A DNA stretch of 55,234 bases from Desulfobacterales bacterium (GTDB lineage: Bacteria > Desulfobacterota > Desulfobacteria > Desulfobacterales > JAIPEE01): positions 1 through 55,234 of the forward strand of contig JAIPEE010000026.1 in the NCBI GenBank assembly GCA_021737275.1. Reading direction: 5' to 3'. The notes below the pieces were generated by a model. That model ran no database searches and had not been told where the DNA came from. It saw only the letters and a list, made by a program, of their open reading frames with translations. Numbering within the stretch: the stretch's first letter is position 1; every line of letters begins with the position of its first letter. This document shows, piece after piece, positions 1 to 55,234 of the stretch. The position numbers and the translations under genes were made by a program.

Positions 1-120
1 AAACTCCATGATTTTGAACTTAACACATGTAAAACCATAAGTCTAGTTTTATTATAATTATTTCTATAAGTTATAACTATCAGATTTCAAAAGGTATTCC
101 AGCAGGTTAGAGGTCCGTCT

Positions 121-501
121 CTACCCCCTGAATGAATACGGGATAAGTGCCTTGCCGCCACCCACATTATTTCTGAATGGCTTGCCAAGAGCGGGATGCA
201 TAATGGCTGCACAGTGTTCCAGTTCTCCATTTTCTCCCACGATGGCCGCCTTGCCATAACTTTCAACTTTTTCAGGGTCGATTCCAAGTGCTGCCACTGC
301 TTTTTCAGAAAGCAGATCTCCAAGAATTTCGCTATACTTGTATAGCTGCGTTAAATCTTTCTGATAGATGCCCGCAAAGGGGTTTTGAAAGACTGCAGCA
401 ACAGCAGCCTTTCGGGTCGGAACTTCAACTTTTATGGTACCGTCACAATGTGTCTCTTCAACGAAAGTATAAATCTTCCTGATGTGGATTTCACTTTCCA
501 T
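121..501 (-). CDS. Amino acid synthesis (DUF1185-type) family protein, C-terminally short
   Basis: The protein matches the start and middle of the family annotated 'amino acid synthesis family protein': an RKI-TFVEET opening, a PTRKAAVAAVFQNPFAG segment, and the very conserved ESYGKAAIVGENGELEH stretch. As I remember the family, members run to about 190 residues and continue after GGGKAIIP with a GGPG..IDVPLHYKDAAYVR block. This product stops at GKALIPYSFRG, about 126 residues, and I find that block in none of the three frames of the remaining minus-strand sequence. I chose the ATG at 501 because GGAGG lies 7 bases before it; the longer frame from 528 would run into the aldehyde dehydrogenase. 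It is the last gene of the operon, 20 bases after the dehydrogenase stop. It may be a truncated pseudogene or a short variant. The biochemical role of the family is not well established. Confidence 0.7.
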   Translation of the reverse strand: MESEIHIRKIYTFVEETHCDGTIKVEVPTRKAAVAAVFQNPFAGIYQKDLTQLYKYSEILGDLLSEKAVAALGIDPEKVESYGKAAIVGENGELEHCAAIMHPALGKPFRNNVGGGKALIPYSFRG

Positions 502-521
502 TATATTTTCCTCCCAAATTA

Positions 522-2000
522 TTACCACCGTTCGGTTACTGTTTTTTGATCAAGAAACAATCTGAGTGAGTCAATTCTTGATTTGGCTGTCCCCAGTGCA
601 GAATCGTTTTTGGAACCCAGTGGAAAAAAAGCATAAGGTTGTGGAACAGGTACATTAATACCAACATTGCCGACATCCGCTTCCTTTGTAAATCTGCGTG
701 CATGCGATCCATTTGAGGTGAAGACACATGCAGAGTGGCCATAATTATCTTTGTTATTAATCCAATCCAAAGCCTCGTCCAGGCTTTTAGCTCTCATAAG
801 GTTGGCTACCGGGCCAAAGGATTCAATGCGGCCTATTGTCATATCGGGTGTAACATTTTCCAGAATGGTCGGGCCGACAAAAAAACCATTTTCCAGTCCC
901 TCAACTTTTGGATTTCTGCCATCAAGAAGCAGGCTTGCTCCTTCCTGAATACCTTTATCTATAAAATCGAGAACTTTCTGCATTCCTCGTTCCGAAACAA
1001 GAGGGCCAATCTCAGTTGATTCATCCAGACCATATCCTAATTTCATTTTGCCGGAAGCTTCAATAAACTTTGCTTTGAACTTTTCATAAATATCGCCAAT
1101 GATTACAATATTATCCGATCCCAAACAGCGCTGCCCGGCCATACCATAACATCCCCGGAGGAGTCCGTTAACAGCCAGGTCAATATCAGTATCAGGCATT
1201 AGAACAACATGGTTTTTTCCATTGCCATTGACCGAACCTTCTTTGCCAAGTTTACCTGCTTTAGCAAACAGCTTGAGCCCGACATATGATGAACCGATAA
1301 ACCCAAAGCCTTTTATAGCAGGGTGCTCCAGAATTTTATCATTGATATTCCGGCCACCATAAACAAGATTCATCAGGCCTGAAGGAAATCCATCAACTTC
1401 ATCAACAACTCTGAAGATTGCTTCAAGACATATCGGGTCATTTTTACTTGGGCTCACAATAACGGGGCATCCGCTGGCAAGTGCATAGGGGACATAAGAA
1501 GACCATGCATGCATGGGAATATTATTGGGCGTAATAATCAGAAAAACACCTCTTGGTTCCCAATACAATGTCTGATCGACACCTTTTGCCAGTTCTGGGA
1601 CATATTCTCCTTTTGTCTTCAAGAGTAAGGCCGAACACGCAGTTTCTATATTTTCAATACATCGGCGTATGGTTCCCCTGGCTTCTCCAATGGTTCGCCC
1701 ATGATCCTGAACCAGAATTCTGGATAATTTATCACAATGTTCTTCAAACTTACCCCTCAGGTCAAAAAGATATCTGGCCTTGTCTCTCAGGGGAACTGTC
1801 CGCCATTTTTCCATTGCATTTTGTGCAGATTCAATGGCTGATGTTACCTCTGCATCTGTTGCTGATGGGAATGTGCCAATTACTTCTCCTGTTGCAGGAT
1901 TGACGTCTTCATAAATCTGATCTGATGTGGACTCTACCCATTCACCATTAATGTATAGCTTGAGCTTTCCGTAATTCTTTTTAACTTCTTCTAACATCAT
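522..2000 (-). CDS. Methylmalonate-semialdehyde-type aldehyde dehydrogenase
   Basis: This is a full-length (492 aa) NAD-dependent aldehyde dehydrogenase. The Rossmann region carries ITPNNIPMHAW and GFGFIGSSYVG. The catalytic cysteine lies in GMAGQRCLGSD, around residue 290. The usual general-base glutamate is replaced by a GNGKNHVVLMPDTD segment, as in CoA-acylating methylmalonate-semialdehyde dehydrogenases (MmsA/IolA). The C-terminal half has the matching FFVGPTILENVTPDM and VGINVPVPQPYAFFPLGS motifs. The likely reaction is oxidation of a short acyl semialdehyde to an acyl-CoA, but the substrate cannot be read from sequence. The gene lies between a GntR regulator (49 bases upstream) and the short amino-acid-synthesis-family gene, in one operon. 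An AAGGA site precedes the double ATG at 2000. Confidence 0.88.
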   Translation of the reverse strand: MMLEEVKKNYGKLKLYINGEWVESTSDQIYEDVNPATGEVIGTFPSATDAEVTSAIESAQNAMEKWRTVPLRDKARYLFDLRGKFEEHCDKLSRILVQDHGRTIGEARGTIRRCIENIETACSALLLKTKGEYVPELAKGVDQTLYWEPRGVFLIITPNNIPMHAWSSYVPYALASGCPVIVSPSKNDPICLEAIFRVVDEVDGFPSGLMNLVYGGRNINDKILEHPAIKGFGFIGSSYVGLKLFAKAGKLGKEGSVNGNGKNHVVLMPDTDIDLAVNGLLRGCYGMAGQRCLGSDNIVIIGDIYEKFKAKFIEASGKMKLGYGLDESTEIGPLVSERGMQKVLDFIDKGIQEGASLLLDGRNPKVEGLENGFFVGPTILENVTPDMTIGRIESFGPVANLMRAKSLDEALDWINNKDNYGHSACVFTSNGSHARRFTKEADVGNVGINVPVPQPYAFFPLGSKNDSALGTAKSRIDSLRLFLDQKTVTERW

Positions 2001-2048
2001 AATATTATTTCCTTATATTTATATTATTTTTGATCAAGTTGGTTTTTT

Positions 2049-2786
2049 TTAGGATGAAAGTTTTTCAACAGATTTTTCATCCGGTTGATCTGACCATCGC
2101 GGGAGTTCAAGATTACCTCTCTTTTGGGGTATATTAATCTTCATCAAAATATGAAGACCTTCAAGAACATGTGTTTTCATTAATTTACAGGCAATATCAG
2201 ATTTTTTTTCTGCTATTGCATTCACAATATCGCGGTGATATCGAACAGAGTCTTGCAGATGCTTTTTATTTTGAAAGGTTTTGTAGCTGTATCGTCTGAT
2301 TTGATTGTGCAGGTTGTTCGCAAACTGTTTAAGCCGATTGTTGCCAGCCATATCCATTATTACTGTATGATACTCCTTGTGGAAGCCTTGGAACTTCAGT
2401 AATTTAACGGAAGCAGCAGATACACATTTTTCCATTTTATGGACCAGTTCATGCAACTTGACGATCTGATTTTCATCAACAGATTTAATGGCAAGATCTG
2501 TTGCCATTTCATAGAGAGCAGCCTTTAATGTATAAACTTCCCAAACATCTTTTTCTGTCATAGTTGTAACAAACACACCACACCGGGGTTTTCTGACAAT
2601 AAGACCATCACTTTCAAGCATTTTAAAGGCCTCGCGGACAGGTGGCCGACTTATACCAAGCCATTCAGCAATTTCTTCTTCTTTAAGCTGTTGACCGGGG
2701 CATAGTTCTTCCGTTGCAATCCACTCTTCAAGCCTACGCTTTGCGCCATCTGCCAGAGACTCTGTTTTTATCTTAGCTTTTTTCAT
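2049..2786 (-). CDS. GntR-family (FCD/VanR-like) transcriptional regulator
   Basis: A 245-residue regulator. Residues about 10-80 form a winged helix of GntR type (LKEEEIAEWLGISRPPVREA, then LESDGLIVRKPRCGVFV). The rest is a helical FCD effector domain with the scattered histidines and acidic residues that bind metal and ligand in this family (H-KEYHTVIMDMAGN, YHRDIVNAI). Regulators of this subgroup usually sense a small organic acid and repress the adjacent catabolic genes. A perfect palindrome ATTGTATACAAT lies 73-84 bases before the start codon, and a second copy lies upstream of the next gene, which fits autoregulation and control of the whole operon. The ribosome site is weak (GGAT). The regulator class is certain; the effector is unknown. 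Confidence 0.9.
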   Translation of the reverse strand: MKKAKIKTESLADGAKRRLEEWIATEELCPGQQLKEEEIAEWLGISRPPVREAFKMLESDGLIVRKPRCGVFVTTMTEKDVWEVYTLKAALYEMATDLAIKSVDENQIVKLHELVHKMEKCVSAASVKLLKFQGFHKEYHTVIMDMAGNNRLKQFANNLHNQIRRYSYKTFQNKKHLQDSVRYHRDIVNAIAEKKSDIACKLMKTHVLEGLHILMKINIPQKRGNLELPRWSDQPDEKSVEKLSS

Positions 2787-2858
2787 TTTATTAAATCCAT
2801 AAATGATTAAATAATTACAAGATTATCGGTTATTTTGCCAAACAAATCGAATTTGTAT

Positions 2859-2870
2859 ATTGTATACAAT
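2859..2870. promoter_or_regulatory. Probable GntR operator, copy 1
   Basis: The perfect 12-bp palindrome ATTGTATACAAT lies between the decarboxylase-like gene and the GntR gene. It sits inside a longer stretch TTTGTATATTGTATACAAT that recurs exactly at copy 2 (3559-3577). FCD-type GntR regulators are known to bind TTGTATACAA-like sites. Assignment to this regulator is inference from position. Confidence 0.65.
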
Positions 2871-2899
2871 TAAAGGTGTGGTGTCAACCCCGTGCCTTT

Positions 2900-3289
2900 T
2901 TAATCATCCGGTGAGTCTTCCCAAGCTTCAATAACTTCTTTTACCGATTTAAATGCGTCTATCCCGGCAGGTGCGCCGCAATAAAAAACAGCTTGAAGCA
3001 GTACTTCTTGAATTTCTTCTTTTGAACATCCATTTCTGAGAGCACCATGAACATGAAGTTTGAGTTCATTGGAACATTTCATTGCAGTCAGCATAGCAAT
3101 GGTAATGAGGCTGCGGGTTTTTTTTGGCAACGCTTCCCGTGTCCATATTGTACCCCAACATCCTTCGGTTACGGCTTCCTGAAGCGGTTTAGTAAATTCT
3201 GTTGTTGCCTGAACAGCTTTATCAACATACTCATCCCCAAGCACTTCGCGTCTTATTTTCATACCTTTTTCAAATTTTTCACTGCTCAT
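2900..3289 (-). CDS. Carboxymuconolactone decarboxylase (CMD/AhpD-fold) family protein
   Basis: A 129-residue single-domain protein with the all-helical CMD fold. The N-terminal EKGMKIRREVLGDEYVDKA and the central LPKKTRSLITIAMLTAM resemble PcaC-type 4-carboxymuconolactone decarboxylases. The C-terminal half has LKLHVHGALRNGCSKEEI and the FYCGAPAGIDAFK stretch typical of that subfamily. It lacks the CxxC of AhpD peroxidase partners, so a decarboxylase or isomerase-like role is likelier than a redox one. It is the first gene of the minus-strand operon with the GntR regulator and aldehyde dehydrogenase, which suggests breakdown of an organic acid. A strong AAGGAGG site precedes the ATG at 3289. 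The true substrate is unknown; many genomes carry such proteins outside protocatechuate pathways. Confidence 0.85.
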   Translation of the reverse strand: MSSEKFEKGMKIRREVLGDEYVDKAVQATTEFTKPLQEAVTEGCWGTIWTREALPKKTRSLITIAMLTAMKCSNELKLHVHGALRNGCSKEEIQEVLLQAVFYCGAPAGIDAFKSVKEVIEAWEDSPDD

Positions 3290-3699
3290 TTCACTCCTCC
3301 TTAAAATTAAGTATCCCCAGTAAATTGAACATAGATATTAACGCCTCACTAGATTAAGATGCTTATCGGCACAATATAAATAAAAGAATCGTGACTATTA
3401 GCATAACCAAGCATGTCTACGTAAACTTTTTTTATGCCTTTGATCTTTGTTCAAAATATACCCTTTGGTCTAATGTTTAGTCATTGTCTTATTGAATGCG
3501 CCTATCCTTTTAAAAAATACAAGCATTGAACATCGTGATGCGAATTTTTAAAACAGTTTTTGTATATTGTATACAATATATGTTTGTCAACAGGAATATA
3601 TATTCATTAAGAATCTATTTCAACAATATGGGTTAGGGTTAAAAATCAAAACTTCAATCCTTCTGAAGAGTTTTCAGTGAAGGCTATTTTGAAAATATT
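3290..3699. other. Intergenic region with operator copy 2; no gene seen
   Basis: No reading frame here looks like a gene. The stretch is AT-rich and should hold the promoter of the minus-strand operon beginning at 3289. Its one clear signal is the palindrome at 3566-3577. The left end of an insertion sequence begins near 3700. Confidence 0.6.
3566..3577. promoter_or_regulatory. Probable GntR operator, copy 2
   Basis: A second exact copy of ATTGTATACAAT, with the same TTTGTAT extension on its left as copy 1. It lies 277 bases upstream of the first gene of the aldehyde dehydrogenase operon. That is rather far for a simple promoter operator, so the operon may have a long leader, or the site may once have served a gene displaced by the neighbouring insertion sequence. 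Confidence 0.6.
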
Positions 3700-4589
3700 A
3701 AAAGGGATTGAACCATTAAATCGGATCAAATTTTAGCATTTTATAAAGGTCATTGATAACATTGGGATTACTACGGTGGTTAAAACGAAATCCCATTTTT
3801 CTTATAAAGAGTTCAAAGTTTTTCTTATAACCGCCATGATATATTTTAAGTCGCCTTTTGATAAAGCCCCAAAAGTTTTCAATTTCGTTTATATGGGTTT
3901 TACCTTGGCCTAAGGTTTCATCATGTATTATTCGGACATGATGGAGCCCTTCGAGATCAAAGTTGTCATAGGCGCGAAAGCCATCTGAATAAACCCATGA
4001 TTGGGGTTTCATATGAGTTTTTATCGCACCCTGAAGTGAGGCTTTATCAACTTTATCAGGGAATACCACCCGGGCTTCACCATGTCGCTTCAGAAGCCCT
4101 AATACCGGTATTTTCCCACCGGCACCACGCCCTCTTTTACCTTTTTGGACACCGTCAAAGTATGATTCGTCCACTTCAATTTCACCGGCTAATTGTTTGA
4201 GTGATCGCCTGCTTTCTTCGGTAATTTTCAAGCACAACCGGTTAAAATAACGCTGAACTGTTTTACTGTTTAAGCCAAGGCCTTTAGCCACCTTGGCAGC
4301 CGGTACCATAAGCCAGAACAGTCTGACAATTTCTTTTTAAACTTTAACAGGCAAACGACTAATGGAGCGTTTATGAGTAAACTTTTTCCACATCGTTTAC
4401 ATTTTCTTCGGCCATCAGAAAGCTTGTATGAGTCACGAAAGTTACATTCAGGACAAAGGATATGACGTACCTTTTGGCATGTAACATTTTCAAGGGTACT
4501 ATTGTTACAAGCAGACTGTCTTATAAACTTTTTATTTTTAACCATCGAGCTCTTTTATCATGGCCTGATTTAAAGGTCTAATCCCGTTT
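3700..4589 (-). mobile_element. Decayed IS1595-like insertion sequence
   Basis: The element is bounded by imperfect inverted repeats. The left one (3700-3724) and the reverse complement of the right one (4564-4589) share AAA.GGGATT..ACC.TTAAATC and match at about 20 of 25 positions. Between them is a single transposase gene broken by a frameshift and a stop. I could not identify a target-site duplication, so the exact ends are uncertain, and the left repeat overlaps the end of the transposase frame. IS1595-family (ISXO2-like) elements typically encode one transposase with an N-terminal zinc ribbon, as here. Confidence 0.7.
3716..4545 (-). pseudogene. IS1595-family (ISXO2-like) transposase, frameshifted
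   Basis: The N-terminal part (from 4545) has a zinc ribbon CPEC...CKRCGKS. The C-terminal part (to 3716) has the DDE-type core: VDESYFDG, then YSDGFRAYD, then HINEIENFWGFIKRRL, ending in a conserved NHR motif (FRFNHRS). Two lesions separate them. A run of five A residues (plus-strand T run 4383-4387) appears to have lost one base, since adding one restores CGKKFTHKRSISRLP. Downstream in the restored frame is a TAA (complement of 4337-4339), between RLPVKV and KEIVRLFW. Removing both yields one continuous transposase. The gene is therefore inactive unless recoded twice, which is unlikely. Confidence 0.85.
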
Positions 4590-4715
4590 TATAAATAGAT
4601 GATTTTTTGAAGAGTTATGATGTACTATATAGCTGATTCAAGTAATGTGCCTGAAAGTATAAATTACAATCAGGCCTTACTCAAGCCAGCCGGCCATCAT
4701 TCTTTTCAGGTGAGA

Positions 4716-4975
4716 TTATATGAGATTTTCCACGTTGTATCCGATCTGACCAAAATAGCCATAATTATTGTAATACCATAAACTTTCAAGTGTTGAGAAA
4801 AAGAGGTAGGTTAATGCCAGTGGATCGATATCGGATGATAATTTACCACTTTTAATACTATCTTTAAGTACAGAGGTGATAACATCATGCCCGGCAGCAT
4901 CGTTGTGTTTAAATGTCTGCCACCGTCAATATCGGGCCACCGGTGAATAGTTTACATTCGTTTTTCATAAGAAGA
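4716..4975 (-). pseudogene. TetR-family regulator, C-terminal remnant
   Basis: No long open frame covers this stretch, but minus-strand translation recovers TetR-like ligand-domain sequence in two frames. One is LMKNECKLFTGGPILTVADI (to about 4911), resembling the '..GCPILN.A' turn of TetR proteins. The other continues as KHNDAAGHDVITSVLKDSI and then ALTYLFFSTLESLWYY, ending at TAA (complement of 4716-4718). A frameshift near 4911 separates them, and the DNA-binding N-terminus is missing. It lies next to the beta-lactamase-like hydrolase and may once have controlled it. The IS just downstream may have taken part in its decay. The family call rests on pattern recognition only. Confidence 0.55.
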
Positions 4976-5033
4976 TGCTTCCTCGATTAATTAACCGGAC
5001 GCCAAATATTTGGGTTTCTTGAAATCATAATAC

Positions 5034-6269
5034 TTAAATAAGGGCTTTTGCAATAGTTTCGAAACCAAGCAGTGTATTTTCAGTCATAAGCTCAGGGAGC
5101 GCAGTGGGTTCACTTGAAAATTTTACTATAACCAGATCTGCCTTTGGATCAATATAAACATACTGACCATGAATGCCGACACCAAAATAAGCACCATGAA
5201 TATTTCCGGTATTCCAGAACTGATTATGATATGAGCCCTGAGGGTAAAATTTTCTCATTTGATCATCTTCTGCATTAAGCCATGCGAGATTATCACCTTT
5301 AAAGCGTGTGTCATGGATATATGATCCGGGGATAATCTGACGGCCATTATGTTCACCTTCGTGCAGCATCATTAAGCCAAATCGTCCCAGATCTCTCAGT
5401 GTAAGATTAAAACCGCCGCATGCCATGGCCGAACCCCATGTATCTACAGTCATTGCTGCGTTTTCCTGTGCACCCATGTATTGCCATATTTCCTGGCTGC
5501 ATAATTCGGTAAACCGGGTGCCCGTCACCCGTTCAAGAAGCCATCCCAGAACATCAGTATTAGCAGATACATAATGAAATGCGTCTCCATGTTTCATCCC
5601 GGCTTTATGCTTTAATGTGGGATGAAATTCATACTGTGATTCGGGTACATCCCGGCTCGCATTTGTCCGGACACGCCACCCGGCAGCAATTTCATGCCTG
5701 GTAACGTCTGCATCCGGATTGCCATAATCTTCAAGATACTCAACAGCTACTGTCATGTCCAGAAGCTGCTGAAGCGTCGCATCGCCATATGCACTGTCTT
5801 TTAATTCCGGAAGATAATGACTATTCAGAGCATTAAGACTAAGTTCACCCTTTTCAATGAAAATGCCGGCCAGCACCGAAGTAAGTGATTTGCTTACAGA
5901 CTGCAGCAGATGGCGTGAATGTGGTTTCATATCATTGAAGTATTGCTCACTGATAATTTTATTATGATGTATAACCAGTAATCCATCAGTATAAGTCTGC
6001 TCAAGAATTTTACCAATAGATGATTGTTTTTGCTCAATGTCAATAAATTCAATATGGTTAATATCCTGTTTCCGAACAGGAATTTCATATATAGGCCGAT
6101 AACCGCGATGGGCTTCGGCACAGGGTATTAACTCACTGACATGCATGAAGCTCCAGCGGACAGGCGGGCCTTCGCTAAAATTTGCCAGTGTAACAAGGTT
6201 TTCCGGTTTCGGGGGAAACTCATTCATCAATTGCCATTCTGCTGCAGTTTTGGGCTTTTTTTCTAACAT
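5034..6269 (-). CDS. Class C beta-lactamase-like serine hydrolase
   Basis: A 411-residue member of the beta-lactamase/transpeptidase-like (PF00144) family. The SxxK nucleophile motif is SVSK, inside HLLQSVSKSLTSVLAG. The Y-S/A-N motif is YVSANTD. The KTG position reads as GIHGQYVYID, the HxG form found in esterases and 6-aminohexanoate-oligomer hydrolases (NylB-like) rather than true beta-lactamases. No signal peptide is visible, so it is probably cytoplasmic, and it is likelier an esterase or amide hydrolase than an antibiotic-resistance enzyme. AGGGAG lies just before the ATG at 6269. The neighbouring TetR remnant suggests it was once a regulated catabolic or detoxifying gene. Confidence 0.85.
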   Translation of the reverse strand: MLEKKPKTAAEWQLMNEFPPKPENLVTLANFSEGPPVRWSFMHVSELIPCAEAHRGYRPIYEIPVRKQDINHIEFIDIEQKQSSIGKILEQTYTDGLLVIHHNKIISEQYFNDMKPHSRHLLQSVSKSLTSVLAGIFIEKGELSLNALNSHYLPELKDSAYGDATLQQLLDMTVAVEYLEDYGNPDADVTRHEIAAGWRVRTNASRDVPESQYEFHPTLKHKAGMKHGDAFHYVSANTDVLGWLLERVTGTRFTELCSQEIWQYMGAQENAAMTVDTWGSAMACGGFNLTLRDLGRFGLMMLHEGEHNGRQIIPGSYIHDTRFKGDNLAWLNAEDDQMRKFYPQGSYHNQFWNTGNIHGAYFGVGIHGQYVYIDPKADLVIVKFSSEPTALPELMTENTLLGFETIAKALI

Positions 6270-6423
6270 TTTTTCTCCCTTTAGAAATTATTGTTGGGTT
6301 CTTATTCAAAAGTTATTTGGGGTTCAAAGCATTTAGGATCATAATGTATTTTTTTGATCCTAAAGCGTTAATCGGTTTAAAAAGTCTAATATAATAGTAA
6401 TAATATAGATGAATTAGGTTCAG

Positions 6424-6939
6424 TTAACAATCAAGTAAGTGTGTCAAAAACCTGGATAGATTCTCAGCCACAAAATCAATTCCAATACGATTTGCAAGAG
6501 TTGAATCAGTCTGAAATATAGCACCGCCGGCAACAATCTTTGTGTTTTGTGGAATATTCAGGCGAATTTTTTCCAATGCAGGCTCTGATGATCGTTGAAG
6601 AACAGTAAGTCCAAGGAGGTCAGGTTTTTGAGATCGGCATGTTTCGATAATATTTTCAGGTGAAATACGTAGACCCAGATCATTTATCCTGAGCCCCACA
6701 ACATCGGCATAAAGATGGATAAGCTTCATGCCAAGGCCCCAACCATCGTCTAAGGTGGCTGTTACCATCAACGGAGGCTTTTCCCAGAGACTGTCGATAT
6801 GGTTTTCCTGTTTCCATTTAATTATATGTTTTGCCTCGACTTCCAGCTCGGGTCTGAAGGGTTCACCGGATGTCTGCCATTTGCCGACCAACTGTTTTAA
6901 GTAATGATGAAACTGGTTTGAGTGGCTGGAATTATTCAT
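6424..6939 (-). CDS. B12-binding-fold protein at the end of the menaquinone operon
   Basis: A 171-residue cytoplasmic protein. Residues about 55-165 look like a cobalamin-binding Rossmann domain: VTATLDDGWGLGMKLIHLYAD, then PDLLGLTVLQRSSEP, then TKIVAGGAIFQTD. In cobalamin proteins the first loop is DxHxxG and the histidine ligates cobalt. Here the loop reads DDGWGLG and the histidine is absent, so base-off/His-on B12 binding is not expected. The N-terminal 50 residues are probably helical. It starts 12 bases after the mqnB stop, so it is very likely cotranscribed with the futalosine genes. No known menaquinone enzyme has this fold. It could be a regulator, a scaffold, or a binder of another tetrapyrrole or quinone-like ligand; that is open. 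Confidence 0.7.
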   Translation of the reverse strand: MNNSSHSNQFHHYLKQLVGKWQTSGEPFRPELEVEAKHIIKWKQENHIDSLWEKPPLMVTATLDDGWGLGMKLIHLYADVVGLRINDLGLRISPENIIETCRSQKPDLLGLTVLQRSSEPALEKIRLNIPQNTKIVAGGAIFQTDSTLANRIGIDFVAENLSRFLTHLLDC

Positions 6940-6951
6940 TTTATTGAAAAT

Positions 6952-7593
6952 CTATTTTTTTTGATTAAGGCCGGCTTCAATAAGAGGCACTACGGAATCT
7001 TTAAAAAAAAGATAAAAACTACGGCGATATTTTTTAATATTTTCTATAATATGATTATCCATATCATGCCCGGGGACATCACTTACAAACTTAAACAGGT
7101 AGCAATTTGTTTTAAACTTTTTGCATACCTGTACGACGGCAGCGGCTTCCATATCAACAAGGTTTACAGCAGCAGAAATCTTTATTCGTTCCTCATCTTT
7201 CAATATCGCTTTGTCCTGTGTCGCAATGGTCGCTTTATTAAAACCGTTGATTATGTCTGGTCTTACTGAAGACGCATTACCGGTTTTTAATGATGGCCGA
7301 TCAAGTTCCACGACATTGTTAATATGGTAATTTTCACCGAGTGGATGCAACTTGTCAGCAGCACCGGCTGCACCGAGGTTAAAAATTACATCAGGTTTAT
7401 AATTCATGCAGCTAAAAGTTGTTGCCGTTGCTGCATTTATTTTACCAATGCCGGAAATCACCAGAACAAAATCTTTGTTTTCATAAACGGTAAAAGGTTT
7501 ATTGGCTGTTTTTTCAAGAGATAAACCCCTGATAAATGGATCAGCCTCAAAAACGGTAGCCATGACTATACCGGTTACAGAATGTTTCGGCAT
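6952..7593 (-). CDS. mqnB: Futalosine hydrolase
   Basis: A 213-residue nucleoside phosphorylase/hydrolase-fold protein (PF01048). It shows the purine-site pattern LVDMEAAAVVQVCKKF and FKFVSDVPG, and a central GIGKINAATATT and NLGAAGAAD. Within the futalosine cluster it should split futalosine into dehypoxanthine futalosine and hypoxanthine, the step between MqnE and MqnC. The ATG at 7593 lies 19 bases inside mqnD and is preceded by GAGGAG, which indicates tight coupling. Some organisms use an MTA/SAH nucleosidase for this step, but the length and position favour MqnB. If MqnB acts on futalosine, an aminofutalosine deaminase is needed elsewhere; none is in this window. Confidence 0.88.
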   Translation of the reverse strand: MPKHSVTGIVMATVFEADPFIRGLSLEKTANKPFTVYENKDFVLVISGIGKINAATATTFSCMNYKPDVIFNLGAAGAADKLHPLGENYHINNVVELDRPSLKTGNASSVRPDIINGFNKATIATQDKAILKDEERIKISAAVNLVDMEAAAVVQVCKKFKTNCYLFKFVSDVPGHDMDNHIIENIKKYRRSFYLFFKDSVVPLIEAGLNQKK

Positions 7594-8378
7594 TTTGCCA
7601 TCTCCTCAAGTTTATTTATAGCACTGTATCCCTGCTTTCCAAGAGAGACAGTAAAGTCATTTACATAGAGGTTAATGTGACCGTTGATAACATTATCATC
7701 CATCTCCTGGGCGAAAGATTTAACATATTTCCTTGAAGCGATCCTGTCCTTTTGTGCATAGAATATGGAGTTTTTTAAAATTTTTTCAATAATTTCCTTA
7801 TGGATAATTGTATTCGGATCTTTTCTGATGGCAATACACCCTAACGGAATAGGGCAGTTTGTCTCATTTTCCCACCACTCTCCCAGATCGACGATTTTGA
7901 TGCAGCCATATTCGGGATAAATAAAACGTCCTTCATGGATGATAAGGCCGGCATCATATTGACCGGACTGAATACCAGGAAGGATTTTATCAAATCGGGT
8001 TACGGAGACATTATTTATCTCGGGCTTCCATAGCTTCAGCAGGAGGTATGCGGTTGTGTTATCTCCTGGGATAGCAATTCGAGCCTTTGAAAAATCAAGA
8101 TCCTCATTTTTGGAAACAAGCATGGGGCCGCATCCGAATCCTAACGCTGCACCGGAGTCAAGAATCTCATAGTGATTTCTCAACCTCAGATAAGCAAAAA
8201 AAGAGAGCTTGGAAATGTGCAACTCCTTGCTGAACGCTTTTTGGTTTAATAACTCAACATCATGAATATGGGGCATAAACTGAAACCCCTTTGTATCAAT
8301 TAATCCATGAAGCATGGCATGAAAAATAAAGGTATCATTCGGACAGGATGAAAACCCCAGATTCAGCTTAGTCATCAT
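7575..8378 (-). CDS. mqnD: 1,4-dihydroxy-6-naphthoate synthase
   Basis: A 267-residue protein with the periplasmic-binding-protein-like fold of MqnD. It opens with LNLGFSSCPNDTFIFHAMLHG, the family's diagnostic start, followed by a DVELLN loop, GFGCGPMLVS and DAGLIIHEGRF. It converts the cyclic de-hypoxanthine futalosine made by MqnC into 1,4-dihydroxy-6-naphthoate, the aromatic core of menaquinone. It overlaps menG by 11 bases upstream and mqnB by 19 bases downstream. An AAGGA site precedes the paired ATGs at 8378. Length and motifs are normal for the family, so confidence is high. Confidence 0.95.
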   Translation of the reverse strand: MMTKLNLGFSSCPNDTFIFHAMLHGLIDTKGFQFMPHIHDVELLNQKAFSKELHISKLSFFAYLRLRNHYEILDSGAALGFGCGPMLVSKNEDLDFSKARIAIPGDNTTAYLLLKLWKPEINNVSVTRFDKILPGIQSGQYDAGLIIHEGRFIYPEYGCIKIVDLGEWWENETNCPIPLGCIAIRKDPNTIIHKEIIEKILKNSIFYAQKDRIASRKYVKSFAQEMDDNVINGHINLYVNDFTVSLGKQGYSAINKLEEMAKCRNIL

Positions 8379-9102
8379 GCGTTCCTTTACTACTGATTGT
8401 AATAGTAGCTACGCCAAAAGTCTGTTTATAATGCCGGGTATTAATGAAGTTGAATTTTTGAAGCAGTACCTGAAGCTCACACGGTTCTATGAATGTGGCA
8501 ATCGTTTTGGCTAAATATCGGTAAGCCATTTTCTCACCTGAAATAATTCCGCCAATGATCGGAAGCAAACCGTGCAGATAAAACTTGTAAAATATGCGAA
8601 CTATCGGATTTTCCGGACGGGTCAGCTCCAGTATAGCCAGTTTTCCACCCGGCTTCAATACACGGAAAACTTCTTTGAAAAAGTTATTCAGATCAGGGAT
8701 ATTACGGATACCGAATGCAATGGTTGCCGAATGAAAAGAATTGTCATTAAAAGGGATAACGCATGCATCCGCTACAACGGTATCACCTTTCAGCGCCTCT
8801 CTTTTTATCCCCTGTCGAATCATGTTTTCACTGAAATCAAGGGATGATACATTAGCATTATTTTGAGTTAACAGCAGAGAAAGATCACCGGTACCGCAGC
8901 AGAGATCCAGCACTCTTTTATTTTCTATGGGCGATATCAGCCGTATAGCTTTTTTACGCCATGATTGATCAATTCCAAAAGAGAGCAGGCGATTCAAAAG
9001 ATCATACGTTGGAACAATGACGTTGAACAGTTTTTGAATAAACTGTTTTCGTTCTTTGGGGTTCCGGTTATCCAGTTCATATGTGATGGCAACTTTTTTC
9101 AT
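8368..9102 (-). CDS. menG: Demethylmenaquinone methyltransferase (UbiE/MenG)
   Basis: A 244-residue class I SAM-dependent methyltransferase. Motif I is VLDLCCGTGDLSLLL; the UbiE-specific TIAFGIRNIPDLNNFFKEV and FRVLKPGGKLAILELTRP follow. It performs C-methylation of the naphthoquinone ring, the last step of menaquinone synthesis. The start codon overlaps the mqnC stop in an ATGA, and GGAG lies 6 bases before it. Since the surrounding pathway makes menaquinone and no other ubiquinone genes are seen, menG is the apt name, although the protein is of the UbiE family. Confidence 0.93.
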   Translation of the reverse strand: MKKVAITYELDNRNPKERKQFIQKLFNVIVPTYDLLNRLLSFGIDQSWRKKAIRLISPIENKRVLDLCCGTGDLSLLLTQNNANVSSLDFSENMIRQGIKREALKGDTVVADACVIPFNDNSFHSATIAFGIRNIPDLNNFFKEVFRVLKPGGKLAILELTRPENPIVRIFYKFYLHGLLPIIGGIISGEKMAYRYLAKTIATFIEPCELQVLLQKFNFINTRHYKQTFGVATITISSKGTHDD

Positions 9103-10166
9103 TTAAAACTCCGGATAACCTTGTATTCTGAATCCCGCTGAACCGGATCTTTGCCGGCATTTTTTATGATATCCACCAGTTCATCAATGTTGGTTCGCGT
9201 ATTAATGCCGGTGGCCTTAACAACCACCTCTTCAGTCAACACACCGCCCATATCATTGGCACCGAATGAAAGTGCAATCTGGGCAAGTTTCAGACCTTCG
9301 GTGAGCCATCCGGCCTGAATATAAGGTATGTTATCCAGAAATATTCGTGAGATGGCAACAATCTTCAGATACGTCATACCCGTGGCCGGTACAATATCTT
9401 CCATGAGGGTGTTGGCCGGGGAAAAGGACCAGGGAATAAAGGCACGCAGGTTTTTTGTTTCATCCTGAATATCCCGAATAACGGTTAAATGGTCAATCCG
9501 CTCTTCGTTTGTTTCACCCATTCCGTATGTCATCGTCGCTGATGATTTCATGCCATGTGCGGCAAGGGTGCGAATGACTTCACACCATTCATCTCTGGTG
9601 ATTTTACGGGGACTGACCTGCTTACGAATACGGTCTACAAGGAGATCGGATGCACCGGGCATGGAATCCAGACCGGCCGATTTCAGGGCTACGATAACTT
9701 CATCAATCGTAATACCGCTTTTTCGGGCCATATGAACGGCTTCAGCAGGAGAAAATGAGTGCAGATAGACAAAAGGGAAACGATCCTTTACCGATTTTAC
9801 AAGCGTCAGATAATTGCCGGCTGTGTAATCCGGATGAAGCCCACCCTGCAGCATTACCTGGGACCCACCGGCTTCGATAAGCGCTTCGACCTTCTGGAAT
9901 ATTTCATCCATCGAAAGATTATATTCCTCTATCCGGTTGGCTTTCGCATGAAATGCACAGAACTTACAGGCTGCTTCACAGACATTGGTAAAGTTGATAA
10001 TGCGATCAATGATGAAGCCCACCTGGCTGCTTTTCAGTGAATTCTTTCTTCTGAGATCAGCCGCTTTCCCAAGCTCAAGGATATCCCAATCAAAAAGCTC
10101 AAGGGCTTCCCGGGGACTTATTCTTTTACCGGCGTATATTTTTTTTATGAGTTTTTTGTTTTCCAT
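9099..10166 (-). CDS. mqnC: Cyclic dehypoxanthine futalosine synthase (radical SAM)
   Basis: A 355-residue radical SAM enzyme. The [4Fe-4S] cluster motif CEAACKFC (CxxxCxxC) is near residue 65. The following MLQGGLHPDY and YLHSFSPAE are typical of MqnC. The C-terminal half carries SFGANDMGGVLTEE, shared with MqnE and cofactor F420 synthase-type enzymes. It cyclises dehypoxanthine futalosine. The gene starts 7 bases after the mqnA stop with only a weak ribosome site, and its end overlaps menG by 4 bases. Confidence 0.95.
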   Translation of the reverse strand: MENKKLIKKIYAGKRISPREALELFDWDILELGKAADLRRKNSLKSSQVGFIIDRIINFTNVCEAACKFCAFHAKANRIEEYNLSMDEIFQKVEALIEAGGSQVMLQGGLHPDYTAGNYLTLVKSVKDRFPFVYLHSFSPAEAVHMARKSGITIDEVIVALKSAGLDSMPGASDLLVDRIRKQVSPRKITRDEWCEVIRTLAAHGMKSSATMTYGMGETNEERIDHLTVIRDIQDETKNLRAFIPWSFSPANTLMEDIVPATGMTYLKIVAISRIFLDNIPYIQAGWLTEGLKLAQIALSFGANDMGGVLTEEVVVKATGINTRTNIDELVDIIKNAGKDPVQRDSEYKVIRSFK

Positions 10167-10173
10167 AACAAAA

Positions 10174-10983
10174 TCATACTTTATAAAAATCCAGTTTTGA
10201 AATCTTTTTTAAAAATCCCAGCTCATTTCCCATTTCGTGATAAAAGGAGAGCGCTTTTTTCAAGTCATCCGAAAATGAGTAGTGAAGACGTGAAAAATAT
10301 TTGTCCAGATCATAGATGATATCCGGATATTTTTCACCGGCACAAGAAATGACTTTCTCCCGCTCGCTTTTCATGCTTTCCAGGGATAATCTGAATGATC
10401 GTCTGATATCTTCAATTTCTTTTGAATATTTGTCTGCCACACGTTTTTGTACTGTAAAAACGGCAAATACAACCGGGAATCCGGTTTTCCTGAGCCAGAG
10501 ATCACCCAGATCATAAGTATATGGTGCCGGTTCATCCATTTTAACCATGGCATGATTGCCGATTACAAGGCAGGCATCCACACCGTTCAGATCCGGTTTT
10601 GGCCCGGCGGCCAAGTAAACCGGATCAACATTATAATATTTTTTCAGAATTATTTTTAAAAGTGTAACGGTTGTATGGGATGCACTTGAAAGGCCGATCT
10701 TTTTTTTATCCAGTGCTTCTATCGGCTCTTTACTGAACAACATAACAGAACCGACATACCCGACCGAACTCAGGCAAAAGTCCGGCAAAACATAAACATC
10801 CGGTGCCATATCAGCACAGGATGCAGAGGAGACAGGACTCATATCCAGCTCTCCGGCAGACATTTTCCGGTTGAGCCGCCCGGGTAAGCCCGGCACAATA
10901 TTGATGCCGTTCACCGGCTGTTTTTCAAACATGTGATAATAATACGGATAGCAGTTCAGATAGTTGATATATCCCAGTTTCAT
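10174..10983 (-). CDS. mqnA: Chorismate dehydratase
   Basis: A 269-residue protein of the MqnA/MqnD periplasmic-binding-like superfamily. It opens with KLGYINYLNCYPYYYHM, the MqnA signature, and continues with LDMSPVSSASCAD and the SSASHTTVTLLK loop that binds the substrate. It removes water from chorismate to give 3-[(1-carboxyvinyl)oxy]benzoate, the first committed step of the futalosine route. It overlaps mqnE by 4 bases (ATGA), with GGAG 7 bases before the start. The length is normal. Confidence 0.93.
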   Translation of the reverse strand: MKLGYINYLNCYPYYYHMFEKQPVNGINIVPGLPGRLNRKMSAGELDMSPVSSASCADMAPDVYVLPDFCLSSVGYVGSVMLFSKEPIEALDKKKIGLSSASHTTVTLLKIILKKYYNVDPVYLAAGPKPDLNGVDACLVIGNHAMVKMDEPAPYTYDLGDLWLRKTGFPVVFAVFTVQKRVADKYSKEIEDIRRSFRLSLESMKSEREKVISCAGEKYPDIIYDLDKYFSRLHYSFSDDLKKALSFYHEMGNELGFLKKISKLDFYKV

Positions 10984-12089
10984 GATTTTTCTCCGGTACC
11001 AAGCCGGTTGTAACTTGCCGTGGTTCGTTGCGGCTTGAAACCGGCATCACTGATAAGCCTTTTCAGATAAGCTTCAGATCCATAGTCAGGTGTTTTAGCG
11101 CCGGCGGCATGTACCACCTTTTCATTATAGTAGGTTGCACCGATGTCATCAACACCGAATCGAAGCAGTATCTGGGCCATCTTTTCCCCGAGATACATCC
11201 AGAGTGCCTTTAAATGAGGCATATTATGCAGAAAAATACGACCGGTTGCATAAATCCTGATATCCTCAAATCCGGTTGTCTGAGCACGTCTTGCCTTGAT
11301 CTGTGTGTTGGCATCATGAAAAGGCAGGGGCACAAAGGTTTTAAAACCGCCGGTTTCATCTTGGAGTTCCCTGAGTTTAGCGAGATGATCCACAATATCT
11401 TCCACCCGTTCATTGTGATTATAGAGCATGGTAGCATTTGTTTTAAGACCCTTGTTATGGGCAATCCGCATAATCTCAAGCCATCGCTTCCCGGGGATCT
11501 TGTCCGGTGCAATAATGGTGCGGATATGGGGTGCAAAAATTTCGGCACCGCCGCCGGGAAGCGCACCGACACCGGCATCAATGAGCCGGTCAAAAACCTC
11601 TTCTACAGAGATATTATTGACCCGTGCGAAATAGTCATATTCCACTGCAGTGAAGGCGACAATGAACATATCGGGTTTGATTCGTTTGATAATCCTGAGC
11701 ATCTCTTCAAAGTAATCCAGCTTGAGATCCGGACGGATACCACCCACGATATGCACTTCATCAATGCCTGTTGAAACTGCATCCGTTACCCGTTTTTCGA
11801 TTTCTTCATGGGATAACAGGAATGCCTGAGGGTCGTCTTTGTCACACGAATAGGCACAAAGAGGGCAGCGGAGCTCACAAATATTGGTGTAGTTGAGATT
11901 CATATTTACACCATAGAAAGCAATATCGCCATGAAGTTCAGACCGGATATGGTGTGCTATAGTACCAAGATCCAATATGTCACTGGTTGTGAGCATATAT
12001 CGGGCATCAGATTCGTTGATCGGTGTATTGCCCATTACTTTTTCGGCGATTTGCCTGAGCGTTTTATTTTGAATACTTTCTAATATCAT
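10980..12089 (-). CDS. mqnE: Aminofutalosine synthase (radical SAM)
   Basis: A 369-residue radical SAM enzyme with the cluster motif CELRCPLC near residue 75, followed by HIVGGIRPDLKLDYFEEML and a GGGAEIF motif typical of MqnE. It joins the MqnA product to SAM to form aminodeoxyfutalosine. It is paralogous to MqnC in the same operon, and both end in a DD(I/M)G motif (GVDDIGATYYNEKV here). The start codon overlaps the ubiX-like stop by 4 bases, so translation is probably coupled; the upstream ribosome site is weak. Confidence 0.95.
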   Translation of the reverse strand: MILESIQNKTLRQIAEKVMGNTPINESDARYMLTTSDILDLGTIAHHIRSELHGDIAFYGVNMNLNYTNICELRCPLCAYSCDKDDPQAFLLSHEEIEKRVTDAVSTGIDEVHIVGGIRPDLKLDYFEEMLRIIKRIKPDMFIVAFTAVEYDYFARVNNISVEEVFDRLIDAGVGALPGGGAEIFAPHIRTIIAPDKIPGKRWLEIMRIAHNKGLKTNATMLYNHNERVEDIVDHLAKLRELQDETGGFKTFVPLPFHDANTQIKARRAQTTGFEDIRIYATGRIFLHNMPHLKALWMYLGEKMAQILLRFGVDDIGATYYNEKVVHAAGAKTPDYGSEAYLKRLISDAGFKPQRTTASYNRLGTGEKS

Positions 12090-12700
12090 TGTATCAAATC
12101 TTTGCTTAATTCTTCCCAGCTTTTGAATAGATTATGATTGATATCCAGCAGGTTTAAAATTTTTCCAACAATAAAGTCCACTGTATCCTCAATTGTTTTG
12201 GGTCGGGTATAAAAGCCGGGCACCGGCATGACGATATCTGCACCGGCCCGTGCAACTTTTTGTAAATTTTCAATATGGATAATGCTCATGGGCGTTTCCC
12301 TCGGGACAATGATCAGCCGGTGTTTTTCTTTTATGGCCACATCTGCTGAACGTGTAATCAGGGTATCTGCGTATCCGTGTGAAATGGCTGCCAGGGTTTT
12401 CATGGAGCAGGGAACAACCACTGTTGCCTCGATTCGGGTACTGCCGCTGGCTGCCGGAGAAAAAAAATTCCGGTTATCATATTCTTCAAAAAGGGCGGTT
12501 TCTTTTGCAATGCCGCGTTTTTCGATTATGTTCCTGAGAGAGTCGGTGTGTCCCTCAAGATCAGGGATTTCGTACTCGATGATCTTTTTTGCAGGGTCTG
12601 AAACAACAGCAGATACGGATTTACCGGCATTGAGGAGTTCTTCTATAAGCCGGATGCCTAAAATAGGGCCGCTTGCACCGGAAATGGCAACGACAATCAT
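12086..12700 (-). CDS. ubiX: UbiX-family flavin prenyltransferase
   Basis: A 204-residue flavoprotein of the UbiX/Pad1 type. The FMN-binding start is VVAISGASGPILGIRLIEEL. The middle has the VVPCSMKTLAAISHGYADTLITR stretch, and the C-terminus has the conserved RETPMSIIHIENL and PVPGFYTRP segments. It makes prenylated FMN, the cofactor of the UbiD-type decarboxylase encoded at 13579-15027. A strong AGGAGG lies before the ATG at 12700. In futalosine organisms the UbiX/UbiD/UbiA-like trio handles the late steps of menaquinone synthesis, which fits this operon. Confidence 0.93.
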   Translation of the reverse strand: MIVVAISGASGPILGIRLIEELLNAGKSVSAVVSDPAKKIIEYEIPDLEGHTDSLRNIIEKRGIAKETALFEEYDNRNFFSPAASGSTRIEATVVVPCSMKTLAAISHGYADTLITRSADVAIKEKHRLIIVPRETPMSIIHIENLQKVARAGADIVMPVPGFYTRPKTIEDTVDFIVGKILNLLDINHNLFKSWEELSKDLIQ

Positions 12701-12746
12701 GATCGCCTCCTGTTAAAATATATTTTTCGACAGTTCATAGATTCAC

Positions 12747-13589
12747 TCATCTTGCCAGTAAATCAATCAGCGCACCGGCAAAAAGAAGCGGTGAAATCAG
12801 CATATTGGCTTTAAAAAATTTTTTGACCGCAACAGGTGTGTCATTCTGCCTTGCCAGTATTTGCTGGTAAGTGAAAATCAGTAAAATGCCAATGATGGAT
12901 ATCCAGTATGGCTTGCCCATGTCGACCAGCAAGCCCGCAATAATAAGTGCAGCCAGACATGACATATAGCAGATGGTTGATATCTTGATAGCTTTTTTAC
13001 GGCCATATTTAACGGGAATGGAGTGAAGCTTTTCCTTTTTGTCAAAATCCATATCCTGCAGCGAATAAACAATATCAAGGCCTGCAATCCAGGTTAAGAT
13101 CACTATGCCGAGAATAAAGGGCACGATTGTAAAATGACCGGTTGCGGCAAGATACCCGCCCATGGGGGCTGCAGCCTCAACCGCACCCAGATAAAAATGG
13201 ACAGAGGAACTGAACCTTTTGAAAAACGAATAGGAAAAAAGTAAAAATATGGCCGGAAAAGATAAATAGTAACAAAGTGTATTCAGCATGTATGATGAAA
13301 ATACCAGCAGAAGACATGACAGAATTGCAAGCAGCCAGACAATGTAAGGCTTTACTTCTCCTTTGGGAATCTGGCGGTCTTGTGTTCGGGGATTTTTGGC
13401 ATCAATACGTGCATCAATGACCCGGTTAAAGGACATTCCTGCTGTTCGTGCAGCAAAAAGGGCAAGTGTTGCCCAAATCCATGTCGTAAAGGTGCCGCCG
13501 CCGGCAAAAAGGATGCCGATATATGCAAAGGGCAGAGCAAAAAGCGTCTGCTCAATCATGATCAGTTTTGAAAATGTCTTAAAATCCAT
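12747..13589 (-). CDS. UbiA-family prenyltransferase (menaquinone late step)
   Basis: A polytopic membrane protein of about 280 residues with roughly eight or nine hydrophobic segments. The two aspartate-rich motifs that bind prenyl diphosphate through Mg2+ are present: NRVIDARIDAKNPRT near residue 65 and DIVYSLQDMDFDKKEK near residue 180. In this context it should attach the polyprenyl tail to the dihydroxynaphthoate core (the MqnP role) rather than act in ubiquinone synthesis. I chose the ATG at 13589 (MDFKTFSKLIM), 11 bases inside the ubiD-like stop; a longer frame from 13613 has eight extra residues without family support. A 46-base gap separates it from ubiX. Confidence 0.88.
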   Translation of the reverse strand: MDFKTFSKLIMIEQTLFALPFAYIGILFAGGGTFTTWIWATLALFAARTAGMSFNRVIDARIDAKNPRTQDRQIPKGEVKPYIVWLLAILSCLLLVFSSYMLNTLCYYLSFPAIFLLFSYSFFKRFSSSVHFYLGAVEAAAPMGGYLAATGHFTIVPFILGIVILTWIAGLDIVYSLQDMDFDKKEKLHSIPVKYGRKKAIKISTICYMSCLAALIIAGLLVDMGKPYWISIIGILLIFTYQQILARQNDTPVAVKKFFKANMLISPLLFAGALIDLLAR

Positions 13590-15027
13590 ATGATTTCCAG
13601 CGTTTTGTAACACGATCTTTTATCTCATCCGACATGGTGATTTCATTCGGCCAGTCGCGGCCCATGCCCTCTTCACGTGTTTTTCGGGTGGCATCTATCC
13701 CCATTTTCCCACCAAAATTAGCAAATGGTGCAGAATGGTCAAGTGCATCCAGAGGACCCTCGGACATCAGCAGATCCCGCCTGGGATCTACATTATTCAA
13801 CAGTTTCCATACTACTGTGCTGTAATCCCTGAGATCAATATCTTTATCAAAAACAGCAACAAATTTTGTGGAGGCCATCTGGCCCAACCCCCAGAGGGCA
13901 TTGATAACTTTTTTGGCCTCTCCGGGATATTTTTTGTCAATCGAAACCAGCGCACAGTTATGGAAAACACCCTCAAGAGGCAGTTCCATATCTACAATTT
14001 CCGGTACGACCATTTTGAGCATCGGCAGAAAAATGCGTTCGGTAGCCTTGGCCATGTAACAGTCTTCCATGGGCGGTTTGCCCACAATAGTTGTTGGATA
14101 AACAGCATTTTTCCTACAGGTAATGCATGTTACATGAAAGACGGGATAAATATCCGCAGGCGAATAAAACCCGGTATGATCGCCAAACGGCCCTTCTATC
14201 CTTTCTTCTGACGGATCTACATAACCTTCTAAAATAAAATCGGCTTCAGCCGGCACAAACAGATCAACCGTTTTTGCCTTAACAATTTCAACCGGTTTTG
14301 AAGAGATAAATGCAGCCAGTATGAGTTCATCAATATCCGGCGGCAGGGGCGCTGTGGCGGCATAGGTTACCTCCGGTGGCCCACCTATGGCCACCGCAAC
14401 ATCCATCCGTTTATTATTAAGGTTTTTGTATTTATCAAAATGACGTGTACCGTCTTTGTTATACTGCCAGTGCATACCGGTAGTTTTATTGTCATATTTG
14501 TGCATCCGGTACATACCCATATTCTGCATGCCGTGTTCAGGATCTTTTGTGATTACAAGGGGTAAGGTAATAAAGGGTCCCCCGTCTTCGGGCCAGCATG
14601 TTAAGATGGGAAGCGCATCAAGCATCGGGCCGGCAGCATCAAACGTTCTTTCCTGGCATGGTGCATTTTTCACCTTTTTGGGAATCAGATGGGCCATCTC
14701 CTTAAGGGTAAAAAGCAGTTTGATTTTTTCAATGAAACTCTGCGGCGGTTTCATCTTGAGCTGGGCCATCAGTTTGTCGGCAATTTCATCAAACCTGTTA
14801 CAGTATAATGCCGACGCCATCCGTTTATAACTGCCATAGGCATTTATCAGGATAGGGAACTCTGAATCCTTTACATTTTCACAAAAAAGAGCCGGACCGT
14901 TATTCTTACTGATGCGATCGGCAATTTCCGTTATCTCAAGATAGGGGTCAACTTCTGCAGGGATTCGGTGCAGTTCATTCATTGATTCAAGCTTTTCGAT
15001 AAACTGCCGTGTATTTTTATATGCCAT
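13579..15027 (-). CDS. UbiD-family decarboxylase (menaquinone late step)
   Basis: A 482-residue prenyl-FMN-dependent decarboxylase of the UbiD family. Visible landmarks are the N-terminal RQFIEKLESMNELHRI, GMYRMHKYDNKTTGMHWQ (cofactor-binding region), and EGPFGDHTGFYSPADIYPV, which carries the metal- and proton-donor acidic residues. It is the first gene of the operon and probably decarboxylates the prenylated 6-naphthoate, the MqnL-type role, with its cofactor supplied by the UbiX-like gene two places downstream. AAGGT precedes the ATG at 15027. The promoter should lie just upstream, before 15120. Confidence 0.9.
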   Translation of the reverse strand: MAYKNTRQFIEKLESMNELHRIPAEVDPYLEITEIADRISKNNGPALFCENVKDSEFPILINAYGSYKRMASALYCNRFDEIADKLMAQLKMKPPQSFIEKIKLLFTLKEMAHLIPKKVKNAPCQERTFDAAGPMLDALPILTCWPEDGGPFITLPLVITKDPEHGMQNMGMYRMHKYDNKTTGMHWQYNKDGTRHFDKYKNLNNKRMDVAVAIGGPPEVTYAATAPLPPDIDELILAAFISSKPVEIVKAKTVDLFVPAEADFILEGYVDPSEERIEGPFGDHTGFYSPADIYPVFHVTCITCRKNAVYPTTIVGKPPMEDCYMAKATERIFLPMLKMVVPEIVDMELPLEGVFHNCALVSIDKKYPGEAKKVINALWGLGQMASTKFVAVFDKDIDLRDYSTVVWKLLNNVDPRRDLLMSEGPLDALDHSAPFANFGGKMGIDATRKTREEGMGRDWPNEITMSDEIKDRVTKRWKSYGF

Positions 15028-15352
15028 GGCTTACAACCTTATGTTATATTTAAAGAAGTCTAAAAATATGAATTATTATAACCATTTTGCAAACATAAAA
15101 GAATAGTTGAACCCCATTTGTGTGTCAAGCCGGAAAAATTGAAAAAGTTACCCTATCTTTTCGATTTTCATCTGGCAAAGCGCTCAATCCATTAAAAGAT
15201 AAGGGGTTAATCGGAATAGTTGTCTGTTTTTGGGTGTACTCCAGGGAAATAAACCACTTTTATGTGCTTTTACGGATTTCTTCATACGATGTGCTATTGT
15301 TGTTTTCTGCAGCTTGTGGTAGATGGCTGAAAAACTTATTAAAGGAAAAATT
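15028..15352. other. Divergent intergenic region with one copy of a dispersed repeat
   Basis: This region separates the minus-strand menaquinone operon from the plus-strand radical SAM gene, so it should hold both promoters; I could not place either with confidence. It contains a repeat of about 100 bp (15140-15243) also found at about 44358-44461. A 78-codon frame starting at 15120 runs across the repeat, but it has no ribosome site and I do not call it a gene. Confidence 0.5.
15140..15243 (+). repeat. Dispersed intergenic repeat, copy A
   Basis: Aligned without gaps to copy B (44358-44461), the right 76 bases match at about 55 positions by hand count, with the run TGTTTTTGGGTG identical. 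The left 25-30 bases are also similar (AAAAAGTT, then a T-rich run). Both copies lie between genes in the same orientation on the plus strand. One reading frame of both gives a similar peptide with GK..NPL..KGL and VCFWV.S. Confidence 0.65.
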
Positions 15353-16300
15353 ATGACTCAGGATAAAAAAGAGTATAAATATATATTTGGTCCGGTTCCT
15401 TCAAGAAGGCTTGGTATGTCGCTTGGTGTTGATCTGATGCCGCACAAAACCTGCACACTGGATTGTGTTTACTGTGAAAGCGGGAAAACGACAAATTTGA
15501 CGGTTGAAAGGAAAGCGTTTGTTCCTACAGATGAGGTTATAGGCGAACTTACCGACTTTCTGTCGAGTGATCCGGCTTTGGATTATATTACATTTTCAGG
15601 TTCGGGCGAGCCGACACTCCATGAAGGAATTGGAGATATAGTTGATTTTATCAAAAAAAACTACCCTCAATATAATGTCGCAATTTTGACAAACGGTACG
15701 CTTTTTTATCTGCCTGAGGTTCGAAAACAGTTGCTCAAGGCCGATCTTATTAAGGCATCTATGGATGCCGTATCGGATGAAACATTTGTTCGTATAAACA
15801 GACCTCATAGAACTTTGAATCTTGAAGACATTTGCAATGGGTTGGTTAAGTTGAGACAGGAGTTCAAAAACAGTCTGGTTATTGAGGTGTTTTTTATTCC
15901 TAAGATAAATATGGCAGATGACGAACTAAAAAAAATAAAATTGATGCTTGACAGAATCCAGCCGGATCAGGTGCAGCTCAATGCACTGGACAGGCCCGGT
16001 ACGGAATCCTGGGTTGATACAGCCGAAGAGGTAGAGATGAAGCGTATTGCATCCTATCTTGGAAAGGCAGAGATAATAAAGCACTATAAAACATCTGCAA
16101 TGGAAAATTCCGCCGGGATGGATGTTGAACATGCAATTGTCTCAACCATCAAAAGACGGCCATGTACAGCAAGAGATATTGCACAGTCTCTCGGTATTTC
16201 AGAAGAAAATGTCAAAGCACATGCCGATATTCTTATTAATAACAGTCGAATTGTTGAACATAAAATGCCGAGAGGTGTTTTTTATAAACTTTATGAATAG
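15353..16300 (+). CDS. Radical SAM protein with C-terminal winged helix
   Basis: A 315-residue radical SAM protein of the COG0731 type. It opens with the diagnostic FGPVPSRRLGMSLGVDLMPH, then the cluster motif CTLDCVYC (CxxxCxxC), and FSGSGEPTLH in the core. The last 70 residues (IVSTIKRRPCTARDIAQSLG, then IVEHKMPRGVFYKL) form a small winged-helix-like domain often found in this subfamily. The reaction is unknown. The family shares ancestry with wyosine-tRNA synthases but is also widespread in bacteria lacking that modification. I chose the ATG at 15353 because AAAGGA lies 7 bases upstream; the longer frame from 15323 has no ribosome site. Confidence 0.88.
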   Translation: MTQDKKEYKYIFGPVPSRRLGMSLGVDLMPHKTCTLDCVYCESGKTTNLTVERKAFVPTDEVIGELTDFLSSDPALDYITFSGSGEPTLHEGIGDIVDFIKKNYPQYNVAILTNGTLFYLPEVRKQLLKADLIKASMDAVSDETFVRINRPHRTLNLEDICNGLVKLRQEFKNSLVIEVFFIPKINMADDELKKIKLMLDRIQPDQVQLNALDRPGTESWVDTAEEVEMKRIASYLGKAEIIKHYKTSAMENSAGMDVEHAIVSTIKRRPCTARDIAQSLGISEENVKAHADILINNSRIVEHKMPRGVFYKLYE

Positions 16301-16436
16301 GTGTTAAAAAATAGTATAATTTTTTATAAAATGCATATTTTGCTTGTAACCTAATATTATTTTTAGTAATACTGTTTATTCATTTCTACCCGGTAGCTAT
16401 CATTTGACCGTATGACCGATACAAAAGGGGGATGTC

Positions 16437-17642
16437 ATGCCGATTTTTCTTTGGGAAGGTAAAAACAGAAAAGGCGATGTTCAAAAAGGTGAGATGGAAG
16501 CCCCGTCAGCCGATGCCGTTCGTTTTAACCTGAGCAGACAAAGAATCGTTCCAACCAAGATAAAGAAAAAGCCAAAAGATTTATTTGAAAATGTCAGCTT
16601 TCTTCAGCCTAAAGTAAAACAGGGTGATATCATATTATTTGCAAGACAGTTTTCAACTATGATCGATGCCGGCCTTCCGATTATTCAGTGTCTTGAGATA
16701 TTGCATGCGCAGAGTGAAAACAAGACATTTAAAGTGATCATGAAAAAGATAAAGGACTCCGTTGAGAGTGGCGAGACGCTTGCGGAGGCATTAAAAAAAT
16801 ACCCGGAACATTTTGATGATCTTTTTGTAAATATGATTGCAGCCGGTGAGGCCGGCGGTATTCTGGATACCATTTTGAGGCGACTTGCAGCCTATATGGA
16901 AAAGGCTGCCAAGCTAAAAGCCAAAGTCAAGGGCGCCATGGTTTATCCTGTGGTTACGCTTAGTATTGCCGTACTCGTTCTTATTGTAATTTTAGTTTTT
17001 GTAATCCCTGTTTTCCAGCAAATGTTTGCCGATTTTGGTGGAGATTTGCCTGTACCGACTAAAATTGTTGTCGCATTAAGTGATTTTTTTAAAGATAATA
17101 TAATTTGGATTGTTCTCGGAATTGGGATTTTAATTTTTGCCTTTAAAAAATTCTATAAAACACCAAAGGGTCAGATTATAGTAGATGATCTCCTTTTAAG
17201 AATGCCGGTTTTTGGTATCCTTGTAAGAAAGGTTGCTGTTGCAAAATTTACCAGAACCATGGGAACCATGCTGGGAAGTGGTGTGGCAATTTTAGATGCT
17301 CTTGATATTGTAGCGAAAACAGCAGGGAATAAAACGATAGAAAAAGCAGTTTATGGTGTACGGTCCGGTATCTCTGAAGGGCGTACAATGGCTGAGCCCT
17401 TATCCGAAACCGGCGTTTTCCCTGCAATGGTCTGCTCAATGATTGCTGTGGGTGAATCAACGGGGGCCATAGATGCAATGCTTGAAAAAATTGCCGATTT
17501 TTATGATGAAGAGGTGGATCAGGCTGTAGAAAACATTACAGCCCTTATCGAGCCTTTTATGCTTGTCTTTCTTGGTGTTACAATCGGCGGACTGGTAATT
17601 GCTATGTATCTACCAATATTTAAAATTGCCGGTGCCATTTAA
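16437..17642 (+). CDS. pilC: Type IV pilus inner-membrane platform protein PilC
   Basis: A 401-residue protein with two GspF/PilC domains: residues about 65-190, with the signature FARQFSTMIDAGLPIIQCLEIL, and about 270-395, with KFTRTMGTMLGSGVAILDALD. Three long hydrophobic segments anchor it in the inner membrane (AMVYPVVTLSIAVLVLIVIL near 165-190, IIWIVLGIGILIFAF near 222, and LVFLGVTIGGLVIAMYLP at the end). It is the platform for pilus assembly with PilM/N/O and the PilB/T ATPases. GGGGG precedes the ATG. Here it stands alone with a sensor kinase; pilM and pilN lie 36 kb further on. Confidence 0.93.
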   Translation: MPIFLWEGKNRKGDVQKGEMEAPSADAVRFNLSRQRIVPTKIKKKPKDLFENVSFLQPKVKQGDIILFARQFSTMIDAGLPIIQCLEILHAQSENKTFKVIMKKIKDSVESGETLAEALKKYPEHFDDLFVNMIAAGEAGGILDTILRRLAAYMEKAAKLKAKVKGAMVYPVVTLSIAVLVLIVILVFVIPVFQQMFADFGGDLPVPTKIVVALSDFFKDNIIWIVLGIGILIFAFKKFYKTPKGQIIVDDLLLRMPVFGILVRKVAVAKFTRTMGTMLGSGVAILDALDIVAKTAGNKTIEKAVYGVRSGISEGRTMAEPLSETGVFPAMVCSMIAVGESTGAIDAMLEKIADFYDEEVDQAVENITALIEPFMLVFLGVTIGGLVIAMYLPIFKIAGAI

Positions 17643-17725
17643 ATTTTTTACGATATGTTATTGTGTAAACGTCAGGTGGAAGCCTGGCGTTTATGCATTG
17701 TAAGGGAATTATGTAAATCCTGAAT

Positions 17726-19021
17726 ATGGACTATTCTAATGTAAAGCTCGAAAATGATTTTTTTCAGAAACTTAAATGGCTGACATTTTTCAGGGTTTTA
17801 TTTACCTCGTTACTCCTTGGTTCAACAATTGTACTGCAGCTTAAAAGTGAACCCTCCCCCCAATCGCCATCTCTTTTACTTTTATACGGTTTGATTATTG
17901 GAATATTTCTACTTTCTTTTATATATTCCTTAATACTGCTACGAGTCAGAAATGGTATTTTGTTTGCCGGCATTCAGATAATATTTGATACATTCATCGT
18001 AACTTTTATTATTGTGTTAACTGGCGGGTTTTCCAGTATTTTTTCGTTTCTCTATTTACTTGTAATCGTATATTCCAGCACTCTGCTTTTCAGGTGGGGG
18101 AGTTTTGCTACTGCCGCATTTTGCAGTATTCAATACGGCACGGTTGTAACTCTTGAATATGTTGGAATTTTAAACCCTTATGTCATTTCTGATAAACTTA
18201 CTGCATTTTCTTTAGACTGGACATATGTCAGCTACAAAAGCCTGATAGTTGTTGTGGCAGGCTTTGCAGTCGCTTTTCTGAGTGGTTTGTTATCGGAACA
18301 GGTCAGAAAGACCAACCGGGCATTGAGTGCCATGGAAGCTCGTGTCAAGCGAGTTGAGAAACTGGCGGCAATAGGTGAAATGGCGGCCGGCCTTGCTCAT
18401 GAAGTTAAAAATCCCCTGGCATCTCTTTCGGGATCCATACAGATGCTTAAAGAAGAGGTGCGGTATAACCCTGATCAGGATAAACTGATGCAAATCGCCT
18501 TGCGTGAGGCAGATCGATTAAGTGCACTGGTTAATAATTTTCTTCTATTTGCCAGCCCTCCTTCCGCAAAAGGCATTCCACTTGAGTTGGGTGAAATTAT
18601 TGAGGAGACCATTACGATTTTTAAACGAGATAAAAATTGTTGCGGTTCTATAGATTTTAGTAGCGATTCGGTAAACGGGATATGGATTGAAATGGATCCG
18701 ACCCATTTACGCCAGATTTTATGGAACTTGCTTTTAAATGCAGCAGAGGCACTATCGGATAACGGAAAAATTGAAATTAATATTTATAATAGTAAACAAA
18801 AAGCTATTGTTAAAATCAAAGATAATGGTGATGGTATTGATAAGAATACCCTGTTGTCAATTTTTGATCCATTTTTTACCACCAAGCCAAGGGGAACCGG
18901 CTTAGGGCTTTCCATTGTTCACAGCATTGTAGAATCCTATGGAAGCTGGCTTGATGTTGAAAGTGAGGTAGGCCGGGGCACAACCTTTACCTTGACTTTT
19001 GATCAGATCCCTTCTCCTTAA
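17726..19021 (+). CDS. PilS-like membrane sensor histidine kinase
   Basis: A 431-residue kinase. The first 190 residues contain about six hydrophobic segments with short loops and no large sensor domain, as in PilS and related kinases. A short coiled linker leads to a HisKA domain with the phosphorylated His225 in GLAHEVKNPLASLSGS. The HATPase domain shows the N box WNLLLNAAEAL, G1 DNGDGID and G2 GTGLGLSIVHS. PilS phosphorylates the sigma-54 activator PilR to switch pilin transcription. The place after pilC supports that role, but no response regulator follows in this window; hldE and its partner come next. The partner is therefore uncertain. Confidence 0.85.
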   Translation: MDYSNVKLENDFFQKLKWLTFFRVLFTSLLLGSTIVLQLKSEPSPQSPSLLLLYGLIIGIFLLSFIYSLILLRVRNGILFAGIQIIFDTFIVTFIIVLTGGFSSIFSFLYLLVIVYSSTLLFRWGSFATAAFCSIQYGTVVTLEYVGILNPYVISDKLTAFSLDWTYVSYKSLIVVVAGFAVAFLSGLLSEQVRKTNRALSAMEARVKRVEKLAAIGEMAAGLAHEVKNPLASLSGSIQMLKEEVRYNPDQDKLMQIALREADRLSALVNNFLLFASPPSAKGIPLELGEIIEETITIFKRDKNCCGSIDFSSDSVNGIWIEMDPTHLRQILWNLLLNAAEALSDNGKIEINIYNSKQKAIVKIKDNGDGIDKNTLLSIFDPFFTTKPRGTGLGLSIVHSIVESYGSWLDVESEVGRGTTFTLTFDQIPSP

Positions 19022-19133
19022 GATGTCAACCCGGGTACAAAATTATTTAATATTATCAGGCATATTGAGTTGACAGTATGGAAGTCAATGGATAGAGATA
19101 AATGGATAAAACAATGATCTGGAGATAAGTTGT

Positions 19134-20087
19134 ATGAGCAGATATAAGGAAATTGATTTAAAGGATCTGAAAACATATTCAGCGACCACACGTGCTTCCA
19201 AAGTTACAACAGAAAATGAAGCATCTCCGATTTGTGCGGGAATGACTATATCCAAATTTCTTGATTCTCTACCCTCAAACCTTAAGGCAGATGATTTTAA
19301 GGCGATTGCCCGTGATGTGGTTCGGGCAAAGCAAAAAGGTAAACCCGTTATTATTATGTTCGGCGGGCATGTTATAAAAACCGGGTGCAGCCCGGTTCTG
19401 GCAGATTTGGCAGAAAACGGCTTTATTACACATTTTGCATCCAATGGTTCAGCAGCAATCCATGACACTGAATTGGCCCGGTTTGGCCATACATCCGAAG
19501 ATGTTGCCGCTCAACTGGCTGATGGTTCATTTGGAATGGCGGAAGATACGGCGGCACTTGTCAATCTTGCTGCAAAAAATGCTGCCCGGAATTGTGACGG
19601 TTTTGGAGAATCAGTTGGCAGCCTGCTGGAAGAAGAGGCTCCTTCTTATCTGGGGCGTGCATTAATTCACAGATGCTATAAGCTTGGTATCCCCTATACA
19701 CTTCATGTCGCAATCGGAACCGATATAGTACATCAGCACTCAAGTGCAAATGGAGCAGCAATAGGTGAAGCCTCTTTGCGCGACTTCAGGATTTTTGCCA
19801 ATACTGTTGCAGGATTGGGCGACGGTGGTGTCGTCCTGAATCTGGGTAGTGCTGTAATAATGCCGGAAGTTTTTTTAAAGGCGCTTGCCGTTGCAAGGAA
19901 CCTTGGAAATAGTGTAAAAAATTTTACAACAGCAAATTTTGATATGATTCAACATTACAGACCCGGGGTTAATATCGTCAACAGGCCTGTCCTGGAAGGC
20001 GGCAACGGTTATGCAATAACAGGCCATCATGAGATTATGATACCATTGCTGGCGGCAGCAATTTATGAGGCAGATGCAACGTATTAA
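19134..20087 (+). CDS. Conserved protein of unknown function next to hldE
   Basis: A 317-residue cytoplasmic protein with no signal or membrane segments. Notable conserved-looking stretches are VIIMFGGHVIKTGCSPVLAD, FASNGSAAIHDTELARFGHTSEDVA, IGTDIVHQHSSANGAAIGEA and VLNLGSAVIMPEVFLKALA. The glycine-rich loops and NGS/HD motifs suggest a nucleotide- or NAD-binding Rossmann-like fold resembling the deoxyhypusine synthase superfamily; that is inference. I recall the same gene next to hldE in other deltaproteobacteria such as Geobacter, which would suggest a role near ADP-heptose or lipopolysaccharide core synthesis. The hldE start is 41 bases downstream. The reaction is not known to me. Confidence 0.7.
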   Translation: MSRYKEIDLKDLKTYSATTRASKVTTENEASPICAGMTISKFLDSLPSNLKADDFKAIARDVVRAKQKGKPVIIMFGGHVIKTGCSPVLADLAENGFITHFASNGSAAIHDTELARFGHTSEDVAAQLADGSFGMAEDTAALVNLAAKNAARNCDGFGESVGSLLEEEAPSYLGRALIHRCYKLGIPYTLHVAIGTDIVHQHSSANGAAIGEASLRDFRIFANTVAGLGDGGVVLNLGSAVIMPEVFLKALAVARNLGNSVKNFTTANFDMIQHYRPGVNIVNRPVLEGGNGYAITGHHEIMIPLLAAAIYEADATY

Positions 20088-20128
20088 GTTTATTATTGAT
20101 ATCTGAGCTATCGGGCATTGAGGAGAAA

Positions 20129-21598
20129 ATGGCTATAAATCTGAAATTGCTTTCCAAGTCACGTGTGCTGATTGTGGGCGATGTTATGCTGGATCGATAC
20201 CTGTGGGGTGAAGTTGTACGTATTTCTCCTGAGGCGCCTGTGCCGGTTGTTCGATCTATGGAGACATCAGAGGTTTTGGGCGGTGCCGGAAATGTGGCCG
20301 CCAATCTTTCCGGACTGGGGTGCCAGGCTGCTGTGATTGGTATTTGCGGAGGAGATGATGCCGGACGGCGGCTTACAGCAATATTTGATGAGAAAAATAT
20401 CGGTAATTATCTTATTACGGATAACGAGAGGCCCACAATAACCAAAACAAGAGTAATGGCAAGCGGACAGCAGCTTTTCCGTCTTGATGAAGAAGAACCT
20501 AATGAAATCAAAGATGTTTTAAGTAAAAATCTTTTTAGTGCGCTTAAATCAAATATAAAAAAATTCAATGTGGTCATTCTGTCGGATTATGGAAAGGGAA
20601 TATTCAAAACACCCGGCCTTTGCAGGAGAATTATAGCGTTTTGTAATTCCAATAATGTTCCGGTACTTGTTGATCCCAAGGATACCGATTGGGATCGGTA
20701 TAAAGGTGCAACCTGTATTACACCTAATACTGCAGAGCTGGCAATGGTGGCCGGGCAAGATGTTAAACTGGCTGAGCAGATGCTTATCAAGGCATCTGAA
20801 TCCATTATCAAAGAGCAGGAACTGCAATGGCTGCTTGTAACACGAGGCGCTGAGGGTATGTGCCTGTTTGGTAAAGATAAGCCGCTAAAGATTATTCCTG
20901 CTCGGGCCAGGGAGGTTTTTGATGTTTCAGGTGCGGGTGATACGGTTATAGCAACGCTTGCGGCAGGCCTGTCGGCAGGATATTCATTTTCAGAAGCGGC
21001 AGAGGTTGCAAATGTCGCTGCAGGTATTGTTGTTGGTAAACTTGGCACACAACCCATATCCTATTCGGAACTTGAAACAGCCTGTAAAATATCGGGCGCA
21101 GATGTATCTGTTCATCCTGTCAAGGTGATGGCGCTGGATGCTGCAAAAATTCAGGTTCGGTCATGGCGAACGTCCGGGGATAAAATTATTTTTACAAATG
21201 GTTGTTATGATCTGCTCCATCCGGGGCATATTGATCTTCTTCATAAATCAAAAGCGCTTGGCAACCGTCTTGTCGTCGGCTTGAATACAGATGCATCCGT
21301 CAGGCGGTTAAAAGGGGAAAGCCGGCCGATTTTGTCTGAGCAGGACAGGGCTGCGGTGTTAAGTGCGCTCTCATGTGTGGATATGGTGGTACTGTTTGAT
21401 GAAGATACGCCGCTTAATCTGATATCAGCACTTACCCCGGATACGCTTGTAAAAGGTGCTGATTATCGACCGGATCAAGTTGTCGGAAAGGAAGTGGTTG
21501 AAGCCTATGGCGGAAAGATTGAACTGGTTCCGCTTTTAGAAGGCTATAGCACAACCGGCATCACAGCTAAAATTATAGCATCCCATAATAATGGCTAA
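20129..21598 (+). CDS. hldE: Bifunctional heptose 7-phosphate kinase / heptose 1-phosphate adenylyltransferase
   Basis: A two-domain enzyme of ADP-heptose synthesis, about 489 residues. Residues about 1-320 form a ribokinase-type domain: VGDVMLDRYLWGEVVRISPE, a GGAGNVAANL substrate loop, and the GAGDTV anion hole with its catalytic Asp. Residues about 350-489 form a cytidylyltransferase-like domain: FTNGCYDLLHPGHIDLL, with the HxGH nucleotide motif, and VVGLNTDASVRRLKG. It phosphorylates heptose 7-phosphate at C1, then adenylylates it for the lipopolysaccharide inner core. I chose the ATG at 20129 because AGGAG lies just before it; a TTG-initiated frame would begin at 20096. No gmhB-type phosphatase is seen next to it. 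Confidence 0.95.
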   Translation: MAINLKLLSKSRVLIVGDVMLDRYLWGEVVRISPEAPVPVVRSMETSEVLGGAGNVAANLSGLGCQAAVIGICGGDDAGRRLTAIFDEKNIGNYLITDNERPTITKTRVMASGQQLFRLDEEEPNEIKDVLSKNLFSALKSNIKKFNVVILSDYGKGIFKTPGLCRRIIAFCNSNNVPVLVDPKDTDWDRYKGATCITPNTAELAMVAGQDVKLAEQMLIKASESIIKEQELQWLLVTRGAEGMCLFGKDKPLKIIPARAREVFDVSGAGDTVIATLAAGLSAGYSFSEAAEVANVAAGIVVGKLGTQPISYSELETACKISGADVSVHPVKVMALDAAKIQVRSWRTSGDKIIFTNGCYDLLHPGHIDLLHKSKALGNRLVVGLNTDASVRRLKGESRPILSEQDRAAVLSALSCVDMVVLFDEDTPLNLISALTPDTLVKGADYRPDQVVGKEVVEAYGGKIELVPLLEGYSTTGITAKIIASHNNG

Positions 21599-22107
21599 CT
21601 GAAAAATAATGGCAGAAAAAATGAGGCTTTGAGGTTTAATACAGGGTTTTGATCGGTCAGGAAAATTTTTGAAGATCGATGTTATCCTTTAACCTCAGCA
21701 TATAGGTTTTAACTGCCTTGACATGATCATAATGGTTTTAAACATAAACTGCACCCCATTTTTTAAATTGACGATATTGCCCTTTTGAAAACCAAAAAAC
21801 AATCTGCACGCTCAATTTTGTTAGCTCAATTTTGTAAAGCACAAGATCGGCAGTAAAAAATATTTTATATTTATTATAATATTAGCCTATAAAGCCATTT
21901 GTGCAGCTATTTTTTATGACTTATGAAGAACTGTGATAAGATTTATCAAAGTTTTTTACTTGACACTTCTGTTTTGTTATTCATAAATTAGCCGGATAAA
22001 AATACAATGAATTTAATCGGAACCCGAGGGAGGGGATAGGTATAGTTACGTTTTTTAGAACAGTTTCAAGAGGTTAATTAAAAATTTTAGATTTAAAGGA
22101 GATTAAA
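21599..22107. other. Intergenic region upstream of the aminotransferase
   Basis: I see no convincing gene here. It is AT-rich. The one clear signal is a promoter-like TTGACA at 21960. No riboswitch or terminator was recognised, though hldE must end transcription somewhere in it. Confidence 0.55.
21960..21989 (+). promoter_or_regulatory. Candidate sigma-70 promoter for the aminotransferase gene
   Basis: A perfect -35 TTGACA is followed, about 17 bases later, by ATAAAT as a -10. It lies about 120 bases before the aminotransferase start, leaving a 5' leader of about 115 bases. It is predicted from consensus only. Confidence 0.45.
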
Positions 22108-23466
22108 ATGAGTATGAATAAAGAAGCTGTATTAAAAGAAGCCTCCCGGGTATTAGATTATATTTTAAAGGATGGCCTGTCAGAAGATGAAAAACAGCAG
22201 ATCATTGATGATTCAATTGATAACTTTAATGAAAATGTAAATCCGGGCTGGTTGACTTATCGTAAATCCGTATCCACGGACGCGACATTTGTTGAGTGGG
22301 AAGACTCTATGGAGACTTTCAGAGATACAAAGGGGAACGAATTCATAGATTGTCTTGGCGGTTTTGGTGTTTATACTGCCGGCCACAGAAATCCTGAAAT
22401 CGTTAAGGCTGTCCAGGCTCAGCTGAACAGATATGCACTTCACAGCCAGGAACTGGTTGATCCGTTGAGAGGCTATCTGGCCAAACTGGTTGCCATGATT
22501 ACGCCTGGTGATTTGCAGTATTCATTTTTCTGTAATGGCGGCGCTGAAGCTGTAGAAATGGCGCTGAAGCTTGCACGCCTGGCATCAGGCAAACACTACT
22601 ATATTTCTACCGTAAACGGTTTTCATGGAAAGTCCTTAGGTGCTGTTTCATGTACGGGTAAGGGTACCTATAGAAAACCTTATCTGCCGATTATTCAGGG
22701 CGTTCAGCACGTTGAATTCGGAAATGCCGACGCAGCAGAAGCTGCTATCAAAAATTTGATTGCAGTTGGTGAAACCGTGGCAGCCATGATTGTTGAACCG
22801 ATTCAGGGCGAGGCGGGTATTATTCTGCCGCCCGAAGGCTACCTTAAAAAACTCAGAGAAATTTGTGATAAATATGAAGTCTTTCTGATCTTTGATGAAA
22901 TCCAGACCGGTATGGGCAGGACAGGAACCATGTGGGCTGCGGATTACTATGATGTTGTACCGGATATTATGACATTTGGTAAAGCCTTTGGCGGCGGTGT
23001 TATGCCGATTACCGGTATTGTAGCCCGTCCGCACCTTTATACAGATGATATTAAGGATAATCCGTGGGTCCTGGGTTCACCTACTTTTGGTGGAAACCCG
23101 CTGGCATGTTCCGCTGCTATTGCTGCAATTAAATATACCATTGAAAATGACCTGCCCGGACAGATTGATGAAAAGGGCAGGTACTTCATGGAGAAGCTGG
23201 CCAAACTTAAGGAGAAATATAAGTTTATTGTTGATATCAGAGGTAAGGGCTTCCTGATTGGTATCGAATACCGGACAGCTGAAATGGGCTGGTCTGTTTC
23301 CAAGGGTTTGTTCAAACGTGGTGTTATGACCGGCGGCACACTGAATAATGCCATGGTTAACCGTATTGAACCTCCGGGAATTCTGTCCTATGAAACAATT
23401 GACACAATTCTTGCCAGGCTGGATGAGACACTTGCTGAAGTTGAAGTGGAGTTTGACGTCAAATAA
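22108..23466 (+). CDS. patA: Class III aminotransferase, putrescine--2-oxoglutarate type
   Basis: A 452-residue PLP-dependent class III aminotransferase. The PLP lysine is K292 in MTFGKAFGGGVMPITG, and the preceding LIFDEIQTGMGRTG holds the cofactor aspartate. FFCNGGAEAVEMALKLAR is the phosphate-binding region. The N-terminal extension of about 60 residues, WLTYRKSVSTDATFVEW, and the FHGKSLGAVSCTGK segment resemble E. coli putrescine aminotransferase (YgjG/PatA) more than ornithine or acetylornithine enzymes. It would convert putrescine with 2-oxoglutarate to 4-aminobutanal and glutamate. AAAGGAG precedes the start. It stands alone with its own terminator. The substrate call is by family resemblance. 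Confidence 0.85.
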   Translation: MSMNKEAVLKEASRVLDYILKDGLSEDEKQQIIDDSIDNFNENVNPGWLTYRKSVSTDATFVEWEDSMETFRDTKGNEFIDCLGGFGVYTAGHRNPEIVKAVQAQLNRYALHSQELVDPLRGYLAKLVAMITPGDLQYSFFCNGGAEAVEMALKLARLASGKHYYISTVNGFHGKSLGAVSCTGKGTYRKPYLPIIQGVQHVEFGNADAAEAAIKNLIAVGETVAAMIVEPIQGEAGIILPPEGYLKKLREICDKYEVFLIFDEIQTGMGRTGTMWAADYYDVVPDIMTFGKAFGGGVMPITGIVARPHLYTDDIKDNPWVLGSPTFGGNPLACSAAIAAIKYTIENDLPGQIDEKGRYFMEKLAKLKEKYKFIVDIRGKGFLIGIEYRTAEMGWSVSKGLFKRGVMTGGTLNNAMVNRIEPPGILSYETIDTILARLDETLAEVEVEFDVK

Positions 23467-23489
23467 GTATTGAAAAAAGAATAAATCTG

Positions 23490-23524
23490 AACAGGCACTC
23501 TCGAAACGGGGGTGCCTGTTTTTT
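23490..23524 (+). terminator. Rho-independent terminator after the aminotransferase
   Basis: The stem AACAGGCAC pairs with GTGCCTGTT, closing further through a C/G pair, and is followed directly by a T run. It ends transcription of the aminotransferase. On the minus strand the stem lies just past the tatD stop but is not followed by T residues, so it works mainly in the plus direction. Confidence 0.9.
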
Positions 23525-24305
23525 ATGCAGGATTAATATTAAAAAGTTTGCAGCTATTTTCCCATATTGTTTCGGATAAAGGCTCCGGCTCGATGCCGGT
23601 TATTTCTGAAAGCTTATATAAAACTGTTTTAACAAATGCCGGTTCATTTAATTTATGTCTGTTTCTTTCAGGTGTCGGTGTCAGGTAGGGCGCATCAGTT
23701 TCAATCACAATGCGATCAAGTGGCATATCCTTCACAAGTTTTCGTAATTTTGCACCACGTCCTTTTATGGTAAGGATACCTGTTATCCCGATATAAAGCC
23801 CCAGTCCGAGGAAGTTTTTCAGGTCCGTACTGCCCCCACTAAAGCAGTGGATGACGCCATTATAGGACGGTTTAAATGTTTTTAAGATTTCGTAAAGTCT
23901 TCCTTCACTGTCTCTTTCATGGAAAATGACAGGCAGGTTTAGTGAGTTAGCGACTTCAAGTTGACGGGCCAGCCACTTTTCCTGATCTTTTTGGGGAGAA
24001 TGCATTCGGTTGAAATCCAGGCCGATCTCACCCCAGGCCTTTACCTTTGAATGGCTGCAAGCCAGGGACTTAAGTCTTTCAAGAATTGATTCACTGCAGG
24101 TTTGTGCATCATGGGGATGAATACCCACAGCCGCATAGACATTTTGATATTTTTCTGCCAGCACAATACCCTTCTCAGAACGTTCGGCATCTACACCGGC
24201 AATCATGACAGACATTACATCGGAACGTCTGGCACGTTCAATAACATCAGGAATATGGGTATAAGCCGGGTCATCTATATGGCAGTGTGTATCAAAAATT
24301 TTCAT
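23523..24305 (-). CDS. tatD: TatD-family metal-dependent DNase
   Basis: A 260-residue TIM-barrel metallohydrolase of the TatD family. The first metal site is FDTHCHIDD (HxH). Further ligands lie in AWGEIGLDFNRMHSP, in VIFHERDSEGRLYEIL, in GVIHCFSGG, and in the closing IVIETDAPYLTP, all family hallmarks. TatD proteins are 3'-5' DNases, and related members act on D-aminoacyl-tRNA or in DNA repair. Single gene, convergent with the aminotransferase. AGGA precedes the ATG at 24305. A perfect 17-bp tandem duplication lies 13-46 bases upstream of its start. Confidence 0.92.
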   Translation of the reverse strand: MKIFDTHCHIDDPAYTHIPDVIERARRSDVMSVMIAGVDAERSEKGIVLAEKYQNVYAAVGIHPHDAQTCSESILERLKSLACSHSKVKAWGEIGLDFNRMHSPQKDQEKWLARQLEVANSLNLPVIFHERDSEGRLYEILKTFKPSYNGVIHCFSGGSTDLKNFLGLGLYIGITGILTIKGRGAKLRKLVKDMPLDRIVIETDAPYLTPTPERNRHKLNEPAFVKTVLYKLSEITGIEPEPLSETIWENSCKLFNINPA

Positions 24306-24317
24306 AGGAATCCTGAA

Positions 24318-24351
24318 TTAAAATATCGCAAAGCTTAAAATATCGCAAAGC
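24318..24351. repeat. Perfect 17-bp tandem duplication in the tatD / nfn intergenic region
   Basis: TTAAAATATCGCAAAGC occurs twice head to tail (24318-24334 and 24335-24351), directly upstream of the tatD start codon on the minus strand. It could be a recent slippage duplication or a doubled regulator site. Confidence 0.9.
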
Positions 24352-24581
24352 ATCGTAAAAAAACTTATTTGTTTAATAAAAATATTTACGTTTTAACTAA
24401 CAATTTAAGTTTGCATTAAAAAATCGACATCGCCAAATAACATTGTTATCGTAAAAATTCAAGTTAAGGATTTATTTTTATGGAAAGAGACACTGTTTTC
24501 TGATAAATGACTTTTTCGATTGCGAATTTGTTGAGGGTACACATGTAATAAATATGCCGAATTTCGGCCTGGAGGATTGAT

Positions 24582-25424
24582 ATGTTTAAAATTGTAAAAC
24601 GGGAAGAGATGGCAAACGGAACGGTGATTTTAAATGAAATTGAAGCGCCGCTTATAGCCAAAAAGGCCAAACCCGGCCAGTTTGTAATATTGAAGGCCAA
24701 TGAAAAAGGAGAGCGGGTTCCTCTGACCATGGCTGATACTGATCCTGAAAAGGGAACAATTACAATTATCTATATGGTTGTTGGTAAGAGTACGGCCCTT
24801 TTTAAAAGCCTTGATGAGGGTGATGAATATCTGGATATTATCGGGCCATTGGGGAAACCAACCCATCTTGAAAAACTGGGTACAGTTGTCTGTGTGGGCG
24901 GTGGTACCGGTGTTGCAGTGCTTCATCCTATTACAAGAGCACTTAAAGAGGTTGGCAACAATGTTATCAGTATTGTCGGATCCAGAAACAAGGATCTTCT
25001 TATACTGGAAAAACAGATGGAAGCCGCTTCACATAAACTCCATATCTGTACTGATGACGGTTCTTACGGTCATCATGGTTTTGTAACAGATGTCCTGACA
25101 ACGGTTCTGGAAAATCAGAAAATTGACCTGGTTGTTGCGATCGGGCCTGTTCCCATGATGAAATTTGTTTCCAAGCTTACAAAAGACTTTAATGTACCGA
25201 CAATGGTAAGTCTGAATCCGATTATGGTTGACGGTACGGGTATGTGCGGTGGATGTCGCGTTTCAGTCGGTGGTGAAACCAAATTTGCATGTGTTGACGG
25301 TCCGGAATTTGATGGTCATAAGGTTGACTTTGATGAACTGATGTTGCGCCTTCAGGCTTATACTGAAGAGGAAAAGCGATGTTATGATGAATTTTGTAAA
25401 ATTGAACAGATGAAGAAAGCTTAA
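24582..25424 (+). CDS. nfnA: NfnA: NADH-dependent ferredoxin:NADP+ oxidoreductase, small subunit
   Basis: A 280-residue ferredoxin-NADP reductase-like protein. The FAD domain has PGQFVILKANEKGERVPLTM, and the NAD domain has VCVGGGTGVAVLHPITRAL. The C-terminus MVDGTGMCGGCRVSVGG followed by FACVDGPEFDGH binds the [2Fe-2S] cluster, as in NfnA, SudB and dihydroorotate dehydrogenase PyrK-like subunits. The next gene, 46 bases on, encodes the large glutamate-synthase-like subunit. Together they form NfnAB, which bifurcates electrons between NADPH, NAD+ and ferredoxin. GGAGG precedes the ATG. Without the partner it could be read as a sulfide dehydrogenase subunit; the pair fits NfnAB best. Confidence 0.88.
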   Translation: MFKIVKREEMANGTVILNEIEAPLIAKKAKPGQFVILKANEKGERVPLTMADTDPEKGTITIIYMVVGKSTALFKSLDEGDEYLDIIGPLGKPTHLEKLGTVVCVGGGTGVAVLHPITRALKEVGNNVISIVGSRNKDLLILEKQMEAASHKLHICTDDGSYGHHGFVTDVLTTVLENQKIDLVVAIGPVPMMKFVSKLTKDFNVPTMVSLNPIMVDGTGMCGGCRVSVGGETKFACVDGPEFDGHKVDFDELMLRLQAYTEEEKRCYDEFCKIEQMKKA

Positions 25425-25470
25425 ACAGCTAAAACCAAAGAAGAGCTGATTAGGTTCAGTGGAGGATATA

Positions 25471-26880
25471 ATGTCTGAAAAAGAAAAGAAAAAACCGGTT
25501 CCCAGGCAACCCATGCCGGAGCAGGAAGCAGATATAAGACGCAGAAATTTTGATGAAGTACCTATCGGATATACTGAAGAGGCGGCTGTAATAGAAGCCG
25601 GAAGATGTTTGCAGTGTAAAAAGCCCGGATGTGTTGAAGGGTGCCCGGTTGGTGTAAACATCCCGGAATTTATTCAACTGATTGCTGATAAAGATTTTAC
25701 GGGTGCCGCCAGAAACCTATGGACAAAGAACAGCCTGCCGGCAGTGTGTGGTCGCGTTTGTCCCCAGGAAATTCAGTGTGAAGGTAAGTGCATTCTTGCA
25801 AAAAAGGGTGACCCGGTTGCCATCGGTAATCTGGAGCGCTTTGCAGCAGACTATGAAAGAACTCAAGGAACTGGTGCGCTCCCGCCCCGGCAGGATTTAA
25901 CCGGTAAAAAGATTGCTGTTGTTGGTTCGGGGCCTTCCGGTTTAACTGTAGCCGGCGATCTGATTGCCAAAGGGCATGATGTGACCATTTTAGAAGCATT
26001 CCATAAACCGGGCGGTGTACTGGTTTATGGAATTCCCGAGTTCAGACTGCCAAAAGATATTGTAGCCCAGGAAGTTGGTTTTCTGGAACGTCAGGGTGTG
26101 AAAATTAAGTGTAATGCTGTTGTCGGCAGCACTGTCAGTCTTGATGAGCTTTTTGAAGAAGGTTATGATGCTATTTATATTGGTGTGGGTGCAGGGTTAC
26201 CCAGGTTTATGAATATACCCGGTGAAAATCTTGTGGGTATTCTTTCGGCCAATGAATACCTGACCCGTGCAAACCTTATGAAAGCATATCGCTATCCCGA
26301 GTATGATACACCCATTCCAAAGGGCAAAAATGTTGTCGTACTCGGTGCCGGTAATGTGGCCATGGATGCTGCGAGAACTGCCATGCGCCTTGGTGCGGAA
26401 AGCGTCAAGATCGTTTACAGAAGATCAAGAGATGAGATGCCGGCAAGGAATGCTGAAATTCATCATGCTGAAGAAGAGGGGATTGAACTTTTTTTGTTGA
26501 CCACTCCGACCCAATATCTTGGAAATGCAAAGGGGCGTCTTACGGGTATGGAATGTATCAAAATGGAGCTGGGCGAACCGGATGATTCCGGCCGGCGTCG
26601 GCCGGTTCCAGTTGAGGGTTCAGAGTTTGAAATGGACTGTGATATGGTGGTTGTTGCCGTCGGATCAGGTGCAAATCCGATTTTGACCAATACGACAGAT
26701 GGTCTGTCCCTCAATCCGTGGGGCTATATTGTGGCCGATGAGGAAACCGGCAAGACAACCAAAAAGGCAGTTTGGGCCGGCGGTGATATTGTGACGGGTG
26801 CGGCAACGGTTATTTTGGCCATGGGAGCAGGAAGAAAAGCGGCTGATTCCATCCATGACTATCTGACAATTGGTTGGTAA
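25471..26880 (+). CDS. nfnB: NfnB: NADPH-binding large subunit (glutamate synthase small-subunit-like)
   Basis: A flavoprotein of about 469 residues, homologous to the glutamate synthase small chain. The N-terminal 120 residues carry two [4Fe-4S] cysteine sets, CLQCKKPGCVEGCPVG and CGRVCPQEIQCEGKC. The FAD motif is IAVVGSGPSGLTVAGDL; the second Rossmann motif, for NADP, is VVVLGAGNVAMDAARTAMRLG, followed by the YRRSRDEMPAR loop that holds the NADP phosphate. The C-terminal AVWAGGDIVTGAATVI closes the FAD site. I chose the ATG at 25471 with GGAGG upstream; the GTG twelve bases earlier overlaps that site. It is annotated as homotetrameric gltA in some genomes, but no glutamate synthase large chain is nearby and nfnA precedes it. 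Confidence 0.9.
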   Translation: MSEKEKKKPVPRQPMPEQEADIRRRNFDEVPIGYTEEAAVIEAGRCLQCKKPGCVEGCPVGVNIPEFIQLIADKDFTGAARNLWTKNSLPAVCGRVCPQEIQCEGKCILAKKGDPVAIGNLERFAADYERTQGTGALPPRQDLTGKKIAVVGSGPSGLTVAGDLIAKGHDVTILEAFHKPGGVLVYGIPEFRLPKDIVAQEVGFLERQGVKIKCNAVVGSTVSLDELFEEGYDAIYIGVGAGLPRFMNIPGENLVGILSANEYLTRANLMKAYRYPEYDTPIPKGKNVVVLGAGNVAMDAARTAMRLGAESVKIVYRRSRDEMPARNAEIHHAEEEGIELFLLTTPTQYLGNAKGRLTGMECIKMELGEPDDSGRRRPVPVEGSEFEMDCDMVVVAVGSGANPILTNTTDGLSLNPWGYIVADEETGKTTKKAVWAGGDIVTGAATVILAMGAGRKAADSIHDYLTIGW

Positions 26881-26928
26881 TACCGGATCCGGGAAAGTTA
26901 TCTGAATTTTTGAGCACAGTATAATAAT

Positions 26929-26968
26929 AAAGCCGACCGGAAGTTAATCCGGCCGGCTTTGTGTTTTT
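26929..26968 (+). terminator. Rho-independent terminator after nfnB
   Basis: AAAGCCGaCCGG and CCGGcCGGCTTT form a 12-bp stem with one mismatch around an 8-base loop, followed by a T-rich tail (GTGTTTTT). It lies 48 bases after the nfnB stop and just before the end of the convergent HD gene. Confidence 0.88.
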
Positions 26969-26981
26969 ATGGAGATACTTT

Positions 26982-27551
26982 TCAGTTTACTGAAAATTCA
27001 TCAACCAAAGATAAAAATGAAGAAACTTGTCTTTTCCCATATAATTCCAGCCCTGAAATAATCTCTTCAATGGATTTTTCCCTGTCGGGTTCAGATCCCT
27101 TTGAGAAGAACTTATCCGCATAGCAGATTATTTTTTCCTCAACCGTTTTGGGCGTCATATCCCGAATCGGGAGCGGCAGATTTTGATTCCTGATTTCATC
27201 CGCCGTGATCCCGACACCTACATGCCGTTCACAAACACGGGCATGTTTTGGAAAGTTTAAGCCTTCCAGAAGCTTTTGTCCCAATATACCATGGCAAATA
27301 TAGGGATAGTCTCCATGACAACCCAAACTGGGAGCATTTGTCATAAAAATACCAATATCATGAAGCATGGCCGCTTCATATATAAAGTCAAGGTCCGGCG
27401 AAAGATGTGGTACCTCTCTGGCAATATCCAGTGATTTTCCGGTAACCGGTTCAGCATGCTGTATCATTGTCCGGTGGGCCTGTGAACCCGGTTGATAATA
27501 TTTCCCAATGATTGCAAGGGGATCAAGGCGACCGGCCGCAAGAATCACCAT
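26982..27551 (-). CDS. HD-domain phosphohydrolase
   Basis: A 189-residue protein with one HD domain. The metal-binding residues are in MIQHAEPVTGKSLDIA (His), YEAAMLHDIGIF (HD pair), YICHGILG and RVCERHVGVGI (His), and IICYADKFFSK (Asp), in the usual order. Such proteins hydrolyse phosphate esters such as nucleotides or cyclic nucleotides; the substrate is not predictable. It starts 15 bases after the prfB stop and is probably cotranscribed with it. The start codon has no strong ribosome site. Confidence 0.85.
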   Translation of the reverse strand: MVILAAGRLDPLAIIGKYYQPGSQAHRTMIQHAEPVTGKSLDIAREVPHLSPDLDFIYEAAMLHDIGIFMTNAPSLGCHGDYPYICHGILGQKLLEGLNFPKHARVCERHVGVGITADEIRNQNLPLPIRDMTPKTVEEKIICYADKFFSKGSEPDREKSIEEIISGLELYGKRQVSSFLSLVDEFSVN

Positions 27552-27566
27552 TTTATAAAACCCATC

Positions 27567-28668
27567 TTATTCCTGCTTTCCGGAGAGGAGAATTGCTTCA
27601 ATAAAAGGATCCAGACCACCATCCAGCACCTGTGCGGCATTTCCGATCTCTACATTTGTCCTATGATCCTTAACCATCTGGTAAGGATGAAGAACATAAG
27701 AGCGGATTTGACTACCCCAGGCAATATCACCTTTGTTACCGTGCTCTTCCTGATGTTTTTCATCCTGAATCTGTTTTTCATGCTGATACAGCCTGGCTTT
27801 AAGAACATTCATGGCCATATCTTTATTTCGATGCTGTGATTTTTCCTGCTGACACTGGACAGCAATGCCTGTCGGCAGATGGGTTATTCTTACCGCACTA
27901 CTGGTTTTATTAACGTGCTGGCCACCGGCACCACTTGCCCGAAATACATCAATCCGGAGGTCTTTGTCATCAACCTCAACAACAATTTCATTATCCAGGT
28001 CCGGAAAAACATATACCGATGAAAAGGATGTATGACGTTTTCCGCCTGCATTAAAAGGTGAAATCCGCACAAGGCGGTGAACACCTTTTTCGGCTTTCAA
28101 ATATCCATATGCATATTCACCGGTTGCAGTGAATGTGGTGCTTTTTATACCGGCCTCATCGCCTGGCTGGAAATCTATGATCTTGATATCAAAGCCTTTT
28201 TGATCCATCCAGCGGGTGTACATTCGAAACAGTATTTCAGACCAGTCTTGGGCTTCAGTTCCGCCGGCACCCGCATTGATGGTAATAATGGCATTGTTCA
28301 TGTCATCCTCACCATCCAGCATGATTTCAAGTGAGAACTTTTCAGTTTCTTTTAAAAGCGTTTTTACCTGTTCGGATACTTCCTGAATGGTATCATCGTC
28401 ATCTTCTTCAGTTGCCATTTCAAAGAGAAGCTTACAATCCTCAACACCATCACACAGTTTTGAGATTTTGTTGTCTTTACCGGTAAGAAGCGATCTTTCT
28501 TTTAGTATGGATTTATTCTGATCAGGATTATCCCAGAAGCCGGGTTCCGCCATCATGGCTTCAATTTCCTGAAGTCTGAGTTTCAGGCCAGGCTGGTCAA
28601 AGACAACCTCGGAGTTGGTCTGTTTTTGCCTCAAGTTCTTTAAGTGCTTGTTTTAATTCTATAGACAT
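27567..28668 (-). CDS. prfB: Peptide chain release factor 2, with programmed +1 frameshift
   Basis: Release factor 2, about 367 residues, read in two frames. The first frame starts at ATG 28668 (GGAGG upstream) and gives MSIELKQALKELEAKTDQLR, ending at an in-frame TGA (complement of 28597-28599). The slippery site is CTT TGA C, with an internal Shine-Dalgarno-like GAGG a few bases earlier. A +1 shift continues as DQPGLKLRL into the long frame that ends at 27567. The SPF tripeptide for UGA/UAA recognition (RISPFNAGG) and the GGQ peptidyl-hydrolysis motif (GAGGQHVNKT) are both present. The frameshift is the classic autoregulation: low RF2 lets ribosomes slip instead of stopping. Confidence 0.96.
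28594..28616 (-). promoter_or_regulatory. prfB programmed frameshift site
   Basis: On the minus strand the bases read CGAGGTTGTCTTTGACC: a Shine-Dalgarno-like GAGG, then CTT TGA C. The geometry matches the known RF2 recoding signal, in which the purine-rich site lies shortly before the shift codon. Confidence 0.9.
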
Positions 28669-28681
28669 ACTTTCCTCCAGT

Positions 28682-29050
28682 TTAAAAATAATAGTAAGGT
28701 TCTTTGATAATAAACAAATCATAATATCTTATATGGGCAAAAAAACAAGAAATATATTGTTGATTAGCAGGGGCAACGCATGTAAATTGTGAAAATCCTA
28801 TCTCAATTTCATTATTTTTGAATTTCAGAACCGGACATTTGATATTTTGTATTGTTCCAATATCGTTAAATGAATCTCCTGCAAGTGAAGAGATTGAATC
28901 CATTTCTGAATTTTTTACCGGAGCCCTGTTGCTGATAAGCGGGCTGATAAGTATAAATCTATTTATATTACTATATTGAGAAGTATTGACAGCGACCGTT
29001 GAGTCAATGGATCTTCCGAATATAAAAATATTCTCCGACCGATAACCCAT
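28682..29050 (-). pseudogene. Alpha/beta hydrolase, fragment
   Basis: The frame gives IFIFGRSIDSTVAVNTSQY, which resembles the nucleophile elbow of alpha/beta hydrolases, normally G-x-S-x-G; here the last glycine is replaced (GRSIDS). RFILISPLIS and NIKCPVLKF follow, as in the second half of such hydrolases. After that the expected HG..D and histidine segments are not recognisable. The N-terminal half of the family (oxyanion region) is absent. The fragment therefore looks like a decayed hydrolase. No good ribosome site precedes the ATG. It lies 14 bases after the prfB start on the upstream side, without functional link. Confidence 0.55.
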
Positions 29051-29519
29051 TTGACTGACATACCTACAAGATCATTATGTATTACTTGTTGCTCTTGGTT
29101 GTCACGAAGTAGTCTTTTACTCAGTCGGATGTGATCGAATAATCGAAGAGAGTAGATGAAAAATTAAATTTTTAGGTTTTTGCTCTTTCTTGCCTATGAA
29201 ATTATCTATTGACATTAATTTTTTTTTAAAATAGCATCGCAAGTAAAGTTGCTAATGCTGTCTGATATGTTTTTAATCGCTTGTGCGGTCTATTACTTTT
29301 CAATTGAAGCTAACAGCTTTATCATGTCTTGCCCGGTAGTACCTAGTAGTTCCCAGTAGTATTTAAAATTTAAACTCATTGCGCTTTATCATGTGAGCAT
29401 TTCTATATGCTTGTCATAATTTGGTAAAGTCCATGTTGTGTGGAATATGAATGTCTAAATCAAGGCTTTTGATTTTAGAGCTTTCAAATAATTAATTTAT
29501 CATAAGGAGACTTAAGATT
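29051..29519. other. Intergenic region upstream of the secreted-protein operon
   Basis: No gene is evident. A TTGACA at 29213 with a T-rich spacer could be a promoter, but it lies about 300 bases from the next start. Closer to the gene, three GTAGT motifs recur exactly every 10 bases (29336, 29346, 29356). Confidence 0.5.
29336..29365 (+). repeat. Three helically phased decamers, GTAGT-N4-A
   Basis: The decamers GTAGTACCTA, GTAGTTCCCA and GTAGTATTTA follow each other without gap, about 155 bases before the first gene of the secreted/RHS operon. The spacing of one helical turn is typical for binding sites of a multimeric regulator. This is inference from spacing only. Confidence 0.5.
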
Positions 29520-30299
29520 ATGAGATTTTTAAAATGTTTCAAAACAATGATTATCGCTGTTTTTGTAGTGTTGATATGCTCAGATGTTTTGCTCGCAGGT
29601 AACTTAACAGCATCAAGTACTGATACATATGCTCAAGTTACAATTAAAGGAACGGTATCGAATTCTGCCGAGTTTGCACGCTTAAAATTTAAGAATGTTG
29701 ACGGTTCAACAAATTATGATGGCGCAAGGATAACTTCATATAATGAAGGTGGAAACAAAAGTGGTAACCTTGTTTTTCATACCAATAATAACAATGCAGG
29801 ATTAATAGAAAGAATGCGAATTGATAAATTTGGCAATGTTGGCGTCGGAACAACATCGCCCCAGTCTATGCTTGATATAGCTGGAGATATTAATTCAGGC
29901 TCAATAAATTCAACCGGTACGATTACATCCGGTGAATTGAGTGTTGAAGGGAAAATTACAGCAGAGGAGATTGAGGTAGTTGATACCATTACAGCAATGA
30001 ATCTTAAAGTATCTGCTGATAGTTGGGCCGATTATGTATTTGAATCCGGTTATAGTCTTCGTTCTCTTGAATCCCTTGAATCATTTATAAATTCGAACCG
30101 GCAGCTACCGGATATGCCTTCAGAAGAAGAAGTCCTTGAAGGTGAACTGGATGTTGCAGGAATGCTTACAAAACAAATGAGGAAAATTGAAGAATTAACA
30201 CTTTATATCATTGAACAAAATAAAATTAACAACGAACAAGCTGAAAATATCTCTCGACTTGAAGAACGCTTGGCGATTTTAGAAGCAGCAATACAATAA
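29520..30299 (+). CDS. Secreted tail-fibre-like protein
   Basis: A 259-residue protein with a clear N-terminal signal peptide (hydrophobic IIAVFVVLICSDVLLA, cleavage near residue 27). The middle has the phage-tail-fibre-like MRIDKFGNVGVGTTSPQSMLDIAG motif, often seen as the 'GNVGIGTTSP..L.V.G' repeat in surface proteins. The C-terminal 60 residues (SLESFINSNRQLPDMPSEEE, then KIEELTLYIIEQNK and a final heptad-like stretch) resemble the coiled-coil trimer end common in Bacteroidetes-type cell-surface proteins. AAGGAG precedes the ATG. It is the first of three secreted-protein genes leading to the RHS protein and may be a surface fibre. No enzymatic motif is seen. Confidence 0.75.
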   Translation: MRFLKCFKTMIIAVFVVLICSDVLLAGNLTASSTDTYAQVTIKGTVSNSAEFARLKFKNVDGSTNYDGARITSYNEGGNKSGNLVFHTNNNNAGLIERMRIDKFGNVGVGTTSPQSMLDIAGDINSGSINSTGTITSGELSVEGKITAEEIEVVDTITAMNLKVSADSWADYVFESGYSLRSLESLESFINSNRQLPDMPSEEEVLEGELDVAGMLTKQMRKIEELTLYIIEQNKINNEQAENISRLEERLAILEAAIQ

Positions 30300-30340
30300 T
30301 TTATAATTTGAGAGTCATGGCATTTTTTTGAGGAAATGAA

Positions 30341-32665
30341 ATGAAAAATAATAAGGTATTTTCCATATTTCTTATGGTTACCAGTATGCTTTTAATAACT
30401 ATTGAAGCCCATTCTGCAGATCTTGAAATCAGCGGTGAGACAGCTACAGGTAATTATTATTCTGCAGAAAGCATATATACAGATGAGGAAGCAGGTTGCT
30501 GGGTTAACTCCGGAAGCGATGTGCAGTTTGTAGCAAATGATACCATCATATTAAAATCGGGTTTTTACGCACATGCCGGTAGTAGTTTTAAAACATTAAT
30601 ACGTGAGGTTGATCCACTTGATATGGACGCAAATACCTTGCCGGATGCATGGGAGTTACAATATTTTGGACATCTTGAAAATGATCCGGACTTTGACTCT
30701 GATGGTGACGGATTCACCAATTTCCAGGAATATGAAATGGGTTCTGCGCCAAATAATTCTGCCTCGGTTCCTGCTCCCATTGTTACCTTTAATGCTGATC
30801 CACAAATTACAGACGGTCTGACATCTGCCACACTGGCATGGACTACACTTTATGCTGATTCAATTTCTATTGAGCCTGGCCCCGGCGATGTTACAGGCCA
30901 AAATACCACTGATGTTTTCCCCGAATCAACAACAGAATATATATTAACGGCAACAGGCAACGGTGGGATCACCACTGCCACATTTACAGTCATTGTTGAT
31001 AGTGAATCGCCACAAATCATATCTTCATATCCCACGGAAAACGGCACATTCAATGCTGAAAACTTACAAATGGGATTAGTTGCAACATTTGTTGATAATA
31101 CCGGTATTTCATCCGTAACATTATTTAAAATAGATGGGCAGCAAGAAACAGATGTAACCGCCCTGGCAGTGATAGGTGATAACGCCATAAACTTTGATAT
31201 ATCAAATCTTGAAGACGGTATTTACAATTTTAAATTGGTTATTATTGATGATTTAGGAAATCAGTTAATCCACTATTTTACATTCACAATAGACAAGACA
31301 TTTCCAGTCACATCTCCCAGCATAGCAGCAGGCGCTTACAAAGAACCGTTTTCTTTAGACCTGGTTTGCTCAGAACCTGCGACCATTTTTTATTCCACAG
31401 ACGGTTCTCCACCATTTGAGGGCGGCGCAAATACCATTTCCGGAACATCTCCTATTCCGGGCATCAATATCAACCGCATTATGTGCCTGCAGTTTTATGC
31501 AAAAGATGCGGCCGGGAATATTGAACCGGTAAAACGTGCTATGTATCTCGCTGTAATCCCGGATGCCGTCACAGGGGTTACAGGTCAATACAATAATCCC
31601 AATGTAGACATTACCTGGGCGCCATTTAATGGGGCTGACAAATACCGTGTATACAGAGCATTGAGCGCTATAGATCATAACCTCCTTGTTCAAAGTGGTA
31701 AAGATGGATACGCACCACCAGGAAGGCTTCTATATTGTCCAACAGATCTACCGGCTAGTACTACTTCCTTTGTTGATACCAATGTAATGCCCGGCGTAAC
31801 CTATTATTATGGCGTCACTCAGGTGGACAGTAATGGGACAGAAGGGGTAATCGGACAATTGGTGTCGGTGCCAGTCCCGGAAACTGGGACGGCTTTAAAT
31901 AAAGAAGAAGCGATTACCAGAGCGCTTGCCTGGCTTGAATCAAAACAGGACAAAACCGGTTTTTGGGGAGAAACCCCGGGAACCAGGATTTTGGCAACAA
32001 GTCAGGTTCTGAATGCTTACAAATTGGCAGAAATATACGATTATAATACCTCCTGTGCCTTATTCTATTTGAGAGGACACCGGGCTGACAACAACGATTA
32101 TCTGGCACGTAAAATTCGGACACTGAGCACATTTAACCAGAATGCTGATATGCTTATAAGTAAACTTGTATCCCAGGCTTCTTTCGTCGGGATATACCTC
32201 CAGGGGTGGGCTCTGAATACTCATTATGCTTATGATCCTCTGGATACAGTTCTGGGTAAAAAAGCCATCGATTGTCACAGTTCAGACACAATTTCAAATT
32301 ATGCAGCCTATAAATTAAAAAATAATGAAAATCTTCAAAGCTCAATCCCCGACCGATTTGCCTGGATAATAGGATCAGACCCAAGCATTTATGTATCGAG
32401 CCTGGTTTATCAGGTTGTTGATGACGCTTATCCAGCTGATGCCCCTGTTTTTAATTCATCCTGGATAACCGGTTCCCAGGCGCCGGATGGGTCTTTTGGC
32501 AATCGATTGGTTGATACCAGTGCAGTCCTTATATGGTTAAACTATTTGGATGAGTCTCAAAAGCAAAATGCCATCACTTATCTGATTTCGCAACAAAAAC
32601 CCAACGGAAGCTGGGGCAATGATCCGTATCTTACAGGGCTTTGTCTGGAGGCACTGTTAAAATGA
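30341..32665 (+). CDS. Large secreted multidomain protein (calcium-repeat, FN3-like, TED-like C-terminus)
   Basis: A 774-residue protein with a signal peptide (FLMVTSMLLITIEAHSA). Residues about 28-88 hold a beta-rich motif with ILKSGFYAHAGSSF, seen in many Bacteroidetes surface proteins. Residues about 90-145 carry a calcium-loop repeat, DMDANTLPDAWELQYFG, followed by DFDSDGDGFTNFQEYEMGS. Ig-like and chitobiase-like domains follow (FYSTDGSPPFEGG), then an FN3-like domain (WAPFNGADKYRVYR). The C-terminal 220 residues start WLESKQDKTGFWGE and end AITYLISQQKPNGSWGNDPY, the tandem alpha-barrel pattern of squalene-cyclase or thioester-domain folds. No thioester CGEQ motif is visible. Its stop overlaps the first possible start of the RHS gene by 4 bases (ATGA). 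Confidence 0.75.
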   Translation: MKNNKVFSIFLMVTSMLLITIEAHSADLEISGETATGNYYSAESIYTDEEAGCWVNSGSDVQFVANDTIILKSGFYAHAGSSFKTLIREVDPLDMDANTLPDAWELQYFGHLENDPDFDSDGDGFTNFQEYEMGSAPNNSASVPAPIVTFNADPQITDGLTSATLAWTTLYADSISIEPGPGDVTGQNTTDVFPESTTEYILTATGNGGITTATFTVIVDSESPQIISSYPTENGTFNAENLQMGLVATFVDNTGISSVTLFKIDGQQETDVTALAVIGDNAINFDISNLEDGIYNFKLVIIDDLGNQLIHYFTFTIDKTFPVTSPSIAAGAYKEPFSLDLVCSEPATIFYSTDGSPPFEGGANTISGTSPIPGININRIMCLQFYAKDAAGNIEPVKRAMYLAVIPDAVTGVTGQYNNPNVDITWAPFNGADKYRVYRALSAIDHNLLVQSGKDGYAPPGRLLYCPTDLPASTTSFVDTNVMPGVTYYYGVTQVDSNGTEGVIGQLVSVPVPETGTALNKEEAITRALAWLESKQDKTGFWGETPGTRILATSQVLNAYKLAEIYDYNTSCALFYLRGHRADNNDYLARKIRTLSTFNQNADMLISKLVSQASFVGIYLQGWALNTHYAYDPLDTVLGKKAIDCHSSDTISNYAAYKLKNNENLQSSIPDRFAWIIGSDPSIYVSSLVYQVVDDAYPADAPVFNSSWITGSQAPDGSFGNRLVDTSAVLIWLNYLDESQKQNAITYLISQQKPNGSWGNDPYLTGLCLEALLK

Positions 32666-35600
32666 AGATAAAAAATCAAGCAAACAAAAGCGAATTGAAT
32701 ATATCCAAAAGGAACAGAGAAATGAATATTTCAAAACAACTTCACAAGCTTCCTTTAACACTGATCATGCTTGCTATTTTTGCCCTGCTTACAGCGACTT
32801 CTTTTGCAGATGATGAGCCAACATCCGATCATCTTAAAAAAACCATGGATTGCGACTGGGCGATTACTAATCCGGACGAGACAAATCCAGACAACTATAT
32901 TAATGATGGAAATGACGATCTGGTAAAGCTTGCTGAAAGCCTGGGTAATGATCCTGTTAAAATATATAACTGGGTTTACAAAAATATTTATTTTCCTCAG
33001 TTTCTTTATGATAAAGGAGGGCATAGGTGTTATTATTATGAAGATTCCCGTCTGGGAGCTATGGGTGCCTATTTAAATAAAATCGGGAACCATTGGGACC
33101 AATCATCTCTTCTTATTGCATTGCTTAGAATTTCAAAAATTCCCGCTCGTTATGTCAAAATACACAATGGCAATATTGTATACGTAGAAGCCTGGATGGA
33201 TTTGGATAATTACTGTAGTATCTTAGGCGGAAGTCAAAAAGGGTGGGTGCCCTTAGTTCCCTGGTTAAAAGAAATTGATTTAGTTGAGGGCTTTGATCTG
33301 TTCAAGGATGTCGCTGACTTTGAAAGTGATCCTCCCCCGCCTGGTTTGGATTTCGATTTTACGGGCTATCTGTCATCGATAAAATACCAGTCTGTATTAG
33401 AGCTTTATGAAAATAAGATTCAGGAATATCTCAATGTTAATTATCATGGAAAATCTTTGAAAGATATTCCTTTCAAAGAAGTTTTAATTGACAAAACAAC
33501 ATCTCTACTGCCTCGATCACTTCCTAAAAAACTTATTTCCGGAGACAGAACACGATACTTTGAAGTTCCTGAAGAAAATCGGGACAATATTCACCTGTAT
33601 ATTAAAAAAACCGACGGTACATCATTGCTGGATTACATCTTGTTTATGCCTCAGATTGCAGGGAAAAAATTCTGTCTGGATTGGACATATTCGGGGACTC
33701 AACTCACCCCGGTTTTCAAAATCGATAGCCGGATCACTTGTACCGGTTCCCAATCCATAACTGCTGAAGAATCGATAACGCTTTCTTATAAGATTAAAGA
33801 TCATTCCCAAACAGTAAATCGACCGGAACGGGTGGCCGGTACCTATATCCATATGGGATTTGACCCATTGAGTGCCTCTATAAAAACCATAGAGAAAGCA
33901 AAACAGAATCTGCAAACTATTGATGCCGGCCTTGTTCTGGACCCTACTACCCACGAAGAGTATTTTGGTTTAATGGGTCAGGTTTTGGTAGAAACTTTTT
34001 TAAACAGGCTCTATGAAAATTCTAAAAAAGCAGCCGGATATTTTTATGGAACACAGTGTTGGGGCCTCTGTCCTGTATTTATCTATTCAAAACCTCATTC
34101 AGAAGAGAATCCCGTTCTAACGGATGCAGAATCTAAATTTTATTACCATCCGCAGTGGAATATCGATGCCCAAGTCAAAGGTAACCTCAAAAGATTAGAC
34201 AGTGTAGATAATGCCATTATCTCTCCACCTGGGGACGCCCCCATCAACCAAACCTGTAGCCGGCTCATTGGATATGGTGCTTCATATGATGAAGGCAGAA
34301 TTTTTGAGGACTGGATGGATACACCTGGGGCAAGCACCATCAAAGGGTTGATGGTTGCCAATGAGGATTTGGATGGTACAGGCAATCGAAGTATAGAGCT
34401 GGTTGAATCTGATATTGATGAGACACCAACTGCTTTAACGTGCAATTTTAATGATTTAACACAGATCGAGAAAGTTGAAAATAAACTTTTTTGGATTGAT
34501 CCATATAAAGCCTTTGACGGGTTTCATATTGATGGCCTTAGAGTGGCAGATGGTTTTAAAGCCGACGGCTATTCATATGATACTAATGCTGTTGCCGGTG
34601 ACTATGCAATATTGGTTACAGGTACAACAACTATCGAAAGGGGTACTAAATTTGATCTAAATTCAGTCGATGTAAGTGCCCTTTTTAATGATACTGCTGG
34701 CGTAACAATCAAATTCCAGGGCTATAAAGGGTCAAGTAGAACGCCTGCGTTTACTGTATATAAATATGCAAAAACTAAATCTCGAGCAACTAAGAATTTT
34801 AATAATACTAATGCTATTACGGATATTAACAAGCTGGTCATAACCCTGGTCACTACCAATAAAGGGCCAGTGATTTTAGATAATATGGCATATACCCGCA
34901 AAGAATATATCGCAGATATTGAAAACGAAACTGAATTGCATTTAGGGTATGAATCGGTATTGTCACTCATTGATCAATTGCGAGATGGCAGCCGGGTGAT
35001 TACTCCTATTCAGCAGGTAAGATATGCAGAATTGTCCGGCGATATTAGAATTGTCCACAGTCCGGTCAGCGATTTGTACTCTTTTGGTATGGATAATGGC
35101 GGTTCCGCATCAACATTCACCTTGGACGATTATTCATCAACCTATCTGGACGCCTATAATTTCGATACATATATCTATGGCACGCCGGCATATACCAGTA
35201 TTCTGGATGATTATTCAACCACGGTCAACAACATAGAGACAGCCACCTATATAACCCTTCCCAATACGGCTAATGCTCTGGAACATTATGCAGGCGATCC
35301 GGTTGATATGGTTAAAGGCGAGTTTTATACAGAAGAAGAACCGGACTTCAAGATTAAGTCAAGAGGTTTTGATCTGTCAGTTTATAGAAAGTACAAGAGC
35401 AGGCTGATATACAATGGACCTTTTGGTTTTGGATGGACATGGAACCATGCCGAACGGATTATACCCCTGGAAAGCGACGATGTCATCTACCATAATAACG
35501 ACGGTGTCTCTTTTGAAATTACTTATGAGGATGATGTATGCGTCTATCCCAAAGGCAGCCGGTTTGTATTAGAAAAACTGGTCGATGGATACAGTATTAC

Positions 35601-38600
35601 ACAAAATCAAAGCAGAATTAAATCCTTCTTTTCTATCGATGGATACCTGGTCAAAAAAGAAGATCCATTTGGAAATACCCTGGAATATGAATATACCCAT
35701 CCGGAATTTGCCAATCGAATAACAAAAATTAAAGATGCGTTGGGAAGAAGCCTGACTTTAGATTACAATGCCAATGGAAAAGTTGAAAAAATAACTGATT
35801 TTACAGGCAGATATTGTACATACGGATATGGACCGGAAAATGATCCGGATAACCCGGACAGAAAAGACAACCTGATTGCCTTTACGGATCTGGAAAGTAA
35901 TCTTACACAGTATGAATACCTTTATGGTCAGGAGAATGAATTCAACAACCATAATATGAGAAAGTACATTCTCCCCAATGGAGACTGGCTTGAAATCGGG
36001 TATTACAGAAACGACCAGGCGGCCTATCATACCAACAAAAAAGGCGAAACCTTTAATTTTATGTACAGCCGCCTGAATCGGTATGCGGAAACCTGGAACG
36101 AAGAAGGCTATTATCGTAAAATCTTTTTCAACGAAAGCAGTGATGTTGTCAGGTATGCCAATGAAGACGGTACTATTGAGCAGATGGAATATGATGATCA
36201 CCACAATAAAATATCCCATACAGACGGCAATGGTAACACAACCGTATTTCAATACTATCCGGATGGCACACCCGAAAGCGAGCAGGATGGATTTGCCGCC
36301 AAACGCAAACTCTATGTCAAAACGAATGCCATGGGCCAATCCCGGCACTACAAGTATGAATCTGTCAACCACCCGTTTGCTCCATCCGAAATCATAGATC
36401 CCAACGGGAATATCACCCGATTTGCCTATAACTTAGATTCAAGCCTTAATCAAAAAATTCAGGCACCAGGATATGAATATAATGAAGAAGGTGTCCTGGT
36501 TAACAATGGTAGTGATGGTCTTATTACCGTCTACACTTATGATGACTACGGTAATGTTTTAACCATCACCTCTCCGGATGAAAGCTTTATAGTAAATACC
36601 TATGATGAAAACGACCTGTATCTGGAATCCGTCCAGGACAAAAATGGAATGGTCACCGAATATAACTACTATAAAACCTGCGGGGCTGACAGGGCGGACT
36701 GGAAGCCCATTAGCAGTATGAAATCAAAAGAAGTGGTGCTTCCCGACGAAACAACGCTTAAGACAAGTTATGAATATAACCTCTACGGACAGGTTGCCAA
36801 AGAGATCAATCCATTACTGCAGACGACAGAATTTAACTATGATGTTAACCGAAAATTGACTAAAAAGATCGAAGCAAATGGAGCGGAAACCATCTTCGAA
36901 TATGATACGGCAAGAGATGTTGTATCAGGGGCAAAGCTCATTCAAATGACAGATCCTGAAGGCCATATTGAAACCTATCAATATGACAAGACGGGTAATC
37001 TCATTGAAAAAACAGATAAAAACGGTAATATTACTATATACGCGTACGATCAGATGAACCGGCCTATCTGTGAAATAGACCCCTTGTATCAGTCTAAATG
37101 GCTGACCTATGACGGGGCAGGAAATGTTGTTGAAAAGGTGGATCCAAACGGAAATGTCACCACCTTTCAATACGACGCTGCCAACCGGCTGGTAAAAATG
37201 ATTACGCCCGAAGGTGAGGAAAACGGATTCTACAGCACCATAGCGTATGACAGCAACGGCAATAAAATCATTGAAACCGATGCCGAAGGTATAAAGACTC
37301 AATACATTTACAATGAATTGAATCAAATAACGTCTAAAACCATCGGATATCTGTCATCACAACCCAGAACTTTCGAATACCGTTATAATGCTGCCGGTCA
37401 GATCATAAAAGAGACTCAATCACCGGGCAATTTTACTGCCTATGAATATGACGGTAACGGAAATCTTATCGATCAGAAAACATATGACAAAGACGGTATT
37501 ACCCTGCTTCGTCATACCATCATTGAATATTACGATGATGCGAGAAACCTTATCAAAAGCAAAACCATTAAAGATGGGTTTGAAACTGACGGTACGTCCA
37601 GAGATATAATCGAGCAGTATGAGTATGATGCGCTGGGTCGTAAAATGTCTGTCACAGATTCCAACGGCTATAAAACAAAATATGAATATGATTCTGTGGG
37701 TAACCTGGTTCTGGTCATAGACCCTTCAGGAGCCCTTACCCAATATGGTTATGATAAAAACAAGCGGTTGATTTCTACCACCAATGCCATTGGTGACACA
37801 ACAATTACCGGCTATGACGCTGTAGGTAATGTAACTATGACTCGCGATGCACTGGGTAATGAAACATTATCCTTTTATGATGCGGCAAACCGTAAAATAA
37901 GTGTTGAGGACGCCCTGGGCAATATCAACATTATTGATTATGATGCCAACGGCAACGTCATCGCTCAAACCGATCCCAAAGGCAATGTCACCCGGCTGGA
38001 ATATGATATGGACAACCGGCTGGTCAGGGAAACAGATGCCCTTGGCAATGAAACAAAGATGACCTACGACCATACTGGACGGATCATACTAAAAGAATCA
38101 GCCAAACATGTGTTCACACAAATGCTTTATGATGACCCGTCAGGGCAGGTTACAAAAACAACACAGGCAATGGGTACAATGGATGAAAGCATTACTCAGT
38201 TCCAGTATGATGATAACGGCAAGCTGGCACAAGAAACCGATGCCATGGGTATTCCTACCTCCTATATCTATGACGGTCTTGGTCGTGTGGTTTCTAAACG
38301 AATCGGTCTTGACTCAGATGACAATTCCATTCTCCCTGCCGGGTCAAGTGAGCCTGTTAGGGAATATTTTTCTTATTATCCTACAGGACGGATCAAAACC
38401 CATACCGACCCTAAAAACCTTGTCACAAGATTTGAGTATGACGGTGTCGGCAACAAAACCAAAGAGACAGGCCCCCTACTCAATATCACGCGATACGAGT
38501 ATGACGATAATAATAACCTGATATCTGTTCTTTACCCGGAAGGGGTTATCCATTCATATGAATATGATCTTCTTAACCGGGTAACCATGAAATATGAGCA

Positions 38601-41202
38601 GGGTGTCGAAACCCGTATGAGATATAATGCCAATAATCAGCTGACCATCGAGTCCAGCGGCAATAATATCGATACGGTTTTTATCTATGACAACCTGGGA
38701 CGTCTTGTTGAGAAAACCCAGGGGTGGCTGACTGTAGAACAGACCACGTCGCGGTTCGGGTATGATAGTAACAGTAATATGGTTTATGTGACCAATGGCC
38801 TTGATAAAACCGTATTTTACCAATACGACGAACTCAACCGTAGAGTCCTTGAAACCAAAGCAAGCGATGTCGATCCGACAACCCTTGATCCGGATAATAT
38901 AAATTATGCTGCCTTTACCGCATCAAAGAAAGTCCGATACGATGCCGGCAGTAACCCGGATAAGGTTACCAAAGCAGACAACAGCAGTATTTACTATATC
39001 TATGACAATCTGGACCGGGTTACACAGGTAAAACACAATACCAGACTGGAACAGGAATTTTTCTATGATACCGCATCCCGTATGATACTGTCTTTCGATT
39101 ATAACCGTAATCAGCATACCCAGACCGTGGAATATTTAGATTACAACCTGTATCAGCAGCATACAATTGAACTTCAGAATGCCAGACAGGTAGAAACAGG
39201 ATATGATGATAATGCCAACTTGACCGGCATTTTATATCCTTCCGGTAAAACCATTACCAGAACCTATACAGATAACAATCAGCTTGAAACCGTTGTTAAC
39301 GGCAACCTGACTCTGGCCGCGATAAACCAGTACAACGGCCTTGGCAGCATCAGGCAGATGACCCTTGGTAACGGGATCGATCTTTCTTTTGATTATGATA
39401 CCCACAACAGAGAAACACAAAGAATCTATACCAAAGGCAGCACTCTGTACAATCATGAGATTACATTCCGTGATGACCAGGGGAATATCCGTGAAGAAAC
39501 CATTGCTTCGGTTACGGGAACGGTCCAAAAGACACATACCTACGACAACCTGGATCGCCTGACAGGGTCCACTGTCACTAATGGGCCCAGCCTCTCCTGG
39601 ACCTATGATCTGGAAGGCAACTGGACCAGTACCAATCAGAACGGAATATCTGAAACCCGTACTTTAGATAATGACAACCAATATGACAGTATTACGGGCC
39701 AGTCACCTGCCTATGATGCCAACGGCAACATGACTGTATACAACGGGCTGACATATGTCTATGACTGGGCCAATCGATTGGTTCAGGTCAAAGAGGGCTC
39801 AACGGTTAAGATAGAGTATTTCTATGATGCCCGAAACAGGCGAGTGAAAACTTTGGATGCCTCTTCCGGTATAGCTGTTGCCATTGAATATATCTATCAT
39901 GACAGCCGGGTAATCGAAGAATACAAAGACGGCAGCCTGGATAAAACGTTTGTCTATGCCAATTATATAGACGATCCCATTGTCATGACATCCGGTGGTA
40001 ACCGCTACTATTATATCAAAGACCGTCAGTTCAGTATCAAGGCTGTATCTGATGATACAGGATCTATTGTTGAATCTTATGAATATTCAGCGTATGGTGT
40101 GATGACGATCTTTGATAATCAGAATATCGATATCAGCGCAGCAGGATCTGCCATCGACAACCCTTACGGCTATACCGGCAGGCGATGGGATGCCTATACG
40201 GGACTCTGGTATTACCGGAACAGGATGTATTCACCAATGCTTGGCCGTTTTATGCAGAAAGATCCGGCAGGGTATGTGGATGGATTGAATCTGTATGCTT
40301 ATGTATTAAATAATCCTCTTATGTACACAGACCCGATGGGGTTAATGGCACGGTATGATAGCAGTTATTTTGACAGCTCATCGTCATATTCAGATATTTA
40401 TCAGATTCCAACCTTTTCAACCTTTGAATATGATAATAATATATCTTTGAACGTTGCGAAAGTTCCTTTTAATGCAAGTACAAATATTGTTAATGATGGA
40501 ATAAGCATTGCAAATAATGCTATTTATGATGTCAATATAGCAACTGAATATGGGACATCCGCCTTAATTGGTTATAAAGCCCTTGACGCTATTGTTTCGG
40601 TTAAGAATTTTTGGGATTCAATACCCAAATCACCTTCTGATGTATGGTCATCTCTAAAAAACAGTATAGACAGTCTTAAATATGCTAAAACGTATGAGAC
40701 TTCCGCAACGATTGCAGGTGAAGTTTTACTTGCAGAAAGAATGCTTACAAATAACTATTTGGGAGGAGTTCCAAAGAAAACATCTCTGACATATGATATC
40801 TCTAAATGGGGTGAATATGGCCTTCCATCTGATGGCAATTTTGTTAGGACGCTAACTCCGAAACAATACCGTGATTTAAAAGCAGGAAGGCAGTTTGATT
40901 TTGCTGGTAGTAGTCAACCAGATTTTGGATATCCTGAGGGAATGGGATTTGTTGGGTCTGCTGAGGAAGTACGCCACATTAAAACGATATCGGGATATAG
41001 AGAAGCCCTTAAGTTAAATTATGATCCTAAATACATAATGGAGTTTCAGCTAAAAGACCCATCGAAATTACAAAATGTACTTGATGCACCTTGGGATGAG
41101 TTTGTTCGAGGTGGAAAAAGTGGATCAGGTTTTTCAGAGTGGAATTATCCAGGAATAAATAGCACTGATATTATTAATCCTACAGTGAGGTTATTAGAAT
41201 GA
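32662..41202 (+). CDS. Giant RHS/YD-repeat protein with variable C-terminal tip
   Basis: About 2846 residues, exported (LTLIMLAIFALLTATSFA). Residues about 95-205 resemble a transglutaminase-like domain (LLIALLRISKIPARYVKI), but the Cys, His and Asp positions are not conserved, so it is probably inactive. From about residue 876 comes a pre-RHS domain (AGDPVDMVKGEFY, then FDLSVYRKYKS and GFGWTWNH), then dozens of YD repeats (YEYD..GN motifs) forming the shell. The core ends with YGYTGRRWDAYTGLWYYRNR and LGRFMQKDPAG, up to DPMGL at 40344. The last 285 residues form an AT-rich tip of unknown kind. The next gene overlaps by 4 bases and probably encodes immunity. Two starts are plausible: 32662 (GGAGG upstream, ATGA overlap) and 32722 (AAGGA upstream, nearer the signal). 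Confidence 0.9.
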   Translation: MKIKNQANKSELNISKRNREMNISKQLHKLPLTLIMLAIFALLTATSFADDEPTSDHLKKTMDCDWAITNPDETNPDNYINDGNDDLVKLAESLGNDPVKIYNWVYKNIYFPQFLYDKGGHRCYYYEDSRLGAMGAYLNKIGNHWDQSSLLIALLRISKIPARYVKIHNGNIVYVEAWMDLDNYCSILGGSQKGWVPLVPWLKEIDLVEGFDLFKDVADFESDPPPPGLDFDFTGYLSSIKYQSVLELYENKIQEYLNVNYHGKSLKDIPFKEVLIDKTTSLLPRSLPKKLISGDRTRYFEVPEENRDNIHLYIKKTDGTSLLDYILFMPQIAGKKFCLDWTYSGTQLTPVFKIDSRITCTGSQSITAEESITLSYKIKDHSQTVNRPERVAGTYIHMGFDPLSASIKTIEKAKQNLQTIDAGLVLDPTTHEEYFGLMGQVLVETFLNRLYENSKKAAGYFYGTQCWGLCPVFIYSKPHSEENPVLTDAESKFYYHPQWNIDAQVKGNLKRLDSVDNAIISPPGDAPINQTCSRLIGYGASYDEGRIFEDWMDTPGASTIKGLMVANEDLDGTGNRSIELVESDIDETPTALTCNFNDLTQIEKVENKLFWIDPYKAFDGFHIDGLRVADGFKADGYSYDTNAVAGDYAILVTGTTTIERGTKFDLNSVDVSALFNDTAGVTIKFQGYKGSSRTPAFTVYKYAKTKSRATKNFNNTNAITDINKLVITLVTTNKGPVILDNMAYTRKEYIADIENETELHLGYESVLSLIDQLRDGSRVITPIQQVRYAELSGDIRIVHSPVSDLYSFGMDNGGSASTFTLDDYSSTYLDAYNFDTYIYGTPAYTSILDDYSTTVNNIETATYITLPNTANALEHYAGDPVDMVKGEFYTEEEPDFKIKSRGFDLSVYRKYKSRLIYNGPFGFGWTWNHAERIIPLESDDVIYHNNDGVSFEITYEDDVCVYPKGSRFVLEKLVDGYSITQNQSRIKSFFSIDGYLVKKEDPFGNTLEYEYTHPEFANRITKIKDALGRSLTLDYNANGKVEKITDFTGRYCTYGYGPENDPDNPDRKDNLIAFTDLESNLTQYEYLYGQENEFNNHNMRKYILPNGDWLEIGYYRNDQAAYHTNKKGETFNFMYSRLNRYAETWNEEGYYRKIFFNESSDVVRYANEDGTIEQMEYDDHHNKISHTDGNGNTTVFQYYPDGTPESEQDGFAAKRKLYVKTNAMGQSRHYKYESVNHPFAPSEIIDPNGNITRFAYNLDSSLNQKIQAPGYEYNEEGVLVNNGSDGLITVYTYDDYGNVLTITSPDESFIVNTYDENDLYLESVQDKNGMVTEYNYYKTCGADRADWKPISSMKSKEVVLPDETTLKTSYEYNLYGQVAKEINPLLQTTEFNYDVNRKLTKKIEANGAETIFEYDTARDVVSGAKLIQMTDPEGHIETYQYDKTGNLIEKTDKNGNITIYAYDQMNRPICEIDPLYQSKWLTYDGAGNVVEKVDPNGNVTTFQYDAANRLVKMITPEGEENGFYSTIAYDSNGNKIIETDAEGIKTQYIYNELNQITSKTIGYLSSQPRTFEYRYNAAGQIIKETQSPGNFTAYEYDGNGNLIDQKTYDKDGITLLRHTIIEYYDDARNLIKSKTIKDGFETDGTSRDIIEQYEYDALGRKMSVTDSNGYKTKYEYDSVGNLVLVIDPSGALTQYGYDKNKRLISTTNAIGDTTITGYDAVGNVTMTRDALGNETLSFYDAANRKISVEDALGNINIIDYDANGNVIAQTDPKGNVTRLEYDMDNRLVRETDALGNETKMTYDHTGRIILKESAKHVFTQMLYDDPSGQVTKTTQAMGTMDESITQFQYDDNGKLAQETDAMGIPTSYIYDGLGRVVSKRIGLDSDDNSILPAGSSEPVREYFSYYPTGRIKTHTDPKNLVTRFEYDGVGNKTKETGPLLNITRYEYDDNNNLISVLYPEGVIHSYEYDLLNRVTMKYEQGVETRMRYNANNQLTIESSGNNIDTVFIYDNLGRLVEKTQGWLTVEQTTSRFGYDSNSNMVYVTNGLDKTVFYQYDELNRRVLETKASDVDPTTLDPDNINYAAFTASKKVRYDAGSNPDKVTKADNSSIYYIYDNLDRVTQVKHNTRLEQEFFYDTASRMILSFDYNRNQHTQTVEYLDYNLYQQHTIELQNARQVETGYDDNANLTGILYPSGKTITRTYTDNNQLETVVNGNLTLAAINQYNGLGSIRQMTLGNGIDLSFDYDTHNRETQRIYTKGSTLYNHEITFRDDQGNIREETIASVTGTVQKTHTYDNLDRLTGSTVTNGPSLSWTYDLEGNWTSTNQNGISETRTLDNDNQYDSITGQSPAYDANGNMTVYNGLTYVYDWANRLVQVKEGSTVKIEYFYDARNRRVKTLDASSGIAVAIEYIYHDSRVIEEYKDGSLDKTFVYANYIDDPIVMTSGGNRYYYIKDRQFSIKAVSDDTGSIVESYEYSAYGVMTIFDNQNIDISAAGSAIDNPYGYTGRRWDAYTGLWYYRNRMYSPMLGRFMQKDPAGYVDGLNLYAYVLNNPLMYTDPMGLMARYDSSYFDSSSSYSDIYQIPTFSTFEYDNNISLNVAKVPFNASTNIVNDGISIANNAIYDVNIATEYGTSALIGYKALDAIVSVKNFWDSIPKSPSDVWSSLKNSIDSLKYAKTYETSATIAGEVLLAERMLTNNYLGGVPKKTSLTYDISKWGEYGLPSDGNFVRTLTPKQYRDLKAGRQFDFAGSSQPDFGYPEGMGFVGSAEEVRHIKTISGYREALKLNYDPKYIMEFQLKDPSKLQNVLDAPWDEFVRGGKSGSGFSEWNYPGINSTDIINPTVRLLE
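40345..41199 (+). other. Variable C-terminal tip (putative toxin) of the RHS protein
   Basis: This region encodes everything after the conserved DPMGL end of the RHS core. It is visibly more AT-rich than the core. A low-complexity serine/tyrosine linker (YDSSYFDSSSSYSD) comes first, then mainly helical sequence, then a compact last 120 residues with FVRTLTPKQYRDLKAGRQFD, MGFVGSAEEVRHIKTISGYR and FVRGGKSGSGFSEWNYPG. I recognise no known toxin fold. Polymorphic-toxin logic says this is the effector released from the RHS shell. Confidence 0.6.
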
Positions 41203-41507
41203 TGCCCTGTAAATATTTAGGCATTGATGGAGTAGAAAAAATGCTTGACTTAGACAATGTTGTTGACATTGTCAGAGGCGATAGCAAGAAAAAGATTGGG
41301 TGGTCTGCTTTAATTGTTTTCGATCCTAGCTCTAAAACCTTTGTGGAACTAAGGGATTCCCCTCCAGACGTGAAAGGGAATTCAGAGGATGAGGCAGAAG
41401 AGGTTACGCCCAGCTATATTTCATCTGCATTTAATATTGATGAAAAATTAGTTTTAGATATTGAGAATAATATAAAAGAATGGCGGTTTGTTGATTTAGG
41501 AGGGTAA
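41199..41507 (+). CDS. Putative immunity protein for the RHS tip
   Basis: A 102-residue soluble acidic protein with no signal peptide, so it stays in the producing cell. Its ATG overlaps the RHS stop codon (ATGA), and GAGG lies 8 bases before it. Position, size and AT-rich composition are those of immunity genes paired with polymorphic toxins. Sequence such as WSALIVFDPSSKTFVELRDS and VLDIENNIKEWRF suggests a small alpha/beta fold, but I recognise no named family. A strong terminator follows 58 bases after its stop. Confidence 0.65.
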   Translation: MMPCKYLGIDGVEKMLDLDNVVDIVRGDSKKKIGWSALIVFDPSSKTFVELRDSPPDVKGNSEDEAEEVTPSYISSAFNIDEKLVLDIENNIKEWRFVDLGG

Positions 41508-41564
41508 CACCAAAACCCATCGGAGCAAACCCAATAGGGTCAGGTCCTAATTATTAACTATTCG

Positions 41565-41607
41565 AGCGGTTAGAGGAAGTAATCTTCCTTTAACCGCTTT
41601 TTGCTTT
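41565..41607 (+). terminator. Strong terminator of the RHS operon
   Basis: AGCGGTTA..AGGAAG pairs with CTTCCT.TAACCGCT around a short loop, giving about 14 paired bases with one mismatch, followed by TTTTGCTTTT. It ends the three-gene secreted/RHS/immunity transcript. Confidence 0.92.
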
Positions 41608-41680
41608 TGGGGCCGGTGGGCGGGATTAGATATTAGAATTGCCGGCCGCTTACCTTTAGTGTTTTTTGCCTGGCGTGGTA

Positions 41681-41789
41681 CCTGCAAATTGATTACATAA
41701 TCAGAATTATCACTGACGTTGCAGGCCTTTGATATTTTATATAGGGCAATGTCTGATAATTAAGTTTTGATTATGTAAGAAAATGCAGG
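41681..41789. repeat. 109-bp imperfect palindrome
   Basis: From outside in the arms are CCTGCA/TGCAGG, TTACATAATCA/TGATTATGTAA, AATTATCA/TGATAATT and GACGTTGC/GCAATGTC (one G-T wobble), about 33 paired bases interrupted by small bulges. The central 23 bases are unpaired and AT-rich. It holds no gene. It could be a miniature transposable element, a fold-back element or a structured RNA. Confidence 0.75.
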
Positions 41790-41873
41790 GAGCATGACAG
41801 GCATGGTTTTATATAAGACAAGCGGCCATTCCTTGTTTTTATGGTGGGAGGGCGGGGAATATATAATCAGATC

Positions 41874-41925
41874 GGCTGCCCCCGCAGGAAGCGAAATCCC
41901 GCCTGTCGTTTGGCGGGATGCAGCC
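41874..41925. repeat. REP-like GC-rich hairpin
   Basis: ATCCCGCC and GGCGGGAT form a perfect 8-bp stem around the loop TGTCGTTT. An outer pair GGCTGC/GCAGCC encloses it, with a 16-base bulge on one side. It lies 25 bases past the RelE toxin stop. The shape resembles repetitive extragenic palindromes, and a broken REP-associated transposase lies 1.4 kb away. There is no T run, so it is not a standard terminator. Confidence 0.7.
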
Positions 41926-41949
41926 CAAGGCGGCAGACGCTACCTTGTC

Positions 41950-42219
41950 TTATGGAAAGAATCGATAAACGTCGCTTCTGTGTAAAAAACGGACAAAGGT
42001 GACGGTATCACTTTCAATGATCAGGCCGAGGCGATAATCACCGAGCCTGATCCGGTAAAAATCGCCGTTTGCCTTCAACTTTTTGAGATTTTTGATATCA
42101 TGGATGTGTTCTACAGCTTCCACTTCATGGATAACCTGCTGGACACGTTCGGATAATTTTTGTCCCGGCTTTGCCTTTCTTAAATCCTTGGCAAAACTCT
42201 TTTTAAATTCGATGTTCAC
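41950..42219 (-). CDS. RelE/ParE-family toxin
   Basis: An 89-residue RelE/ParE-fold protein: FKKSFAKDLRKAKPGQKL at the N-terminus, then IKNLKKLKANGDFYRIRLGDYRLGLII, and the closing VTFVRFLHRSDVYRFF, a very typical RelE arrangement. The basic and aromatic residues of mRNA-cutting RelE members are in place. The ATG overlaps the antitoxin stop by 4 bases. With the preceding XRE gene it forms a three-gene unit. It is likely an mRNA interferase; a ParE-type gyrase role cannot be excluded by eye. Confidence 0.88.
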   Translation of the reverse strand: MNIEFKKSFAKDLRKAKPGQKLSERVQQVIHEVEAVEHIHDIKNLKKLKANGDFYRIRLGDYRLGLIIESDTVTFVRFLHRSDVYRFFP

Positions 42220-42425
42220 GAATGACCTTCCAGTATGTTGAAGATGTCTTTTTTGCTTGCGGTTCCGCTTGTTTTACCTTTTTGAATGGCGTGAACCATT
42301 GCAATATCCTCAACTGCCTCGGTAATAAGGTCCTGGAAAACACCTCTTCTTTCTTCAAGGGCTTCCATTAAGGCTTCTTTAAAAAGCTGTTTGATTCTGC
42401 CTTCGTCTATAGGTGTCGGTATCAT
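42216..42425 (-). CDS. Antitoxin partner of the RelE-like toxin
   Basis: A 69-residue acidic, mostly helical protein (IKQLFKEALMEALEERRGVF, then TEAVEDIAMVHAIQKGK), with no recognisable DNA-binding motif. It overlaps the toxin start by 4 bases, the normal antitoxin-toxin arrangement. I chose the ATG at 42425 because GGAGG lies 6 bases before it; a TTG four codons upstream falls on that site. The lack of a helix-turn-helix suggests that the XRE gene just upstream supplies operator binding. Confidence 0.8.
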   Translation of the reverse strand: MIPTPIDEGRIKQLFKEALMEALEERRGVFQDLITEAVEDIAMVHAIQKGKTSGTASKKDIFNILEGHS

Positions 42426-42452
42426 GTTATCCTCCAAAAATATTGATAGCTG

Positions 42453-42887
42453 TTAAATTGCCGCCACTTTTTTCTTTAATCTGTCTTTTTCAATAAATGT
42501 ATCTAATATCTGTAATACCTGGCGTTTTTCTTTTGTATTCATTTGTTCAACCTTGCTGAACCGTCGCCAGAGTCGCATGTCTTTTTTTGAGCCGTTTGTT
42601 TTCTTCATGCCAAGCAGTTCGTCCGCTGTCGTGCCCAATGCTTCCGCTAAAATGGGCAGCAAGTGCGTAGGCGGATACTTGGCCTGTTTTTCATAATAAG
42701 CGATCATTCTTTGTGATACTCCGGTCTCTCTGGCAAGGTCACGCTGAGAATAACCGGCTGCATTTCTTAGTTTGGCCATTCGATTGCCAAAAGACTCAGT
42801 CTCGTTAATGTTTATTTTTTTGGGCATATCCATTTTCTCCTTTATGGAATCTTGCCCTTTATTATACACCAATATTTTGCTGTTCAT
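42453..42887 (-). CDS. XRE-family regulator of the toxin-antitoxin operon
   Basis: A 144-residue protein. Residues about 33-92 form a helix-turn-helix of XRE type: RMAKLRNAAGYSQRDLARET, then GVSQRMIAYYEKQAKYPP and ILAEALGTTADELLGM. The C-terminal 50 residues are basic and helical, with a possible dimerisation helix. The ATG at 42887 is preceded by AGGAG. It starts the operon and stops 27 bases before the antitoxin. A perfect 7+3+7 palindrome sits in its promoter, overlapping the likely -10, which fits autorepression. Confidence 0.88.
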   Translation of the reverse strand: MNSKILVYNKGQDSIKEKMDMPKKININETESFGNRMAKLRNAAGYSQRDLARETGVSQRMIAYYEKQAKYPPTHLLPILAEALGTTADELLGMKKTNGSKKDMRLWRRFSKVEQMNTKEKRQVLQILDTFIEKDRLKKKVAAI

Positions 42888-42917
42888 GGATTATCTCCTA
42901 AAATCGCTTGACAATTA

Positions 42918-42948
42918 GATACATAAGATGTATCGCAAAATAAAACAA
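42918..42948 (-). promoter_or_regulatory. Promoter and operator of the XRE-antitoxin-toxin operon
   Basis: On the minus strand TTGTTT (complement of 42943-42948) and TATGTA (complement of 42920-42925) are spaced 17 bases apart as -35 and -10. The palindrome GATACAT-AAG-ATGTATC (42918-42934) covers the -10. Binding by the XRE protein there would block transcription. Confidence 0.6.
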
Positions 42949-43027
42949 AAAACAAACAATAATTTTTGTAAAAATCATCAATTTTTAGCTTGACAGGTTT
43001 TTGAAACAGGGGAAATTCGAAAGAAAA

Positions 43028-43069
43028 GGCCATCAACTTTGCGACTTTGGCGGGTCTCAGTTGATGGCC
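43028..43069. repeat. 11-bp perfect inverted repeat
   Basis: GGCCATCAACT and AGTTGATGGCC are separated by 20 bases. There is no T run after it and no gene around it; it lies between the toxin-antitoxin promoter and the broken transposase element. Function unknown. Confidence 0.7.
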
Positions 43070-43237
43070 GGATCAACGAACCTTTTAACGGGCATCGTTT
43101 TATCTTTTCTATCGTATCCCCCCCTAAAAAATCAACCCGGATCCGCCTTCGCTTTAAAAAACTATGGCGAGACAGGAAGGAGGTGGTCTTCTTGGTCAGA
43201 TTAGAAACCACAGACATATTTAGAGGGGGATGATAGA

Positions 43238-44060
43238 GGACGTACATTAAAACATAAATTGACAGAAAAATTTTTGACACATATTACCCATATGCCAAGA
43301 AAAGCCGGAATAGACGCGTCAGGTGCGCTACACCATATTATTATCAGAAGGATCGAACGCCGCAAGATCTTTCTTGATGAAGATGATCGGAATAATTCCA
43401 TAGAACGTCTCGGCAATATTATTGATGAAACCCATACAGGATATTTTGCATGGGCACTTATACCTAATCATTTTCATCTTCTCTTAAGAACCGGCGATGT
43501 TAAATATCGCGAGTCATGCAGCGTATTTTGACGGGTTACGCTATTTCTTTCAACAGAAAGCATCACAGGCACGACCATCTTTTTCAAAATCGATACAAAT
43601 CTATCCTGTGCCGGGAAGATACCTATTTGCTTGAGCTTGTACGATACATCCACTGAATCCATTGAGAGCTGGGATTGTCCGGGATATTTCCGGCCTTGAA
43701 AAATATCCTTATTGCGGCCTTAGTTCCTTTTTCGTGAAAGTGTCGCCGTCTTGGTAGGATACCGGTTATGTGCTCAAGAAATCAAAAGGTCTGGATTTAG
43801 AATCGGTTGCAAAAAAGGTGGAGAAGTTGACAGGAATTAAACCGCACGATCTTTTTTCGAGTGACAGGAAGCACAGCACAGTGCAGGCAAGAAATTTGTT
43901 ATGTTTTTGGGCGTATGAAGAAATTGGAATGACGCAACCCGAAATTGAGTCAAATTTGAGTATGACCCTGGCAGCGGTGAGCCATGCGATAAAACGTGGA
44001 AGAGGGGTTGCGGCAGAAAATAAATTCAGGTTATTTTAATTTATTATTTAATGTACGTCC
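43238..44060 (+). mobile_element. Broken REP-associated (Y1) transposase element with inverted ends
   Basis: The two ends, 43238-43260 and 44038-44060, are inverted repeats of 23 bases matching at 21 (GGACGTACATTAAA.(C/A)ATAAATT). Between them lies one decayed Y1-type transposase. A run of G residues lies near the left end (43225-43229) and a run of C residues directly abuts the right end (44059-44063). The right end interrupts another transposase reading frame. Such single-gene elements with GTAC-containing palindromic ends are typical of IS200/REP-associated tyrosine transposases. Confidence 0.75.
43292..44039 (+). pseudogene. REP-associated tyrosine transposase with DnaA-like C-terminus, broken
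   Basis: The N-terminus MPRKAGIDASGALHHIIIRR and the HxH motif in ALIPNHFHLLLRTG mark a Y1_Tnp (PF01797) transposase. At about 43500 the frame is lost, but the next frame continues as VMQRILTGYAISFN and LFQNRYKSILCREDTYLLEL. Near 43654 a T is missing (RYIH, then NPLRAGIVRDISGLEKYPYC in another frame). A TAG near 43756 replaces an expected glutamine in W-DTGYVL. The last part (from 43770) encodes LTGIKPHDLFSSDRK and AAVSHAIKRG, the DnaA-like DNA-binding tail of these proteins. With at least three lesions it is inactive. Confidence 0.85.
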
Positions 44061-44069
44061 CCCGACGAT

Positions 44070-44274
44070 CCTTTAACCGCTTATGCGTTGCATGGAGTGG
44101 GATTTTTTCTTCCAGAGCCCGGCCAATTTGAGTTAGCCGAACAGATCCGCTCGAGGAAATACCCAAAATAGCCTCTTCAATAAAACGAGAACCAACTTTG
44201 CTCATACCGAAACAAAGTTCACCCGAAAAATAATGAATTTGTTGTCGTAATTTTCTGCCAATCCGGTGTATCAT
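44070..44274 (-). pseudogene. DDE transposase, N-terminal fragment
   Basis: The fragment starts with an excellent ribosome site (AAGGAGG) and MIHRIGRKLRQQIHYFSGEL, followed by SRFIEEAILGISSSGSVRLT and IGRALEEKIPLHATHKRL. This resembles the start of IS4-type transposases that begin with 'R..RKLRQQI..FS.EL...L...G.RFV.E...GI..S.SV.LTEI'. After HKRL it runs directly into the right end of the neighbouring Y1 element and stops. None of the catalytic DDE part remains in the window. The fragment may still be translated, but it cannot be a working transposase. Confidence 0.65.
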
Positions 44275-44474
44275 GATTACAGGCCTCCTTGGATTTGGTA
44301 ATGAGTTGTCGGATTGGCACTCATAACTTTTACCACGAGGAGGTCTTTTTTTGTATGGTAAAAAGTTCCTCCATTTTTTTGGTTTTCTCTTGGTAAAACG
44401 TTCAACCCGCTAAACAATAAAGGATTAAACAGGATTACTGTTTGTTTTTGGGTGAACTCCAAATATATTGTTGA
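44275..44474. other. Leader of the transposase fragment and intergenic repeat copy B
   Basis: It contains an inverted pair AACTTTTACCA ... TGGTAAAAAGTT (about 44329-44366), probably part of the former insertion sequence leader or end, and then the dispersed repeat. No gene is seen. Confidence 0.5.
44358..44461 (+). repeat. Dispersed intergenic repeat, copy B
   Basis: The counterpart of copy A at 15140-15243, same orientation. It starts inside the leader region of the IS-like transposase fragment and ends just before the lnt stop codon. The shared run TGTTTTTGGGTG and the following ACTCCA are the best conserved part. Confidence 0.65.
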
Positions 44475-46040
44475 TTAACGGCGCTTTCGGCGATTGTCAG
44501 CTACCGAACAGATTACTGAAATCACGGATATGATGAGGCAGAGTATTGCAAAAATGTCACCATGTTTGGTGTAAAATGTGTTGTTTTTAAGCAGGGGAAT
44601 AGTTTCTGTAATGGCGGCTTTTTCAAAGATTTGGGTGGTGCTGATCACACGGCCGGCCGGATCGATAAAGCCGCTGATACCGGTATTGGCGGCTCTGACA
44701 AGTGAGCGCCTGTTTTCTACAGCCCGAAATACCGTCATGAAGAAATGCTGATAGGGTGCGCCGGTTTTTCCAAACCAGGCATCATTGGTAATATTGACAA
44801 GCAGATCTGCATTATTTAATACCTGTTTGCGGGAAAGATCCGGGAAGATGACTTCATAACAGATTTGTGTGCCGATAGCGACGTTACCCCACGGAAGAAC
44901 CTTTCCCTTTTCTCCTGTTGAAAAATCTCCGATACCGGCAACCATTTTTCCTATAGGCAACCATTTTCCCAACGGGACATATTCACCAAAAGGGACAAGG
45001 TGAGTTTTGTCATATCTATCAGGTGTAAGTCTCTCGGGATCAATAAGATAGGCAGAGTTGAAGTATTCAATATCCTCCGCGTTTTTTATGAATGAGGGGC
45101 TGCCAACCAGAAAATATGTATCAAGAGTCTTAAAACCGCTTTGGGCATGTCCGGTCAGTTTATAATCATAAAGATAATAAAAAGGAAGAGCTGTTTCGGG
45201 CCAGATAATCAGATCAGGGCCAGCGGTGGCAACACTATTGGAAAGGTTGATATAATTATCAACAGTTTTCTTTTGATTCTCGGGTTCCCATTTCATTGAT
45301 TGATCAACATTTCCCTGAATAACCGATACACGTTTTTTGGGCGCATCGGATATTAAGTTGTCAATTTCATTTATGCGATATCGGCTATAAATCAATGTAG
45401 ATAAAAGGATAGCCGTTAAAACCAGAATAGAATATGAGGCAAGCCGTTTTGAAGGGCACGTTCCATACCACTTATTTTTTTTTAAATAAAGTAAAACCAT
45501 AAACAGTACGCAATTGGAAAAGGCAAGTATGAAAGAAATCCCATATACACCTGTAATATCAACTATTTGTATGATATTAAGCACGTTATGTTGAGAATGA
45601 CCGAGCAGCGCCCATGGGAAACCGGATAATAGATATGAGCGGGCGTGTTCCAGCAAAACCCATAAGGCAGGTCCTGTAGCAATAAATAACAACGGTTTTT
45701 TACATAAGAAAGGGATTGCCATACTGAAGCAGGCAACATAGAGTGCCAGATAGAATGAAAAAAGAACCAGGATGATTATGCCAAGCCATATCGGCAGATA
45801 TCCATAAGTGTTCATTGTGTGAACAAGCCAGTACAGTAGTGATATGTAGTGAACCATGCCGGTGATAAGCCCGACCCGAAAGCTGTTTTTTACAGAAAGC
45901 CCCTTTATTGCAAAAAAAAACGGAATCAGTGCAATCCATGCAATAATATGTAAACCTGAATGGGGAAAGATTACTGTTAGAAGCAGACCGCTAACAATGC
46001 TGAAAAAAATTTTCTGTGTGTTGATGGTTCCTGTATCCAA
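44475..46040 (-). CDS. lnt: Apolipoprotein N-acyltransferase
   Basis: A 521-residue inner-membrane enzyme with about six N-terminal hydrophobic segments and a periplasmic nitrilase-like domain (residues about 230-480). The catalytic triad is visible: Glu in LIIWPETALPFYY, Lys in DKTHLVPFGEYVPLG, and Cys in IGTQICYEVIFPDL. It transfers the third acyl chain to lipoproteins and so completes their maturation. The frame has no early ATG; the only plausible start is TTG at 46040, with a poor ribosome site. It ends next to repeat copy B. A lipoprotein (47261) is encoded nearby, but this is not an operon. Confidence 0.92.
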   Translation of the reverse strand: MDTGTINTQKIFFSIVSGLLLTVIFPHSGLHIIAWIALIPFFFAIKGLSVKNSFRVGLITGMVHYISLLYWLVHTMNTYGYLPIWLGIIILVLFSFYLALYVACFSMAIPFLCKKPLLFIATGPALWVLLEHARSYLLSGFPWALLGHSQHNVLNIIQIVDITGVYGISFILAFSNCVLFMVLLYLKKNKWYGTCPSKRLASYSILVLTAILLSTLIYSRYRINEIDNLISDAPKKRVSVIQGNVDQSMKWEPENQKKTVDNYINLSNSVATAGPDLIIWPETALPFYYLYDYKLTGHAQSGFKTLDTYFLVGSPSFIKNAEDIEYFNSAYLIDPERLTPDRYDKTHLVPFGEYVPLGKWLPIGKMVAGIGDFSTGEKGKVLPWGNVAIGTQICYEVIFPDLSRKQVLNNADLLVNITNDAWFGKTGAPYQHFFMTVFRAVENRRSLVRAANTGISGFIDPAGRVISTTQIFEKAAITETIPLLKNNTFYTKHGDIFAILCLIISVISVICSVADNRRKRR

Positions 46041-46230
46041 TACGTTTAACTCTAATACGCGCTTACTTTAAAAATGGTTTATATGAAATTGTAAAAGTGA
46101 AAAGTTTTCAGGGAGAAATATCTGTCTTAACCATCTGTTGTCAATATAAAAAATGAATTATTAGAAATGTCTTTGACACACCGGTTATTTTGGGCTATCC
46201 AACGTAAAAAAAATTAAGGAGGCGTTTTCG

Positions 46231-46416
46231 ATGGATATAATTAAGATGATTTGTGTACTTGCTGCCGCCATTATAATTGGCAATATGTTTATGAGTGAGT
46301 TGAAAAAAACAAAAGCCGGAGGAAAGCCTCTGTACACAGCGTATCTTTCCCTGCCCGGCATTTTAATCATTTTAGCTGTGCTTTTACCTTTGGCATTATG
46401 GATATATACCAGGTGA
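46231..46416 (+). CDS. Small two-helix membrane protein
   Basis: A 61-residue protein with a strong AAGGAGG ribosome site. Two hydrophobic helices (ICVLAAAIIIGNMFM and PGILIILAVLLPLALWIY) flank a basic, glycine-rich loop (KKTKAGGKPLY). No family recognised. It stands alone between lnt and the DUF4124 gene, on the opposite strand to both. The ribosome site and clean topology make it a likely real gene. Confidence 0.7.
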   Translation: MDIIKMICVLAAAIIIGNMFMSELKKTKAGGKPLYTAYLSLPGILIILAVLLPLALWIYTR

Positions 46417-46441
46417 TAATAGCTTCACTTATTTTGTTAAA

Positions 46442-46951
46442 TTATTCATCCTCTTCAGCATTATCCTCAAGCTCATTTATCTCCCCGAGCTGCGCATTGT
46501 ATTTCCGGGTTTCAGCTTCATAAGCGGCTCTTTTTTGTTCATAAAGTTCAATCTGCGTATTTAAGCGTTCCATCCGTTCATTATAATCATCAATATCCGC
46601 TTTGTTTGTGCCCGAATGGAGAGTATCTTTTATTAACTCAAGCTGATCTTTTTCCGTATTGAGCTCATTAAAATTATTTTCCAGCTCTTTATGGATCTCG
46701 TTAAGGCGGCTCTGCATAGCCTGCATATCTTCACCGTCAAAATCATCAAGTTCCTCTTCTTCAAAATTATAATTGCTGAAAGATTCGGAGTATATTTTAA
46801 CTTCGCCACGCTTTTCTGCGGGTATCCTTGATAAATCGTCTGTATATATGACCTCACCCTTTTCATTGATATATTTGTAGAATTCTGCGTGGGCAGCTGC
46901 AGAAAATGTCAGAATTAAGATATAAATTAACAGCAATGAGGGGTGACGCAT
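46442..46951 (-). CDS. DUF4124 exported coiled-coil protein
   Basis: A 169-residue protein with a signal peptide (LLLIYILILTFSAAAHA). It is followed by the DUF4124 motif EFYKYINEKGEVIYTDDLSR (residues about 23-42), which forms a small beta fold in many Gram-negative periplasmic proteins. Residues about 75-165 are a long charged coiled coil (SRLNEIHKELENNFNELNTE, and on). The acidic end is EEDE. AAGGAGG precedes the ATG. The function is unknown; it is probably a periplasmic structural or scaffold protein. Confidence 0.85.
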   Translation of the reverse strand: MRHPSLLLIYILILTFSAAAHAEFYKYINEKGEVIYTDDLSRIPAEKRGEVKIYSESFSNYNFEEEELDDFDGEDMQAMQSRLNEIHKELENNFNELNTEKDQLELIKDTLHSGTNKADIDDYNERMERLNTQIELYEQKRAAYEAETRKYNAQLGEINELEDNAEEDE

Positions 46952-47260
46952 GGTGTAATCCTCCTTATTATATGTTCTGATATGTCAGGGCGAAGCAGTC
47001 AAAAAAATTATCAGGAGCGTTGAAAAAACAAATCTCCGAAAATAAAGTTTATGAAAATGGGTGAGACTCAATATTGGTAATTTTATAAAACAAAAATAAA
47101 AATAAGTAAACAACTTTAACGGTGCCGTTAAATAAGAGAGATTAAAAAGGTATTAAAAAATAAATAAATGTTGTATATATTGATTGATATAAAGAATTCA
47201 AAAGCATTAATAATTTATTATGATTAATAACCGGAATAACCATAAAGCTTCTTTATTACG
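46952..47260. other. AT-rich intergenic region
   Basis: Very AT-rich sequence between divergent genes, with no frame or structure that stands out. Promoters for the DUF4124 gene and the lipoprotein gene are expected here but could not be placed. Confidence 0.5.
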
Positions 47261-49213
47261 ATGAAAATTAAATTCAGATTTATATGTTTTCTTTTGGGTC
47301 TGGCCTTCTGCGTATCATCATGCCAGCAAAAGATAGTCCAGGTCGTCCCGTATGATATCCCAGCCGATGCGGGCTATAAGCTGTTTTCAAGTGCTGAAAA
47401 GTTGATGGATGAAGGGGCTTACAATAAGGCGTTTGAAGTCTATTCAGACCTGATGGAAGAATATCCGGGAAGCCCCTGGAAAATTATTGCCATGCTCAGG
47501 ACAGGGGAAATATATTCAGAAACAGGAAATTTTGAGAAAGCCAAAGATGTTTTCCGGAAGGTTATTGAAGAGGAGCCAGACAGTATTGCGGCATCTGACG
47601 CACGAATAAATATTTTGTCGATTTATTATAATGAAGGCCGGTACAGTGAACTTGTCAATATCTATGATACCCAATTTTACGGCCATATTCTTGATTCCAG
47701 AAAACAAAAAGCCTTGGAAATGGTAGGCGATGCATATCTTTATCTCGGAAATCACGGAGAGGCATTGTATTATTATGGATTGTCATTCAGCGGCATTGAT
47801 GAGGCCGGTAAAGATGAATTGACCGGAAAGATCAGCCTCGCTATTTCAGATATGAATGCAGATTATCTTCTGGCAACTTTGTCACTTATTGATAAATGGG
47901 CACCATCAGACAAACTGACTTTTTTAATGGGCAGTATTAAAGCAGAAAACCTGATTTTTGAAGATGCGCATAAACTGCTTTCAGTTTACATTCAAAAGTA
48001 TCCGGAAGGTGATGATGTTATAGCTGCAAAACGGATTTTGTCTGAAATTGAAAAATCGATATCCTATAATCGCTATAAAATCGGGTGTTTATTACCATTA
48101 TCGGGAGCATACAAAACATTTGGAGATAAGATCCTAAACGGTGTTCAACTTGCCTTTCTTCAGTTTAGCATGAGTAGCAATAACCCGTTTCTGGAAATTG
48201 TAATAAAGGATACTCAATCAGATCCTCAAACTGCTGTTGCGGCCGTGAAAGAGCTGGCTGAAGAAGGCGTGGCTGCAATTATTGGACCGGTCGTCAGTGC
48301 AGAACAGGCTGCGAAGGTGGCGCAAACAATGGGTATACCCATTATTACACTGACGCATCGGGATAATATTGTAAATATTGGAGATATGGTTTTTAGAAAC
48401 TTTTTAACGCCTCATATGCAGGTAAGTGAGCTTGTATCATATGCCGGCAGCACACTGGGTATTAACAGATACGCCATTTTATATCCTGACGAGCAGTATG
48501 GTAAAACTTATATGAACCTGTTCTGGGATGAGGTTATCAAGTCCGGCGGGACTGTTGTCGGCGTGGAATCTTATGATCCTGACAAGACAGACTTTTCAAC
48601 ATCAATAAAAAAACTGGTAGGCCTTTACTATGATGTCCCTGAGGATTTAAAAGAACTTGAACCGGTTGAAAATAGTCCGGTTGAAAATAGTTTGGAAGAA
48701 GAGAGTTCCCAATCCGAAGAACCTGAGGCCATCGTCGATTTTGATGCTGTTTTTATCCCGGATGCGCCGGCTAAAGCAGGTTTGATTCTGCCCCAGCTTG
48801 CCTATTATGATGTAAAGGATATATATCTTTTGGGGACAAATTTATGGCATTCTGAGACCCTGATTAAAATGGCTCATAAGTATGCTCAGGGCGCAGTCAT
48901 ACCCGTGGGCTTTTCACCTGAAAGCCTTTCCGAGAATGTTGTGTCTTTTGTCAATTCTTTTGAACGTACATATGGCCGGAAGCCGGATTTAATGTCAGCT
49001 ATCTCATATGATACGGCTATGATATTATTTGATATTATCAACAGGCCTGATGTCCGGTTCAGAAGAGCCATTGTTGATAAACTTCTTGATGAAAGCTTTG
49101 TTGGTGTTACCGGTGTTACGTCGTTTGGAGAAGATGGTGATGCACAAAAAAATCCGTATCTTCTGAGGATCAAGGGAAAGCAGTTTGTTGAGCTCGGTAT
49201 AAATAACAATTAA
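47261..49213 (+). CDS. Lipoprotein with TPR and periplasmic-binding domains (LpoA-like)
   Basis: A 650-residue lipoprotein: the lipobox ends at Cys21 (FCVSSC). Residues about 35-250 hold tetratricopeptide-like repeats (AYNKAFEVYSDLMEEYPGSP, then NFEKAKDVFRKVIEEEPDS). Residues about 275-640 are a type 1 periplasmic-binding domain like branched-chain amino-acid receptors: YKIGCLLPLSGAYKTFGDKI, VAAIIGPVVSAEQA and YAILYPDEQYGKTYM. A short acidic insert (PVENSPVENSLEEESSQSEE) breaks the domain. The TPR plus binding-domain design is that of LpoA/LppC, the outer-membrane activator of penicillin-binding protein 1A. A receptor role is possible instead. The ribosome site is weak. Confidence 0.8.
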   Translation: MKIKFRFICFLLGLAFCVSSCQQKIVQVVPYDIPADAGYKLFSSAEKLMDEGAYNKAFEVYSDLMEEYPGSPWKIIAMLRTGEIYSETGNFEKAKDVFRKVIEEEPDSIAASDARINILSIYYNEGRYSELVNIYDTQFYGHILDSRKQKALEMVGDAYLYLGNHGEALYYYGLSFSGIDEAGKDELTGKISLAISDMNADYLLATLSLIDKWAPSDKLTFLMGSIKAENLIFEDAHKLLSVYIQKYPEGDDVIAAKRILSEIEKSISYNRYKIGCLLPLSGAYKTFGDKILNGVQLAFLQFSMSSNNPFLEIVIKDTQSDPQTAVAAVKELAEEGVAAIIGPVVSAEQAAKVAQTMGIPIITLTHRDNIVNIGDMVFRNFLTPHMQVSELVSYAGSTLGINRYAILYPDEQYGKTYMNLFWDEVIKSGGTVVGVESYDPDKTDFSTSIKKLVGLYYDVPEDLKELEPVENSPVENSLEEESSQSEEPEAIVDFDAVFIPDAPAKAGLILPQLAYYDVKDIYLLGTNLWHSETLIKMAHKYAQGAVIPVGFSPESLSENVVSFVNSFERTYGRKPDLMSAISYDTAMILFDIINRPDVRFRRAIVDKLLDESFVGVTGVTSFGEDGDAQKNPYLLRIKGKQFVELGINNN

Positions 49214-49284
49214 TTACCGGAGACGTGCTATATATTAAATTTTAATCTTCAAGGGTGACTGTTTTCTAAAGCCATAATTTTCAT

Positions 49285-50583
49285 ATGACATTTTTTTATC
49301 GCTTATATCTTTTTCTGACAACAAGCCTTTACCTGTTTTTTTTCCCTTTGATTTGTTATTGTGCGCAATTCTCATCAAAATGTAAGCGTATAGTCGATGA
49401 GCGATGTGGGAATTACCCTGATAAAACAGTGTCAAGAATTTCAGGCAAACCACGTATCTGGATTCATGCGGTTTCCGTCGGAGAGGTTGGGGCCGCAGTT
49501 CCGCTCATAACACAACTTTTCAATATGCTTCCGGATTGCGCTATTATTCTTTCCACAACAACCCCCCATGGGCAGGTCTTTGCAAAGGAGAAACTTGGAC
49601 ACAAGGTAACTTGCATCATTGCACCCATTGATATTATCTTTTTTGTCAAAAAGGCATTGAATTTAATAAAGCCGGACATCCTGGTATGCATGGAAACTGA
49701 GATATGGCCGAATTTACTGAATACGGCAAAACGGCTTGGGGTTCGGACCGCACTTGTTAACGGCCGGATTTCTGTCAGGTCGATAGGCCGTTACATGAAG
49801 TTCAGACCTCTTATCAAACAGGCCCTTAGCCGGTTTGATATCATGAGCATGATTAGTAAAGATGACTCTCTCCGGATCAAATCTTTGGGTGCACCAGAAG
49901 ATCGGGTCAGTATAAACGGTAATACAAAGTTTGATCTTTTATTGCAGGATGTTAATGATGGTGTGCAAAAAAGAATGGCTCAATTTTATGGGATTGCGCC
50001 GCAAGTGCCGGTATTTGTAGCAGGCAGTACCCGGAGCGGTGAAGAGGCAATAATCCTGGATGTTTTTGAAGTGTTAGTAAGAACGTTCCCTGAATGCCTT
50101 CTGATCATTGCGCCGAGGCATGTCGAAAGAGCGGTTGAGATAGGAGCACTTGTTGAGTCGCGGGGACTGATCTGCCAGTTTCATGATGCACTAAAAGAAG
50201 AGAATAAAAGAGTTGCCAATATTATTATTGTTAATACGATAGGCGAATTGAAGCAGATCTATAGTGTTGCATCAGTCGTTTTTTGTGGAGGAAGCCTTGT
50301 TCCCCTTGGCGGACAAAACATTCTCGAACCGGCAGCATGGGGAAAGCCTGTCATATACGGGCCGTCTATGGATGATTTCTTTGATGCAAAAATGATTCTG
50401 GAAGAAAATGGTGCCGGCATAATGGTTGAAAGTGGAAAGGAACTCTGCAGTAAGGTTCTGTATCTGCTAAACCATCCGGAAGAGGCCGGACATATTGGAG
50501 AACTCACCCTTAAAGCAATTCTGGCGGGAAGTGGCGCTTCTGAAAGGCACGCCGGAGCAATTCTTGATGTGCTTAAAAAATAA
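49285..50583 (+). CDS. waaA: 3-deoxy-D-manno-octulosonic acid transferase
   Basis: A 432-residue membrane-anchored glycosyltransferase. A hydrophobic N-terminus (FFYRLYLFLTTSLYLFFFPL) anchors it in the inner membrane. The N-domain has ISGKPRIWIHAVSVGEVGAA, whose Glu in GEV is the catalytic base of KdtA enzymes. The C-domain has VPVFVAGSTRSGEEAIIL, LLIIAPRHVERA and FCGGSLVPLGGQNILEPAAWG, the CMP-Kdo-binding signature. It adds Kdo to lipid A. Other lipopolysaccharide genes in the window are hldE and kdsD. The ribosome site is weak. Confidence 0.93.
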   Translation: MTFFYRLYLFLTTSLYLFFFPLICYCAQFSSKCKRIVDERCGNYPDKTVSRISGKPRIWIHAVSVGEVGAAVPLITQLFNMLPDCAIILSTTTPHGQVFAKEKLGHKVTCIIAPIDIIFFVKKALNLIKPDILVCMETEIWPNLLNTAKRLGVRTALVNGRISVRSIGRYMKFRPLIKQALSRFDIMSMISKDDSLRIKSLGAPEDRVSINGNTKFDLLLQDVNDGVQKRMAQFYGIAPQVPVFVAGSTRSGEEAIILDVFEVLVRTFPECLLIIAPRHVERAVEIGALVESRGLICQFHDALKEENKRVANIIIVNTIGELKQIYSVASVVFCGGSLVPLGGQNILEPAAWGKPVIYGPSMDDFFDAKMILEENGAGIMVESGKELCSKVLYLLNHPEEAGHIGELTLKAILAGSGASERHAGAILDVLKK

Positions 50584-50617
50584 TCAGGTTTTTAACATAT
50601 TTTTTAAAGCGTTAAGG

Positions 50618-51946
50618 CTATTCATCGTTTAGCAAACTTCCTTGGCCGGTTGCGCCCAGAACACCTTGCCAGAGCTTTTCGTTAGGACACATTTTTTTCC
50701 GCTTTCCAGCAGAGGCATCCATAGGCAGGTGGACAAAGTGATTGTTCCAGCGTCCGACAAGTAGTTTCGTTTTGCCGGCCATACCGGCATGAACCGCATC
50801 TCGCCCAAAAAAACTGCATGTGACATGATCATTGGCATTGGCAGGAAGGCTTCTGATCATATAACTGGGATCAATATATTTAAGAGATATTTCAATTTTT
50901 TTTGAATTGAAATAGTCGGATATTGCTTCCCTGAGATAAAGACCGATGTCCTTGAGCCTGATGTTCCCGGAGGCATCTTTGTCAGATTTATCTGCAGTAA
51001 AAAACTTTTGGCCTGCCCCCTCAGCAACAACAATAACAGCATGACCTCGCTGCTTAAGGCGCTTTTCTATTGAAGCAAACAGGCCCCTGGGTCCTTCCAG
51101 GTCAAAATCCACTTCAGGTACCAGAACAAAATTTACATCCTGTTGCGCCAGGGTTGCAGTGGCAGCAATGAAGCCGGAATGTCGACCCATCAGCTTGATC
51201 AGGCCAATGCCGTTGGGATAACCCTCGGCTTCGTTATGAGCGCCCGTGATGGCACTTGTTGCCACATCAACTGCGGTGTCAAAACCAAATGATTGTGAAA
51301 CCATGTAAATGTCGTTATCAATGGTCTTGGGAATACCGACGATACTGGTTTTAAGGCCTCTTTCGGTTATGGCATCAGCAATCCTTGCAGCGGCCATCAA
51401 GGTGCCGTCTCCTCCAATCATAAAGAGGATACCAATGTTCATTCTTTCAAGACTGTCGACGATTGCATCAATCGGTTGCGGGCCTCTGGATGATCCCAGA
51501 ATAGATCCACCCCTTTCCAGTATATTGACAACTGTTTCTGGTTTCAGTTCAATAACATCATGTCCATATCCGGGAATAAAACCCTGAAGCCCATATTTTA
51601 TACCAAGAACATTTTTAACACCATAACCATAATAAAGCTCAAGAACAACTGAGCGTATGATATCATTCAAGCCCGGACAAAGGCCGCCACATGTAACCAG
51701 CGCGCATCTCAATTTGCTGGGGTCAAAATAGATATTTTTTCTTGGTCCGGCAAGTTCAAAAGATGGAAGTGGTCTGCCTTCCATTATTCTGCTCAGCGTC
51801 TGATTTAAATCTACGTCAACTAATACTCTGTCCGAATCATCGATAAAAGTATCATCCTGGGTGTCTCTTTCCGGCTTAGGAAGCGGTGAGGGAATTTTTG
51901 CTTTGCCAAGCGCTATTATGGTTGTATTCAAAAAATCAAAATCCAT
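50618..51946 (-). CDS. 6-phosphofructokinase family enzyme with mixed ATP/PPi signature
   Basis: A 442-residue phosphofructokinase. Substrate and nucleotide motifs are VTCGGLCPGLNDIIRSVV, IGGDGTLMAAARIAD and VGIPKTIDNDIYMVSQSFGFDTA, then MGRHSGFIA. Bacterial ATP enzymes have GGDG and GTIDND; PPi-dependent enzymes have GGDD and KTIDND. This one has GGDG with KTIDND, as in the long 'clade X' enzymes of plants and trypanosomes that use ATP. Its length also fits that group. Phosphate-donor use should therefore be tested. AGGAG precedes the ATG at 51946. Single gene, convergent with waaA. Confidence 0.88.
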   Translation of the reverse strand: MDFDFLNTTIIALGKAKIPSPLPKPERDTQDDTFIDDSDRVLVDVDLNQTLSRIMEGRPLPSFELAGPRKNIYFDPSKLRCALVTCGGLCPGLNDIIRSVVLELYYGYGVKNVLGIKYGLQGFIPGYGHDVIELKPETVVNILERGGSILGSSRGPQPIDAIVDSLERMNIGILFMIGGDGTLMAAARIADAITERGLKTSIVGIPKTIDNDIYMVSQSFGFDTAVDVATSAITGAHNEAEGYPNGIGLIKLMGRHSGFIAATATLAQQDVNFVLVPEVDFDLEGPRGLFASIEKRLKQRGHAVIVVAEGAGQKFFTADKSDKDASGNIRLKDIGLYLREAISDYFNSKKIEISLKYIDPSYMIRSLPANANDHVTCSFFGRDAVHAGMAGKTKLLVGRWNNHFVHLPMDASAGKRKKMCPNEKLWQGVLGATGQGSLLNDE

Positions 51947-52079
51947 TATTACTCCTGTTGAGCTGATGGTTAAAGGCGAGCAATAGTGACCTTCAAAAAT
52001 ATGTCTGAAATCAGGTAATACAACGATATAGAAATCTTTATGCCGATTTTTTTAGTTTATATAATATGAGAACAAAAAA

Positions 52080-53060
52080 TTAGCTGCCGTTAAACTTGAA
52101 ATCACCTTTCCCAAGAATATCATGGAGGTGCAATATACCAAGAACCTTGTTTTTGTTATCGGTTACGGGGAGTACCGTTATCTGATGCAGTTCCATTATA
52201 TTCAGTGCATCATATGCCGGTGTTTCGGGCGATACCGTTATCGGGTCTTTCGTCATAAGATCAGAAATCCGTAACTGGAAAAAACGTTCTCCCTGGGTAA
52301 CGGCCCTTCTGATATCACCATCAGTGATAATACCAATAACCAAGTCATTTTCATCAGTAATAAAAACGACACCAAGTTCCGGTCTGTTGATTTCATTAAC
52401 GGCAGAAAAAATTGAGGCCTCTTCGGTGATTTTAGGAATATGGGTGCCGGTCATCATAAAATCACTGACTTTTTTTGAAAGGCGCTGTCCCAGCATACCG
52501 CCCGGATGAATTTTTTTAAAATCACTGGACTTAAAGTGTTTTTTATTTATCAAAACAACTGCCAGCGCATCCCCCATAGCCAGAAGGGCAGTGGTGCTGG
52601 ATGTTGGTGCCAATCCAAGGGGGCAGGCTTCTTTGGCAACACCGACATCAATAACTATATCACTGAGTCCGGCCAGCGTTGATTTTGTATTACCTGTAAA
52701 TGCAATTATATTACATCCAATATTTCGAATACTTGGTAAGAGTATATTTAACTCATCTGTTTCGCCACTGTTTGATAGTGCCAGAAAAATATCATCCTTG
52801 CACACCATGCCGAGATCGCCATGCATTGCTTCAACAGGATGAAGAAACAGAGATCTGGTTCCAGTGCTGTTCAACGTAGCAACTATTTTTCGTCCAACAA
52901 TTCCGGATTTACCAATTCCACCGATAATAAGCCTGCCGGAAGTATTAAAAATAAGCTCTACCATTTTTACAAAATCATCATTAATTCGTTCTGTAAGAGC
53001 GAGAATGCCTTCAGCCTCAATATTTAATACTTCTTTTGCTTCCTTTATAATCGTTTCCAA
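52080..53060 (-). CDS. kdsD: Arabinose-5-phosphate isomerase, KpsF/GutQ family
   Basis: A 326-residue protein: a SIS domain (residues about 30-190) with RLIIGGIGKSGIVGRKIVATL, FLHPVEAMHGDLGMV and FLALSNSGETDELNILLPS, followed by two CBS domains (about 205-320). It converts ribulose 5-phosphate to arabinose 5-phosphate, the first step to Kdo, the sugar that WaaA transfers. The frame begins with TTG at 53060, with AAGG upstream; no ATG lies near the start. The CBS pair may sense nucleotide levels. Confidence 0.92.
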   Translation of the reverse strand: METIIKEAKEVLNIEAEGILALTERINDDFVKMVELIFNTSGRLIIGGIGKSGIVGRKIVATLNSTGTRSLFLHPVEAMHGDLGMVCKDDIFLALSNSGETDELNILLPSIRNIGCNIIAFTGNTKSTLAGLSDIVIDVGVAKEACPLGLAPTSSTTALLAMGDALAVVLINKKHFKSSDFKKIHPGGMLGQRLSKKVSDFMMTGTHIPKITEEASIFSAVNEINRPELGVVFITDENDLVIGIITDGDIRRAVTQGERFFQLRISDLMTKDPITVSPETPAYDALNIMELHQITVLPVTDNKNKVLGILHLHDILGKGDFKFNGS

Positions 53061-53284
53061 AAAAGATTACCTTATGTAATAGAGTTAAAATTAATGCTCG
53101 ATAAATAGCCTGCGTATGTCTTTCATGATGCATAGTTACAATAATTCTGTTAAAAATCAAGATTCTTTAATTTTATAAATTTAAGAAAGGTAGTATAAAC
53201 TCACAAGTTATGTTACCGCACCTCATTGAAAAAGTTTATACAAGTTACTAATATAAAAGGGTTAATGATAAAATATATGATAAA

Positions 53285-53324
53285 CCGCACTGTACGGACA
53301 AATACAGTGTCCGGCATTTTTTTT
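53285..53324 (+). terminator. Orphan terminator-like hairpin
   Basis: CACTGT and ACAGTG pair around a 10-base loop, with an alternative pairing of CCG.../...CGG outside, followed by eight T residues. No plus-strand gene ends before it, so it may close a small RNA beginning between about 53080 and 53250. Confidence 0.55.
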
Positions 53325-53450
53325 GTAAGGTATAAAGGTAAACCAAGAATTCTATTGATTTTAATTAATAAATACGGCATTAAGATCTATAATTGTATTT
53401 AATTATATATAATTAAAATTTAATTTTAATCAAATTTCATTAAAAATAAC

Positions 53451-53479
53451 TTGACATGGTGCTAAAAATAATAGATATA
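53451..53479 (+). promoter_or_regulatory. Candidate promoter of the XRE-pilM-pilN operon
   Basis: TTGACA (53451-53456) and GATATA (53474-53479) are 17 bases apart. It lies about 108 bases before the small XRE gene. Predicted from consensus only. Confidence 0.5.
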
Positions 53480-53586
53480 TCGAAATCAGGCGTAACATTT
53501 TTTAATTCTAGCTTTTCTGGCGAATATACCAAGCAAGACGATAAACATCATTCCATGTAATGCATGGGGAAATAACTTTTTTGTGA

Positions 53587-53790
53587 ATGAAAAACAAGAA
53601 GAATTCATTAAAGCAAGTTCGTGAAGAGCGATTGATGAGTAAGGCCGAACTGGCCAGAAAGGCAAAAATTTCTCCTGTTACAATTTCACGTATCGAAAGT
53701 GGCAGCCCGTGCCGAATGGAAACAAAAAGAAAGATATTGTTGGCTTTGGGGTACAATCTTTCTGATAAAAACAAAATTTTTGATGAATAA
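53587..53790 (+). CDS. Small XRE-type DNA-binding protein upstream of pilM
   Basis: A 67-residue protein that is almost entirely one helix-turn-helix: SLKQVREERLMSKAELARKA, then ISPVTISRIESG and RKILLALGYNLSDKNKIF. It starts the pilus assembly operon, 9 bases before pilM. I recall similar small XRE genes in front of pilM in deltaproteobacteria, which suggests local control of pilus genes. No clear ribosome site; the ATG is the first in frame. Confidence 0.8.
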   Translation: MKNKKNSLKQVREERLMSKAELARKAKISPVTISRIESGSPCRMETKRKILLALGYNLSDKNKIFDE

Positions 53791-53799
53791 GAGAATATT

Positions 53800-54855
53800 A
53801 TGGCATTTGGTAAAAAAAACCATCTGGTAGGCTTGGACATTGGTTCCCGAACTCTGAAAGTGGGAGAGCTTGTTGAGTCCTCAAGAGGATATTCGTTAAA
53901 AAGATTCGGAACTATTGATATTGAACCAGGGGCAATCGAAGACGGTCTTATCAAAAACCCTGAGAATGTAGCAGAGTCCATTTATCAATTATTTAAAACA
54001 GCCGGCATTAAGGAGCAAAATGTTGCTATTTCCATTGGCGGCTATTCTGTAATTGTCAAAAAAATAAGCGTGCCAAGCATGCCGGAAGAACAACTTCAGG
54101 ATACCATCCAGTTTGAAGCTGAGCAATATATTCCATTTGATATTAGTGATGTTAATCTTGACTTTCAGATACTTGGTGACAATGAGAACAATCCAAATCA
54201 GATGGATGTTCTGCTGGTTGCGGCTAAAATCGGAATGGTTAATGACTATATTAACCTTGTACAGGCCGCCGGCCTTAATCCATGTATTATTGATGTTGAC
54301 GCGTTTGCATTGCAAAACGTATTTGAACTGACATATGGCGATAATGAAGACAATGTTGCACTTATTGACATTGGCGCAAGTAAAACATCGTTAAATATTT
54401 TAAAAGGAACAACGTCGGTTTTTATGCGTGATGTGTCGCTTGGTTGTGGACAAATAAACCAGCGGATCATGACTCAGACAAGTTGTAGCTATGAAGACGC
54501 AGAGCAGTTGAAACTTGGCAACCGCCTTGATCAGATATCTCAGGAAGATCTTAACGGTATTCTCACTTCAGTTGTTACAGACTGGTGTACGGAAATTAGA
54601 CGCGCCCTTGATTTCTTCTATTCAACATACCCTGAGGATACTATTAAAAAGGTTGTGCTCAGCGGTGGTGGCGGAAATATTTCTGAATTCCGGCAGCTTT
54701 TAGCTGAAGAAACATCGGCTGAAGTTGAAACGATCAATCCTTTCATAAACCTCCAGGTGGATAGCAATAAACTGGATGCCTCTCTTATAGAACGAATGGC
54801 ACCACAAGCTGCTATATGCATGGGCTTAGCTTTAAGAAGAGTTGATGACAAATGA
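53800..54855 (+). CDS. pilM: Type IV pilus assembly protein PilM
   Basis: A 351-residue actin-like ATPase-fold protein. It has the phosphate-1 loop VGLDIGSRTLKVGEL, the SHS2 insert region (NVAISIGGYSVIVKKI), EAEQYIPFDISDVNLDFQIL, the second phosphate loop VALIDIGASKTSLNIL, and the C-terminal VVLSGGGGNISEFRQLL adenosine motif. PilM sits on the cytoplasmic face and binds the N-terminus of PilN to connect the motor to PilC. It overlaps pilN by 4 bases (ATGA). The length is normal. Confidence 0.94.
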   Translation: MAFGKKNHLVGLDIGSRTLKVGELVESSRGYSLKRFGTIDIEPGAIEDGLIKNPENVAESIYQLFKTAGIKEQNVAISIGGYSVIVKKISVPSMPEEQLQDTIQFEAEQYIPFDISDVNLDFQILGDNENNPNQMDVLLVAAKIGMVNDYINLVQAAGLNPCIIDVDAFALQNVFELTYGDNEDNVALIDIGASKTSLNILKGTTSVFMRDVSLGCGQINQRIMTQTSCSYEDAEQLKLGNRLDQISQEDLNGILTSVVTDWCTEIRRALDFFYSTYPEDTIKKVVLSGGGGNISEFRQLLAEETSAEVETINPFINLQVDSNKLDASLIERMAPQAAICMGLALRRVDDK

Positions 54856-55100
54856 TACGAATAAATCTTCTACCGTTTCGTGTTGCACGTAAAAAAGAGA
54901 ATGTCCGGCGTCAAATTACCTTTTTTGCATTCTCTTTTATTCTTGTTGCTTTTGTATTAATAGCATTTCACATTTATCTTAATGGCAAAATTGCGACCTT
55001 CAATGAGGAGATAGCCGCCACTAAAAAAGAAATTGCCAAATATGATAAAATTAATAAAGAGATCGCAGAGATAAAAAAGAAACTTGCGCTACTTGACTAA
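54852..55100 (+). pseudogene. pilN: PilN, truncated after the coiled coil
   Basis: The start MIRINLLPFRVARKKENVRR is the conserved PilM-binding tail of PilN. A single membrane helix (ITFFAFSFILVAFVLIAFHI) and a coiled coil (FNEEIAATKKEIAKYDKINK, then IKKKLALLD) follow. The normal protein, about 180-200 residues, continues with a periplasmic ferredoxin-like domain. Here a TAA stops it at residue 82. No further PilN-like sequence is seen in the remaining 134 bases; instead there is a GC-rich hairpin. The gene is either broken by an insertion or rearrangement at this point, or a short variant that cannot pair with PilO normally. Confidence 0.8.
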
Positions 55101-55196
55101 AGTTTAGAGTTTCATAAAGCATTTGCTCTTTGAAAAAAATCATAAGAAACGTGAAAAAATATTGAAAAAGTACTTGACATCATAGTGGATTCGCGC

Positions 55197-55230
55197 GCCG
55201 CGCCTTTATAAACCGTTATTAAGGCGCGGC
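55197..55230. repeat. GC-rich hairpin at the window end
   Basis: GCCGCGCCTT and AAGGCGCGGC form a perfect 10-bp stem around a 14-base AT-rich loop. It follows TTGACA at 55174. The GC-rich stem differs sharply from the AT-rich pil genes and may mark the edge of an inserted element whose rest lies outside the window. Confidence 0.7.
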
Positions 55231-55234
55231 CTCT

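Follow-up and report, generated by a model that had tools for sequence, protein, structure and literature searches.

The window analysed here, a 55,234-nucleotide stretch of Desulfobacterales DNA, encodes on its minus strand (6424-6939) a protein of 171 amino acids that has the fold of B12-binding proteins and lacks the histidine that ligates cobalt in them. As judged by sequence, the ligand is the only element of the B12 signature to have been lost, and the remainder is kept. The protein belongs to a separate family of stand-alone corrinoid-type proteins that is centred on Desulfobacterota and apparently undescribed. We give roughly even chances to the proposal that in this family a large hydrophobic residue (Trp, Leu, Ile, Met or Phe) took the place of the cobalt-ligating histidine early on and that the remaining cobamide pocket has been under strong selection. 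The fold and the superfamily are already known, and so is the His-off state, within enzymes; what appears to be new, with respect to the open-licence literature, is a stand-alone family in which the histidine is substituted at the MetH-type position. No description of a His-less corrinoid-fold family was found in that literature, and the accessible portion of PMC7857596, a source on corrinoid partners in sulfate reducers, contains nothing on it.

The open reading frame starts with an ATG and is coded from position 6939 down to 6427 on the minus strand, with the stop codon at 6426-6424. The only Pfam match of the protein is the B12-binding domain PF02310, which covers residues 65-157 with 41.2 bits (E 1.7e-10), and the chain has no radical SAM domain. 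Since this score lies above the curated gathering cut-off of 32.1 bits, the assignment of the fold is not due to chance. The cobalt-ligand loop, DDGWGLG, consists of residues 64-70 (6730-6750, minus strand). In alignments with solved cobalamin proteins, Trp67 (codon 6739-6741) falls on the cobalt-ligating histidine, and Asp65 and Gly70 fall on the Asp and the Gly of the DxHxxG motif. The references were 1y80, 4jgi and methionine synthase for the single-sequence alignment, and 4r3u, 4jgi, 1y80 and methionine synthase for the profile alignment. A first-pass annotation of this DNA had proposed a B12-binding fold without the cobalt-ligating histidine, and both parts of that proposal hold, the fold by the PF02310 score and a corrinoid-like predicted model, the missing ligand by the alignment of DGWGLG on DxHxxG.

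The AlphaFold2 model, made from 35 sequences, has a pLDDT of 95.0 and a pTM of 0.89. It can be described as two predicted N-terminal helices, residues 3-24 and 29-45, followed by a five-stranded Rossmann-type cobalamin fold. The best match among solved structures is CobDH (4jgi), with a Z of 17.8 and an rmsd of 2.5 over 163 residues (VIA-align on the Foldseek top chains). The next matches, with Z of 14-17, are a MerR-family B12 domain, MttC, 1y80 and mutase subunits; taken together, the top rows after CobDH comprise corrinoid proteins and B12 mutases as well as B12 photoreceptors and photocobilins. According to the accessible text on CobDH, residues 1-82 form an N-terminal four-helix bundle, His102 sits on the cobalt, Asp100 is bonded to His102, and Ser147 makes a hydrogen bond with the lower base (PMC3727330). 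Asp100 and Ser147 correspond to Asp65 and Thr112 of the window protein, in which His102 has no counterpart. The four-helix bundle is replaced in the AlphaFold2 model by the two N-terminal helices (residues 3-45; 6805-6933, minus strand).

The methyltransferase corrinoid proteins (CobDH 4jgi, MtaC, MtbC, MttC and Moorella 1y80) are structurally the closest relatives, through 4jgi, and they share with the window protein the N-terminal helices, the five-stranded Rossmann domain and the signature composed of the Asp, the SxL-type stretch and the GG. They are also its best NCBIfam matches, far below all cut-offs (TIGR02370, 21.9 vs 215.3 bits). However, they have the cobalt-ligating histidine and a four-helix bundle, and the His-less family is a clade separate from them; in a quick tree of 26 family members and 14 ordinary corrinoid proteins, a branch with 100% SH-aLRT support sets the family apart from the others. 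About 59 residues precede the motif Asp in the His-less family, against roughly 100 in most of the ordinary proteins examined. The small subunit of 2-hydroxyisobutyryl-CoA mutase, 4r3u, is the best PDB profile match (E 1.8e-6). The AdoCbl mutase B12 domains (4r3u, glutamate mutase S) are likewise stand-alone small proteins and share with the window protein a DG-x loop (DGHDRG vs DGWGLG), but the window protein is devoid of the histidine and has extra N-terminal helices. B12 photoreceptor domains (CarH-like, photocobilins, AerR) have a related fold and a helical part, with 8jbt and 8j2x ranking high, and they use a histidine; the window protein has neither a DNA-binding nor a bilin domain.

When the genome of the window and 57 others from its order (58 in all) were searched, 16 matches, window included, reached E of about 1e-25 or better; a second tier, at E of about 1e-8 to 1e-3, consists of ordinary corrinoid proteins. 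A profile built from the 16 matches detected the His-less family in 89 of the 389 class genomes, in 46 of 148 genera, and in 15 of 395 phylum genomes, of which nine fall outside the window's order. A scan of one genome per species over 84,980 species matched 48 stretches, of which 44 loci were confirmed; it used a single peptide pattern, which members without the pattern or in other phyla may escape. All 44 are titled Desulfobacteraceae, Desulfobacterales, Deltaproteobacteria or kin, and the carriers include Desulfonema magnum, Desulfosudis oleivorans and Desulfoferrobacter suflitae. These 44 loci and 53 from further genomes make up the 97 relative loci discussed below, each of up to about 20 kb; in 64 of the 97, the gene is flanked on either side by over 5 kb, and part of the loci represent the same genome region present in two collections. 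Decayed-looking copies were found as fragments in genomes G182 and G233 and also in loci L086, L087 and L089, so the gene is dispensable there. Loci L022 and L030 hold another divergent type of corrinoid protein, with an EDDYHxLG ligand motif in which the histidine is kept and with SAM replacing SAL.

Residue counts were taken from an alignment of 75 rows, consisting of the window protein and 74 of the 79 distinct proteins from the 97 loci; five locus proteins, shorter than 155 residues or containing X, were left out, and just 67 of the 79 could be identified by a text pattern. Ten positions are invariant in all 75 rows: Asp65, Gly68, Gly70, Gly82, Gly89, Cys101, Gly110, Thr112, Gly138 and Gly139. 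Position 67, the site of the histidine, is occupied by Trp (29), Leu (19), Ile (13), Met (8) or Phe (6), and never by His or by a polar or small residue. A quick tree computed with this column left out requires at least 21 changes at the position. The tryptophan had been called conserved-looking in the first-pass annotation, but it is present in 29 of the 75 proteins, and the property that is kept is that of a large and hydrophobic residue. The segment TVLQRSS (residues 112-118; 6586-6606, minus strand) aligns as the SxL-type stretch that faces the lower base. Thr112 is found in 75 of 75 proteins, Leu114 in 74 and Ser or Thr at position 118 in 72, the motif being TVL or TIL with Thr in place of Ser; in the profile alignment, Ser/Thr118 is superposed on the second Ser that methionine synthase has in this stretch. 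Gly138-Gly139 (6523-6528, minus strand) corresponds to the GG of the B12-binding domain, in the loop of the nucleotide tail. The mean entropy of the eight signature columns, His site included, is 0.41 bits vs 1.70 bits for random sets from the same domain, and none of 20,000 draws was as low; these columns were preselected as B12 signature, Gly-rich columns tend to invariance, and the GG, the Asp and the Gly also serve the fold, the contrast fitting cofactor retention or structural constraint alike. As a control, DxHxxG, SxL or SxM, and GG were kept in 14 of 14 ordinary corrinoid proteins from the same search.

Sites of this kind have been described in cobalamin radical SAM enzymes. TokK, TsrM, OxsB and Mmp10 bind cobalamin in the base-off/His-off state, with a non-ligand, often hydrophobic residue under the cobalt (PMC13331322, PMC8828468); Trp76 of TokK (PMC13331322) and Leu322 of Mmp10 (PMC8828468) are found there and cannot ligate. 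The TokK residue is located in a different loop, after strand 3; Trp67 of the window protein occupies the position of the MetH histidine, in the loop that follows strand 1. The cobalamin domains of these four proteins are parts of radical SAM enzymes, unlike the window protein, and the known cobalamin sites without a lower ligand belong to enzymes (radical SAM enzymes, QueG and CFeSP), as far as the accessible text of PMC13331322 goes. The earlier guess that another residue replaces the histidine through a different binding mode finds solved precedents in TokK and Mmp10.

The occurrence of Trp, Leu, Ile, Met or Phe at the His position, together with a kept tail slot, is as expected of a base-off/His-off site, and on this ground we somewhat favour putative cobamide binding over its absence. 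The cobamide would be bound base-off/His-off, and the hydrophobic residue would sit beneath the cobalt, an arrangement known from TokK and Mmp10. Four-coordinate cob(II)amide or cob(I)amide would be favoured there over the usual MetH-type chemistry. The role of the protein may then be to hold, hand over or sense the cofactor, and it would be neither a methyltransferase carrier nor a menaquinone step; we regard a holding or hand-over role as doubtful when taken by itself. Our reading of the family, offered tentatively, is that of a stand-alone putative cobamide protein that keeps cobalt four-coordinate and stores, reduces, hands over or reports the cobamide supply, that is to say a corrinoid carrier that has neither an axial ligand nor an enzyme domain, in sulfate-reducing and related bacteria. 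The fold, the conservation of the signature, the restriction of position 67 to hydrophobic residues, the control with ordinary corrinoid proteins, the separate clade, the alignment of Thr112 with Ser147 of CobDH and the TokK and Mmp10 precedents speak for cobamide binding. Counted against it are that a hydrophobic residue 67 could equally fill an empty pocket, that neighbours differ by clade with no recurring partner enzyme, and that decayed copies exist.

The main alternative to the cobamide reading is that the family no longer binds the cofactor but has retained the fold. The B12 fold would serve as a scaffold or a protein-interaction module, and residue 67 would plug the vacant corrin site. 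This is a possible account, and several observations agree with it: the histidine is absent from 75 of 75 proteins, the N-terminus is shortened to two helices in the predicted model, no corrinoid partner gene recurs alongside, and the distribution is patchy (89 of 389 class genomes) with decayed copies. However, the slot formed by Thr112-x-Leu114, Ser/Thr118 and Gly138-Gly139 is conserved as strongly as any part of the protein, and an abandoned pocket would have no need of it. Furthermore, residue 67 changes often, yet among large hydrophobic residues only.

Cobamide might also be bound through another protein ligand, either His/Gln69 or another residue such as Cys101 (6637-6639, minus strand), which is invariant, lies outside the known B12 signature, and for which a parallel exists in the Cys ligand proposed for HgcA (PMC13331322). 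Position 69 is His in 40 and Gln in 25 of the 75 proteins. We consider this alternative improbable: position 69 is Leu in the window protein and Met, Phe, Val, Tyr, Glu or Asn elsewhere, a shift by two residues does not restore the DxH spacing, and Cys101 is located in the helix after the second strand, far from the ligand loop in sequence. An apparent coupling of Trp67 with His69 and of Ile/Leu67 with Gln69 may reflect shared ancestry, there being three independent pairs on supported branches.

The neighbouring genes of the 97 loci show no partner enzyme that recurs across the family. Two recurrent settings, each clade-bound, can be distinguished. In nine genomes outside the order and in Desulfoferrobacter (L066), the corrinoid-fold gene is preceded by a run of resB, a ccsA-type gene, a tatA-like gene, tatC and rdgB, where resB and the ccsA-type gene belong to cytochrome c assembly; tatA was identified by eye and the other genes by Pfam on representatives. 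The run was seen in L066 (2181-7470), L120, L121 and L123-L128, its genes not all being detected in each locus. The rdgB (Ham1) gene is at most 300 bp upstream in the loci of 8 of the 79 distinct proteins and within 1.5 kb in 9, and a NifU-like gene follows on the opposite strand in 6 loci of this setting. In the second setting, an EamA-type transporter gene is directly downstream, in the loci of 15 of the 79 distinct proteins; genomes of family f29 contribute at least seven of these. Loci with this neighbour include L036, L063, L072, L076 and L139, and two further EamA-type genes occur in L074, L076 and L079. The remaining loci have no common usable neighbour, and no mutase large-subunit gene was noticed among the recurrent neighbour clusters of the 97 loci.

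Three of the four f107 loci, which lie outside the window's class, have a radical SAM/SPASM gene 25-88 bp downstream of the corrinoid-fold gene on the same strand. These genes, L121:7544-8488 (plus), L122:5786-6727 (minus) and L126:7498-8445 (plus), encode proteins of 313-315 amino acids with mutual identities of 70-87%; their best NCBIfam matches, far below the cut-offs, are the tungsten cofactor oxidoreductase maturase and spiro-SPASM. This adjacency, together with the arrangement of TokK, in which a Trp lies under the cobalt (PMC13331322), would suit a split TokK-like enzyme in which the protein acts in trans as cobalamin subunit for a radical SAM enzyme. Nevertheless, relatives of the f107 SPASM protein are confined, within the window's class, to 12 of 389 genomes, not one of which is among the 89 family-positive ones, and no radical SAM-motif gene directly adjoins the corrinoid-fold gene in the loci other than these three. 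A split enzyme is thus very unlikely, and a radical SAM enzyme as a general partner was rejected by the genome-wide search.

In the window, the gene stands at the end of a minus-strand operon in the order ubiD, ubiA, ubiX-like flavoprotein gene, mqnE, mqnA, mqnC, ubiE, mqnD, mqnB and corrinoid-fold gene. The mqnB-like futalosine hydrolase is encoded at 6952-7593 (TIGR03664, 45.3 bits, below the cut-off of 124.7), and the eight genes from mqnD to ubiD, assigned by Pfam/NCBIfam, at 7575-15027; the names mqnC, mqnE and mqnB are from best match and context, with scores below the NCBIfam equivalog cut-offs. The position given in the first-pass annotation, 12 bp after mqnB (stop at 6952) and last in a complete futalosine operon, is confirmed by the ORF coordinates and the Pfam/NCBIfam assignments. 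By eye, a Shine-Dalgarno-like sequence is seen before mqnB and some other operon genes, and none within 20 bases before the start codon of the corrinoid-fold gene. Promoter and terminator scans differed little from shuffles (24 vs 17.3, sd 4.0, and 5 vs 5.6, respectively), so joint transcription of the corrinoid-fold gene and the operon is putative. No cobamide riboswitch was matched by Rfam in the window at gathering scores. Elsewhere in the window, a 2853-aa RHS-repeat protein, which has a transglutaminase-like domain close to the N-terminus, is encoded at 32641-41202 (plus strand), preceded by a 774-aa ORF without Pfam match, and two overlapping ORFs at 3716-4545 (minus strand) resemble, by eye, a frameshifted insertion-sequence transposase.

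The adjacency to the mqn genes is real, yet it is peculiar to the window genome among the sampled genomes. Searched by tblastn with the window mqn proteins (E 1e-6), none of the 97 relative loci has an mqnA-E homologue near the corrinoid-fold gene, and the sole operon-related match is a methyltransferase of the ubiE type, located about 9 kb from it in L060. Genes of the mqnE type are present in 227 of 389 genomes of the class; they are somewhat commoner in family-positive genomes (64 of 89 vs 163 of 300 negative ones; odds ratio 2.15, Fisher p 0.003, uncorrected for kinship). No mqnE match was found in 25 of the 89 positive genomes, some of which are incomplete, although G058, G061 and G067 among them are each listed as 100% complete. 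In the five genomes with both genes printed on one contig, the distance in linear coordinates between the corrinoid-fold gene and the best mqnE-type gene is 0.63 Mb (G009), 1.8 Mb (G048), 1.3 Mb (G077), 0.83 Mb (G197) and 5.6 Mb (G218). The first-pass annotation had proposed a role in menaquinone synthesis, to be refuted if the gene occurred without mqn genes in most genomes, and for gene linkage this is what was found in all 97 loci; its interpretation as a whole is partly supported. A protein of the futalosine menaquinone pathway, be it a scaffold, a regulator or an extra enzyme, is suggested by the last place in the window operon and by the uncorrected association with mqnE, and is exceedingly improbable given the loci and genomes without linkage or without mqnE, the megabase-scale distances and the start codon devoid of a Shine-Dalgarno-like sequence. 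The menaquinone link is rejected as a general feature of the family.

For annotation, the family carries a warning, as its genes have a B12-binding Pfam match and can adjoin unrelated pathways. If the cobamide reading is true, the family would provide a small, single-domain, soluble model of how proteins tune cobalt coordination, and it might mark an unrecognised cobamide-handling step in sulfate reducers.

What the first reader, a model, noticed from the sequence alone, without database searches (positions are those of the whole stretch)
29520..41507. Secreted three-gene RHS locus with an unrecognised toxin-like tip and overlapping immunity gene
A tail-fibre-like protein, a TED/cyclase-fold multidomain protein and a 2846-residue RHS protein follow in line, the last two overlapping by ATGA, and a 102-residue soluble protein overlaps the RHS stop by ATGA. 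All three large products carry signal peptides, so export may be by Sec to the surface rather than by a VgrG/T6SS route; no VgrG, PAAR or Tc-toxin partner is in the window. The tip (40345-41199) is AT-rich and resembles no toxin I know. This may be an undescribed contact-dependent delivery system in which the fibre and the multidomain protein act as surface partners of the RHS shell.
Basis: partly seen in the sequence, partly recalled or inferred. Interest (0 to 1): 0.75.

Follow-up and report, generated by a model that had tools for sequence, protein, structure and literature searches.

The report
Exported RHS toxin with paired antidote
This is an exported bacterial weapon gene whose exchangeable warhead, with its own antidote gene, belongs to an unlisted family predicted to attack NAD; such weapons are a known kind, but this warhead-antidote pair has no entry in the family and structure libraries searched.

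Summary
Four + strand genes (fibre, multidomain toroid protein, 2846-aa RHS protein, 102-aa protein) follow in line with two ATGA overlaps, between a promoter-like site and a strong terminator-like hairpin.

The toxin-immunity reading is strongly supported by comparison. The last ~139 residues of the tip recur at 54-70% identity in four unrelated bacteria: on two different Dyella RHS proteins, on a CdiA-like filamentous haemagglutinin, and as an orphan fragment. In all three complete cases a homologue of the 102-aa gene follows, again overlapping by ATGA. So this is a mobile CT-immunity cassette.

The tip is not without likeness. Its predicted model matches only ADP-ribosyltransferase/NADase-superfamily folds (best Tne2 and Rhs1-CT NADases), with invariant Arg, Phe and Glu where such enzymes keep catalytic residues. 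No Pfam, NCBIfam or PDB sequence family covers toxin or immunity.

The proposed new delivery system is only partly supported. Signal peptide, dead transglutaminase and RHS is a published Sec-exported class (Zhang 2012). The genome has no T6SS sheath gene. The multidomain protein is conserved beside this RHS type in two other genomes; the fibre is not. Outer-membrane export and entry remain unknown.

The parts
29209..29237 (+). promoter-like site TTGACA-17-TAGCAT upstream of the fibre gene
   Evidence: consensus scan, 10 of 12 matches; weak evidence by itself
29520..30299 (+). fibre-like secreted protein, 259 aa, signal peptide, C-terminal coiled-coil end conserved in other secreted fibres
   Evidence: relatives; no Pfam family above cut-off
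30341..32665 (+). multidomain secreted protein, 774 aa: signal peptide, coat-hanger stack domain, Ig-like/CHB_HEX domains, C-terminal alpha/alpha toroid (terpene-cyclase-like QW repeats, no CGEQ and no DxDD)
   Evidence: conserved next to the same RHS type in L018 and L020
32662..41202 (+). RHS polymorphic toxin, 2846 aa
32662..32808 (+). N-terminal signal peptide region (Met21 is an alternative start)
   Evidence: direct reading of the sequence
32950..33255 (+). transglutaminase-like domain (residues 97-198), catalytic C-H-D apparently replaced (GNHWDQ / EAWMD / WVPLVPW)
   Evidence: PF01841 E=4.5e-07; sequence and orthologue comparison
35293..35508 (+). DUF6531 at the N-terminal edge of the RHS shell, with PVDMVKGE, comparable to the published N-terminal cleavage sites PVSMVTGE / PVYVASGE
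   Evidence: PF20148 E=2.8e-14; motif at residue 880; published motifs in PMC13285283
40084..40344 (+). RHS-associated core with double DPxG self-cleavage motif (residues 2534 and 2557)
   Evidence: TIGR03696; motif
40345..40782 (+). variable linker between RHS shell and toxin
   Evidence: outside the part conserved in the relatives
40783..41199 (+). ART/NADase-fold toxin domain, ~139 aa; invariant R2729, F2763, Y2779, E2826 (R34, F68, Y84, E131 of P0001)
   Evidence: relatives in four other genomes; model and fold match
41199..41507 (+). immunity protein, 102 aa, ATGA overlap with the toxin stop
   Evidence: homologues directly after the toxin relatives, also with ATGA; model pLDDT 82
41564..41599 (+). 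terminator-like hairpin, 16 pairs plus T-rich tail, closing the operon

Best explanation
A Sec-exported RHS polymorphic toxin with its immunity gene. The RHS protein is exported through its signal peptide. Its transglutaminase-like head no longer has the catalytic residues and probably acts as an anchoring/binding module. The YD shell encloses the C-terminal tip, which is cut free at the DPxG motif. The tip is a ~139-residue ART-superfamily domain that, once in a neighbouring bacterium, consumes NAD(P) (NAD glycohydrolase) or ADP-ribosylates a target. The 102-residue protein stays in the producer's cytoplasm, binds the tip and protects producer and kin. Toxin and immunity genes move together as one cassette between unrelated RHS and CdiA-type carriers. 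The multidomain toroid protein is probably a surface partner of this RHS class. Shown here: gene layout, homologous paired cassettes on unrelated carriers, absence of a T6SS sheath gene from the assembly, conservation of the multidomain-RHS pair. Inferred: ART fold (from a prediction), enzymatic activity, protection, anchoring, outer-membrane passage and entry into the target.
For: Tip relatives at 54-70% identity to the window's tip in Pseudogulbenkiania, two Dyella and a 'Pedobacter' MAG, on carriers that differ completely: RHS+LysM, Fil_haemagg_2, an orphan fragment. Homologous immunity gene with ATGA overlap in all three complete loci (BLASTP 3e-17 and 3e-07; junctions). Toxins are more conserved (50-81% pairwise) than immunities (23-67%). 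AlphaFold2 model pTM 0.70, pLDDT 71; all 46 VIA-align entries with Z>=2 are ART-superfamily or ART-like folds, led by Tne2 NADase (Z 6.0, 3.3 A over 99 residues) and Serratia Rhs1-CT NADase 6xtd (Z 5.4), then Tpt1 and RhsP2 (Z 5.0). Invariant R34 on strand 1, F68 before strand 2, E131 at the fifth strand; the R-to-E distance of 97 compares with 94 in RhsF (PMC13324451), 90 for K-E in Tne5 (PMC13285283) and 86 in RhsP2 (PMC12340436). Toxins acidic, pI 4.1-5.9, unlike the basic RNA-binding surface of RhsP2. DPxG motif and DUF6531. No VipB in the genome. Published class of signal peptide + inactive transglutaminase + RHS (PMC3482391).
Against: No toxicity or enzyme data exist. The model is of moderate confidence and rests on 5 sequences; Z 5-6 is in the range where the tool warns of common arrangements, and no Foldseek hit reached E<=0.001. 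The Gln that is strictly conserved in TNT-type NADases has no evident counterpart; an invariant Glu sits at the similar distance from the C-terminus. No route across the outer membrane or into a target cell was identified.
Confidence: 0.72

Rival explanations
1. Same cassette, but the tip is a true ADP-ribosyltransferase that modifies a protein or RNA (RhsP2/RhsF/Tre-like) rather than an NAD hydrolase.
For: RhsP2 and the Tre toxins are among the matches (Z 5.0 to 3.5); invariant Arg plus aromatic plus Glu resembles the R-Y-E triad of RhsP2 and RhsF; F68 lies 34 residues after R34, as Y1524 after R1490 in RhsP2; Glu rather than the Gln of TNT-type NADases.
Against: The two best matches are NAD glycohydrolases; the acidic tip makes nucleic acid an unlikely target.
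Confidence: 0.35
2. The tip is not an ART-fold enzyme but some other toxin; the fold match is an artefact of a moderate model.
For: Moderate pLDDT, low Z, no sequence match to any library.
Against: Every VIA row with Z>=2 belongs to one superfamily or its look-alikes, and the invariant residues fall on the expected elements.
Confidence: 0.17
3. The locus is an inactive or non-toxic surface RHS adhesin, and the small gene is incidental.
For: RHS repeats also occur in proteins without toxins (general knowledge); fibre and multidomain genes look like surface proteins.
Against: The small gene's homologue follows the same tip on three unrelated carriers; frames intact, motif residues kept.
Confidence: 0.05

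Closest known systems
Sec-exported RHS polymorphic toxins with inactive N-terminal transglutaminase (Zhang et al. 2012, PMC3482391)
   Same: signal peptide, transglutaminase-like head with lost catalytic residues, RHS array, exchangeable C-terminal toxin, neighbouring immunity gene, sometimes Ig-like domains
   Different: here the carrier has an adjacent conserved toroid/Ig multidomain partner gene, and the toxin and immunity families are not in Pfam or NCBIfam
Tne2 / Rhs1-CT (Serratia Db10, proposed Tne3) / Tne5 NAD(P) glycohydrolase effectors
   Same: best structural matches (Tne2, Rhs1-CT); small C-terminal ART-like domain with downstream immunity gene; Tne5 also occurs on RHS and CDI carriers
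   Different: no detectable sequence similarity to the solved ones, invariant Glu where TNT-type NADases keep Gln, no clear fold match for the immunity protein, no T6SS; the Tne5 sequence could not be compared
RhsP2 and RhsF RNA-targeting ART toxins
   Same: RHS tip, ART fold, Arg-aromatic-Glu arrangement
   Different: they are T6SS-delivered; RhsP2 needs a basic RNA-binding surface, whereas this tip is acidic
WapA of Gram-positive bacteria (general knowledge; a Streptococcus example is PMC12704120, abstract only)
   Same: exported RHS-type polymorphic toxin with C-terminal toxin used in competition, no T6SS
   Different: Gram-positive; no outer membrane to cross

Membership tests
RHS polymorphic toxin | RHS/YD repeats with RHS-associated core and DPxG self-cleavage motif before a C-terminal extension | tested here: met
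   PF05593 2e-114, TIGR03696 4e-22, DPAG/DPMG at residues 2534 and 2557
RHS polymorphic toxin | C-terminal toxin exchangeable between carriers | tested here: met
   same tip on RHS+LysM, CdiA-like and orphan contexts in unrelated genomes
RHS polymorphic toxin | immunity gene directly downstream | tested here: met
   homologous gene with ATGA overlap in 4 of 4 complete loci, the window included
RHS polymorphic toxin | toxicity neutralised by the immunity protein | not testable with these tools
   needs expression in a laboratory strain
Sec-exported RHS with inactive transglutaminase | signal peptide then transglutaminase-like domain before the RHS array | tested here: met
   PF01841 4.5e-07 at residues 97-198, DUF6531 at 878; hydrophobic N-terminus by eye
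Sec-exported RHS with inactive transglutaminase | loss of one or more of the catalytic C, H, D | tested here: met
   GNHWDQ, EAWMD, WVPLVPW at the three motif places, read by eye against the family motif as known to me
T6SS RHS effector | T6SS present in the genome | tested here: not met
   no VipB (PF05943) match in the 96% complete genome; positive control rings in E. coli
ADP-ribosyltransferase superfamily | split-sheet ART fold | tested here: inconclusive
   all rows with Z>=2 are ART-like, best Z 6.0, but moderate model
ADP-ribosyltransferase superfamily | NAD-binding/catalytic triad (R-S-E, H-Y-E or R-Y-E) | tested here: inconclusive
   invariant R34, F68, Y84, E131 in 5 sequences; S71 is not invariant
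Tne2/TNT-type NADase | strictly conserved Gln in the active site | tested here: inconclusive
   the only invariant Gln are Q101 and Q109, outside the fifth-strand region; E131 has the comparable C-terminal spacing; no residue-level structural alignment available
Tne5 | sequence clade with Pluralibacter Rhs-CT | not tested
   reference sequence not available through the tools
TED (thioester) domain protein, for the 774-aa product | CGEQ thioester motif | tested here: not met
   no CGEQ among its 7 cysteines

The most novel reading that the evidence does not exclude
An uncatalogued NAD-consuming ART-fold toxin with a new-fold immunity protein, exchanged among RHS and CdiA carriers across phyla, here displayed by a Sec-dependent two-protein surface device (toroid/Ig partner plus dead-transglutaminase RHS shell) that delivers toxin without T6SS, Tc or CdiB partners.
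Probability: 0.25. Interest if true: 0.75.

Novelty: new member of a known kind. Interest (0 to 1): 0.45.

Why it matters
It gives a short testable toxin-immunity pair with no family entry, likely aimed at NAD, found on RHS and CdiA carriers in distant bacteria. It also marks a tractable locus for an open question: how Sec-exported RHS toxins of Gram-negative bacteria leave the cell and enter targets without a T6SS. The conserved neighbouring toroid protein is a concrete candidate partner.

Tried and rejected
Library searches of tip and immunity in Pfam, NCBIfam, PADLOC and the PDB sequences, singly and (except PADLOC) by family members or profiles, gave only a 28-residue chance-like match to TbsP (best 5e-4) and weak PDB matches with E>=0.15; TbsP was rejected because the match covers a fragment and lies far below the cut-off. 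No tip relatives besides the window itself in 297 genomes of the phylum, none besides the starting Dyella in 398 genomes of its phylum, none in viral contigs, plasmids or phages; no other immunity relatives in 194 genomes of the order or plasmids. So the cassette is rare, and orphan immunity genes were not found. Tip variability among true orthologues could not be tested: the two clear orthologues (L018, L020) end before the tip, the weaker match L019 is not an RHS protein, and the second RHS gene of this genome (C46) stops at the contig end inside the core. Immunity model: no PDB fold above Z 4.0. The T6SS and thioester readings were rejected.

Full report
What is there. The window holds, on the + strand, a 259-aa fibre-like protein (29520-30299), a 774-aa multidomain protein (30341-32665), a 2846-aa RHS protein (32662-41202) and a 102-aa protein (41199-41507). 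The second and third genes, and the third and fourth, overlap by ATGA. A promoter-like site lies at 29209-29237, and the longest terminator-like hairpin of the + strand lies at 41564-41599, just after the last gene; the four genes look like one operon (inference).

The RHS protein. Pfam gives 20 RHS repeats (E=2e-114), DUF6531 at residue 878 and a transglutaminase-like domain at 97-198; NCBIfam gives the RHS-associated core ending at 2561. The double DPxG motif (residues 2534 and 2557) stands exactly before the tip, and PVDMVKGE at residue 880 resembles the published N-terminal cleavage site PVSMVTGE. The transglutaminase motifs read GNHWDQ, EAWMD and WVPLVPW, so the catalytic Cys, His and Asp appear lost (motif comparison by eye). 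This is the 'signal peptide - inactive transglutaminase - RHS - toxin' class of Zhang et al. 2012, who proposed that the dead domain anchors the toxin on the surface (PMC3482391).

The tip is a mobile cassette. One scan of 85,000 genomes with the last 151 residues found four relatives: a Pseudogulbenkiania MAG (70%), Dyella flagellata and Dyella sp. S184 (56-58%) and a contig labelled Pedobacter (54%). The Dyella copies end RHS proteins of another type, with LysM and without the dead transglutaminase in the stretch held; the 'Pedobacter' copy ends a filamentous-haemagglutinin (CdiA-like) protein, and may come from another bacterium misbinned (inference). The Pseudogulbenkiania copy is a fragment with stops upstream. 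In the three complete loci the next gene is a homologue of the window's 102-aa protein (23-33% identity; BLASTP 3e-17 and 3e-07) and starts with the same ATGA overlap. Conservation begins at window position ~40783, so the toxin domain is ~139 residues and the rest of the tip is a carrier-specific linker. Unrelated carriers with the same adjacent pair are hard to explain except as a toxin-immunity cassette.

What the toxin probably does. AlphaFold2 on the five sequences gives pLDDT 71 and pTM 0.70. Foldseek finds nothing significant (best E 0.07, a CC0527 entry), but all 46 entries with Z>=2 in the structural realignment belong to ART-superfamily or ART-like folds (CC0527 counted as ART-like from general knowledge): Tne2 NADase (Z 6.0), Serratia Rhs1-CT NADase (5.4), Tpt1 and RhsP2 (5.0), TreTu, TreX and eukaryote-directed ARTs lower. 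Middling Z values alone would not be convincing; the uniformity of the list and the placing of invariant residues are. R34 lies on strand 1, F68 just before strand 2, Y84 in the following helix and E131 at the fifth strand, 20 residues from the C-terminus. Known relatives show similar spacing: RhsP2 R1490-Y1524-E1576, RhsF R1403-Y1456-E1497, Tne5 K1392-E1482 (there Glu1482 proved not critical). TNT-type NADases keep a Gln, which this family seems to have replaced by Glu. The acidic pI (4.1-5.9) speaks against an RNA target of the RhsP2 type. I favour NAD(P) hydrolysis, with ADP-ribosylation of a protein as close rival. The immunity model (pLDDT 82, beta-rich) has no clear fold match (best Z 4.0).

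Delivery and the upstream genes. The genome (96% complete) has no VipB, hence probably no T6SS, and two secretin genes; their systems were not typed. The RHS head is rare: in 146 genomes of the order it was found, besides the window genome, in G307 and G335, plus a weak match in a non-RHS protein of G308. In both G307 (L018) and G335 (L020) the multidomain gene (41-42% identity) stands directly upstream of the RHS gene, so that pairing is conserved. The fibre is not found in either genome at E<=1e-8, and in L018 an integrase-like ORF stands upstream instead. In the window genome, fibre relatives precede another RHS gene (C46) and a 2595-aa non-RHS surface protein (C35) whose N-termini resemble that of the multidomain protein. 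The fibre is therefore a general companion of large exported proteins here. The multidomain protein carries toroid QW-like repeats without DxDD or CGEQ, so it is more likely a binding protein than an enzyme or a thioester protein (inference).

Verdict. The finding is real and its core interpretation holds: a toxin-immunity pair on an exported RHS protein. The carrier class is known, the toxin fold is probably known, and the toxin and immunity families appear uncatalogued. How the protein crosses the outer membrane and enters a target is open.

Noticed in passing
window 28668-27567 (-): prfB (release factor 2) has the classic programmed +1 frameshift: ATG at 28668, in-frame TGA in CTTTGAC at 28602-28596 with an upstream AGG; the ORF caller therefore shows a truncated TTG-start ORF.
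   Followed up: partly
window 29050-28682 (-): 122-aa ORF next to prfB that looks like a fragment of an alpha/beta-hydrolase-type gene, possibly a remnant.
   Followed up: no
window 41950-42887 (-): RelE/ParE-like 89-aa protein and a 144-aa helix-turn-helix protein just downstream of the immunity gene; the orphan toxin fragment in L010 also lies next to a RelE-like pair (4373-4850).
   Followed up: no
window 43259-44039 (+): Pieces of a REP-associated (Y1) transposase-like gene, apparently broken into two frames.
   Followed up: no
L021 (G000:C46:66000-78356): Second fibre + exported RHS gene in the same genome; the contig ends inside the RHS core, so its tip is unknown.
   Followed up: partly
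L055 (G000:C35:50000-66000): Fibre followed by a 2595-aa exported protein with Ig-like, SCP/CAP-like and lipase-like stretches, a Kelch-like protein, and then a partial duplicate of both genes.
   Followed up: no
L013: Contig labelled Pedobacter carries a CdiA/filamentous-haemagglutinin protein more typical of Pseudomonadota; possible misbinning.
   Followed up: no
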